From Akkermansiaceae bacterium (GTDB lineage: Bacteria; Verrucomicrobiota; Verrucomicrobiia; Verrucomicrobiales; Akkermansiaceae), in the NCBI GenBank assembly GCA_903934285.1, contig CAIZNN010000201.1, positions 1 through 40,505 of the forward strand: DNA of 40,505 nt, written 5' to 3'. This document shows positions 1-40,505 of this stretch, piece by piece. A program made the position numbers and the translations under genes. The notes beneath the pieces are model-generated. The model had not been told where the DNA came from. It worked only from the letters and a program-made list of their open reading frames with translations, and ran no database searches. The first letter of the stretch is position 1, and each line of letters begins with the position of its first letter.

Positions 1-119
1 GATGGCGGCGTGGTATTCCTTGTTGGATGGCCCCTCGCGGGACGATCCGTCACGACAATAAAGCGAGGCGGTGGCAATCGGGGCGGGGGTGGTTTTGGAT
101 ATGAGGAGCATGGTTGGGT

Positions 120-187
120 GGGGTTGGGGTTGGGGTTGGGGTTGGTCATGGGTCATGGGTCATGGGTCATGAGTCATGAGTCATGGG
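120..187. repeat. G-quadruplex-capable GGGGTT tract followed by TCATGGG heptamers
   Basis: Four runs of GGGG separated by TT occupy 120-141 on the plus strand, a perfect pattern for an intramolecular G-quadruplex. It is followed directly by six heptamers (146-187), four TCATGGG and two TCATGAG. The same heptamer recurs as a 14-copy tract at 4156. No credible gene covers bases 1-472; this tract is the only structure I see there. Confidence 0.8.
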
Positions 188-472
188 GAGAAGCCGCCGT
201 GCGGATGCAGGGCGGCGGGTTCGATGGCACGGAGGTTCAGGTTGCTGAACGTGTGCGGAAAGGGGCGGGCTGTCTGGAATCCGTTCAGTGCGGAATCCAG
301 ATCTGAGCATGGGGCTTTGTGCTGGGGCCTTTATGCTTGGCGCTTCCAATTTGATGGTCTAAACCACGTCCCGTGAACGGACATCGAAGAGCGGCATCCT
401 CATGGGTTGCAACAGGGAGAGGTGGTTCTCCCCGGTGGTTATCACCGGGCTCTGATCGTTAGAAAGCCTCGC

Positions 473-919
473 ATGAAACGATTCCTGCTCATTCTCCCGA
501 TTGTTGCGGCCGGCTACTTCGGCTGGACGCAGTATCGCCAGTCCCAGGTCTGGGACAACCAAGTGCCCGGCCGCATCGAGGCGACCGGTGATGCTGAATG
601 CGCACGAGCCCTGGAAACACGGGCAAGCGGGGTTCAAGTCCAAGGCCAGGGAACTGTCACAAAGATTCTAGCAGACGACAATGAGGGGAGCCGGCATCAA
701 AGGTTCCTTGTCAAACTGCGCTCCGGGCAGACTTTGCTGGTTGCGCACAACATCGACATTGCATCAAGAATCAGTTCCCTCCGGGTGGGAGACACCATCG
801 AATTCAATGGTGAATACGAGTGGAACGCCAAAGGCGGCGTGATCCACTGGACACATCACGACCCTGGTGGCCGCCGTGCTGGCGGGTGGCTGAAACATGC
901 CAACCAAACGTACCAATAA
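473..919 (+). CDS. DUF3465 family exported protein
   Basis: A 148-residue protein of unknown biochemical role. The N terminus (KRFLLILPIVAAGYFGW) is one hydrophobic segment after two basic residues, so it is probably a signal anchor or uncleaved signal peptide placing the rest outside the membrane. The body matches the DUF3465 pattern I know: a QGQGTV start, then DDNEGSRHQRF, LLVAHNID, GEYEWN and GGVIHWTHHDP, ending in GWLKH. The length is normal for the family. The ATG at 473 is chosen because it begins the hydrophobic segment; an in-frame ATG at 407 would add 22 residues without any family likeness. The family's DNA/OB-like fold and ligand are not evident from sequence. It stands alone on the plus strand, so it is not part of the minus-strand cluster beside it. 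Confidence 0.9.
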   Translation: MKRFLLILPIVAAGYFGWTQYRQSQVWDNQVPGRIEATGDAECARALETRASGVQVQGQGTVTKILADDNEGSRHQRFLVKLRSGQTLLVAHNIDIASRISSLRVGDTIEFNGEYEWNAKGGVIHWTHHDPGGRRAGGWLKHANQTYQ

Positions 920-1044
920 GCATTGCTGCCGGGCAATGGCGGAATCGCGCCTGTAACCCCTCCGACATCAGCCGCGTCCGGCGTTGACCCGGACGGCTCC
1001 TATCAAACGCATCGTGCGGCATCACCTGCCATGGGAATTGGAAC

Positions 1045-1073
1045 GCCACGGAGAGGCTTGAACTCCCCGTGGC
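1045..1073. repeat. 29-base hairpin repeat, copy 1
   Basis: An imperfect palindrome with arms GCCACGGAGA and TCCCCGTGGC (one mismatch) around GGCTTGAAC. A second copy at 2051-2079 differs at two loop positions. On the minus strand the loop reads TTCAAGC, resembling a tRNA T-loop, but no other tRNA part is present. The two copies are in the same orientation and bracket the two small genes between them. Confidence 0.75.
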
Positions 1074-1172
1074 GCTGCATGATTGCCGCATAGTGTTGTC
1101 ACCGTGGCAGCAGGATGGCTTGATCACGGCTTGCGGCTGTGCATGGTTTCCGCAATTACATTGCGCTGCCGC

Positions 1173-1427
1173 TCAGTCCGCCGGCGCGAGGAACAGGGCG
1201 GGGACTCCACCGCGGATGACATCCTCCTTGGTGTACCCCGCCTTCCTGTCGGCGGCGGTGAGCTTTTCGAGTCCAGCCTCCTCCATCCCTTTGGTTTTGG
1301 GGCGGTACGCTCCGGTCCAACAGATTTCCAGTGGCGAGTAGCCGTTGCCCTCGGCGTCCTTCTGACAGACGACAAGGCGGTTGGGGGATTCCCGTTGCAG
1401 TTGTTCGATGAGTTCCTTGACAAGCAT
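1173..1427 (-). CDS. Small conserved hypothetical protein
   Basis: An 84-residue protein beginning MLVKELIEQLQ and continuing RLVVCQKDAEGNGYSPLE. I recall short proteins with this opening and the same D-x-EGNGYSPL block from phage and mobile-element genomes, where they are unnamed. There is no signal peptide or membrane segment and no recognisable catalytic motif. It lies between the two 29-base hairpin repeats. It is confidently a gene from its family-like appearance, but its function is unknown. The overlapping frames on both strands are compositionally odd and were left out. Confidence 0.75.
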   Translation of the reverse strand: MLVKELIEQLQRESPNRLVVCQKDAEGNGYSPLEICWTGAYRPKTKGMEEAGLEKLTAADRKAGYTKEDVIRGGVPALFLAPAD

Positions 1428-1625
1428 GATTTCTAACGATGTTGTGCGGTGAGCGGGATGCAGCCGTTCACGCGGGTTTTGTTTTCACAGGCGGCAGTGG
1501 CGGCTGTATCCCGGCCCTGCCCTGATGTGTGATGCGCCAAGGTCGGCTCGGACCTTTGAAAGTGACGCGAGGAAAGGCGCCTGTCTTGTCGTCCGGACAT
1601 TCAGACCCGTGAACGCGGGCAGCAC

Positions 1626-2012
1626 CTACGCGCCTTGAATGATGGCGGGAGTGGTGGGTGCCACGGTGTCGAGCCAGTCGTGGATATGGGCCATGGATGA
1701 GGGGCTGATGAGCCATCCGGGCACTCCGCCGTGAAGGCAAAGACCGGCATGGTGATGGCGTGATTCCCGCAGTGTGGAAAGCCGGTAGCTGGCGATGTAC
1801 TGCCCGAGAACGGGAGCATTGGCCGCAATGGCTGCCTCCTTGGTGCCGACAAAATCATACGAGTGTGGATAACGGGCGTCATAGAACTCAACCAATGACT
1901 CATCATGTCTGTTGGTTAGACACATTTCGGCACCATGTCGTTCGCCCGTGCGGACGAGACGGACAAGGAACGGGAAGCCACAGGCTGCATCAGATATGTA
2001 AGTGGGGGACAT
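1626..2012 (-). CDS. Hypothetical protein
   Basis: A 128-residue protein that I do not recognise by name. The start at 2012 (MSPTYISDAACG) is preferred over an upstream ATG at 2111, because the extra 33 residues are translated from the hairpin-repeat region and look like non-coding sequence. Visible blocks are LVRTGERHG, SLVEFYDARYPHSYDFVG, LGQYIASYRLSTL and LCLHGGVPGWLISPSSM. The last has a His-Gly-Gly and a pattern of aromatic and acidic residues usual for a folded globular domain. There is no membrane segment. It is followed downstream only by the 84-residue gene and preceded by repeats at 2051-2153. Confidence 0.7.
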   Translation of the reverse strand: MSPTYISDAACGFPFLVRLVRTGERHGAEMCLTNRHDESLVEFYDARYPHSYDFVGTKEAAIAANAPVLGQYIASYRLSTLRESRHHHAGLCLHGGVPGWLISPSSMAHIHDWLDTVAPTTPAIIQGA

Positions 2013-2050
2013 GGGAGTGGGGGTTAGTTGGGGTTGGTGTTGGATAGAAT

Positions 2051-2079
2051 GCCACGGAGAGGATCGAACTCCCCGTGGC
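2051..2079. repeat. 29-base hairpin repeat, copy 2
   Basis: Same element as 1045-1073, with the loop triplet CTT replaced by ATC. It again forms arms GCCACGGAGA / TCCCCGTGGC. On the minus strand its loop reads TTCGATC, again a T-loop-like heptamer. Conservation of both arms and the allowed loop change suggest a dispersed repeat rather than a decayed tRNA. Confidence 0.75.
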
Positions 2080-2133
2080 TTGGCTTGACTGGCACGGCTT
2101 CCGAGACACACCGCGAGACGCGGTATGCACGGC

Positions 2134-2153
2134 CTGCGGCTGGGAAGCCGCAG
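2134..2153. repeat. Short GC-rich hairpin (REP-like)
   Basis: A perfect 8-base inverted repeat, CTGCGGCT / AGCCGCAG, around GGGA. It lies 15 bases beyond the stop codon of the AAA+ ATPase gene, so it could act as part of that gene's 3' end. There is no T-tract, so a REP-like dispersed element is an equally good reading. Confidence 0.6.
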
Positions 2154-2167
2154 CTACGGCGCCATGC

Positions 2168-3691
2168 TCAATTCGCCTGGCTTGCGATGCGGCGACCGTT
2201 GCGGGACGCGGTGGTAGGTGCGGTGTGGCTGGCAGCCTCGCGGGCGCGGCCCTTGGCCCAATGGCGCAGGGCTGCTATCTGGCCGTCCATGAGCTGCGCC
2301 AGCGGCACTGTATGGGTCATGGCTTCCAGTATGTCTTTGGCCTTGGGTTCCCGGCCTTCGGCATACGCCTCGTGCAGGGCATCAATGAACACCGCCTCAA
2401 TCTCGGCACCGGTGAACTGCTCGCAGGCGCGGGACAGGACCACCGTATCGAAGTCGGTGGGCTTGCGGCCGTGGCGCTTGATGACGATGTCCCAGATCTG
2501 CGCCCGCTCCTGGCTATCGGGCAGATCGACGAAGAACATTTCGTCGAACCGTCCCTTGCGCAGGAATTCGGGCGGGAGTTTGGAAACATCGTTGGCGGTC
2601 GCCACCACAAACACCGGCTTTTCCTTTTCCTGCATCCAGCTCAGGAACGAGCCGAACACGCGGGAGGAGGTGCCGCCATCTGTGGATCCGCTGGACTTGC
2701 TGCCGGAGAAACCCTTTTCGATTTCATCAATCCACAGGACGCAGGGCGCGATGGCCTCGGCAGTCTGGATGACGGATCGTAGGTTGGCTTCCGACTGCCC
2801 GACGATGCCGCCGAACACACAGCCCATGTCGAGGCGCAGCAGCGGCAGGCCGAACGCCCCGGCGGTGGCCTTGGCGGTCAGGGACTTGCCGGTGCCGGGG
2901 ATGCCGACAATTAAGAGCCCCTTGGGGGCGGGCAGACCGTAGGCTTTGGCAGAGGCGCTGAAGGCCCCGCCGCGGCCCTGCAGCCATTCCTTCAACAGGC
3001 CCAGGCCGCCGATGTCGTCGAGGCCGGTGGTGGCGGCCACAACTTCCACCAGGCCGTTGCGCTTCAAGGTGTGGGCCTTTTCGCGGGCAATGATGCGGTG
3101 GTCGATGCCATTGGTTTCGACGACTGATAGGGCGAACGCATTTTCCGCCTCGGTGGTGGTGAGACCCAGCGCGCTTTGCAACGCACCTTCCCTAATGGCT
3201 TCGTGGGGCGCCTTGAGCTTGGCGGATTTCAATATGCCATCAAGGACCGTGCCCAGTTGGGTGGCGTCGGGCAGACTGAAATCAACATGGGTGATTTCGT
3301 GTTCGAGTTCGGGTGGGAGTTTGAGACGGCAGCCAAGCAGGATGAGTGCGTGGCCGTTGGCCTTGGCGATGCGCAGGATGTCTTTGATTCGGCGCACCAA
3401 CATGGGGTCTGTTTGATCCAAGTGGAGTTGCAAGTCACGCAACAACACGACGTGGCGCGGGGAGTCGGTGGCGAAGATCCCGTCGAGAAGTTGCAAGACT
3501 TCAAGTGGATCGGCGCATTGGGTGACGCGGCCTTCCTGGGTGTCGACCAAGCCCTCGGTGGAGGACCAGGCGTGAAGACGGCGCTTGAGGGAGGTGCAGG
3601 CAGAGGCGATTTCGGCTTCGGCGCGTGCTTCCTCGGAACTGATGACGGCGAGGCCGGGGTATCCGGCACGCAAGTAGGTTGTTAGGTTCAT
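2168..3691 (-). CDS. Ycf46-like AAA+ ATPase
   Basis: A 507-residue cytoplasmic ATPase. The N-terminal half (about 1-215) matches the Ycf46 pattern: YPGLAVISSEEARAEAEI, then a degenerate ATPase-like fold with VVLLRDLQLHL and LILLGCRLKLPPELEHEI. The C-terminal half is a full AAA+ module. It has Walker A GIPGTGKS near residue 264, Walker B LWIDEIEKG near 320, sensor 1 VVATAND, arginine-finger RKGRFDEMFF and a small-lid helix with GAEIEAVF. Ycf46 proteins occur in plastids, cyanobacteria and scattered bacteria with poorly defined roles. The start at 3691 (MNLTTYLRAGYPG) fits the family; the longer frame up to 3817 would run through an AGAAGAC repeat. It is transcribed after the DUF1257, DUF2997 and 92-residue genes, and I infer that it acts with them. 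Confidence 0.9.
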   Translation of the reverse strand: MNLTTYLRAGYPGLAVISSEEARAEAEIASACTSLKRRLHAWSSTEGLVDTQEGRVTQCADPLEVLQLLDGIFATDSPRHVVLLRDLQLHLDQTDPMLVRRIKDILRIAKANGHALILLGCRLKLPPELEHEITHVDFSLPDATQLGTVLDGILKSAKLKAPHEAIREGALQSALGLTTTEAENAFALSVVETNGIDHRIIAREKAHTLKRNGLVEVVAATTGLDDIGGLGLLKEWLQGRGGAFSASAKAYGLPAPKGLLIVGIPGTGKSLTAKATAGAFGLPLLRLDMGCVFGGIVGQSEANLRSVIQTAEAIAPCVLWIDEIEKGFSGSKSSGSTDGGTSSRVFGSFLSWMQEKEKPVFVVATANDVSKLPPEFLRKGRFDEMFFVDLPDSQERAQIWDIVIKRHGRKPTDFDTVVLSRACEQFTGAEIEAVFIDALHEAYAEGREPKAKDILEAMTHTVPLAQLMDGQIAALRHWAKGRAREAASHTAPTTASRNGRRIASQAN

Positions 3692-3748
3692 GATCTTGGG
3701 ATTGGGGGGTATTCGTTGGTTGTTTGTTTGTTTGGTTAATGGTTGGAT

Positions 3749-3875
3749 CAAGACAGAAGACTTGGAGACGGAAGACAGAAGACTGGAAGAAGAGTGAAAG
3801 GGGAGCGCGTGGCACATCTCTTTCTCTCCGATCTTCTGTCTTCTGTCTTGGAGCGCGGCGGTCTTCTGTCTTTCT
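3749..3875. repeat. Inverted AGACAGAAGAC / GTCTTCTGTCT repeats
   Basis: Copies of AGACAGAAGAC-like sequence at about 3750-3783 face complementary TCTTCTGTCT copies at about 3831-3872. The leader of the ATPase gene could therefore fold into a long stem. Related purine-rich units (AAGACACAAGACTTGAAGAC) occur at 4945-4975 in front of the DUF1257 gene. Confidence 0.7.
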
Positions 3876-3880
3876 CCGGG

Positions 3881-4159
3881 TTAGAGGTTGGGTAGTGTGT
3901 TGGTGGGGATCGGCGGCTCCGGGTTGGGAGGGCCGAGGTTGGTGCGTTCCCAGACGAGGCATGCCTCACGGGAAGGATCGGATAGCAGGAGCTTGCCGGT
4001 GGAGGCGCAGCGGACTTTCCATTCCTGTGACTTCTCACAGAAGAGGATCACCGTGGCCCGGACGATTTTCAGTCGCCCGAGCGCATGGAGATCAATCGCT
4101 TCGGTGTAGAGGCAGTCGATGAGACCGCCGGGGTTGAATCGGAGGGTGGCGTTAGTCAT
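3881..4159 (-). CDS. Conserved hypothetical protein of the Ycf46/Ycf35 cluster
   Basis: A 92-residue protein beginning MTNATLRFNPGGLIDCLYTEAI. It continues with a LHALGRLKIVRAT block, then VILFCEKSQEWKVRC and a Pro-rich tail from about residue 78. I recall unnamed proteins with this YTEAIDL...GRLxIxRAT layout beside DUF1257/DUF2997 genes. There are no catalytic motifs or membrane segments; it looks like a small beta-rich domain. Its start codon lies inside the last unit of the 14-copy heptamer tract, so that tract is its whole proximal leader. It is co-oriented with the ATPase downstream and DUF2997 upstream. The Pro-rich tail may be less conserved. Confidence 0.75.
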   Translation of the reverse strand: MTNATLRFNPGGLIDCLYTEAIDLHALGRLKIVRATVILFCEKSQEWKVRCASTGKLLLSDPSREACLVWERTNLGPPNPEPPIPTNTLPNL

Positions 4160-4253
4160 GGGTCATGGGTCATGGGTCATGGGTCATGGGTCATGGGTCA
4201 TGGGTCATGGGTCATGGGTCATGGGTCATGGGTCATGGGTCATGGGTCATGGG
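4156..4253. repeat. 14 perfect tandem copies of TCATGGG
   Basis: Ninety-eight bases made of exactly 14 TCATGGG heptamers. On the minus strand each unit reads CCCATGA. Every unit therefore presents an ATG, and read from any of these, the frame is ATG ACC CAT GAC CCA TGA. The first unit supplies the start codon of the 92-residue gene. Copy number is likely to vary by slippage. Confidence 0.95.
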
Positions 4254-4312
4254 TGAAGAGCAGGCATGAAGCGGGCGTCTTTGCGGACGACCCGGCTTCA
4301 TGCCGTGGTGAT

Positions 4313-4513
4313 TCATTCGCCGCCGAGTTGTTGGCGGTTGTTCTGTTGGTTGTTCTGACGCCAGAAGTCAGGCTTGCGGGTGCGCGCACGGGGTTTGCCC
4401 AACGCGTCCTCAATGGCCTTGGTGGCGGCTTCACAGCCTTTGCCTTGGAATCCCTCGGCCTCGACGGTGATCTCCCCAAATGGGGAAACCCTAACTTGGA
4501 TGCGGCGGCTCAT
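4313..4513 (-). CDS. DUF2997 protein
   Basis: A 66-residue protein matching DUF2997. It opens MSRRIQVRVSPFGEITVEAE, followed by the hallmark GFQGKGCEAATKAIEDALG. The family is known to me as a short partner of DUF1257 genes; no activity is established to my knowledge. The conserved GKGC segment puts one cysteine at about residue 32. The C-terminal 20 residues are Asn/Gln-rich and probably disordered. The start at 4513 overlaps the stop of the DUF1257 gene by the four bases ATGA, so the two are translationally coupled, with DUF1257 translated first. Confidence 0.88.
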   Translation of the reverse strand: MSRRIQVRVSPFGEITVEAEGFQGKGCEAATKAIEDALGKPRARTRKPDFWRQNNQQNNRQQLGGE

Positions 4514-4899
4514 AGCGCACCTCCTTCCAATGTCAGCAGGATCGAGCCATCAGCTTCGACACGCCGGGTGCTGCGGAGTCCGCGCAAGCGGGCCTCGCGG
4601 ATGGTCTTGTGGACGCCGTAGGATTGCAGCAGGCGGCCGTAGCCAATGCCGACCTCCTTGGCGACGTGACCATCCCACCAGTCGGTGGTCAGGCCGTAGG
4701 TTCCGTCGTTTTCCTTCGCGGGTTCGACGGCGATGTCATAGGGGCCTTTAAGCTTGATCACATGCGCTGCCTTGCGGGCAACGCCTGCGTAGCCCCGGCA
4801 TGTGGAGTTCTGGACAATCTTGAGGCCGAGTTCGGTGCACGCGTCATGCAGTGCATCGAGGTCTTTGATTTGAGTCTGGATGGTGGTGAAGTGAGACAT
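4510..4899 (-). CDS. Ycf35-like DUF1257 protein
   Basis: A 129-residue protein with the DUF1257 signature from the first residue: MSHFTTIQTQIKDLDALHDA, then a CRGYAG motif, VIKLKGPYDIAV and WWDGHVAKEVG. The C terminus carries a block of basic residues (REARLRGLRSTRRVEADGS). Ycf35 is the plastid name for this family; its role is undefined. The start at 4899 is fixed by the family's MSHFTTI opening; the 24-residue extension to 4971 is translated leader. It is the first gene of a coupled pair with DUF2997. Its leader holds the AAGACACAAGAC repeats and, further up, the TTTCAGG tract. Confidence 0.92.
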   Translation of the reverse strand: MSHFTTIQTQIKDLDALHDACTELGLKIVQNSTCRGYAGVARKAAHVIKLKGPYDIAVEPAKENDGTYGLTTDWWDGHVAKEVGIGYGRLLQSYGVHKTIREARLRGLRSTRRVEADGSILLTLEGGAL

Positions 4900-4941
4900 G
4901 GTGATTTTTAATTTTTGATGTTGAATTTTGGATGTTGGATT

Positions 4942-4975
4942 GAAGACCCAAGACACAAGACTTGAAGACACAAGA
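4942..4975. repeat. Purine-rich GAAGAC/CAAGAC repeats
   Basis: Degenerate copies of a GAAGACMCAAGAC unit (GAAGACCCAAGACACAAGAC and onward) lie just upstream of the DUF1257 start. They belong to the same family as the AGAAGAC inverted repeats at 3749-3875. Confidence 0.5.
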
Positions 4976-5037
4976 GTAGAGGAAGAGGCGCATTAGCACG
5001 GATCGTGGGTTCTTCTCTTGCGCCTGCTTGCGTGGCG

Positions 5038-5093
5038 TTTCAGGTTTCAGGTTTCAGGTTTCAGGTTTCAGGTTTCAGGTTTCAGGTTTCAGG
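5038..5093. repeat. 8 perfect tandem copies of TTTCAGG
   Basis: Fifty-six bases of eight TTTCAGG heptamers, followed by a decayed unit TTTCGGT. It sits between the terminator after the metallopeptidase gene and the DUF1257 leader. It has the same unit length (7) as the TCATGGG tract but an unrelated sequence. Apart from this tract, the purine-rich repeats and the terminator, I see nothing else in 4900-5246. Confidence 0.95.
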
Positions 5094-5181
5094 TTTCGGT
5101 TGGCAGTGTGAGGAGATATGCGTAATGGGTGATAATTGAATGGCTTGGTTGGGTAAGGGGTATGCTCGCGGAATGGGCACG

Positions 5182-5214
5182 AAAAAGCCCGCCGGGGTTG
5201 TGGCCGGGCGGGCT
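5182..5214 (-). terminator. Intrinsic terminator after the metallopeptidase gene
   Basis: On the minus strand AGCCCGCC pairs with GGCGGGCT, followed by TTTTTC. It begins 33 bases past the stop codon at 5247. The stem, loop and T-tract are all present. Confidence 0.8.
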
Positions 5215-5246
5215 GGGGAGAAGCGGGTGGGTTAGGCGCGGGCTGG

Positions 5247-5813
5247 CTAGAGGGCACCTGATGAAATGCTCTTGGCCAGCCATTTCACGAACTGCCATTT
5301 GCGGACAACCCGCGGCTTGTCGGCCAGGCGGACTGGCAGGCGGCCCTTGTGGCGGAGGTAGTAATGGAAGACCTCTGCGAAATCCTCACAGGGCATGGTG
5401 GCGGCGTATTCGGTAAGGTGGCGGTCGGGATCGTAGTCATGTACAGCATCCGCAGACTCGTATGGTCCACCGAAGTCGCGGACAAAGCGCTTGGTGTCCA
5501 TCAGGCCATCGTGACGGTCGGCCACAGCATGCGCCCATTCATGGCGCAGTACGTCGGTCAACCGCGTGTGCCTGCCGGAAATTAGATCGGATAGCTGGGC
5601 ACCGGTGATGGCCGGGATGTAGATGTGGTTCAGATACCAGCCGTAGCAGCGCCACGAGGCCGCCATCCAATACACATTAACCTTGTTGATCCGGTCACTC
5701 CAGAACCCGAGATTATATAACTCGCGGGTGACTTGGTCGTTGGCCCGGCAGACATCCTGATAGGTGATGACATGCCGCCGGAGCTGGCGTGCTGCTTGTT
5801 GCTGGTGTGGCAT
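5247..5813 (-). CDS. Putative zinc metallopeptidase
   Basis: A 188-residue protein with a zincin signature HEWAHAVADRHDG starting at residue 91. Two histidines and the glutamate of HExxH are all present. A later acidic block, CEDFAEVFHYYLRH, can provide the third ligand, as in putative metallopeptidases with an EDFAE motif. The region before HExxH has YLNHIYIPAITG, a strand typical of the edge of such folds. There is no signal peptide or membrane segment, so it is probably cytoplasmic. The substrate is unknown. It has its own terminator at 5182-5214 and follows the DUF3150 gene by 84 bases. Similar short HEWAH proteins occur in phage- and plasmid-like clusters. Confidence 0.8.
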   Translation of the reverse strand: MPHQQQAARQLRRHVITYQDVCRANDQVTRELYNLGFWSDRINKVNVYWMAASWRCYGWYLNHIYIPAITGAQLSDLISGRHTRLTDVLRHEWAHAVADRHDGLMDTKRFVRDFGGPYESADAVHDYDPDRHLTEYAATMPCEDFAEVFHYYLRHKGRLPVRLADKPRVVRKWQFVKWLAKSISSGAL

Positions 5814-5897
5814 GGTGTCGAATATCTTGCAGGGATGTTGGAGAACTCCCGCCGGAAGGCAAGCCGCCAGCGGGAGTCTTTGTTTTTCCTTATTGAT

Positions 5898-6920
5898 TCA
5901 ACTGACAGCAGCCAGCTTGCGTGTGCCCATCTGGCCGAAGCGGGCCAGCACCTCGCGCGCATCACTGCGGGCAAGCTGCACGGCATTCTCACGCAGGCGT
6001 GACAGCCCCTCGGTGAGGCTGGTCATGGCCCCGCTGTCGTTGCGGTAGTCCTCGGCACTGCGGGTGAGCAGGTCGCGGCGGAACCGTTCCAAGGTCGCCT
6101 CCAGCTGTTGGTCACCGGCAAAGTTGAGGGACCGGAAACTGTCGATGAACGTGGCGAGACGGTTGAGAGTCCGCTGGTGGACACCATTCTCAGATCCGTC
6201 GATGGTGGCCAGCACCTCGCTGGCGAGCCTGGCGGTCTCCTCACGCATTGTGGCCACACTTTCGCGGATGAACCCGTCGAGGTCGGCTTGCAGGCGTCTG
6301 GAGGCATCCTCGGCGATGCGGCGACGGTCGTCCGCCACCTCGATTTCCGCCATACCCTCAACCACCTCCAGCCGGATGCTGTCGGGGGCCGCAATCTGGA
6401 ACAAGCGGGTCTCGAAGGCGAAGCGCTTCGGGATTTCACCTACTGGCGGGAACGACTGCTCGATGGTGGCGATCAAATGTTCGGCGCTGCCGTTCATGTG
6501 CCGGGCCGCTTCCCGCCATTCCGCCATGGCACTTTCGCGCAGCGGGCCGTAGCCAGCCACAAAGTCCAGCGTGGCATCGCGGAATTCATCGCGGAGCTTG
6601 TCGAGCTTGTCGGTGAGATCGGCCAGACGCGGGTTGGGGACGAAGCGGCCGATACCTCCCAGGAACGGGAAGCTGGAGCTTTCAACGGTGGCTTGGACGC
6701 GGGATTCAATCAGGGCGAATGCCTGGAGGGCATCACGCGGGATCAGGCGTTTGTGGCCGAGTTGGATAAGCCGGTCGCTGACATGTGCGGGATCAAGCCC
6801 GAGGTCTTCGGGGTTGAGACGTTTGCAACCGCGCCAGTAACGGACGGATGTTGCGACAAGGACACCCCGGCGGCACACGGCGTCGAGGAGGGATTGGTTG
6901 TTCGAGTTGTTGGGATTCAT
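5898..6920 (-). CDS. DUF3150 family protein
   Basis: A 340-residue, mostly helical protein. The N-terminal half fits DUF3150 closely: SVRYWRGCKRLNPEDLGL, then a LIQLGHKRLIPRDALQAF block, FLGGIGRFVP and a helix with LDKLRDEFRDATLDFVAGY. The second half is long amphipathic helix rich in Arg, Glu and Asp, likely coiled coil, ending in LARFGQMGTRKLAAVS. DUF3150 genes are found near CobS-like AAA ATPases in phages and plasmids. Here the nearest ATPase is Ycf46-like, so partnership with it is an inference. No catalytic residues are evident. The upstream gene (nuclease) ends with a terminator, so this gene probably has its own promoter. Confidence 0.87.
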   Translation of the reverse strand: MNPNNSNNQSLLDAVCRRGVLVATSVRYWRGCKRLNPEDLGLDPAHVSDRLIQLGHKRLIPRDALQAFALIESRVQATVESSSFPFLGGIGRFVPNPRLADLTDKLDKLRDEFRDATLDFVAGYGPLRESAMAEWREAARHMNGSAEHLIATIEQSFPPVGEIPKRFAFETRLFQIAAPDSIRLEVVEGMAEIEVADDRRRIAEDASRRLQADLDGFIRESVATMREETARLASEVLATIDGSENGVHQRTLNRLATFIDSFRSLNFAGDQQLEATLERFRRDLLTRSAEDYRNDSGAMTSLTEGLSRLRENAVQLARSDAREVLARFGQMGTRKLAAVS

Positions 6921-6967
6921 GATATGTTATGGCTGTTGGGGTTGGGGTTGTTGTTTGTTTTTCAGGG

Positions 6968-7010
6968 GAAAAGGAGACGCCCGCCAGATCATGAGGACCG
7001 GGGCGGGCGT
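6968..7010 (-). terminator. Intrinsic terminator after the PD-(D/E)XK nuclease gene
   Basis: On the minus strand ACGCCCGCC pairs perfectly with GGCGGGCGT across a 16-base loop, followed by CTCCTTTTCC. It lies 20 bases past the stop codon at 7030. The loop is long and the T-tract is interrupted, so it may be a weaker terminator. Confidence 0.6.
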
Positions 7011-7029
7011 TGGGTGTGCCGTGTGCTCA

Positions 7030-7884
7030 TCAGGCAGCGCGGCGGTTTGTTTGCATGTCGGCGGGGAGCCAGGCCATGCACTCGTTCTTGTACTGGCACC
7101 ACGAGCACTGCATGCCCGGTTGCGGGTTGTAGCGGTGGGCGGCAATGCCTTGGACGGCAGTCTCCAGCATGGCGACGACGCGGCGTTTGCGGTGCTCATC
7201 GGCCGGAGGGGATGAAACCCTGATGACCTGGGGCGTCTTGGTTTTCACCAGAAACACGAGGTCGAGCGATGGCGGAACCTGGCCGGTGGCGATCTCCATG
7301 AGGAGCTGATAGCTCACAAGCTGGATTTCGTGGTCGAAGGCCGCGTTGCCCGGATCGGGCTTGGCTGCCGCCGACTTGAAATCGACTGGGGTGAAGTTGC
7401 CTTCAACCAAATCCATCGCGCCTGTCAACGGGACCGACAACCCCGGGATGTTTTCCTTTAACAGGACCTCGACGGCGCGGGGCTTGCCCTTCATGGCTTC
7501 CGGGGAATCCAGATAGGCAGCCACCACGCGCAGTCCATCAAGGCGGGCTTTTTCACGCTCCGCCTCATCGTCAAAGTTCACCGGCCCCTCGTCGCGTTCG
7601 ATGTCTGTGAACGACTTCTCATAGGCTGCCGCAATGGCATCCGGTGAATCATCACCACCCCGCCACCGTGCAATGTGGAATGCCTGGAGCGCCGCATGCA
7701 CCGCCTTGCCCAAATGGAGGGCCACCGGCGTGTTCTTCTTGATGCAGGCCACCCGCTCGAAGTAAAACTTTAGCGAGCACCCGAGATACGACTTTGCCGC
7801 CGATGGGCTGATGTGCTGTGGCAAGGTGCAGGCCCACCGTGTCAGGCCGGTGCTGAACGGTGGGTCGGTGACGGTGGCGATCAT
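7030..7884 (-). CDS. Cas4/RecB-like PD-(D/E)XK nuclease with Fe-S cysteines
   Basis: A 284-residue nuclease-like protein. The core has the RecB-family order: SPSAAKSYLGCSLKFYF with the first cysteine, GKAVHAALQ, GAMDLVEG with the metal-binding Asp, PVDFKSA carrying the D-x-K motif, and QLVSYQLL as the Q-x3-Y motif. Three more cysteines follow in CSWCQYKNEC near the C terminus. Together with the early cysteine they fit the four-Cys Fe-S cluster of Cas4 and AddB. The expected activity is single-strand DNA exonuclease or end-processing. The start at 7884 overlaps the stop of the preceding gene by ATGA; a longer frame to 8172 merely shadows that gene. The tight coupling implies that the two products work together. 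No other cas genes are present. Confidence 0.88.
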   Translation of the reverse strand: MIATVTDPPFSTGLTRWACTLPQHISPSAAKSYLGCSLKFYFERVACIKKNTPVALHLGKAVHAALQAFHIARWRGGDDSPDAIAAAYEKSFTDIERDEGPVNFDDEAEREKARLDGLRVVAAYLDSPEAMKGKPRAVEVLLKENIPGLSVPLTGAMDLVEGNFTPVDFKSAAAKPDPGNAAFDHEIQLVSYQLLMEIATGQVPPSLDLVFLVKTKTPQVIRVSSPPADEHRKRRVVAMLETAVQGIAAHRYNPQPGMQCSWCQYKNECMAWLPADMQTNRRAA

Positions 7885-8531
7885 GCGGCCCTCCTTCCGT
7901 TGGCCCCGTTGGCCCCATTGGCCCCGTTGTAGGCGGAACCGTTGTGGCGTCTGGTGTTGCTCTGGCCGGGGTTGTTGCCGTTGCCATGCGTGTCCAGCAA
8001 CTCGTCGATGAGCCCGGAGGCTTCGATTTTGTTGAGGATTCGCACGCCCTTGCCAAAGCGGTCGATGGCGAGGGCCTCCACATCCGCCTTGTCGAGTTGG
8101 TGTTCCTCGACCAGTTTCAGGATCAGGTCGCGTTGTTTGTCGGAGCATTTCCATGCCGGGCCGCGTTGCCAATTGGCACCATTAGCGCTGTTGTTGTTGG
8201 CACCGTTGTTGGCGGTATGGCTGCGGTTGTTTGTGGCACCGTTGCTGGAGCCGTTCGGCGCTTGGTTGTTGGAGCCATTGCTGCCATTGGCATGGTTGGC
8301 TCCGTTGACTTCCTCCGGCGGGTCCATGCCGTAATCATACGGCGGAACAAAGCCGGTGGTGAGGATCTGCTCATCGACGTTGGTCTGGAGCAGGTGATAG
8401 AGACGCTCGGATTCGGCGGCAATGTCGTCGGTGGTCACCAGCTCGGTTTCAACTGAAACTGAAAACTGGTGGGACGAGTAGCCGGGCAGGCCGAGGCGCT
8501 TGGAATAATTTGCGATCAATTTGATGGCCAT
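7881..8531 (-). CDS. Asn/Gly-rich two-domain protein coupled to the nuclease
   Basis: A 216-residue protein with three visible parts. Residues 1-75 form a domain starting MAIKLIANYSKRLGLPGYSS, with HQFSVSVETEL. Residues about 80-125 are low-complexity Asn/Gly/Ala/Ser. Residues 126-185 form a helical segment with KCSDKQRDLILKLVEEHQ, then FGKGVRILNKIEASGLIDEL. The FG...EAS.LIDEL pattern is one I know from C-terminal tails of phage recombination and single-strand DNA proteins, so a DNA-related role is inferred. A second NGANGANG tail ends the protein. The start at 8531 is chosen because residues before it read through intergenic terminator sequence. It overlaps the nuclease gene by ATGA. Confidence 0.75.
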   Translation of the reverse strand: MAIKLIANYSKRLGLPGYSSHQFSVSVETELVTTDDIAAESERLYHLLQTNVDEQILTTGFVPPYDYGMDPPEEVNGANHANGSNGSNNQAPNGSSNGATNNRSHTANNGANNNSANGANWQRGPAWKCSDKQRDLILKLVEEHQLDKADVEALAIDRFGKGVRILNKIEASGLIDELLDTHGNGNNPGQSNTRRHNGSAYNGANGANGANGRRAA

Positions 8532-8574
8532 GATGTTGGTTGGTTGGCTGTTGGTTTGGTTGGGGGTGGAAACG

Positions 8575-8601
8575 AAAATGCCCGGGGGGGTGCCGGGCAT
8601 T
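8575..8601 (-). terminator. Intrinsic terminator
   Basis: On the minus strand AATGCCCGG pairs with CCGGGCATT, followed by TTCGTTTCC. It lies between the 69-residue gene ending at 8632 and the next start at 8531, so it separates the two. Confidence 0.7.
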
Positions 8602-8631
8602 CACGGGCTGGTGTTTTTGTTGGGCCGATGC

Positions 8632-8841
8632 TCAGGCGGCATCGACCTCGCGTGATGGAATCACCGATGGCTCCTCCTCACATACATGCAGCGATGGAGA
8701 AACCTCGTTGAATGCGCCGAGCGACTGCCGGAGCAGGTCGTCGGCCAGGCGCGTCATTGGCATCCGGCGGCGCTGGCCCTCGCGGTAGAGCGCGCGGACC
8801 ACGTCGTCGGACAGACGCGGGGAATACAGGGTGCGGGACAT
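8632..8841 (-). CDS. Small helical protein, possibly ribbon-helix-helix
   Basis: A 69-residue protein beginning MSRTLYSPRLSDDVVRALYR and continuing EGQRRRMPMTRLADDLLRQS. A short strand followed by two helices, the second with T-R-L-A-D-D-L-L, is the layout of a ribbon-helix-helix DNA-binding domain. The similarity is of pattern only. The tail is acidic (CEEEPS, SREVDAA) and may be unstructured. The start at 8841 is the first ATG giving a normal protein; upstream codons come from GGTTGGTGGGG repeats. It is followed by a terminator. It could be a regulator of the cluster or an antitoxin-like protein; no partner toxin is obvious. Confidence 0.65.
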   Translation of the reverse strand: MSRTLYSPRLSDDVVRALYREGQRRRMPMTRLADDLLRQSLGAFNEVSPSLHVCEEEPSVIPSREVDAA

Positions 8842-8888
8842 GGGGTGCGGGTTGGTTGGTGGGGATTGGTGCCGGGTTGGTGCTGGTT

Positions 8889-9032
8889 TCAAGACGGCCT
8901 GAGCATCCTGTAAAACAGGGTGACCAGTGCGGCACCGATCAACATCGGCACCCAGTAGTCCGAAAAGATCGAACAGCTCAACGCGACGATAGAGATCCAT
9001 GCGAAACTTTTGATGTATGAGTCGGGGTTCAT
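8889..9032 (-). CDS. Mini membrane protein, paralogue 1
   Basis: A 47-residue ORF starting MNPDSYIKSFAWISIVALSC. A first hydrophobic stretch (residues 10-23) and a second (WVPMLIGAALVTLFY) are separated by a short polar turn, so it can form a two-helix hairpin in the membrane. It is clearly related to the next ORF at 9066-9287: both share MN....Y......I.IV.LSC.I, then W...LIG.A.V.L. That shared pattern is the main evidence that both are real genes. Function unknown; the size suits a small holin-like or membrane-accessory peptide, but nothing proves that. Confidence 0.65.
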   Translation of the reverse strand: MNPDSYIKSFAWISIVALSCSIFSDYWVPMLIGAALVTLFYRMLRPS

Positions 9033-9065
9033 GAGATGTTGTGTTGGTGGTGGACCTGCTGGCAA

Positions 9066-9287
9066 TCATGCTCTGGCGGCGAACCTGCGTCCGCCCATTT
9101 GGCCAAAGTTTGAGCGCCGGGTTGTGGAGTTTTCGATAGGCGCCTGGATCAGCTCGTCATTGCGGAGCAATAGGACGACCACCGCGCCACCGATGAGCAC
9201 ATGCGCCCAGGTGCACGGAAGGATCGCGCAACTCAAGCCGACGATGGCAATTGTTGCGTATCCTTGGAGATAGAGTCTCGAATTCAT
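9066..9287 (-). CDS. Mini membrane protein, paralogue 2
   Basis: A 73-residue protein, MNSRLYLQGYATIAIVGLSC followed by a second hydrophobic block with HVLIGGAVVVLLL. It aligns along its first 45 residues with the ORF at 8889-9032. It then adds a polar, Arg-rich tail of about 28 residues (ENSTTRRSNFGQMGGRR) that should lie in the cytoplasm. The pair looks like a tandem duplication with divergence. No function is recognised. It is co-oriented with the lipoprotein gene before it, 33 bases away. Confidence 0.65.
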   Translation of the reverse strand: MNSRLYLQGYATIAIVGLSCAILPCTWAHVLIGGAVVVLLLRNDELIQAPIENSTTRRSNFGQMGGRRFAARA

Positions 9288-9320
9288 GTGCAGGGATGGT
9301 TGGGGTAGGAATGCTGGGGT

Positions 9321-9602
9321 TCATTTGAGGAGGCGGCCGAGCACGGCGACGACAGCCGCGCCAAGCATGGCGAAGCCGATGACCTTGAGGCCGTCGCCTA
9401 CCGGACGGGTGTCGGTGACGGGCACCGGCGCGACTTTGGGCGTGTCGTCCTGGCAAGCGCTGACCGCCATGCAGCAGCCGAGGACGGGCAGGAGCAGCAG
9501 GGTGTTGAAGCGGCGGGTTTTCAGCCTGCGTGATTTCCCACGGGGGCGGGGGCCGGAAACGGGGCGGTGGATGACGGGTGGGTGGATGTTGGGATGGATC
9601 AT
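9321..9602 (-). CDS. Small lipoprotein with C-terminal membrane segment
   Basis: A 93-residue protein with an N-terminal stretch rich in His, Pro and Arg, then basic residues KSRRLKTRRF followed by a hydrophobic core LLLLPVLGCCMAVSAC. AVSAC is a good lipobox, so the cysteine would become the lipidated N terminus after cleavage. The mature part is short (QDDTPKVAPVPV...) and ends with a hydrophobic helix VIGFAMLGAAVVAVLG, an unusual second membrane segment. The start may be even nearer the lipobox than 9602; no good ribosome-binding site decides it. It resembles small accessory lipoproteins of phage lysis or conjugation clusters only in general form. Confidence 0.55.
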   Translation of the reverse strand: MIHPNIHPPVIHRPVSGPRPRGKSRRLKTRRFNTLLLLPVLGCCMAVSACQDDTPKVAPVPVTDTRPVGDGLKVIGFAMLGAAVVAVLGRLLK

Positions 9603-9650
9603 GGTAGGGGGTGTTTGGTGGTTGATGTTAGTGTTGGGGTTGATGGGCAT

Positions 9651-9683
9651 AAAACGCAGAACGCCCGGCGCGTTGCCGGGCGT
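9651..9683 (-). terminator. Hairpin, probable terminator
   Basis: On the minus strand ACGCCCGGC pairs perfectly with GCCGGGCGT around a 5-base loop. A TTTT run follows 6 bases later, which is further from the stem than usual. It lies between the small ORF ending at 9777 and the lipoprotein start. Confidence 0.55.
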
Positions 9684-9776
9684 ATTGCTGCGGGTGACGG
9701 GTCAGACCACGGCGGTCTTCGTCACAGTTTTATGACACGGTGGGGGCGGCGATTGCATCACGCCGGCGCCGGGCGG

Positions 9777-9902
9777 TCACACCGGCGGCCCGGTCGCCTT
9801 GAACGCAAAGGCAAAGAACGCGGCGACGCCCAGAAAGGCGAATGCCACGAGGTAATTCCACGCGAGCTTCTCCTTCAAAATGACATCCCCTACGCCAATC
9901 AT
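9777..9902 (-). CDS. Small single-pass membrane protein
   Basis: A 41-residue ORF, MIGVGDVILKEKLAWNYLVA continuing FAFLGVAAFFAFAF and ending KATGPPV. It has one strong transmembrane helix with charged residues before it and a short basic tail. An overlapping frame gives a longer but Arg-rich and implausible product. Size and layout resemble the neighbouring mini membrane proteins, though the sequence is not obviously related. It is followed by the hairpin at 9651-9683. Treated as a probable gene only. Confidence 0.5.
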   Translation of the reverse strand: MIGVGDVILKEKLAWNYLVAFAFLGVAAFFAFAFKATGPPV

Positions 9903-9963
9903 AGTCTCCGCGAGCCGCAATATTTGTCCATCCTCTCATTGCTGCCCCATGTCTGCTGTTACG

Positions 9964-11046
9964 TCATGGGTTCAGATTTTTTAATTCGTCCTGAATGCGA
10001 GCTTGGATCATTTCAATAGCTTCGTTTTGTTGGGCTATATTGCGTTTGTGCGCATCTTCGGCATTTCGGAGTAAATCAGACTCATGGGGATTTGAGGCGG
10101 CTTGAGCCTTGGCTGATTTGAGAACGGTGTCGGCTTGTTGCAGTTTCTTTCCCGACTCCTCTTCAGTGGCTTGTAGCACCTTCTTGAGGGCATTAAGAGG
10201 GGCAGTAATGGCTTCCCGGCGTCTTTGAAACTTACGCTCCACCGGTTCGCCGACAGGATCAACAACCATTCTCTCTCTTGCCTCACTCCATTGCCTCGCC
10301 TCCAAGACTACTTTGTCGAGGTAGGCGATCATATTGGCAACTTCACTTTCGGAATAGCCGTATCTCAGTAGGTTATCTAACTCCAGACTGGATGAAGCCA
10401 GCAATGCCCCATGTTTCAAACGCTCCCGGTTAATCAACAATCTCACCTTGGGAGCATTCTCGTCCTCTTTAGATTTCTGCTTGTGCGCGTGATCCATTAC
10501 AGAGAGACGGAGTAAGTCACCTGCTAATCCTAGAGCTGCCTGTGCCGCAACCCATTCAAGCTGAAGCATTTTTTCGGTCTTTGGCGTGTCCTGTTTTACG
10601 ATGCGCTTATGCCAATGATCCCTTGCTCTAGTGTAATGAGTCAAGGATTCGGAAATATACCTGCAAATGTCGGATGCCCCAGGAATTAGATCATCGATAT
10701 TTATGGCGCTCATCTCCCCTGTCACATTGTTCACCTTTGCTGAGAATTCAACCAACTGATCATTGTATTTTTGATAGCTAACACCAATCCCTGCGGCGGA
10801 ATTCAACTTATTCCCTTCGTCAAGGGCCTCTTTAGCGGTCGCTAGGAATGGAGCTGCTGCCTCAGCTTTTGACTTCTCGATGGCAATCTCACGTTCAATT
10901 TTGGCTTTCGCCTGACCGGCCCTAGAACGGTTATGCATGCCTGCCAAAAATAACAGGACGAGTGCAGTAGCAACTGCTCCGCCAAGCGACCAAATGCACC
11001 AGAAAGGAACCGCCCCAATGTTTTTCATCTGCTTCATAATATTCAA
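9964..11046 (-). CDS. Membrane-anchored coiled-coil protein downstream of drmC
   Basis: A 360-residue protein that I do not recognise. A transmembrane helix near the N terminus (FWCIWSLGGAVATALVLLFL) is followed by long stretches rich in Ala, Glu, Lys and Gln that predict coiled coil, for example AKAKIEREIAIEKSKAEAAA and the last 90 residues. The central part (about 120-260) is helical with LEWVAAQAALGLAGDLLRL. It starts 38 bases after the drmC stop on the same strand, so it could be the last gene of the drmA-drmB-drmC unit. Its base composition is lower in GC than drm genes (31 of 60 in bases 10801-10860), suggesting a different origin. The start may be the ATG at 11046 or 11037. Confidence 0.8.
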   Translation of the reverse strand: MNIMKQMKNIGAVPFWCIWSLGGAVATALVLLFLAGMHNRSRAGQAKAKIEREIAIEKSKAEAAAPFLATAKEALDEGNKLNSAAGIGVSYQKYNDQLVEFSAKVNNVTGEMSAINIDDLIPGASDICRYISESLTHYTRARDHWHKRIVKQDTPKTEKMLQLEWVAAQAALGLAGDLLRLSVMDHAHKQKSKEDENAPKVRLLINRERLKHGALLASSSLELDNLLRYGYSESEVANMIAYLDKVVLEARQWSEARERMVVDPVGEPVERKFQRRREAITAPLNALKKVLQATEEESGKKLQQADTVLKSAKAQAASNPHESDLLRNAEDAHKRNIAQQNEAIEMIQARIQDELKNLNP

Positions 11047-11084
11047 TCGTTAGGCTTGGCTGGGGGCTTTCCGGTTATGGAGCC

Positions 11085-11867
11085 TCAAACACGGCTCAGG
11101 ATTCCATTCTGTTCAAGTGTCCGAAAATGCTCACAAATGCCGGCCACGACGCCGGGATCCCTGATGATCGCTCCCATCTCCATGTTGCGGTTGAAGGCGT
11201 CGTCCGTGAGGTTGGCGCTTCCGATAATGGCTGTGTGGTCGATGACGGCGCACTTGACGTGCAACTTGCCGGGTTTGCCCGCCTGGTTGCATTCGCGGTT
11301 TTCGATGGGCCAGTGGAGGAACCGGACCTTGTCGAGGCTAACGTCTTTGAAGGCATTGGCCGCGTCAAAGCTGAGTTGCCCCGCAGAGGCCTGCTCGCTT
11401 TCCAGCAGGAGGGTCACCGCGACGCCGCGGTCGATGGCTTTGCTCAGGTGCTCGCACAACAAGGGCACCCGGTGGGCAGCGAAGGTCACGAGAAAAACCC
11501 GCTGCTCTGCTTTGGATAGAAGGTCATAGAGGACCTGGTCGATTCTCCGGATCGGAAACGTGCCGTTGGCGGGACCGCTCCAGACGATGTCGATCATCCC
11601 TGGCGAAGATGAGACCCATGCGTCGATGACCTCGAATGCGGTGGCGATCTCCGCCCAGGAAGAAACCTCGCATTCCTTGAGCGCATGCCTGAGAGCCCAG
11701 GATTGATCGGGGTTCAGAAGTGATGCCGCGAGATTGGCCGCCGCAGTACCCGTGGGCACTCCCGGAGCTATGCGGTAAGTGGCCGCCAGGGAAAGCCAGA
11801 CATCGTGGGGCACCCTCTCGCGGATGTCTCGCAGCTTATCAATGAATTCTGACGGGAGAGGCATCAT
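11085..11867 (-). CDS. drmC: DISARM protein DrmC, phospholipase D-like
   Basis: A 260-residue PLD-superfamily protein. The catalytic motif is complete: His203, Lys205 and Asp210 in KLHVKCAVID, followed by IIGSANLTDDAF and later NMEMG, as in PLD nucleases. Only one HKD motif is present, so an active enzyme would need a dimer, as for the single-motif Nuc family. The first 90 residues are helical and specific to this family. DrmC is a core-neighbourhood component of DISARM, though in the published Bacillus system it was reported dispensable for protection against some phages. Its start overlaps the drmB stop by ATGA, so it is translated with drmB. No signal peptide, hence cytoplasmic. Confidence 0.93.
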   Translation of the reverse strand: MMPLPSEFIDKLRDIRERVPHDVWLSLAATYRIAPGVPTGTAAANLAASLLNPDQSWALRHALKECEVSSWAEIATAFEVIDAWVSSSPGMIDIVWSGPANGTFPIRRIDQVLYDLLSKAEQRVFLVTFAAHRVPLLCEHLSKAIDRGVAVTLLLESEQASAGQLSFDAANAFKDVSLDKVRFLHWPIENRECNQAGKPGKLHVKCAVIDHTAIIGSANLTDDAFNRNMEMGAIIRDPGVVAGICEHFRTLEQNGILSRV

Positions 11868-13690
11868 GATTCCGTGAAGAACTCGACGCCCTTCGAGGCG
11901 AACGTGCCGAACAGAGCGTTGCGGTCGAGATAGCGGTTACCCTTTTCGCAGGATGTCTCCGGAGCGAATAGGCAGGCGTGGCAACTTGCGCCGTGGATGC
12001 CGCGACCGTCGCCGGTCGGCGGGTGCTCGGAGCAGAGCGGGTCCGAGCCACAGATTTTCAGGGCTTCGAGTGCCTGGTGAATCTGGCGCCCCAGGCTCGT
12101 GGGATCGCCAAGCTGGACGAGTCCGCCGAGCGTCCCCTCGCTGTCGGAGGCCGCGGTGTAGAGGAGGATGCCGGCCATCGGCCCGTGATCCTCGCCGGGT
12201 TGGAGACAGTAGATGCGCTCGCGGATGCTGGCGGCAGTGTAGCCGCACTCCAGAGCAATCTGGCGCATCAGTGCATGGGACAGCGAATGGATGATCACAT
12301 AGCGCATGCCGGGGAAATGATCTCCTGGCGGGTTTTGATTGCGCATGGCCCGCCACACCTTGTGGGCAGCCAAGAACTCGGCTTCAAGGCGTTTCACCTC
12401 CGGCTTAGCCTCCCACGCTTGGAGTGCCGTCTCGTTGAACCTAACGAAGATCCCCTCGCCGCGGACTTCCGAGGCAGGCAACCAAGTGGGACTTTGCCTG
12501 CACAGCGGTGTCTGTCGGTCGTCGTTTTGGAGGTCCACTTCGGCGAAGTCACCCTTTGACTCCAGCCGGGTAAAGGCGATTAGAGTCCGCACTTCCCGCA
12601 ACACCTCCACGAGTGTGGTCTCACCAAACAGATGCTCGTATCCCAACGGGGCGGCGATCCGCCGTGCCCGGAATTCATCCGTGGCGGGCAGCGGCGTCGT
12701 GGTTGCCAGCAACTCCCATTCGGGAATCTTCAAATCGGAGGATTCTCCAACTCTGGTGCCCGTGCCTGCCAGCTTGGTTTGGATGGCGGCCCATACCTGC
12801 TCGACAGAAATGCCGATGAATGCGGGGAAATTCTGCGGCAGGAGCGCCCATTTGGCCACTTCAAGGGACGGCAAATCCTTGAGCTTCACCCAATGCTTCT
12901 CGATGAGCAGGCCGAGTTTGTCAGTGGCCCGCGGAATAGTCAGCGCGGACATCACGATGGGAAACCAACTGTTGGATGCGCCCAGCAGGATGGTCTTGGC
13001 CGTCTCTTTGCAACCCTTGGGATCGTTCATCCGCAGATGCGGGTGATGACCGCGGCATTGGATCTTGAACTCGTCGGTATCGAAGGCATCCGCCATGCGG
13101 CGGTCTTTCTTGCAGGTCTCGCACTTGATGATGATGTCGGAGGCGTCGCCCGCCACCCCGAATTCCCGGATGCTCAGGCGTGCGCCATTGCAGGGCTTGG
13201 TTTGCTTATGGACAAACTCCACCCACGGGAAATCCGATAGATGTCCCTCCCGGCAGGCCAGCAGGAAACGAACCGGCAGAACCGTGGGCGGTCGCTGGGC
13301 CTTGCAATTGTGATGGACATAGCGGGTCCGATCCGGCCGATAGGGGTCCTGAACCAACTGGAAGTGGCCGGAATCGATGGTACCCAGCAGCGAACAGAAA
13401 GGACAGCGCAACCACCGCGGGAAAGGCGCGACGGGCACTCCCTTGGCTGCCGCGGTGGGATCGTTATCGTCATCGAACGTGACCGGCGGCAGCAAGAGTT
13501 GGCGCACTTGCGGCCCCATTCGCTCCTGCACGGCCGCGAGCAAGCGCTCCTCGGAGATTTCCTGGCACTGATGCGTGTCCCAGTCATCGAGCCCAAGGAT
13601 CAGGGCCGACATGTTGGGAAGGTCCATGATCGCGCCCACACCGAATGTGTAGATCAACTGGCTGGGTCTGAGTTCTCCGAGTTCGTTCAT
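11864..13690 (-). CDS. drmB: DISARM protein DrmB (DUF1998)
   Basis: A 608-residue protein that begins MNELGELRPSQLIYTFGVGA, the usual DrmB opening, with GAIMDLPNMSALILGLDDW. Zinc-binding Cys groups are seen in RCPFCSLLG with HHNC, in KCETCKKD, and in the C-terminal CGSDPLCSEHPP and SCHACLFAPETSC. The DUF1998 domain occupies roughly 440-600, with IIHSLSHALMRQIALECGY and GILLYTAASDSEGTLGGL. In DISARM, DrmA and DrmB form a complex that binds DNA with a 5' overhang; DrmB is the non-helicase subunit. It is coupled by ATGA overlaps to both drmA upstream and drmC downstream. Length is normal for the family. Confidence 0.95.
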   Translation of the reverse strand: MNELGELRPSQLIYTFGVGAIMDLPNMSALILGLDDWDTHQCQEISEERLLAAVQERMGPQVRQLLLPPVTFDDDNDPTAAAKGVPVAPFPRWLRCPFCSLLGTIDSGHFQLVQDPYRPDRTRYVHHNCKAQRPPTVLPVRFLLACREGHLSDFPWVEFVHKQTKPCNGARLSIREFGVAGDASDIIIKCETCKKDRRMADAFDTDEFKIQCRGHHPHLRMNDPKGCKETAKTILLGASNSWFPIVMSALTIPRATDKLGLLIEKHWVKLKDLPSLEVAKWALLPQNFPAFIGISVEQVWAAIQTKLAGTGTRVGESSDLKIPEWELLATTTPLPATDEFRARRIAAPLGYEHLFGETTLVEVLREVRTLIAFTRLESKGDFAEVDLQNDDRQTPLCRQSPTWLPASEVRGEGIFVRFNETALQAWEAKPEVKRLEAEFLAAHKVWRAMRNQNPPGDHFPGMRYVIIHSLSHALMRQIALECGYTAASIRERIYCLQPGEDHGPMAGILLYTAASDSEGTLGGLVQLGDPTSLGRQIHQALEALKICGSDPLCSEHPPTGDGRGIHGASCHACLFAPETSCEKGNRYLDRNALFGTFASKGVEFFTES

Positions 13691-16600
13691 GGCTGGTCAT
13701 TGGGGTTGGCGGAAACACGCAGGCCGGTAGTGTTAGGATCAAGAATCAGGTTCACCGTGCCTTCGACATCGCGGAGACTGTTCAGACATGTGAACTCCTC
13801 CCAATCCCCGGCTCCCGGCTCCTTGAGAAGACCGATCACTCCGCCCGGTCCATCCTTGTAGCCGAGCGCGTAGTCGTGCTGGTTGTGGACGAGACTGAGC
13901 CACTTGTCGCGACGCTCATCCAGCATCTTTCGGACGAGGATGCCGACATCCGGATCTCCGGTTGCCTTCTCCGCCCGGTCGATGATGCGTTGCATGATCC
14001 AAGGCATGTCAGGGTCTGTATCGGAAAGTTTTCCCGCGTCCTCGTTGGCATTGAGATGATGGTCCTGCAAGCGCATCAGGCCGACAAGAATGCCCGCCAA
14101 GCCACGCTTGAGCGCCGGGGCCGAAAACGGCGTCACCGAGAGCGCCTCAACGTGTTTGTAAAACGTATCGTGGTAGTGCTCGAAGGTTTCGTAATGGGAA
14201 AGATCCCGTGGACGTGCCCAGTTGAAAACGGTGACCACAAGCCCCGGGCCACGATTGGATCGGCCGACGCGGCTGCTGGCCTGGATGTATTCCGAGGTGG
14301 TCTTGGGTTGGCCGGCCACCACCATCAGTCCCAGACGTTCGATGTCCACACCCACCGATATCATGTTGGTGGCAAGCATCACGTCGTAGGGCCGCGGGGC
14401 CGGGCGGTTGCCGGCTTTGCGGTCGACCTCACGCTGGGCATCATGTGCCATGTCAAACACGGTCTCCAAGCGTTCGAGGATGCCGGGAATATCGGTCCCT
14501 GACTTGCGGGAAGTTAGCTCTTCAACCGAGCCCTGCCAGATGCGGCGTTTGGCAAGACCGCGCTCGTCGGCGTCGCGCAGGCGGTTGCGGATATCATCCT
14601 CCACCAGGCGGCGGGTGCCGGCGAGTTCGCGGATGGAATTGAAATAACCTGCCAGGGTCATCCATGGATCGGCGAGGTTGTCGTATTTCTCGTAGAGCAC
14701 TTGGGCGGCACCCATGAGCGCCGTGTACACCCGGATGATGGCCACTGGATAGCGTCGGCCAAGCGCACAGATGCCGAGATAGCGGCGGCCGGGATACTGC
14801 TCACCGGCACGACGGCGCAGCGCGAAGAAACTGTCATCAATGGACGTACCCTGGGGCGGAAATACCTCCACCTTGCGGAGGAATGTTTTCTTAATTTGGT
14901 CACCGGCCCTGCGGATCGTGGCGGTGGAGGAGACCACCTTGGGGCGGACGCGCTTGCCGTTGACCGTCCAGGTGCAGAGTTCATCCACAGCGGTTTCGTA
15001 GAGCGCCACCATCGAACCAAGCGGTCCGCTGATGAGGTGAAGCTCGTCCTGGATGATGAGATCCGGCGGACGGAGAGGTGAGTGCTCTTGGCGCTTGACG
15101 CCAGACTGCCCGTTGCGTGCCGGATGGTTACCGGTGTCATCCTTCTCCACCTCCGGGGAAAGAAAGCCATGGCGCACGCACAACCCGCTGACCTGTCCGA
15201 ACAAGTGTTGCACCTCACCCTTCCATGGCATCTGGGCGAACTTATCCACCGTGGCGATGAGCAGCGATGGTGGCCGCCGATAGATTTCCTCGTCCACCAC
15301 CATCACAGGCAGTCCCTCCTTTGGGGCTTTTGCCTCGCTGAACTCACAGCCACCGGTGGCATCACTGCAATAGGTCACGCAGCGACCGATCTCGCTGGGA
15401 GCCTCATAGACCTTGATGTGGTGTTCGCGGATCTCCCGTCCGCACCACGGGCAGGAAATGAGCTGATGGGGAGTGCCACGGACGGTGGGGCGCCCGCCGG
15501 CATGACTCTGGCGCAGAGACTCCGCGGCCGAACTCAGACTGTTGGGTGTGGCCTTGGATCCCACCCACAGACCGAGGCGGAACGGCACCGTGCCCCACTT
15601 GCCAATATCCGTCCGGCGGATCATTTCACAGGCGCAGATCAGGGCGGCGGCGCGCTGGAATTGTTGGAGCGTGAGCAGACGCAGGGTGTAGCGCATCAGC
15701 ACCGCGATGCCGTGATCGCCGCGGCGACCTTCAATCTCACCTTGCAGGCGGCGCAGAGCCAGCGTGTAGGCGGTGAGACCCAGATACGCTTCCGTCTTGC
15801 CACCGCCGGTGGCGAACCAGAGCAAATCGGCCACGGCATCGGTTTCGTGACAGCGGTCCTCGTGGTCAAGTTGGGTGAGGCCTGGCAGATTGATGATGAC
15901 GAAGGCGAGCTGGAACACGCGCCAACTCCGGTTCCGCGGGATGTCGAGCGGATCGACCGGCGCACCCGGCTGGAGTTCTTTTTTGCGGACTTGCCGCGAA
16001 TAGGTCGAGCGCAGCCGTTGCTGCCACATCGCCCGGTTGGCAAAACGGAATGCCTCTTCCGCCAGCGTACCCGTGGCAATCAGGTCGATGCCCTCCCGCA
16101 GCCTGTCACAGGCGCGGCGGCAACTGGCAATGGCACGCGCCGCAGCGTCCTGGTGGTGCTGTAGGCGCAGTGCTGGGTCTGCGGGCTTGAGCGCCTCACG
16201 GCAGATCCAGTTGCCATAAGCGGTGTGAAGTTGGTCGAGCGAGGCGAGCAAGTCGGCCTTTGGCATTTCCGCCAATTCCTTCATGTCGAGCACCACCCCG
16301 GCGATATCCGGGTTGTCATTCGTATCGGGCGGTGTCTGTTGTTCCACCTCGGCCTGCGGAATGAACTCCGTCTCCACCGCGGTGGCCCGCACGGCATCCG
16401 GCTGCGGCAGCGTGGCGTGGACCGCACAGCCATGGCCGACGGCAAATTCCGGGCGGAATCGATAGAGCATTTCCAGGGTCTCCGATTCCTCGCGGGTCAT
16501 GGCATCCATGCGGGAAAAATCCCGCTGCGCGTCGTGGCGTTGGAGAAACACCGGGCGTGCCGGACGGCCTGCTGAACGAGCGCGGATCTTCGGCTGGAAC

Positions 16601-17217
16601 ACCCAGGCCTCGTCCTTTTTCCTGTCCTGCTTCGGCGCGATATTGCGCAGGAACACCGTCACCAGCCAACCATGGCCGTTCTTGCGCACCTTGCCTTGCA
16701 GCACCACCAGCGCGTCATTTGTGGAATCCGGCTCGTAAGGTCCGAATAGACCTGCCTTGAGTGGAATGACGTAGGGTTCCCCTATATGCGACTCGCGCTT
16801 CCAAACAAGAGCCGGCTCACCATTGAGCTTCTTGACCTGCCGCTCGCTCTTGACCCGCCGATAGCGACCCCACTCACTCTCAATGACGATGGCCTCCTCG
16901 GTGCCCTCCACCATGAAACTCATGCCGATGGAGTTCGGGAAAAACGAGTCCTTGGCGGACGTCGAGGCGTCGGTGCTCCCCACTTCTGGATCTTCTTTTC
17001 CGTCCGTGCCAAGACGGTCCATCACCTCTCCCTCAACCACCGCCGACATCGGGGCCAGCAGTCCGACGAGATAGCGCCCGTAGGCATGATCCTCGCGTTG
17101 GTCGAGTTCCTCCTCCGGCCCTTCGGCGGGGCCTAGCAAATCCTTGACCACCATCGCGGTGAGTTCATCGCGGATGGCGTGGGGCGTGGGCGGATTCAGT
17201 GTTGCCAGTGTCTGCAT
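13687..17217 (-). CDS. drmA: DISARM protein DrmA, superfamily 2 helicase
   Basis: An 1176-residue helicase. Walker A is FATGGGKTEAY near residue 471, the DExH box is IIQDELHLIS near 724, and motif VI is QASSRVGRSNRG near 984. A zinc-ribbon-like insertion lies near 589-620 (SCPWCGREI, then CVTYCSDATGGC). About 450 residues precede the helicase core, as usual for DrmA. The C terminus includes SVTPFSAPALKRGLAGIL, a family hallmark. DrmA provides the ATP-driven motor of the DrmAB core that loads on invading DNA. The drmB start overlaps its stop by ATGA; the PIN gene ends 42 bases before its start. No frameshift or missing motif is seen, so it should be functional. Confidence 0.95.
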   Translation of the reverse strand: MQTLATLNPPTPHAIRDELTAMVVKDLLGPAEGPEEELDQREDHAYGRYLVGLLAPMSAVVEGEVMDRLGTDGKEDPEVGSTDASTSAKDSFFPNSIGMSFMVEGTEEAIVIESEWGRYRRVKSERQVKKLNGEPALVWKRESHIGEPYVIPLKAGLFGPYEPDSTNDALVVLQGKVRKNGHGWLVTVFLRNIAPKQDRKKDEAWVFQPKIRARSAGRPARPVFLQRHDAQRDFSRMDAMTREESETLEMLYRFRPEFAVGHGCAVHATLPQPDAVRATAVETEFIPQAEVEQQTPPDTNDNPDIAGVVLDMKELAEMPKADLLASLDQLHTAYGNWICREALKPADPALRLQHHQDAAARAIASCRRACDRLREGIDLIATGTLAEEAFRFANRAMWQQRLRSTYSRQVRKKELQPGAPVDPLDIPRNRSWRVFQLAFVIINLPGLTQLDHEDRCHETDAVADLLWFATGGGKTEAYLGLTAYTLALRRLQGEIEGRRGDHGIAVLMRYTLRLLTLQQFQRAAALICACEMIRRTDIGKWGTVPFRLGLWVGSKATPNSLSSAAESLRQSHAGGRPTVRGTPHQLISCPWCGREIREHHIKVYEAPSEIGRCVTYCSDATGGCEFSEAKAPKEGLPVMVVDEEIYRRPPSLLIATVDKFAQMPWKGEVQHLFGQVSGLCVRHGFLSPEVEKDDTGNHPARNGQSGVKRQEHSPLRPPDLIIQDELHLISGPLGSMVALYETAVDELCTWTVNGKRVRPKVVSSTATIRRAGDQIKKTFLRKVEVFPPQGTSIDDSFFALRRRAGEQYPGRRYLGICALGRRYPVAIIRVYTALMGAAQVLYEKYDNLADPWMTLAGYFNSIRELAGTRRLVEDDIRNRLRDADERGLAKRRIWQGSVEELTSRKSGTDIPGILERLETVFDMAHDAQREVDRKAGNRPAPRPYDVMLATNMISVGVDIERLGLMVVAGQPKTTSEYIQASSRVGRSNRGPGLVVTVFNWARPRDLSHYETFEHYHDTFYKHVEALSVTPFSAPALKRGLAGILVGLMRLQDHHLNANEDAGKLSDTDPDMPWIMQRIIDRAEKATGDPDVGILVRKMLDERRDKWLSLVHNQHDYALGYKDGPGGVIGLLKEPGAGDWEEFTCLNSLRDVEGTVNLILDPNTTGLRVSANPNDQP

Positions 17218-17259
17218 GATTTTTGAGGGATGAGATTATCGTGGTTGTGACTTGCACGA

Positions 17260-17760
17260 TCAGCCGCCAGACCATTTTTCAATACGAGCGATGCACTCTG
17301 CACGAGGCAGAAAACCACCGCTTTCCAAGATCTTTGTTAGCGCTTGCACGGCGAGCAAAGGGACGATCATGCGACTGGCAACAAGCTCATCCATGACCCA
17401 CAATGTCCCTTTGACCTCCAGCTTATCAGCGAGGGCTTTCTTGCGGAGAGTGCCGTCACCGGTCAGCAGCACGGCATCAAGTTTTCGGGCTAGAAGAGCC
17501 ACGGACGCATCAGGGATGCTCACGCCCCATGTTCGAGCCAGTTTTTCAGCAGCGCTCCATTCATCAGCAGCCGTATCGGTGATCATCAATGCTCCCTGGG
17601 AAACCAGCTCATGGACCGCAGATTTCTGCTCCGGGCCGGTGATCTCGGTCAAGACGAGTGAAGTCGTGTGAATCTCGTAACCCTGAGCAAACCACGCCTC
17701 TAGCAATCCACCGTGAAAAAGGTCGATTAGCAAGTTCGCGTCATGCACCAGAATTCTCAT
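17260..17760 (-). CDS. PIN-domain protein, putative RNase toxin
   Basis: A 166-residue PIN domain. The acidic cluster is visible: VHDANLLIDLF with Asp7 near the N terminus, LVLTEITG with a Glu, SIPDASVALLARKL with the central Asp, and LLTGDGTLRKKAL with the last Asp. These fit a metal-dependent nuclease, and the layout resembles VapC-like or DUF3368-type proteins. It follows the XRE-ImmA/IrrE gene by 12 bases, a pairing known from toxin-antitoxin-like modules with a COG2856 partner. It precedes drmA by 42 bases, so it is probably on the drmABC transcript. Whether it acts as a toxin guarding DISARM or as an effector is inference. Confidence 0.88.
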   Translation of the reverse strand: MRILVHDANLLIDLFHGGLLEAWFAQGYEIHTTSLVLTEITGPEQKSAVHELVSQGALMITDTAADEWSAAEKLARTWGVSIPDASVALLARKLDAVLLTGDGTLRKKALADKLEVKGTLWVMDELVASRMIVPLLAVQALTKILESGGFLPRAECIARIEKWSGG

Positions 17761-17772
17761 GAGGTAATGGAT

Positions 17773-18858
17773 TCAGGCAAATGACTCCTTGAAAATCTGG
17801 CGGAATCCCTCCAGCGGAACTCCCAACAAAGCCGCCCCGCGGGAACTGCTCACGATGCCTTCCGCGACACTTTGCAGCACCATCTGCCGCATCCGGCCAT
17901 GGCTCTCGATGTCCTCGAAGACGTCATCTCCCGGTTCACCGACCTCCTTTTTCCTCCAACCGCGCTTGCCTGCCTGCATGAAGAAGCGCTCGTAAACGGC
18001 CTGGCTGATGAGTTCCAGTTTGGACGCGCGATACATGATCGCCATCATGGAAACGCCGAAATACTGCTTCAACTCGAGTAATTCACCCAAGGAAATGCCA
18101 CTGCGTCGGCCACCGAACATCGTCGTAAAATGCTCCTCGGGCATGAGAAACGACGACGCGAACGGTTTCACCAGAGCCTCCTGTTTCGCCTCGGGCAGGT
18201 TTACCGGAATCGGCAGCACCACATGCCCCAGCTCGTGGGCCAGCGTCATGCGCTTGCGCGGCACGTGCCGGCGAAGCCAGCTAGCGACGACGATGATTGG
18301 CTCGCCGTTGGCCTCACAGGAAAACCCGTCGAAGGCGGGATCGTCCGTCTCCACCTCATGGACTTTGATCCCTTTCAGCTCGATGAACTGCTGCAGGTTG
18401 GGAATCGGATCGGTTCCCAGGCTCCACTTGCTCCGAAGTTCCAGGGCGAAGCGCTCCACATCCTCCGCCCGGGTCAACTCCGCACCTGCGAATGGCGGTG
18501 CATAGGACATTCTCGCGTTGAGCAACTCCTCCAGCTCCAAATATCGTGAGAAAAAATCGCGGGATTTTTCCTCAATCGCCTGCCGCCTGCCAACTCCCAG
18601 GCTGGTCTTGCGCCGGAAACTGAGACCGGAAAACTCCACCTCGTAGGACCGGAAAAAGAAATCCACAGGCTGCTTCAGAACCTCCACCAGACGCGCGAGA
18701 ACCGCCCCATCCGGCATCGTCTCACCCTTCTCATAGCGGGACAGCATGGTGTGTGACGGGGCCCCTCCCAGGGCTCCGGAAAGCTCACGAAACGAAAGCC
18801 GGGCGATCTTTCGGGCCTGGCCAAGGCGACGGGAAAAAGTCTGGAGCACGTCAGTCAT
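17773..18858 (-). CDS. XRE helix-turn-helix / ImmA-IrrE metallopeptidase regulator
   Basis: A 361-residue regulator. The N-terminal HTH (about 8-70) has LGQARKIARLSFRELSGALG and SRYEKGETMPDG. The second domain is an ImmA/IrrE (DUF955) peptidase with LAHELGHVVLPIP near residue 209, so HExxH is intact, followed by FASSFLMPEE, the usual downstream block. In the family, such proteins either are repressors or cleave a repressor on DNA damage or phage signals; having both domains in one chain suggests that self-contained switching is possible. The start codon at 18858 lies 6 bases from a good -10 box, with a palindrome covering the promoter, consistent with autoregulation. The PIN gene follows 12 bases later. 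Confidence 0.92.
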   Translation of the reverse strand: MTDVLQTFSRRLGQARKIARLSFRELSGALGGAPSHTMLSRYEKGETMPDGAVLARLVEVLKQPVDFFFRSYEVEFSGLSFRRKTSLGVGRRQAIEEKSRDFFSRYLELEELLNARMSYAPPFAGAELTRAEDVERFALELRSKWSLGTDPIPNLQQFIELKGIKVHEVETDDPAFDGFSCEANGEPIIVVASWLRRHVPRKRMTLAHELGHVVLPIPVNLPEAKQEALVKPFASSFLMPEEHFTTMFGGRRSGISLGELLELKQYFGVSMMAIMYRASKLELISQAVYERFFMQAGKRGWRKKEVGEPGDDVFEDIESHGRMRQMVLQSVAEGIVSSSRGAALLGVPLEGFRQIFKESFA

Positions 18859-18894
18859 GTTTACATTCTACGTGAATTTTCCTGAATTGTAAAC
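18859..18894 (-). promoter_or_regulatory. Leaderless-type promoter inside a GTTTACA/TGTAAAC palindrome
   Basis: On the minus strand TTTACA (18888-18893) and TAGAAT (18865-18870) are separated by 17 bases, each one base from the sigma-70 consensus. Only GTAAAC lies between the -10 box and the ATG, so the transcript should start at or near the start codon. GTTTACA (18859-18865) and TGTAAAC (18888-18894) form an inverted repeat overlapping both boxes, a likely operator for the regulator gene it drives. Confidence 0.7.
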
Positions 18895-18954
18895 TCAGAT
18901 CCCGCCTTTTTTCACTCCCTCGCGCCCACTTCCCACCGTCCGGCCCGACGGAAA

Positions 18955-18987
18955 TTTGGCCGGGTTTGGCCGGGTTTGGCCGGGTTT
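18955..18987. repeat. Three tandem TTTGGCCGGG decamers
   Basis: Three perfect 10-base units (18955-18984) and the start of a fourth, about 60 bases upstream of the leaderless promoter. The 10-base period is close to one DNA turn, so the sites would face the same side of the helix. Related GGGTTTGTCCGGGTTT sequence lies near 19070. Confidence 0.8.
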
Positions 18988-19107
18988 GGAATCGATTTGA
19001 TTGCGGAATTCATTGAAATTAAGTGGGTTGAGGCTCATAGGTTCGTGGTTCCCCAAAGGAAATCATGGCTGGGTTTGTCCGGGTTTCTCGGGGGTAGAGA
19101 GAAGTGA

Positions 19108-19281
19108 TCATGCCTCACGCCCTTCATTTCCGGCCAGGTTAGCGGATAGCACGGTCAGATCGGTACCGGACCCATTCAAACCGACCAGCACGGTGAATGG
19201 AGCGAGACTTTCCGCTTCCGCGGCCGGCATGCGGAAATCCACCAGCGACTTGAAGTTCTCAATGTGCAGGCGGGTGATCAT
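19108..19281 (-). pseudogene. Truncated N-terminal fragment of an AAA ATPase
   Basis: A 57-residue fragment beginning MITRLHIENFKSLVDFRMP, the standard start of an AAA15/AAA21 (OLD/Septu-like) ATPase, running to FTVLVGLNGSG. Walker A should continue with KS/T, but the frame reads TDLTVLSANLAGN and stops 17 residues after GSG. So the protein breaks inside the nucleotide-binding loop and cannot bind ATP. It lies on the same strand as the ATPase-HNH pair, 54 bases after the HNH stop. It is not simply a copy of the ATPase at 19983-21221, whose N terminus is different. It is most likely the relic of a second ATPase-based defense gene lost by deletion. Confidence 0.75.
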
Positions 19282-19335
19282 GGGGCGGTTCAGGTTGAAC
19301 GTGAGCGGGCCGGAGCGAGGCAACTTGGGCTAAAA

Positions 19336-19986
19336 CTAAACCAGGTTGACATACGGATCTGGAACCGGCCGAGGGATGACGGTCAGGTCGCCTCGACCAT
19401 CCGCCGTCCAACGCTCCACGGCGCGAGCCAGGAGGGGTGCTACCTCGCGAAGCCCTTCGAGCGTCAAAAGATTGCGCAGGTGTTTGTCATACCATTCCCA
19501 CCGCAGTTCCAGCACGCGAAGACCTTGCTCCAGATCCAGCCGTTCCAGAGTCAACCGTGCCGCATCCTGGCGCTCGGCCGGCACGCCAACAGGGCGGAGC
19601 AGCAGGGAAGGCAGATCAATTTGAAACCAGTCGTCACCCACCTCAAAGGGATCTAGCAGTTGGTCGTCCAGAGTTCGCTTTCTGCTGTTCAGCGCCCCAT
19701 CCACGAAGCGAAAGTTATCCCACTCGTAAGCGAGATCCGGCGTGTTGTTGGTCTTGCAGGTGCTCCAGGAAATGAAGTGGTCCACCTGACCGTCATGGAT
19801 ATACATGGCGTAATAGCCGCAGCGTCCTTCAAAACCCCGGCGCAGGTCCGGACGGAAGGGCGACCACAAGTCTCTGGGGCGGTCAGGCAAGGTTTGTTGG
19901 GTTTTGAGCCAATCCCGTCCCGCTTGGCGGCAGGTGGCGTCAAATGCCGCGGGTTCCGGACGAATCGGCGACGGGACACTAATCAT
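19336..19986 (-). CDS. HNH nuclease, Septu PtuB-like
   Basis: A 216-residue protein with an HNH-type core at residues 56-105. RCGYYAMYI supplies a Cys, GQVDHFISW has His70 preceded by Asp, AYEWDNFRF has Trp89 and Asn91, and ALNSRKRT has Asn100 and Lys103. This DHF...YEW.N...N..K arrangement is that of PtuB and similar HNH proteins. The second zinc cysteine pair is incomplete, as only Cys56 and Cys77 are visible in the core. The C-terminal half is helical with LERLDLEQGLRVLELRWEWY. It is coupled by an ATGA overlap to the ATPase before it. Expected role: DNA or tRNA nicking once the ATPase releases it. The ascription to Septu is by arrangement, not by demonstrated homology. Confidence 0.8.
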   Translation of the reverse strand: MISVPSPIRPEPAAFDATCRQAGRDWLKTQQTLPDRPRDLWSPFRPDLRRGFEGRCGYYAMYIHDGQVDHFISWSTCKTNNTPDLAYEWDNFRFVDGALNSRKRTLDDQLLDPFEVGDDWFQIDLPSLLLRPVGVPAERQDAARLTLERLDLEQGLRVLELRWEWYDKHLRNLLTLEGLREVAPLLARAVERWTADGRGDLTVIPRPVPDPYVNLV

Positions 19987-21221
19987 CGCACACCTCCTGT
20001 CGCGACCAGCCAGCGCGGCCAGAACGGGTCTGAGTTTGCCAGGGTCCGCTCCAGTTGGGCCTGGATGTCGGCGACGTTGCTACCGTCCCGCTCCCCCTTG
20101 ATCCAGCGGTTCGCCGCGATCAGCGCTTGCTCCGCCTCCTTCGAGTAGCCGCTTTTCATGTCAAAGGCAGGCGAGCGCAGCCACTCCACGATGCTGCCAA
20201 AGCGCGCCCACTGCACTGTTTCCAAGCGCACCTTGCCTTCGGGCGTCAGCTCCAGATTGAAAAGCCGGTCGCGTGATTCATCAAAGAGCGTCTCCACCGA
20301 GGCCAGGACAAACGGGGCGTGGGTGGTGGCGATCACCTGCACCTGCGGTTCGCCTGCCGACTGGAGCAAGCGGTTGAGCACCACCAGCACGGCGGGCAGA
20401 ATCGTCCGCTGCCATTGTGGGTGCAGGTGGGCTTCGACCTCATCCCACAAGAGCACGATCCGGCGGGAACATTCCCTGCCGCGCAGCTCCGCCGCCGCCT
20501 GATGCTCCGCCCAAGCCCACACCAGCATGTAGGCTAGGGACAGGATGCGTTTCATGCCAGCCGATGCATGGGGCAGCGGCACCGCCCCGTAAGGCATCTC
20601 CAGCGTGGGCACGTCCCGCACGCCCATTTCCGGGACACGCACCGATCGACCCGGCACCAGCGGTGACTCGTGGCCGCCGGGCGACAGCTCGGCCAGCACC
20701 TCCCGCAGGGTATTGAAGGCACCATTGGCCTTCAGGCTCCAGGTTTCCCAGTCTTCGAGCAAGCCACGGCAAATCACCGTGTCGTTCTCATCGCGCTGCC
20801 CTTCCCAAAGGTCTTTTTTGCTGAAATGGAATGCTTCCGGCCTGTCTCCGCCGTTGCGCTCAGGGTCCCAGAGCGAAAACCCGCCGTCGATCCGTGCGTA
20901 AATCACCAACCCGGGGCTGGGTGGGCGGCCTGGCGGCGGCGCGGACCAGTCCAGAACATCCCGGCGGTAGTGGCAGGCCACTTCCGAGGTCGGGCCGCCC
21001 TTGCCATGGACGTGGAAACTCACGCTCGCATCGTTCACACCGGCCGCAGGATGGATCTTGCGCCCATCAGTCCAGCAACGCGTGAGCGCCCACCATGCCA
21101 CATCCAGCAGGAAAGTTTTGCCGAGGCCATTGTCGCCGGTGATGAGGTTGAGCCTCTCGCCGAACTCGAAGTCGAGCGCGGGAGCCGGTCCTAGGTTTTT
21201 AAGGGAAAGAGTTTCGAGCAT
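19983..21221 (-). CDS. AAA ATPase, Septu PtuA-like
   Basis: A 412-residue ABC-type/AAA21 ATPase. Walker A is ITGDNGLGKTFLLD near residue 35. The signature region is PHASAGMKRILSLAYMLVW near 215, with A-S-A-G in place of LSGGQ. Walker B is IVLLWDEVEAHLHPQW near 260, and the switch region is VIATTHAPFVLAS near 300. This is the arrangement of OLD-type and PtuA ATPases without a TOPRIM domain. The HNH gene follows with an ATGA overlap, giving an ATPase-nuclease pair like PtuA-PtuB. It begins 40 bases after the drmMI stop, so it may be read through from the drmD-drmMI transcript. All ATPase motifs look intact. Confidence 0.87.
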   Translation of the reverse strand: MLETLSLKNLGPAPALDFEFGERLNLITGDNGLGKTFLLDVAWWALTRCWTDGRKIHPAAGVNDASVSFHVHGKGGPTSEVACHYRRDVLDWSAPPPGRPPSPGLVIYARIDGGFSLWDPERNGGDRPEAFHFSKKDLWEGQRDENDTVICRGLLEDWETWSLKANGAFNTLREVLAELSPGGHESPLVPGRSVRVPEMGVRDVPTLEMPYGAVPLPHASAGMKRILSLAYMLVWAWAEHQAAAELRGRECSRRIVLLWDEVEAHLHPQWQRTILPAVLVVLNRLLQSAGEPQVQVIATTHAPFVLASVETLFDESRDRLFNLELTPEGKVRLETVQWARFGSIVEWLRSPAFDMKSGYSKEAEQALIAANRWIKGERDGSNVADIQAQLERTLANSDPFWPRWLVATGGVR

Positions 21222-21261
21222 GGGATTAGTCGGGGTGGGGTGAGTATGCCGACTTCCGCGG

Positions 21262-24200
21262 TCAAAACAACTCCGCTTGTGCGGGAGGTAGGAGGTCGAG
21301 TTGGGTGGCGTGGACGCCAGGCGAGGTGTTCGGCTTCGCCGCTTTGGCCGCGGCTTTCTTCTTGCTCTTCTTCTCGTGCAAGCCGGCGGCGAGTTCTTCG
21401 GCGTGGCGCTGGTGGTTGAGCGCGAGCAGGCGGTCGAGGACTTCCCGGCGGGCGGACTCGCTGAGGGTGTAGCGCTCGCCCTGTTTTGTGGCGTGGAAGC
21501 CGTGACCCAAGTCCAAATCGCTCCAGCCGTAGGCTGCGGCCACGGCTTGATCCATCTCCATATGCAACGACCGCAATCGCGCGATGTCCTCCGACCGTTC
21601 GCTCCGGTCGTGGAAACGGTTGTAGATTCCTGTCAGCCCGATACTAAGGGCTGTTGCGATACTCCTCCGAACGCTAAGGTAATTGTTTGCAATTGGAGAA
21701 ATTTCCAACTCCGCTTGGGCGGTGGCATCTCGTGGTAAAGGAAATGTCAAGAAACACTCTGAAGGTGAGTAACTGAGAATCGAGAGATTCGTGGTGCCGT
21801 AACGCCATGCCCATGCTTGATGAAGAGACGACTGCAGGGCAGCAAGCATGAGATTCGAGTCTGTGGTGAAAACTGTGAGTCGGTCGGAAAACACCCATTC
21901 CTTATCTACCGATTCAATGATGATGTGCGGTGTTACGCGCGATAGAACAAGCGCGCGGGTAACTGGGACTAATGCCGCTTCTAAGGCCCACCGCCACTGG
22001 CCAAAGTGCCACCAAGACTCACGAAGTTTTTTATTCCACGCCGTTGGCTTCGTCAGACCGTCACGATATGGTTTCACGTTTTGTTCGACCCATTCAAGAC
22101 ACTCCGGAAAATCCTGCGCGACTGGTCTCTCCTGATCTTTGCATATTGCCTCGCGGGATAGCGGCCAGTCGTAGAGTGTGACGATGTACTCATTCGGTTG
22201 CATATCGGGCGAACTATTCACCAGAGCTCCGGTCAGATACGGTCTCAGGACACGCTTGTAATGGGGCTTGCGGCTCAGTAACTCTGTCGCCCACTCATTA
22301 GGTGTGACAAACCCTTCTCCGCCAAGATTGATTCCCACGAATGCAATCCCCTCGTTCAATTTGAGCGGTTCTGGTGCGAGCGTCGTAGAGTTGGCGGGAC
22401 TGAGCGAGGCATCAATTCCATCAACCATCTGATCATCCACCCAATAGCCACCCCGCCACTCTCCTATACGAAGGCATACCATCGCGTAAAACACGGTGGC
22501 TTGGCCCGGCCATGGACTGCTTGGGCGAGCTCGAAAAATGCTATGTCCACGGCTGAGAATCTGCTCAAATCCGACTTCCCTAGCATCACCTTGGCCAAGA
22601 GAGTTTGTTACAATTAGACCGGCTGCGGCAGGCGTCTTGCAAAGCATCTCTGCGCGGAGCAGAAAATAAGCACACAGGTCTGCTGAGCCTCTAACTCCTG
22701 TGATGCCGCGAGCGATTCCTTGGACAAGGAGCGCGCGATACTCAGCTCCAAATGCATTGTTCAATTTTGTTCCACCCATGAATGGCGGGTTGCCGACAAA
22801 GCCGTCGAATCCGCCTCGAACGAATACTTCAGAATATTCTATCGCCCAGTGGAATGGCCTACGCCCATTGAGAGACCTGCCGGCAGCACGAGCAAGTTCC
22901 GAACTTGGGCTCGAAGTTTCAATTCCCGCGTCAGTGTCATGCTTCATCAGGTGCTGGACCTTCTCTGCTTCTTCGGCTCGTTGTTCCTCGTAGGCGTTGC
23001 CGTCGAGGCCGCGCAACTCAAAGGCGATGAGGCAGTCTGCAATCGCTTTGACCTTGGCGATGGCGTTCTCTGCTTCGGCGTGGAGGCGATTCTTGGTTTC
23101 GATTTGGATATTATCGTTAGATGGAAGTACTTCGAGAGCGCTGCGCTTGGCAGACGCTTCCTCCACATAGCGGAAAAGATTCATCGCTGCCAGAGGCACA
23201 TCGACGTAATCATCCTTCTTGCCCCTGAGAGTGAAGTTTTCTATCTGCTGGATAGAACTGACGCCGAGCAGGGAATCCCCGCACTTGAGGGCGTGGTCGA
23301 GGAAGGTGAACGGGCGGTCTTTTTGCAGGGTGATGAGCCAGAGGGAGAGCTTGGCCATTTCCACGGCCATCGGGTTGATGTCCACACCGTAAATGCAACG
23401 GTCGGCGACGTAGCGGCGGGCGAGGGCGAGTCGCTCGGCGGGGTCATTTGGTAGGAGTCGTTCACCCGCGGCACCGGTGGAGAACTCGCCATCCGGGGTG
23501 ATCAACATGGCACCCGCGTGTTCCTTTTCCGCGATCTCCCATGCCTCGCAAAGGCGTTCGGCGAGGTAGCGGCAGACTTGGACGAGTAAGGCCCCAGAGC
23601 CCATGGCGAGATCGCAGATTTTTAGAGCGAGGATTTCCTTGGGCGACCGGAGTTTCCACTCCGCCTCTGGCAAGCCCTCGGCGGGGCCGATGTAAACGAG
23701 GGGTTCGACGGTGTGCTTGACAATGGGTACGGTGAGAGATGGCGGCGTATAGTGAGTGCCGCTGCTGCGGCGGTCGGTGCCAGCGGTGACAAATACCGAT
23801 GTGGGACGAATGACGGCGAGGCGGCCAAAGTCGTCGGATCGAAGCAGGCCGGCGAAGGGTTGGAGGCGGCGGGCAAGGCGCGGGTTCTGGCCGCAGGCGA
23901 GAAGAAGAGAATGATCGAGGATCGTGGATCGAAGATCTTGGATGGCGGATGAAGAGGCGGCGGGGCCGCTGGGAGCATTGGCTTTGGCTTTGCCGCGGGC
24001 TTTGGGTTTGCCGTAACCGAGGTCGGATTCGAGAGCTTTGGCGCTGCGGCCGGTGGCGTCCGCTAGAAAGTCGATGAGGGCGGCGGGGGCTTGGCTGTAT
24101 TTCACCGGGTGGGTTGGAAACTCGACGATGCTGGTGCCATCGTCCGCCACCTTGCGTTCGTCGGATAGAATTTCCTCGGTGGCGTCGGAGTCGATGCCGG

Positions 24201-25614
24201 CGAGTTTTTCCAGTTGGGAAAGCGGAATTTCCGGTTCGTTTTTGCCGTCGAGGCCGAGGGTGACTTCGGTGGCGCGGCGGGCGGTGTGATCGAGCAAGCC
24301 TTCGTAAACGTGGCCGATTTGTTCGACATCGAGGGCGCGGAACGAGATGCGCCGGGTTTCCGCGGGACCGCCGCCGGGGACTCGCACGCGGAGGAGTTGG
24401 AGGGCTTCCAGTAGATGGAGGACCACGCGGTTGTTCACCGGCAACGGGTGGGCCGGGGTATTGCGCCAGCCGGTGTTCATTTCCCGGCCTTCGAGGAATG
24501 GGTAGCGGTCGGGATTGAAGAGCGAGCCGCCGTAGGCAGGCAGGCGCATGGCCTCGTGCTGCACACCGCCATGGACAGCGCGGAAGGTGGAAAGCAGACG
24601 TGACCAGGCATCGTGGCGGCGTTCGAGGACTTCCTCGCCCTGCTGGTCGGCGCGTTCGCGCAAGATTTCCCGCAGGGTGGACACGGCATAGTGCTGGTCG
24701 AAAAGCGGATCTCCTAACAAGAGCAAGCCGCGCTCCTCTGCGGAGAAGAGGAACACGAGCCGCATCATTACGGTGAGGGCGGCATCGTAAATTTCCTTTT
24801 CCGGGAGGCCGGAGAGGACGCTGCGGCCGGAGTCTTCATCGATCTGATCGAAGGCCTGGACGAGCATTTCCACGGCGCGGCGGACCTGGCGGCCAAGCTG
24901 GTCGGTGACTTCCTGCTGGTCCTTGGCGCTCTCCGCGTAAAGGGCGGCAAGGGTTTCCCCGGCAGCCACGCCAAAGAAGCGGCGGAGGCAGAGCAGACTG
25001 TGGAAGGCCCGCAGGGTGATGGGCTCCTGCATCCAGATGTCCGCATACCACGAGGCGAATCCGGTGGTTTCGCCGCGGGGGGCGTAAACAATCATCCAGT
25101 GCTCGCCATTGGTCACCAATCCGAGCGGGACACCGGTGGCGTGGAGCAACTCGGTCATGCGGGTGGCCGGGGAGGCTTTCCAAACCTTGCCGGCCACGGG
25201 CTTTTCCAAATTCTGGGCGGGCGGATAGGTGACGACGAGAAGCTGCGGGGTGGTGTCGGCATCCGCGGTGCCGCCTTGCGACCGGCGCAGGACGAGGTCC
25301 GGGCGGAGGGTCTCGCCGAAATGCGGCTGGGTGGCTTCGAGACCCGCGGGAATGGATTGACCCTCGGCAATGTAGTCGGCCGGCCATTCGAGGAGGTTTT
25401 CCAGGACGTGGCGGATCCACGCGGTGTGGACGTGGAGCAGCGGCCCGCCACGCTCAAGCCAGTCTTCGTAGGACTCGCGCAAGGCCGCGGCGCGGGTGGG
25501 ATCGCGCAGGTCGAGCCCCTGCGGGAACACGCGCAAGAGCACGGGCATGGAAAGAAACGGGCCGGAGGATTCGACCAGCGAAAGCCATTCGGTGTGGTGG
25601 CGGGCGGGGGTCAT
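21262..25614 (-). CDS. drmMI: DISARM adenine methylase DrmMI
   Basis: A 1450-residue N6-adenine methyltransferase. The family's THYTPPSLTVPIV segment lies near residue 620, the SAM-binding motif is CDLAMGSGALLVQV near 670, and the catalytic motif is GNPPFMGG near 941. The C-terminal half would carry the target-recognition domain. The first 250 residues look like a type IIG nuclease fold: LRPDLVLRRS, then QLLVVTYPP, then ATGVPLGLVTNGEHWMIVYA. The E-x-K expected at the second block is replaced by VTY, so the domain is probably inactive. In DISARM the methylase marks host DNA as self. It shares a 4-base overlap with drmD. PglX of BREX is similar in outline, but no BREX partner genes are present. 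The distal half has visibly lower GC than the proximal half. Confidence 0.93.
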   Translation of the reverse strand: MTPARHHTEWLSLVESSGPFLSMPVLLRVFPQGLDLRDPTRAAALRESYEDWLERGGPLLHVHTAWIRHVLENLLEWPADYIAEGQSIPAGLEATQPHFGETLRPDLVLRRSQGGTADADTTPQLLVVTYPPAQNLEKPVAGKVWKASPATRMTELLHATGVPLGLVTNGEHWMIVYAPRGETTGFASWYADIWMQEPITLRAFHSLLCLRRFFGVAAGETLAALYAESAKDQQEVTDQLGRQVRRAVEMLVQAFDQIDEDSGRSVLSGLPEKEIYDAALTVMMRLVFLFSAEERGLLLLGDPLFDQHYAVSTLREILRERADQQGEEVLERRHDAWSRLLSTFRAVHGGVQHEAMRLPAYGGSLFNPDRYPFLEGREMNTGWRNTPAHPLPVNNRVVLHLLEALQLLRVRVPGGGPAETRRISFRALDVEQIGHVYEGLLDHTARRATEVTLGLDGKNEPEIPLSQLEKLAGIDSDATEEILSDERKVADDGTSIVEFPTHPVKYSQAPAALIDFLADATGRSAKALESDLGYGKPKARGKAKANAPSGPAASSSAIQDLRSTILDHSLLLACGQNPRLARRLQPFAGLLRSDDFGRLAVIRPTSVFVTAGTDRRSSGTHYTPPSLTVPIVKHTVEPLVYIGPAEGLPEAEWKLRSPKEILALKICDLAMGSGALLVQVCRYLAERLCEAWEIAEKEHAGAMLITPDGEFSTGAAGERLLPNDPAERLALARRYVADRCIYGVDINPMAVEMAKLSLWLITLQKDRPFTFLDHALKCGDSLLGVSSIQQIENFTLRGKKDDYVDVPLAAMNLFRYVEEASAKRSALEVLPSNDNIQIETKNRLHAEAENAIAKVKAIADCLIAFELRGLDGNAYEEQRAEEAEKVQHLMKHDTDAGIETSSPSSELARAAGRSLNGRRPFHWAIEYSEVFVRGGFDGFVGNPPFMGGTKLNNAFGAEYRALLVQGIARGITGVRGSADLCAYFLLRAEMLCKTPAAAGLIVTNSLGQGDAREVGFEQILSRGHSIFRARPSSPWPGQATVFYAMVCLRIGEWRGGYWVDDQMVDGIDASLSPANSTTLAPEPLKLNEGIAFVGINLGGEGFVTPNEWATELLSRKPHYKRVLRPYLTGALVNSSPDMQPNEYIVTLYDWPLSREAICKDQERPVAQDFPECLEWVEQNVKPYRDGLTKPTAWNKKLRESWWHFGQWRWALEAALVPVTRALVLSRVTPHIIIESVDKEWVFSDRLTVFTTDSNLMLAALQSSLHQAWAWRYGTTNLSILSYSPSECFLTFPLPRDATAQAELEISPIANNYLSVRRSIATALSIGLTGIYNRFHDRSERSEDIARLRSLHMEMDQAVAAAYGWSDLDLGHGFHATKQGERYTLSESARREVLDRLLALNHQRHAEELAAGLHEKKSKKKAAAKAAKPNTSPGVHATQLDLLPPAQAELF

Positions 25615-28600
25615 CGTTTTGCTCCTTTCTCAAGCTGGGCGACGGCACGGTAGGGCACGAGGAAGGTCACGGCGAGCGGGAAGAGTCGCGGCTGCGGATT
25701 GGCATAACGGCTGCGGAGGTGGGAGGCCTCGCGTTCGAGTTCCGCGGGAATTTTCTTGAGGCGATCCCGGAGGCAGTCGATGTCGAGCTTGCGCTGGTTC
25801 TTTTCGTTCTGATCGTCGAGGCTCAATTGCAGTTGGGGATCATCCTCGTCAGACAGCGTATTCCTGATGGATTTGCTCAAATCCTCCATGATGGCGGTGA
25901 AGCTGGCCACTTCGCTATCGGCACGGTCGTCCAGAAATGTTTGGAGGTTTTTGGTGCGGTCCACCATGCGGGCGTCGAGGGACTTGATGAGCGGGTCCTC
26001 GATATTCTTCCAGAGGTTCTTGAGGGTGTCCTCGATGAAGCCTGGCGCGGCGGCGTCTTCCGCGGCGGCGATGGCGTTGTTGGTCTCGCCGACGTTCATG
26101 CGCTTGAAGCGGCCTTCCTGAATGATGCCGCCCGCGGTGATGATTTCCTCATGGACGCGCCGGTTGTCGCCACCCAGGACGAGGAGGCGGCCGTGGATAA
26201 TTACGGCGGGCGTTTGCAGGGCGCTGTCCGGCACCATGCGGGCGGTGAAGCGCTGGAGCTTTTTCGAGCGGTCCATTGACCAGACTTCCGCACGCAGCAG
26301 GCGCAGGCACATCTGGACGAGCCGGTGGTTGAGGTGGCACAGGACGACATCATCGCGGCCGGTGGCCAGCGAGTGATCGAACACGATGGGGCGGACCCGA
26401 TGGGTGTGAGGATGGGCGAGTCCCTCGGCACAATGGGACCATGAACCGGTGAGCGGCGGAAGCGTCCAGGCATCCTTGATGCCATTCACACTTGCAGGAA
26501 TGAGGGGTGGCTGGCCGGCAAGGGCAAGGCCGGTTTCAACGACACTGCGGATGCGCTCGGGCGTGAGGTGGAGATCGCGCTTGGTGTCGTGGAGTTGGCC
26601 GGCGAGTTTTTCGAGTTGCTCGCGGAGCTTGCGCTCGAATTTCAGGAGTGCTTTGGCGGGTGCCGCATCGGTTTCGGCACGGGCGGTGTCGAGCGTGCGG
26701 CGACGGCCCATCATGGCTTCCTCGACCTGATCGGCGATGACCGGGCCGACTTTCCCAAGGTCTTCGCGGATGGCCTCGACCTTGATGGCGGCGCGGAGAA
26801 GGAATTCGAGGTCGCCTTCAAGGTCGCCCGGGGCCTGGCCGGGTTTGGTGGCATCGAACCCTTTGCCGACGAAGTGGAAGATGTGGACCTCGTCATTTTT
26901 CTGCCCGTGCCGATCCACCCGCCCATTCCGTTGTTCCATACGGTTCGGGTTCCAGGGAATCTCATAATGGATGAGGCGGTGGCAGTGGTTCTGGAGGTTG
27001 ACGCCCTCGGAAGCGGCGTCAGTGGCAAGCAGGATGCGGATCGACGACTCAGAGGGATCGGACTGGAAGGCAGCCTTGATTTTCTCACGTTCGTCCAATG
27101 GCAGGCCTCCGTAGATGGTGAGCAGACGGTCATTGGCGGCGAGACCTTCCGCGGCGAGGATGCCGTGGAGCCATTTTTGGGTGGCACGGTATTCGGTGAA
27201 AATGATGACACGCTCGTTAGACCATTTTCCGCCGGGCTTGAGGGTTTTGTGAAGCCAGGCGATGAGTTCCTGCGCCTTGGTGTCGGCCTGGGTCGCGGCG
27301 GCGGCCCAGTGGCGGAGGTTCTTTAGGATGGCGGCCTCCTCGCTGGTGAGCGGGGCACTGTGGCGCGAGGCTGTCTCGACTTTTTCCGCTGTGTCCTCTT
27401 CGTATTCCTCGTCGTCCTGGTATTCGTCGTCCGCGCTGAGGCGCTGCATCCATGAGTGGCCAGTGGACGGGGTGCCGGCGCCCACGGATTTCGCATGTTT
27501 TTCGAGGGTGGAGGCGAAGGCGGCGGGGCAGGAGAACAGGCGCTTTTTTAGGAGTTTGAGCACGAACTCAGCGGCGAAGCGCTGGGTGGGAGTGGCAGCG
27601 GACTTGGCGCGCAGCTCGGTGTACCGCTGGAGATTGCGGTGCACCTGGCGCTCGGCTTCCGTGTAGGGAACCTCGATGTGTTTCACCAAGCGTTCGGCGA
27701 AGCGCCGGGAACCATCCCATTTCAGCTTCAACTCGGACTTGAGCCGACGGACCATCACGGCTTCGAGCTGTGTGCGGTTGGGCGGCACGGCACGAGCAAA
27801 GCGCTGGTTGTCGAGGAGCTCCAGAAGGGCGGAAAAGCTCTCCTTGTAGCCGTTGTGGGGGGTGGCGGATAGGAAGAGCTTGTGCTCGAAGAACGGCGCC
27901 AGACTGCGGATGGCTTGGGTGCGCTGGGAATCGAGGGCGTATTTCCCGCGGCCCGAGGGGGACACGTTATGGCACTCATCAAGAATCATCAGGTCGTACG
28001 GCCGCGGGTAGGCGGCCTCGTCACCCGCGGGCAAGGTTTCCCGGAACTGGCGCATCGGGCGCTCACGCTTGAGGAAGTCGATGGAAGTGATGAGGCGCGG
28101 GAAGTGGGACCACGGGTTGACGTGGATACCGCGTTTGCGGCGCAGCTCGCCGAGGAGATCGCGGTCAACGATGCGGAATTCGAGGCCGAACTTGTCGCGC
28201 ATTTCCTCCTTCCACTGCACCTGAATGGACGACGGGCACACAATCAGGATGGTGCGGGCACGGTGGCGGAGGATCAATTCCTGCGCCACGAGGCCGGCCT
28301 CGATGGTTTTTCCGAGGCCAACGTCGTCGGCGATCAGGAGGTTCACCCGGGGCATCTGGAGGGCGCGGACGACGGGGTCGAGCTGGTAATCGTCCACGTC
28401 GATGCCGGAGCGGAACGGGGCTTGGAGCGCCTTGTCGTCGGCCTGGGACACCGATCCCCAGGTGACTGCGTCGAGGAAGGCGTCGAAAATGCGAGGGGCG
28501 TCGAATTCCTCAAGCAGGGGCAGGCCGGATTTTTCAGGACATTGGACGCCCGGCTCCATTTCCCAGATGACTTGGAGTTCCTCGCCCAAGCCCTCATCCT

Positions 28601-28808
28601 CCACCGACGACAGACTGACCAGATGCTCTTTTCTGTTGCCGCTGGCAGCAAATTCCGCCGGCAGGTCGGAAATCCTGACATCAGAGACGACAAAGGGTCG
28701 CTGGCGGACATAGACAATTTGTCCTGGCTCTGGTGTGGCGACGATCATCTTGGCGTCATGCTTTTCTAGCAAAGCCAAAATGTCAGGCACAAAACGCCGA
28801 AAGTACAA
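25611..28808 (-). CDS. drmD: DISARM SNF2-like helicase DrmD
   Basis: A 1065-residue SNF2/Rad54-class translocase that defines class 1 DISARM. Motif I is ADDVGLGKTIEAGL near residue 162, motif II is ILDECHNVSP near 278, and motif III is LSATPHNGYKE. In the C-terminal lobe are VIIFTEYRATQKWL, LLATDAASEGVNLQNHCHRL, and motif VI NRMEQRNGRVDRHGQ. The C terminus from about 690 is helical and family-specific. Start at 28808 or at a second ATG at 28748 (MIVATPEPGQIVYVRQR), which fits the folded N terminus better. It is the first gene of the drmD-drmMI-ATPase-HNH block; its upstream region is shared with the divergent plus-strand pair. All helicase motifs are intact. Confidence 0.94.
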   Translation of the reverse strand: MYFRRFVPDILALLEKHDAKMIVATPEPGQIVYVRQRPFVVSDVRISDLPAEFAASGNRKEHLVSLSSVEDEGLGEELQVIWEMEPGVQCPEKSGLPLLEEFDAPRIFDAFLDAVTWGSVSQADDKALQAPFRSGIDVDDYQLDPVVRALQMPRVNLLIADDVGLGKTIEAGLVAQELILRHRARTILIVCPSSIQVQWKEEMRDKFGLEFRIVDRDLLGELRRKRGIHVNPWSHFPRLITSIDFLKRERPMRQFRETLPAGDEAAYPRPYDLMILDECHNVSPSGRGKYALDSQRTQAIRSLAPFFEHKLFLSATPHNGYKESFSALLELLDNQRFARAVPPNRTQLEAVMVRRLKSELKLKWDGSRRFAERLVKHIEVPYTEAERQVHRNLQRYTELRAKSAATPTQRFAAEFVLKLLKKRLFSCPAAFASTLEKHAKSVGAGTPSTGHSWMQRLSADDEYQDDEEYEEDTAEKVETASRHSAPLTSEEAAILKNLRHWAAAATQADTKAQELIAWLHKTLKPGGKWSNERVIIFTEYRATQKWLHGILAAEGLAANDRLLTIYGGLPLDEREKIKAAFQSDPSESSIRILLATDAASEGVNLQNHCHRLIHYEIPWNPNRMEQRNGRVDRHGQKNDEVHIFHFVGKGFDATKPGQAPGDLEGDLEFLLRAAIKVEAIREDLGKVGPVIADQVEEAMMGRRRTLDTARAETDAAPAKALLKFERKLREQLEKLAGQLHDTKRDLHLTPERIRSVVETGLALAGQPPLIPASVNGIKDAWTLPPLTGSWSHCAEGLAHPHTHRVRPIVFDHSLATGRDDVVLCHLNHRLVQMCLRLLRAEVWSMDRSKKLQRFTARMVPDSALQTPAVIIHGRLLVLGGDNRRVHEEIITAGGIIQEGRFKRMNVGETNNAIAAAEDAAAPGFIEDTLKNLWKNIEDPLIKSLDARMVDRTKNLQTFLDDRADSEVASFTAIMEDLSKSIRNTLSDEDDPQLQLSLDDQNEKNQRKLDIDCLRDRLKKIPAELEREASHLRSRYANPQPRLFPLAVTFLVPYRAVAQLEKGAKR

Positions 28809-29044
28809 AGTTTCTGAAGCGGGTGGCGAAAACCAAGGGGTGATGAATTACTGTTAGCGGCGTTTCTCCTCACTCACCTGGAGGAGTAGTGTGATGGGCT
28901 TGCTGATTGTTTGAGCGGGTCTTTGGATTTGGCTAACCTCGACCACGCCACCATCACGGAGTGCTTGCTAACTCCCGACACGTCGTGGCAGCATTTGCCG
29001 CGCGTTGGATTGAAGGAGCCAGCCTGCAAGAAGATCACCAAACC

Positions 29045-29788
29045 ATGCCCCTGCACCCCGATGCCCAGCGCCTGATCCGGAAAGTTGAGGAACTCTCCGG
29101 CCGGTTGGTCCATGTGACCGAGGACCCTGAATTGAGGATGATGGCGACGATCAGCCCCGCGCGTGGTGACGCCCCGGCACATTTCCTGCGCTACAGGCCG
29201 GGCACCCGTGCCGTCGATTACCTTGTGGCACACCAACTTGGGTTTCTGGTGCGGCTGTTCTCGTGTCCGGTCGATGACCGCTGGGTGGTCATGGCCACCG
29301 CCGCCGAGGAGCAGGCCGGGATTGAGGCGATGGGCCTGGGCGGCTCTCCGCCAGACCACGCACGGACGATGGGTACCAGAATCGTGACGCAACTGCGGAC
29401 CTATGCCATCGGAATCCGGGTCGATGACTGGATTTGGAAAAACCTGCCGGACCTGCGGGACCAGCAGAAACATTCGATTCTGTCGCAGTTGGCGGAGAAC
29501 GCCCGGTCGCTGGCCCCTGAGTTCCGGCACAAATTCCCCAAGCCGCTGGTTGACGCGAACACCACGATGAACGCGGCCTATGCCGTGACCTGGGGAGAAG
29601 TGTTGCAGGAACCTCGGTTCACGATCCCGTTCAAGGCCCTCGGCTATGGCGGAAAGGCGGCGGAACTGCTGGCAATTCTGCGGGACACACCCGATGATCC
29701 GCGCGCCGACCGGAGTTTGATCGAGCGATGGGCCGCCATCGTCGGACTCGCCGGCGCATTCCATTTCGAACCCCTCCTCCTGACCTAG
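29045..29788 (+). CDS. Degenerate metallopeptidase-like protein paired with a TPR protein
   Basis: A 247-residue protein. A block YRPGTRAVDYLVAHQLGFLVR (positions 50-70) looks like the core helix of an IrrE/M48-type zinc peptidase. The expected HExxH reads HQLGF here, so both the catalytic Glu and second His are missing. The rest is helical, with WVVMATAAEEQAG in the first half and TMNAAYAVTWGEVL further on. No membrane segment. The start at 29045 is chosen for its MPLHPDAQRLIRKVEE opening; an in-frame ATG at 28961 would add 28 residues of less typical sequence. It ends 3 bases before the TPR gene, so they form an operon. It diverges from drmD and may belong to the same defense island; that is inference. 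Confidence 0.75.
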   Translation: MPLHPDAQRLIRKVEELSGRLVHVTEDPELRMMATISPARGDAPAHFLRYRPGTRAVDYLVAHQLGFLVRLFSCPVDDRWVVMATAAEEQAGIEAMGLGGSPPDHARTMGTRIVTQLRTYAIGIRVDDWIWKNLPDLRDQQKHSILSQLAENARSLAPEFRHKFPKPLVDANTTMNAAYAVTWGEVLQEPRFTIPFKALGYGGKAAELLAILRDTPDDPRADRSLIERWAAIVGLAGAFHFEPLLLT

Positions 29789-29790
29789 CA

Positions 29791-30888
29791 ATGCCTGACA
29801 CGCCCCACGAAGTCCATTTGGATCTGGCCGAGTTCGACCGCGCCCAATTGCCCGAGGGCCAGCGCGCCTTGCAGGGAGACGCCTTCCGCCAGGCGGTGCG
29901 GGAACATTTGAGTGGCGAGTTCCTCCGGGAAAGCGGTGCCGCGGAAGTGGTGGTGACGGAGGACCGCATCATCATGCGTTGGTCGGCCACCGCCAAACGC
30001 GCGTCACTCACCGCCCAGGGCATCGACTATCTCAAGCAGGGGAATTACGACAAGGGGGTTTCCACGTTGCGGGTGGCGCTGCAACGGAACCCGGCCGACG
30101 CCGACGCGTTGTTCAATCTGGCCATCGCCCTGAGCAACAAAGGCAACTTGGACGAGGCGGTGGAATTGTTGCAGCGCTTGCTGGCGGAGCAACCGGCCCA
30201 CGCGGGAGCGTGGGTGGCTCTGGGGGTGGCGCAGGCGAGCCAGGGCGCCAACACGGCCGCCATCGAGTCGTTGCGGTCGGCTGTCGCACTGGATCCCCGG
30301 AACGGTTACGCACAAATGAACCTCGGCGCGATTCTCTCGCGTGCCGGACGTGCCGCCGACGGCGTGGTGCATCTTCAACAGGCCACGCAACTGCTCCCTT
30401 CCGACCCGCAGGCATGGCTCAACCTGGCCATGGGCCTGGAGGAAACCGGAAACCTTGGCGCTGCCGCCGCAGCCTACAAACAAGTGCTTGTCATCGACCC
30501 GACCGGACAACTGTCCCAACGCGCCGAGGAAGGCCGTAGCCGGATTACCGAGATCACCTTCCGCACCCGCGGTGGCGGCCTCCGCCCGGACGCCACCTTC
30601 CATTGTTTGGGTGCCTTGGAGTTGTTCCAAGGCATGCCGGAGGCGGATATCCAGCGCATCGTCGTCGAGATCGCCGTGCTCGGTTCGCGCGGACTCAAGG
30701 TCAATGATCCGGCGGAGCATTACACGCTGCGCACGCTTCCAGGGAAGTTCTCGGGTCTTCACCTTCTGTGCATCGAATATGCCGGACTCAAGGTGATCGA
30801 CCCGTCCGCCGACATCGGCTTCGATCTATCCGCCGAGTACGCCGAGGCCTGCAGGCTGCATGGCAACCGCGAGTCAGGACCGGGCTGA
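29791..30888 (+). CDS. TPR-repeat protein
   Basis: A 365-residue protein. After an N-terminal segment of about 70 residues (PHEVHLDLAEFDRAQ) it carries five TPR units between about 75 and 245, with typical W/L-G-Y-A patterns such as ALFNLAIALSNKGNLDEA and AQMNLGAILSRAGRAADG. The last 110 residues form a separate domain (PDATFHCLGALELFQGM, then VEIAVLGSRGLKVNDP and KFSGLHLLCIEYAGLKVID) that I do not recognise. TPRs act as protein-binding scaffolds, and the most likely partner is the product of the gene 3 bases upstream. The start at 29791 directly follows the upstream stop; a frame from 29728 would overlap that gene. No signal peptide. Confidence 0.88.
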   Translation: MPDTPHEVHLDLAEFDRAQLPEGQRALQGDAFRQAVREHLSGEFLRESGAAEVVVTEDRIIMRWSATAKRASLTAQGIDYLKQGNYDKGVSTLRVALQRNPADADALFNLAIALSNKGNLDEAVELLQRLLAEQPAHAGAWVALGVAQASQGANTAAIESLRSAVALDPRNGYAQMNLGAILSRAGRAADGVVHLQQATQLLPSDPQAWLNLAMGLEETGNLGAAAAAYKQVLVIDPTGQLSQRAEEGRSRITEITFRTRGGGLRPDATFHCLGALELFQGMPEADIQRIVVEIAVLGSRGLKVNDPAEHYTLRTLPGKFSGLHLLCIEYAGLKVIDPSADIGFDLSAEYAEACRLHGNRESGPG

Positions 30889-30908
30889 CCGGCGATGGCG
30901 ACAAACCT

Positions 30909-31421
30909 TCACTCTTCCGATGGCGGCGCGTCGTAGGGCAGCTTGAAGTGGTGGAACACATCCCGCGTCCGGTTGTAGATGTCCATCTCCGACAGCCCGG
31001 CGCGCTCCATCATCGTGTTGAGCGGCACGAAGTTTTTCTCGATGAAGCGCAGCAGGTCGAGCGGGTCGTATTCCACTTTGGCCATGGGTTCGCCGAGGCG
31101 CTTGAAGCCGCTGATGTTGGGCAGCAGGCACAGTGTCATCATGGTCAGGGTTTCCGACTGAAGGTCGCAGAAATAGAACCAGTAGGGCCAGACGCGGTGG
31201 AAGTATTGATAGAACTTGCGCACCTCCGGGATGGCGTAGAGTTCCTGCGGGTCGTCGTCATAGCCATCGACAAGAAAGCGGAACCGGTTCATCAGCTCAG
31301 CCAGGGCCGGACCCTGCGGCAGGGAATCCCTGCCGAATTGTTTGAGGAAGTGGGCCAGCTTGCAGCGCCGGACCTGTTCCTTGCTGAAGATCACCACGAT
31401 GACGTCGTTGTCCCTCATCAT
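30909..31421 (-). CDS. Hypothetical protein
   Basis: A 170-residue protein beginning MMRDNDVIVVIFSKEQVRRC. It is rich in aromatic residues in the centre (KFYQYFHRVWPYWFYFCDLQ) and then has LTMMTLCLLPNISGFKRLGE. It ends with an acidic tail DAPPSEE. There is no clear membrane helix, since the hydrophobic stretches are broken by charge, and no catalytic motif that I can name. It is convergent with the TPR gene (20 bases between stops) and follows the unknown gene at 31443 by 21 bases, probably in the same transcript. It looks like a well-conserved folded protein. Function unknown. Confidence 0.75.
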   Translation of the reverse strand: MMRDNDVIVVIFSKEQVRRCKLAHFLKQFGRDSLPQGPALAELMNRFRFLVDGYDDDPQELYAIPEVRKFYQYFHRVWPYWFYFCDLQSETLTMMTLCLLPNISGFKRLGEPMAKVEYDPLDLLRFIEKNFVPLNTMMERAGLSEMDIYNRTRDVFHHFKLPYDAPPSEE

Positions 31422-31442
31422 GGTCAGTTCATTGAATGCAGC

Positions 31443-32417
31443 TTACCCTTCAATGGGAGGATTTGAATTCGCTTTCAACTTATTCTTCACCTCGTAGTGC
31501 GGGTCATAGTCTGGGGAGTGCGGTCTGGATTCGGGGACATCCGGGAGCCCTCGCAGAAAGATGGCACCGGAATTATGTCCGCAGTATCCCTCAAAGATCA
31601 TTTCGCTCCAATAGCGCGGCTTCGGCCCGAATTTGAGAAATTGATTGAGGCGCTGCTCCATCCCGACTTCGCCGCTGCGGATGCCGTTGCGTGCAAACAA
31701 GGCCAGCCACTCGGATTGCTCCGGGGTTTGCAGCACATAGGGGGTGCCCATGCCGACCCAGTGGGTGAAAGCGAATGGCGGCGGCACGGCACGGACCCAC
31801 CACAACTCGCCCTTGCTCCCGACGTATCCGGAGCTGCCGACAAATGATAACTCTTTGTCGGTCACCAACTCGCGCAGATTGACCTTGCCGTTATTCACCC
31901 CGCAGTGCTCATAGACCCCCATTCTTGAGTCAGCCAAGGTCTTTGCCAGTGCCAGGTAATCGGCGCCGAACCCGAACAGACCTCCGATCTCGGCAAAGAT
32001 GCCGGCCATGGTTTCGCCGCCTTCGCCAACCCGCAGGTCGCACTGCGTCCACATGGCAAAGTAGGATCCGGTGATCGGGCTCATTGGCGGATAGCCGGGC
32101 CTGTAGTCGTCGTCGAGCTTTTCAAGCCGTTTCCTGAAAGTCCGCAGTTCCGGCAGTTGCAGGAGCAACTCGGCGAACAGCGACACCATCTGCTGCACAC
32201 TCGCGTAGAGTGCAAACTCCGGTTCCGCGCCGCCATCCACCAGAGATTCCGGCGACGACAGCCCCCCATTCTTTTCCACCTCGCGCTTGATTTGCGCCAA
32301 CATCTCGAACGGCAGGATCTTCTGTGCCTTGGCGGTAATAATCTGCGCCTTGACCTTGGCGGTAAGGGAAACTTGCGGCTTGGATGACTTGCTGCTGCTG
32401 GATTTGTTTTTGGCCAT
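31443..32417 (-). CDS. Hypothetical protein with Lys/Ser-rich N terminus
   Basis: A 324-residue protein. It starts MAKNKSSSSKSSKPQVSLTA, a Lys/Ser-rich basic tail likely to be disordered and able to contact nucleic acid. It is followed by helices (AQIITAKAQKILPFEMLAQI) and a mixed domain with SYFAMWTQCDLRVGEGG, LFGFGADYLALAKTLADS and LWWVRAVPPPFAFTHWVG. The start at 32417 is chosen because the extra 30 residues to 32507 resemble translated spacer. No family is recognised. It lies between the HU-like gene and the 170-residue gene on the same strand, and may form a unit with the latter. Confidence 0.8.
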   Translation of the reverse strand: MAKNKSSSSKSSKPQVSLTAKVKAQIITAKAQKILPFEMLAQIKREVEKNGGLSSPESLVDGGAEPEFALYASVQQMVSLFAELLLQLPELRTFRKRLEKLDDDYRPGYPPMSPITGSYFAMWTQCDLRVGEGGETMAGIFAEIGGLFGFGADYLALAKTLADSRMGVYEHCGVNNGKVNLRELVTDKELSFVGSSGYVGSKGELWWVRAVPPPFAFTHWVGMGTPYVLQTPEQSEWLALFARNGIRSGEVGMEQRLNQFLKFGPKPRYWSEMIFEGYCGHNSGAIFLRGLPDVPESRPHSPDYDPHYEVKNKLKANSNPPIEG

Positions 32418-32532
32418 GACTTGAAATTTTCTGACTGCCTTGGTGGCATTTGAGATGTGTGTGCTAGTGCCAATGCGCCGGATAGGAAACCGGGCATTAG
32501 GAGGCATCGTTACCGCTGATGACTGCCAGGCG

Positions 32533-32862
32533 TTAAACCACCATGTCCTTCAACCCCTTCAGAGGCCGCACCTTGACGACCGTGGTTGCCGGCTTGGCCT
32601 TGAACATCACTTCCTCCTTGGTGAAGGGGTTGATGCCCTTGCGCGCCTTGGTCGCGGGCTTGCGCACGGTGCTGATCTTGAGCAGTCCAGGCAGGACAAA
32701 CTCACCGACGGCATTCTTTTTCACATGCGCCTCGATGACGTCTCCCAGGCTGTCGAGCACCGCGGCCACCTGCTTGCGGCTCAGTGCGGTGCCGGCGGCA
32801 ATCGCGTCGAGGATCTGGGTCTTGGAATACTTGGATTTGATGGATGCTTGTTTGGTGGCCAT
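32533..32862 (-). CDS. HU/IHF-family DNA-binding protein
   Basis: A 109-residue histone-like protein. After a 12-residue Lys-rich extension (MATKQASIKSKYSK) comes the HU core. Two helices are seen (QILDAIAAGTALSRKQVAAV), then a beta arm region with LPGLLKISTVRKPATKARKG and the INPFTKEE block before the final strand (PATTVVKVRPLKGLKD). The arm Pro of HU/IHF is not in its usual R-x-P position: the family's NP block reads GINPFTKEEVMF. HU binds and bends DNA without strong sequence preference. It is a free-standing gene; a TTGACA box lies about 30 bases upstream. Slightly longer than classical HU (about 90 residues). Confidence 0.9.
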   Translation of the reverse strand: MATKQASIKSKYSKTQILDAIAAGTALSRKQVAAVLDSLGDVIEAHVKKNAVGEFVLPGLLKISTVRKPATKARKGINPFTKEEVMFKAKPATTVVKVRPLKGLKDMVV

Positions 32863-32891
32863 GCGGGGAGGTCACAGGAACGGAGGTGGAA

Positions 32892-32897
32892 TGTCAA
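32892..32897 (-). promoter_or_regulatory. Possible -35 box of the HU-like gene
   Basis: On the minus strand a perfect TTGACA ends 29 bases before the ATG at 32862. The expected -10 position reads TGACCT or TGTGAC, which is poor. It starts 6 bases beyond the stop codon of the polymerase gene. Weak evidence, given only as a candidate. Confidence 0.3.
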
Positions 32898-32902
32898 GGC
32901 TA

Positions 32903-34293
32903 TCAATCCCCCTCCAACCCCGCATCCGGGATGTGGGAGAAGGCGATGCGCATGGGTGCCTTTTCCCGACTCTCCTGCACGCTGCCGTAGTAAATCACCT
33001 TGCGACCGTAGCGGGCGCGCAGCTTGTCGAGGGCGGCATCGAGGCGCTGGTGTTTTTCGATTTCATCGTTGGCGCCGGTCGCAGCCCCGGCATGGGTTTG
33101 GGCATTGGTATTGGCATTGCCGTCATCCTGAAACAACTGCGGCGTGTAGCCACCTTGCTCACACAGCCGAGTGAGCACCACACCGACTTTCAGGATCAGG
33201 CAACCGGGTTCCGGACGCTGCTGCCACAACCGCTCCATCAGGTGCATCAAGGTGATTGTGGAATCGGTTTCCACCGTGTGTGCGTCCTCCGACCACGACG
33301 ACCCCGGACGAAGCCGAGTTGAAGGGTGAGCGACCCGCATAGCAGACCTTCGGCACGCAGCCGCTCACACGCCTTGTGCAGCAGCTTGCAAAGGACCGGC
33401 CAGGCTTTGTCGGGCACCCGGCTGTCGGGCGGCAGCACGTGGCTGTGGCCGAGGGACTTGCGGGAGGTCGGCAGATCAGGAATCTCGTCGCCGCGCAGCA
33501 GGTGCCACAGACGGTCGCCGAGCACACCGCCCCACGCTATGTGCAAATCGGGCTTGGTGGCGTCACACAGGCCCTCCACGGTGCGAATGCCGACCGCGTG
33601 CAGGCGCGCCTCCATGCTGCTGCCGATGCCCGTGAAGTCGCGGAGCTTGAGCGGATGCAGGATGCCGGGCAATTGCCGGTGCTCGATAATAAAAAGGCCG
33701 TCGGGCTTGCGCATCTTGCTGGCGATCTTGGCCAGGTATTTGTTAGGCCCCGCGCCGATTGAGACTGTGATGACCGGCGACACATCACGGGCGACGGCAA
33801 CCTTGATCTTTCTGCCGATGGCCTCGACGGTGGCCGGCTCGCGCAGGTTGTAGGGGAGCCAGGCCCACATTTCATCAATGCTCAGCACGGCCTCGACGTG
33901 GATGCAGTCCTCGACCGCCGCAATGACCTGGTGATGGAACCGAATGTATTCAGGGGGCTTGGCCTCCACGATCACAATGCCGGGGCACATGACGCGGGCA
34001 TCGCTGATGCGGGTGCCGGTTTTCACGCCGAATGCCTTGGCCTCGTAGCTGGCGGCAATGCAGCACGAGGTTTCCGCCATCACCGGCGCCACACCCACCG
34101 GACGACCACGCAGCGCCGGATCAAGGTGCTGCTCGACCGACGCGAAGTAGGAATCGCAATCGACGAACAAGGCTGTCAGCGGACGCTCCACAAGGGGGAG
34201 TGATGCACCGGCGGGGTGCTGGGTCAAATGGAAACTCCGGGCGCGAAGGTTTGTAGTGGCACTGGATGCGCAACACGCTATTTTTTCACACAT
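32903..34293 (-). pseudogene. Y-family DNA polymerase (DinB/UmuC-like), frameshifted
   Basis: A translesion polymerase split in two frames. The upstream frame (34293 to stop at 33247) holds the palm with FVDCDSYFASVE (metal Asp45), SIDEMWAW (Asp140, Glu141), then SIGAGPNKYLAKIASKMRKPDG, the thumb, and the start of the little finger (GSLTLQLGFVRG). The downstream frame (open from at least 33340 to 32903) continues with WSEDAHTVETDSTITLMHLM, the rest of the little finger. The switch needs a single-base indel near 33290-33300. Catalytic residues are intact, so this may be a sequencing error, a recent mutation, or rarely a recoding site. The start at 34293 overlaps the stop of a 34-residue ORF, and a GTG at 34191 is the alternative. 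It resembles ImuB/DinB; no RecA-like ImuA or DnaE2 is present. Confidence 0.8.
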
Positions 34294-34390
34294 CTACGGT
34301 CTCGTTGATATCGAGGAATGCCAGGACGATTCTTGCGAATTCGATGGGCGTTTCAAGCATCAGGGGATGTGCCGCGATTTTCATGGTCAT
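34286..34390 (-). CDS. Small coupled ORF between DUF2779 and polymerase genes
   Basis: A 34-residue ORF, MTMKIAAHPLMLETPIEFAR followed by IVLAFLDINETVDV. Its start overlaps the DUF2779 stop by ATGA, and its stop overlaps the polymerase ATG by 8 bases (ATGTGTGA). The positioning suggests translational coupling, but the sequence resembles no family I know, so it could be fortuitous. Confidence 0.35.
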   Translation of the reverse strand: MTMKIAAHPLMLETPIEFARIVLAFLDINETVDV

Positions 34391-36375
34391 ACAAACTTGA
34401 TCAACTCCCGCCACGCCTCGTAAATCATGACCATTGCCAGCGTGTCGAGTTCGCAATAGCGCAGCAGAGCCTCGCAAATATCCGACCGCTCCCGGTCTCC
34501 CATCTCTTCAAACTGCATACGCGCATACGCCGTCATCGCCGCCCCCCCATCTTTCAACTCGTCATCTTTGGTTAGCCATTCGAAATCGTGTTCTGATACA
34601 TCCGCAAACATCTTCGGCAACTGCTTGTAGGGATCTATCACCTGATCACCTTCCAACTTAATCCAAATCTTATCCCTGAAGTTTTTGCTCGGAATCGATC
34701 CCTTCCCGCCATAGATCGGCTGGGCGTATTTCTTCTGCAAATACTCAGACTGGTTTAGGACTGCCGGGAGCACCGCCTTGATGGAATTAGATCCGTTGGT
34801 GGCTGGCGCATAATAATAGCGTTTTACCATCTCACACAAATCCACCATGGTCCGTTTGCCGTTCCACTGCTCCACGCTGTCTTTTGGCGCCGTGGTGATG
34901 GCGCGGATGAATTGTTGCAAGGCGGCGCGGTCTTTGGGCGCGTTGGCCTCTTTCGCCAATTGCCGGTCAATCGCTGCCAGCGTCGAGTTTTCGTGCGTGG
35001 CATAGCGGAAGATTGTGCCTTCATCGCCCTCCAGTTCCTTCTTCAGAGCCCGCACAAAGTCATAGTTGGGAAAAACGCCGCGCGCGGTGTTCAAGTATTG
35101 ACCTTGATGCCGGATGCCTCCGTCATTTTCCACCACGTGATGGGAGAACTGAAACGCCACCAGTTCGTAGGGCAATCGTCCCTGATTAAATGGAATGGCC
35201 ACTCGCGTGGTTTCAAAATCAATGAAATGCAGCGGAAATCTCCATTTTGACATCTCACGGGTAAGCCCCTCCCGGTCAAATTCAATGGTTGTGTCCCGGG
35301 TCTGGACTTTCCTGACTTGCATCCATTGGCGCTCGCTTCGTGAGAACCCGGGCTTGTCATCTGGTTTGGGCGCGATGTCATCTTCCACGACCTTGGCCAT
35401 GGCAATGCGGCGTTCCTCCATCAATGTTACCTTATTCCTATAGCTCCAGATATTAAGAACATTCGGTGTTTCAAAATCTTGATCCTTCCATTTCAGCGCC
35501 TTCTTCCAGCACTCCTTAAACCCGCTCTTTTTGCCGGCGGCTTCCTCTTCGGCCGTTGCGCGGAATTCGCAATGGGCGCAAACCGGTGTTGGCTTTGAGA
35601 TGATTTTCTCATCCCTCTCATAATATTCCGCCAGCCACCTGATTCGATCCACGAATCTGGTCGGACCGACGGCCACATTGAACACCTCCTTGTCGATCAA
35701 GTCGCAAGCTGTCCCCACATCAACCTGGCAGAGGATTTTCTTCTGCAATTCGACTTGGGTCAGCTGCTCTGTCATCTCGGCGCGTTTCCTGCCTGTTTTA
35801 CCCACCACAATACGAAATTTCTGATGCAGGCCTTCCGATGGGCATAGCGCGGATTTGTCAACCAGCATCAACGACGCAAAGACTTTGTGTTTAGGGAAAG
35901 CCTTGGCCGCGACATATTTCTGGAATGCCACATCCAGCAGATAGGGTTTCCATTTGGAAGCAATCCCGCCGCGTGCGCCGATGAAATCACGATCCTTACC
36001 CGCGTCGTATGACTTGGCTTTGACCTCTATGAGATCGATTCGATTGCCCTTCCTGACCAGAATATCCGCGCGAATAAAAAGATTTTTGAAGCGGACGGCC
36101 GCCTCATAGATGATCACGTCATTCTGTTTCAGCAGTTCGCTGGTTTGTGCAAGCGCCTCCTCATAATCCAGCGATTGGATGTCTTGTCCGTCAGGAAAAT
36201 AAGCTTTTGCCAGTTCGCCCACCTGGAATCCTCCCTCGGCCAGAGCTTCCAGAAAAGTGTCCTCCAGATTTTCGTCGGCATAGACATCGCTCTTGCCAGT
36301 GTAGAAGAGCTTGGTTGGACATTCCATCGCCAGCTTGAACCGGGATTTGGTGAGGTATCGGGGCCGTGGATTCAT
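34387..36375 (-). CDS. DUF2779 protein, predicted PD-(D/E)XK plus DEDD-type nuclease
   Basis: A 662-residue protein. It opens YLTKSRFKLAMECPTKLFYT, the Cas4/RecB-like start with Cys19. Then come AAVRFKNLFIRADILVRKG and IDLIEVKAKSYD, the D...E-x-K motif of a PD-(D/E)XK nuclease. Additional cysteines (CAHCEF and KECW, about residues 269-290) may complete an Fe-S cluster. The C-terminal DUF2779 half begins with FPLHFIDFETTRVAIPF, matching the DED/DExD exonuclease start (FIDFET), and continues YELVAFQFSHHVV. The expected activity is nucleic-acid processing. Base composition is lower in GC than neighbours (31 of 60 at 34741-34800). It precedes the small ORF and the polymerase with overlapping stops and starts, so a DNA-repair or defense role is plausible. 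All motifs appear intact. Confidence 0.9.
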   Translation of the reverse strand: MNPRPRYLTKSRFKLAMECPTKLFYTGKSDVYADENLEDTFLEALAEGGFQVGELAKAYFPDGQDIQSLDYEEALAQTSELLKQNDVIIYEAAVRFKNLFIRADILVRKGNRIDLIEVKAKSYDAGKDRDFIGARGGIASKWKPYLLDVAFQKYVAAKAFPKHKVFASLMLVDKSALCPSEGLHQKFRIVVGKTGRKRAEMTEQLTQVELQKKILCQVDVGTACDLIDKEVFNVAVGPTRFVDRIRWLAEYYERDEKIISKPTPVCAHCEFRATAEEEAAGKKSGFKECWKKALKWKDQDFETPNVLNIWSYRNKVTLMEERRIAMAKVVEDDIAPKPDDKPGFSRSERQWMQVRKVQTRDTTIEFDREGLTREMSKWRFPLHFIDFETTRVAIPFNQGRLPYELVAFQFSHHVVENDGGIRHQGQYLNTARGVFPNYDFVRALKKELEGDEGTIFRYATHENSTLAAIDRQLAKEANAPKDRAALQQFIRAITTAPKDSVEQWNGKRTMVDLCEMVKRYYYAPATNGSNSIKAVLPAVLNQSEYLQKKYAQPIYGGKGSIPSKNFRDKIWIKLEGDQVIDPYKQLPKMFADVSEHDFEWLTKDDELKDGGAAMTAYARMQFEEMGDRERSDICEALLRYCELDTLAMVMIYEAWRELIKFV

Positions 36376-36586
36376 GTCTTAAATGTGAAGGTGTTGGCTT
36401 GCGTGGTTGCCCCAAATCTCCGGCTAAACATTGATCTGGACGAGCGCCCAATGTGGATGTCTCCGATTCAGGCCATTCGTTTAGGGGGCATTCGGAGTCC
36501 GACCGTTTACGCTAACTCGTCCGCTCGCCTTGCACTCGCCGGGGTTTCGTCCCTCACCCCCGCTCCTGCATGCTCGCCCTGGCTAG

Positions 36587-38503
36587 CTAGCTCCCGCCCG
36601 GAACTGCGGCCACCCGGAAACCCACGTTGCGGTCCCGGAGGTCGGGCGCGTACCTGTGGCGGAAGGCTGAGCGGCAGTACGAGCCGACGAAGCACCATGA
36701 GCCGCCGCGGAACACGCGAGCCGAGCCCGTGTTAGGTCCGGTCGGATCGGTGACCGCACCGTTCGGGTAATCTCCAAACCAATCCGCGCACCATTCCCAG
36801 ACGTTGCCATGCATGTCATACAAACCCCACGCGTTCGGCTTCTTTCCGCCAACTGGATGGGTCTTTTGGCTGCTGTTGCCATCATGCCATGCCATGTCGT
36901 CGAGATTCCCAGCATGATCCCCCGTGGTGCCAGCCCGGCAGGAGTATTCCCACTCCGCCTCCGTCGGTAAACGGAACATCTGGCCCGGCACTTTCTTCCG
37001 CAACTTCACCACAAACTCCTGACAGTCGTCCCAACTCACATTCTCGACGGGATTCTTCGCGTCCTTGAATTCACTGGGATTGCTCCCCATGATTTGCTGC
37101 CATTGCTCTTGGGTGACTTCGGTTTTGCCGAGATAATACGGCTTGGTAAGGGTGACCTGGTGGGCCCGCTCGTCCCCGCCCTTGTCCGATCCCATGGTGA
37201 ACGTGCCTGGGCTGATCAACACCAAGTCCATCGTCACGCCGCCGCCGAGATCCACGACCAGTGTTTTCCCCGGCGGCACGGCGGCGACTTGCCCACGCCA
37301 TCCAGCCATGCGCTCGTCCTTCGGAATCAACGCCACCAATTCGCCCAGAGCGGCTTCCGCTCTAAATGCATCTTTGGCAGCAATGGCTTTTTCCAGACAG
37401 GGGATGGTCAATGCGACTTTTGTCGCCTTCTCACGCTCAGCTTGCACCACCGCTTCAACCCTTGCTTTCTCTGCTTTGGCTTGGGCATCGAGCAAGTACA
37501 GCACCCCGACAGTGACCAGCGCAGCAAGCACGGCAATAATTGCGGTGACTTTCACTTGGCTTGAGCGCCGCGCCGCGAGTAAGGCTGCTAGCTGACCTTC
37601 CATCGAGGCCAACAGTGCGAGGCATTCCTGGCCAAGCTCGGAGCCGGGCTGGTCGATGCCCGCCTTGAGTCGGGCCATATCTTTCGTTAGACCCTTCCAT
37701 CCGCCAGTCTTGAACTTCTCTTCAAGCGAGCGCTCCAGAGTCACAAGCGCGTCGTATTTGGCGAGCAGTTTGGCATTGGCCTGAACCACGGGCTTGTAGG
37801 GAACATCGGTGAATTTAGGCTCTATTGAATCCAGAACCGCAGCGGCGCTGCGGAAGTCATGGGCCGCGATGTGGGACTCTGTGGTGCGAATCTTATTCAG
37901 GTGCTCTTCGCGCAGCGCCACAAGCTCGCGGACGCGCCCGGCCATGGCCATGAGGTGTTTTTCGACGCGCCGTGCTAACTCCCCGGTGCCATGCGCGAAG
38001 CCATGAAGACCGCCGCGCACTTTGGCATCCTTGGGAAGTTTCACATCCCCGCAGCACTCCGCGCACAGCAGGAGTTCCGGATGGAGATCGGAGGTCGCGG
38101 CATTCCAGTCCAGCGGTGAGAGCCTCTGCCGCAGTGATTCCTGGATTTGCGGCAAGCTCGCCGTCGACGCCTCAAGCTCGGCCTGCGCCGCCTGCAATTC
38201 CACCAACCCCACCTTGGGAATGGATTTCAACCAACTCTTGTTCCATTCCAGAAGCTGCGTGCTGGCCTTTTCCGCCTCAGCGAAAAACCGTGCGAGCACC
38301 CCCAAGCGCTCCTCGATCACGCTGAACGGATCTTGGGGAAGGTCGCCCTTGGCGGCGTGGCCGGCGATGTAATCCGCCAGTCGCGACTTCATTTGGCGCA
38401 GCTCCTTCATGTCTGCGAGGTCGGTGAAGGCGTCCGACTGGGCGTCAAGGAGGGAAAGGTTGGCCTGCAAGGCGGCCACGGAGCGGAGGAAGTCGTCGTC
38501 CAT
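36587..38503 (-). CDS. Membrane-anchored protein with C-terminal FGE-sulfatase (SUMF1) domain
   Basis: A 638-residue protein. Residues 1-310 are mostly helical, including a CAECCGD Cys cluster near 146 and coiled-coil-like segments. A transmembrane helix (VTAIIAVLAALVTVGVLYLL) occupies about 316-336. Next come charged coiled coil and the FGE-sulfatase domain, about 414-636, with LISPGTFTMGSDKGG, EVTQEQWQQIMGSNPSEF, RLPTEAEWEYSCRAG, MHGNVWEWC, and the ending RGGSWCFVGSYCRSAFRHR then VGFRVAA. The domain fold is C-type-lectin-like and is often a binding module. The Cys pair of true FGE enzymes is C-x4-C, but here it is C-x5-C, so catalytic function is doubtful. Its terminal stretch resembles a diversity-generating retroelement variable region. 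A small coiled-coil gene precedes it by 29 bases. Confidence 0.9.
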   Translation of the reverse strand: MDDDFLRSVAALQANLSLLDAQSDAFTDLADMKELRQMKSRLADYIAGHAAKGDLPQDPFSVIEERLGVLARFFAEAEKASTQLLEWNKSWLKSIPKVGLVELQAAQAELEASTASLPQIQESLRQRLSPLDWNAATSDLHPELLLCAECCGDVKLPKDAKVRGGLHGFAHGTGELARRVEKHLMAMAGRVRELVALREEHLNKIRTTESHIAAHDFRSAAAVLDSIEPKFTDVPYKPVVQANAKLLAKYDALVTLERSLEEKFKTGGWKGLTKDMARLKAGIDQPGSELGQECLALLASMEGQLAALLAARRSSQVKVTAIIAVLAALVTVGVLYLLDAQAKAEKARVEAVVQAEREKATKVALTIPCLEKAIAAKDAFRAEAALGELVALIPKDERMAGWRGQVAAVPPGKTLVVDLGGGVTMDLVLISPGTFTMGSDKGGDERAHQVTLTKPYYLGKTEVTQEQWQQIMGSNPSEFKDAKNPVENVSWDDCQEFVVKLRKKVPGQMFRLPTEAEWEYSCRAGTTGDHAGNLDDMAWHDGNSSQKTHPVGGKKPNAWGLYDMHGNVWEWCADWFGDYPNGAVTDPTGPNTGSARVFRGGSWCFVGSYCRSAFRHRYAPDLRDRNVGFRVAAVPGGS

Positions 38504-38532
38504 GTGGGAGGTGGGAGAGATGGGGAGACGGG

Positions 38533-38877
38533 TCAGTTAGCCGGGCGGAGTTTTTCCAGGCGTTCCAAGGTGGCGAAGCTATCGGCCATGAGGTTGCGGA
38601 GTTGTTTGAGTTGTTCCGCCTGCTGCTTGCGCAGCTCACGCTCCGCTTCCTCCGCCCGCAGCCGCTGCTTCTCGATTTTGAGGCGCTGGCTTTCCATGGT
38701 TGCCCGGTCGCCCTCGATGCGGTTGCGCTTCTCCAGCGCTGCGGTTTGCGCGCGGATGGCCGACGCCTGTTCCTTTTGCTCGGCGATGAGGCGGTTGCGC
38801 TGATTGATCGCCGCCATGTTGCCCATGGCGTTCAGCATCCCGTTGTTGTCATTGAATGAATCTTGGAAATCGCTCAC
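38533..38877 (-). CDS. Small coiled-coil protein
   Basis: A 114-residue protein with an Asn/Met-rich start (MSDFQDSFNDNNGMLNAMGN) and then about 85 residues of heptad-like charged helix, such as LIAEQKEQASAIRAQTAALE and EKQRLRAEEAERELRKQQAE. A dimeric coiled coil is likely. It stops 29 bases before the SUMF1-domain gene on the same strand, so both are probably co-transcribed. The N-terminal half of the SUMF1-domain protein is also helical, and I infer that they interact. No known family. Confidence 0.75.
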   Translation of the reverse strand: MSDFQDSFNDNNGMLNAMGNMAAINQRNRLIAEQKEQASAIRAQTAALEKRNRIEGDRATMESQRLKIEKQRLRAEEAERELRKQQAEQLKQLRNLMADSFATLERLEKLRPAN

Positions 38878-39192
38878 GGTTAGAAGTGAACCAATTCGCC
38901 CCCGCGTGTCGAGTCTGGAATTTCCAGCATGGAATTATCAGCATGGGAGTATCAAGCGGGCTGTATCCCGGGACGGCCTGGGACAATTCGTGCGCATCTT
39001 CGCCGCCACTGGCAGAGCGCATAACTGGCCGTCATCGCCTGCCTGCCAGAAGAGGTGTAGGACCGATGTGTCGGCAGGCTTCAGAATGCCCAGGATCGTC
39101 CGATGACTGTTTGTGCGGGGCGGAGCCACTCCAGATCGTCTACGCCTCTTAGTGATTCACCCACTAAGTGGCACCGACCCGCTAAGACATCG
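38878..39192. other. Intergenic stretch without a recognised gene
   Basis: No ORF here looks like a protein, and I see no clear hairpin terminator, tandem repeat or RNA gene. It presumably holds the promoter of the coiled-coil/SUMF1 pair, but no box is convincing. Confidence 0.4.
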
Positions 39193-39402
39193 TCAGATCA
39201 GCTTGGCAGCCACGATCGTAATAATCACCGGAATCGTGATGCCCAGTCCCATGACGACAAGGCAGCCGCCGCCGGTGATCATGCGTCCGATCTTGCGCTC
39301 CCGTCCGCTTCTGGTCAGCGGGATGCCGATGGCGCGGGAAATCCGGGACTTGGCCGCGGATATACCCAGGAAGCGCTTCCACGAAAATCCACCCAGGTTC
39401 AT
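39193..39402 (-). CDS. Small membrane protein
   Basis: A 69-residue protein beginning MNLGGFSWKRFLGISAAKSR, rich in basic residues for the first 40. It is followed by one strong hydrophobic segment, CLVVMGLGITIPVIITIVAA, at the C terminus. This is a tail-anchored layout with a cytoplasmic basic head. I do not recognise the family. It lies 48 bases after the DUF5069 stop, so it may be on the same transcript. Confidence 0.65.
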   Translation of the reverse strand: MNLGGFSWKRFLGISAAKSRISRAIGIPLTRSGRERKIGRMITGGGCLVVMGLGITIPVIITIVAAKLI

Positions 39403-39450
39403 GGCTTTGTTTCCATCTGTGGTTAGGGGTTGACGGGCACGGCTTGTGCC

Positions 39451-39867
39451 TCAGAGCCGTTTCTCGTCGGCGTCGATTAGATCGACAAAGGTCTTCACGT
39501 CGTCGCGCCCGGCGAGACCGGACTCCACCTTGCGCTGCTGGACGCGTTCCTGCCCGGCTGTGTCGTCGGGAGCGGGGCGGTTCAACATCGCCTCGCGGTG
39601 CGCGGCTTTCGCGGCGGGGGATGCCTCGACATTCTGCCGGACCCAGTCGCAGACCTCGCCGTCGGTGATGGAGTTTTGCACCACCTCGATCATCTGCTCG
39701 TGGGTCACGCCGGCGGCAGTCAGCCACATGCCGTCGAAGCCTTTGCCAAAGTTCGGCTGGTAATCGGGATGCAGCCTGCCGGCCAGATGCAGGCGGATCT
39801 TGTCGATGTAGCGCGGCAGATAGATCCAGCCGGCCATTGTCTCACGCGGGCTGCGGGGATAGGTCAT
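39451..39867 (-). CDS. DUF5069 family protein
   Basis: A 138-residue protein that matches the DUF5069 pattern: YPRSPRETMAGWIYLPRYID, then DKIRLHLAGRL, YQPNFGKGFDGMWL and AAGVTHEQMIEVV. The tail is charged (RDDVKTFVDLIDADEKRL). The family is typical of Verrucomicrobiota and some other bacteria and has no assigned role. The start at 39867 begins the family's opening; an ATG at 39876 adds only MNN. It faces away from the plus-strand dehydrogenase. Confidence 0.88.
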   Translation of the reverse strand: MTYPRSPRETMAGWIYLPRYIDKIRLHLAGRLHPDYQPNFGKGFDGMWLTAAGVTHEQMIEVVQNSITDGEVCDWVRQNVEASPAAKAAHREAMLNRPAPDDTAGQERVQQRKVESGLAGRDDVKTFVDLIDADEKRL

Positions 39868-39998
39868 GTTATTCATTTTTTGTGGGAGGGTTGGTGGCTC
39901 ATGGCAGCTTTCATTCTGGAAACCTCATGCATGGAGCATGGCATGGAGCATGACTTGCAAACGGCCGGGTGACAAGTATGCTCTTTGGGCTCCCCCTC

Positions 39999-40505
39999 AT
40001 GAATACGAAAACCGTCGTCATCACCGGATGCACCCGTGGACTTGGCCGTGCAATGGTCTCCGTCTTCATCGAAGCCGGGTGGCAAGTCGCCGGCTGCGGA
40101 CGCGATGAGCAGCAAATTGCCATGCTCCGGCAGCAGGTCTTGCCGCCACATTTCTTTGATGTCTGCGATGTCTCGCGCGAGGCCGATGTCGCCGCCTTCT
40201 GCGCCGCCATTTTGAAAACCTTCGGCCCGCCGGATTTAGTGCTGAACAACGCAGCCACCGTCAATCCTCCAGCACCGCTGTGGGAGATCGGCACCGAGGA
40301 TTTTGGCCGCGTCATCGACACCAACATCAAGGGCCCAGCCTCCATGATGCGTCACCTGCTGCCGGCGATGCTCGAACGCGGCAGCGGCGTGATCGTCAAC
40401 TTCTCATCTGGTTGGGGCCGCAGCACCGCCGCCGGGGTCGCTCCCTATTGCGCCACGAAATTCGCCATCGAGGGTCTGTCAATGGCCGCAGCCCAGGACA
40501 CCGGC
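39999..40505 (+). CDS. Short-chain dehydrogenase/reductase (partial, runs off the window)
   Basis: The first 169 codons of a classical SDR. The nucleotide-binding motif is VVITGCTRGLGRAM (TGxxxGxG), followed by VLNNAATV (NNAG-like), then the active site: VIVNFSSGWG with the catalytic Ser region and YCATKFAIEG (YxxxK). NAD(P)-dependent oxidoreduction of an unknown alcohol or ketone is expected. The residue after the second strand (GCGRDEQQ) favours NADP slightly, since an Arg follows the Gly. The start at 39999 (MNTKTVVIT) fits the fold; an in-frame ATG at 39978 would add seven hydrophobic residues. No stop is reached before base 40505. Confidence 0.9.
   Translation, partial: MNTKTVVITGCTRGLGRAMVSVFIEAGWQVAGCGRDEQQIAMLRQQVLPPHFFDVCDVSREADVAAFCAAILKTFGPPDLVLNNAATVNPPAPLWEIGTEDFGRVIDTNIKGPASMMRHLLPAMLERGSGVIVNFSSGWGRSTAAGVAPYCATKFAIEGLSMAAAQDTG

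Follow-up and report, generated by a model that had tools for sequence, protein, structure and literature searches.

Septu genes in the cargo interval of a class 1 DISARM operon from an Akkermansiaceae bacterium: a putative built-in second line of defence

The ATPase-HNH gene pair ptuA-ptuB, composed as in Septu, is confirmed to reside inside a complete class 1 DISARM operon on a contig of an Akkermansiaceae bacterium (the window, that is, the whole analysed stretch of 40,505 nucleotides). With slightly better than even confidence, this arrangement is read as a Septu module that has been captured in the cargo slot between drmMI and drmA, is expressed from the drmMI transcript and serves as a second-line nuclease behind DISARM.

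The pair and its DISARM operon

PADLOC recognizes drmD, drmMI, drmA, drmB and drmC at one locus, which defines class 1 DISARM. From the highest coordinate downwards, the operon and its cargo comprise:

25611..28808, minus strand: drmD, SNF2-type helicase of class 1 DISARM, 1065 aa (PADLOC PDLC02621, E 0)
21262..25614, minus strand: drmMI, DISARM class 1 methyltransferase (MmeI-like), 1450 aa (PADLOC PDLC02643, E 0)
19983..21221, minus strand: ptuA, Septu ABC-ATPase, 412 aa (PADLOC PDLC00307; AlphaFold pLDDT 91.0)
19336..19986, minus strand: ptuB, Septu HNH nuclease, 216 aa (PADLOC PDLC00348; AlphaFold pLDDT 93.5)
19150..19321, minus strand: ATPase gene remnant that encodes some 39 aa of an AAA/ABC-like N-terminus up to Walker A, followed by other sequence (from the sequence)
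18958..18987, minus strand: three tandem copies of the 10-base unit AAACCCGGCC between the cargo modules (from the sequence)
17773..18858, minus strand: HTH and IrrE-type (Peptidase_M78) regulator or antitoxin, RmrA-like, 361 aa (PADLOC RmrA, E 4.7e-47; Pfam HTH and Peptidase_M78)
17260..17760, minus strand: PIN-domain protein, 166 aa (Pfam PIN, E 7.6e-5, 23.8 bits against a cut-off of 23.6)
13687..17217, minus strand: drmA, YprA-type helicase (PADLOC PDLC02567, E 0)
11864..13690, minus strand: drmB, DUF1998 (PADLOC PDLC02583, E 7.8e-76)
11085..11867, minus strand: drmC, PLD nuclease (PADLOC PDLC02589, E 2.1e-67)

Downstream of the operon, a PD-(D/E)XK nuclease gene (PDDEXK_1, Cas4-like) is located at 7030-8172 on the minus strand.

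The preliminary description had portrayed an ATPase gene that overlaps an HNH gene by 4 bases and starts 40 bases past the end of drmMI on the same strand. The ORF coordinates bear out both the overlap (ATGA) and the distance, with all three genes on the minus strand. A promoter and terminator separating the pair from drmMI, which had been named as an observation against the proposal, were not seen in a consensus scan of the 40-base gap on the minus strand. Promoter-like sites between 16900 and 21800 numbered three in such a scan, all at or below 18915, as compared with 1.2 in shuffles. The layout supports membership of the pair in the DISARM operon, as had been proposed, and co-transcription of ptuAB with drmMI may be inferred from it, consensus scans being weak evidence.

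The Septu nature of the pair has been addressed with profiles, folds and active-site residues. The comparison with profile HMMs that had been called for returned the PtuA model PDLC00307 with E 7.7e-148 and the PtuB model PDLC00348 with E 1.7e-54, which excludes a chance similarity. General domain collections were less informative: Pfam assigned only generic AAA-type domains to PtuA and no domain to PtuB of the window, the HNH model not being reached (5 of 44 PtuB relatives matched it, weakly), while the NCBIfam retron PtuA model scored 50 bits on the window PtuA, far below its cut-off of 500, and no NCBIfam model matched the window PtuB. Searches of the PDB with single sequences found PtuA and did not find PtuB chains; with profiles of relatives, solved PtuB chains ranked first (8ee7_C, E 5.4e-6), as did solved PtuA or retron PtuAB chains for PtuA. 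AlphaFold models built with alignments of relatives were confident for both proteins. In Foldseek, the nine best PDB matches of the PtuB model were PtuB-sized chains from PtuA-PtuB entries of Septu or retrons; E was <= 0.001 for four of them, and TM-scores by query length ranged over 0.51-0.63 and rmsd over 6.5-9.7. The 28 best matches of the PtuA model were PtuA-sized chains of PtuA or PtuAB entries. A predicted structure dissimilar to PtuB had been set as grounds for abandoning the Septu assignment, and these matches do not overturn it.

Equally, the motifs noted at the outset for the ATPase are all present, with Walker A K35, Walker B D260/E261 and H301 of the H-loop invariant in PtuA alignments of 49 and 41 rows including the window protein; S220 is positioned within the likely signature motif. 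In PtuB, the HNH residues D69, H70, N91, N100 and K103 are kept in 71-73 of 74 alignment rows (H70 in 73, N91 in 72). A PtuA-family ATPase and a PtuB-family HNH protein with catalytic histidine and asparagine are thus encoded by adjacent genes on the same strand, and the pair is well supported, by sequence comparison and structural models, as a bona fide Septu module consisting of a PtuA ABC-ATPase and a PtuB HNH nuclease. A merely superficial likeness to Septu is ruled out by the concurrence of PADLOC, PDB profile and fold searches on PtuA and PtuB. Inactivity of PtuB for want of zinc cysteines is ruled out as well, as E. coli PtuB displays the same C-x-Y...H...N layout and H70 and N91 are conserved. 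The distance from the histidine to the asparagine is 16 in 66 of the 74 rows and 21 in the window, L019, L020 and L021 (L numbers denote the loci compared), so that the H70-N91 loop of the window protein carries five residues more than that of most relatives; in Septu EcB88 the H75-N91 spacing is also 16, and both residues are required for defence (PMC13096335). The longer loop as an adaptation to DISARM is ruled out, since the stand-alone L020 and L021 also possess it.

Cargo between drmMI and drmA

The interval between drmMI and drmA of the window contains approximately 4 kb of extra sequence, in which drmMI is followed by ptuA-ptuB, the ATPase remnant, the tandem 10-base repeat, the HTH-IrrE gene and the PIN gene. 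The remnant has a counterpart in L019, a DISARM locus of a verrucomicrobial metagenome-assembled genome (MAG), where it is cut slightly earlier, evidence of former cargo loss from the slot. The exact 18-base pattern of the AAACCCGGCC repeat is unique to 18958-18987 in the genome searched, which rules it out as a genome-wide motif; 20-base matches to the repeat region occur near ptuB in L019 and L021, and the tandem repeat is perhaps a footprint of recombination. The HTH-IrrE and PIN insert, which is preceded by a promoter-like site (10 of 12) at 18893-18865, is absent from L019: the window has no counterpart there for 17200-18946, and about 250 bases separate the two blocks of L019 that match the window.

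Other class 1 DISARM loci provide a comparison. The drmMI-drmA interval harbours genes in 13 of 17 such loci examined, as compared with 4 of 17 for the control interval drmD-drmMI (L120, L132, L133 and L139) and 1 of 17 for drmA-drmB (a short opposite-strand gene in L133), in a sample that is small. Six of the 17 stem from phylum genomes and 11 from plasmids. For the phylum set, 15 loci were fetched for DrmA matches in 387 genomes, and six display drmMI and drmA together; L121, L122 and L124 were left out because contig ends truncate them, and, by BLAST, L127-L131 for want of a drmMI match and L126 for want of a drmA match. For the plasmid set, 12 of 85 DrmA records were chosen among the 40 listed, and 11 were used as the order in L134 is rearranged. 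All six phylum loci carry other genes between drmMI and drmA; the plasmid loci of usual order have annotated genes there in 7 of 11 cases and none in 4 of 11, counts that rest on the gene tables of PLSDB, which are themselves incomplete. Cargo of these slots includes:

L117: AbiGi-like protein and GHKL ATPase
L118: five genes including a PDC-S39 and a Schlafen-AlbA protein
L119 and L120: a single gene each, the start of which resembles the GHKL protein of L117
L123: five genes, among them one for a Piwi-domain and one for a Schlafen-AlbA protein
L125: LmuB-like protein
L139 (Trichormus): ABC-ATPase and an annotated DUF4435 protein
L141 (Methylocystis), immediately before drmA: HTH and Peptidase_M78 protein, then a 171-aa protein

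The HTH-Peptidase_M78 protein of L141 is 26% identical to the HTH-IrrE protein of the window over 367 columns (E 1.3e-6 in a one-record search), and a pairwise search detected no similarity between the 171-aa protein of L141 and the PIN protein of the window. The drmMI-drmA interval is thus a variable cargo slot. Searched at E 0.001, the 17 other class 1 loci gave no match to PtuA or PtuB of the window, which rules out PtuAB as a usual DISARM component.

A slot that takes unrelated cargo is equally what would be expected from plain clustering in a defence island, in which an autonomous Septu would occupy a tolerant position under a shared promoter and be functionally independent of DISARM. We regard this as a rather unlikely explanation that nevertheless deserves appreciable weight, and the distribution of relatives described below bears on it from both sides. 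The ATPase remnant just downstream of the pair indicates that the slot gathers debris and might place PtuAB itself among decaying passengers, as might the PtuB of L022, another DISARM-linked copy, in which an aspartate replaces N91. Both open reading frames of the window are, however, full length with intact motifs, and the substitution rates given below speak against decay, which we hold to be very improbable.

DISARM-linked copies and the wider PtuAB subfamily

The subfamily is patchy, being found at E <= 1e-60 in 7 of 387 phylum genomes and in 5 of 384 class genomes, the window genome included in both counts; none of the other genomes of the same genus in the class set (at least 8) carries it. 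One scan of viral contigs with a single protein, in which only close relatives were detectable, returned no relative, and a viral origin of the pair is ruled out to the extent of that scan. For the analysis of neighbourhoods, 89 loci were assembled from 79 genome contigs, 4 plasmids (of 5 full-length matches) and 6 phylum loci, and 88 were analysed after L073, in which ORF calling missed ptuA, was dropped. The genome-contig loci are the best 79 of at least 531 confirmed relatives, so that the following fractions describe near relatives and not all Septu. Many of the loci examined come from MAG contigs.

Among the matches listed, 3 of the 88 loci have PtuAB within a DISARM locus or next to one. 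In L019, PtuA is 92% identical to that of the window and the gene order is drmMI-ptuA-ptuB-drmA-drmB-drmC. In L022, PtuA is 60% and PtuB 40% identical; the DISARM next to the pair is divergent, its drmA and drmB are both broken into two ORFs, and four further ORFs come between drmMI and ptuA. On the 5.2-kb contig of L028, a partial drmA comes after ptuAB. L019 and L022 belong to the same MAG, which therefore has two different DISARM loci with their own PtuAB each. In a tree of 89 PtuAs, the window, L019, L022 and L028 fall into one clade of seven (support 97/95) together with L020, L021 and L096, for which no DISARM is seen on the available stretches of 5.1, 12.8 and 21.3 kb, respectively. The grouping of the DISARM-linked PtuAs in one clade may reflect one or few captures; as the clade also contains PtuAs outside DISARM, the module has either been recruited from a stand-alone state or escaped to one. 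L020 and L021 (about 79% identical), the closest relatives listed outside DISARM, stand alone on short contigs, and the pair therefore probably works without DISARM, which favours mere clustering of an autonomous module and weighs against a direct coupling to DISARM.

The dN/dS ratio between the window and L019 is 0.11 for ptuA, 0.16 for ptuB, 0.09 for drmA and drmB and 0.21 for drmC, and in all six comparisons PtuAB remains at 0.06-0.16, with dS near saturation against L020 and L021. Both the ptuAB and the DISARM modules look maintained, with purifying selection on the pair, as is not expected of a decaying passenger. On the other hand, dS between the window and L019 is 0.40 for ptuAB (bootstrap 0.32-0.47) and thus below the 0.72 of drmAB (0.65-0.80), and the ptuAB block matching L019 takes in the 3' end of drmMI. 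The block thus seems to share a more recent common history with L019 than drmAB does, a difference to which codon usage could contribute, and the cassette may have been exchanged by itself; such independent movement would also suit an autonomous Septu in a tolerant slot. As a separate observation, drmMI of the window and L019 is 53% identical over the best stretch, while ptuA, ptuB, drmA, drmB and drmC are 78-92% identical. Positions 21640-22771 of drmMI, which cover the predicted target-recognition part, have no DNA match in L019, which makes a swap of specificity likely.

Fifteen of the 88 loci among the matches listed have PtuAB within type I BREX, where it lies downstream of a co-oriented pglX (L005, L033-L036, L058, L065, L070, L072, L074, L076, L084, L089, L094 and L095). 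In 14 of these 15, a gene that matches pglZ comes downstream of PtuAB; the corresponding 831-aa gene of L094 is unmatched by the pglZ query. In 4 of these loci ptuA comes immediately after pglX, in the others one to three genes separate the two, and PADLOC confirms PglX, PglZ, BrxC, BrxL and BrxB in BREX representatives. The pglX-pglZ interval also holds genes of the Orf5/HEC-06 type (5 loci), HEC-01B (2) or PDC-M07A (1), that is, in 8 of the 15. One BREX locus, L072:8000-11900, contains two PtuA-matching ATPase genes with a 213-aa gene between them. A further BREX-like case, L149, falls outside the 88, as do L148 and L150, in which no DISARM is seen. In one locus of the 88 among the matches listed, L031, a type I restriction subunit gene (hsdR) directly precedes ptuA.

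The remaining 70 of the 88 loci among the matches listed are in neither BREX nor DISARM, including L017 and L088, which show a weak drmD-like helicase match and no other drm gene, and L039, with a drmMI-like gene of 25% identity two genes upstream. Of these 70, 31 have a next upstream gene of opposite orientation to ptuA; in 12 the distance to that gene exceeds 150 bases, in 25 (L031 included) it lies nearby on the same strand, and in 2 no upstream gene is visible. Since this majority, L020 and L021 among them, persists elsewhere, linkage to DISARM or BREX is not needed for the persistence of PtuAB, in line with an autonomous module; the 15 loci inside BREX are, however, judged from the counts alone to exceed loose island clustering.

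The recurrence of the same PtuAB subfamily inside BREX makes a backup role or a functional coupling, both raised in the preliminary description, plausible. In a coupled system, PtuA would sense that DISARM has failed or is inhibited, for instance by an anti-restriction protein, or would use DNA intermediates of DISARM, and PtuB would be the true DISARM effector. The position downstream of a methyltransferase gene in two different systems points in this direction, as does the precedent of PARIS, an ATPase-nuclease module of which AriA senses the anti-restriction protein Ocr (as told in PMC12839542). However, close relatives stand alone, no feature peculiar to DISARM was found in PtuA or PtuB (the extra PtuB loop being common to the stand-alone L020 and L021), and PARIS embedded in Salmonella BREX did not respond to Ocr (PMC11341690); direct coupling is considered improbable. 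An equally improbable extension would regard the PtuAB subfamily as a portable 'restriction-failure' effector, placed downstream of the methyltransferase in BREX, DISARM and perhaps type I restriction-modification and triggered by inhibition or DNA intermediates of the host system.

Mechanism and comparison with known systems

In the favoured reading as a second-line nuclease, PtuAB would have entered a class 1 DISARM by capture in its variable drmMI-drmA cargo slot and, judged from the layout, would be transcribed from the drmMI transcript. By reference to the Septu family, PtuA would assemble with PtuB and keep the nuclease inactive until an infection cue frees PtuB, which could then cut nucleic acid, DNA or host tRNA, and halt the phage. 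PtuAB might thereby act as a second line behind the methylation-based DISARM, an analogy drawn from its recurrence in BREX and DISARM. Weighing against this reading are the 70 relatives outside both systems, the genes that part ptuA from pglX in 11 of the 15 BREX loci, the lack of PtuAB in the 17 other class 1 loci, the replaced N91 and split drmA and drmB of L022, the incomplete drmA of L028 and the low NCBIfam scores. The findings suggest that Septu in DISARM is a built-in second defence line and no new kind of system. Septu joins the modules taken aboard by methylation-based defence operons, with one PtuAB subfamily entering BREX as well as DISARM in the interval that follows the methyltransferase gene. 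If a coupling exists, a testable layered immune operon would be at hand, with the same nuclease module in two host systems and stand-alone PtuAB relatives as natural controls. Furthermore, the drmMI-drmA interval suggests itself as a place to seek uncharacterised defence genes.

Septu of E. coli (PDB 8ee4/8eea) shares with the pair the composition of ABC-ATPase and HNH nuclease, the C-x-Y...[IV][DE]H...N layout and the fold; the window PtuA differs by its length of 412 aa versus 465 and by a middle section that does not align to 8ee4 by sequence, and the pair further differs by the H-N loop of PtuB with its five additional residues and by its position inside DISARM. Homologous ATPase and HNH effectors are the PtuA and PtuB of type I-A retrons (Ec78/Eco7, Ec83), the PtuA of which, with 550 residues, is about 140 residues longer than that of the window; no reverse transcriptase was found among the operon genes scanned with PADLOC and Pfam, and the locus is thus not assigned to the type I-A retrons. 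As for activity, Septu EcB88 needs the Walker residues of PtuA and cleaves tRNA-Tyr (PMC13096335), and a review lists Septu with detection of phage SSB and DNA cleavage (PMC12904381).

Among embedded modules, the OLD-ABC and HNH dyads in BREX (Rakesh and Krishnan, PMC12839542) resemble the pair most directly as ATPase-HNH genes inside a methylation-based system, and are very probably of the same kind as the 15 BREX PtuAB loci. That paper proposes ATPase-nuclease modules in BREX as backup effectors, and neither Septu nor DISARM was matched in its main text. The window exhibits the layout of such an effector, an ATPase-nuclease dyad between drmMI and drmA. PARIS (AriAB) is similarly an ATPase-nuclease module within the BREX locus of Salmonella, and differs by its TOPRIM nuclease and by BREX as the host system (PMC11341690). 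DISARM itself has been described with auxiliary genes (PMC9142583), and ShdA of Shield is an embedded accessory defence gene with about 70 homologues in DISARM-like operons, and differs as an RmuC-domain protein restricted to Pseudomonas and without an ATPase-HNH pair (PMC10270631). No report of Septu inside DISARM was recognised in full-text literature searches, mostly at the level of listings. OLD-ABC and HNH dyads in BREX (PMC12839542) and ShdA in DISARM (PMC10270631) are already in print, and Septu in DISARM is a variation on that theme.
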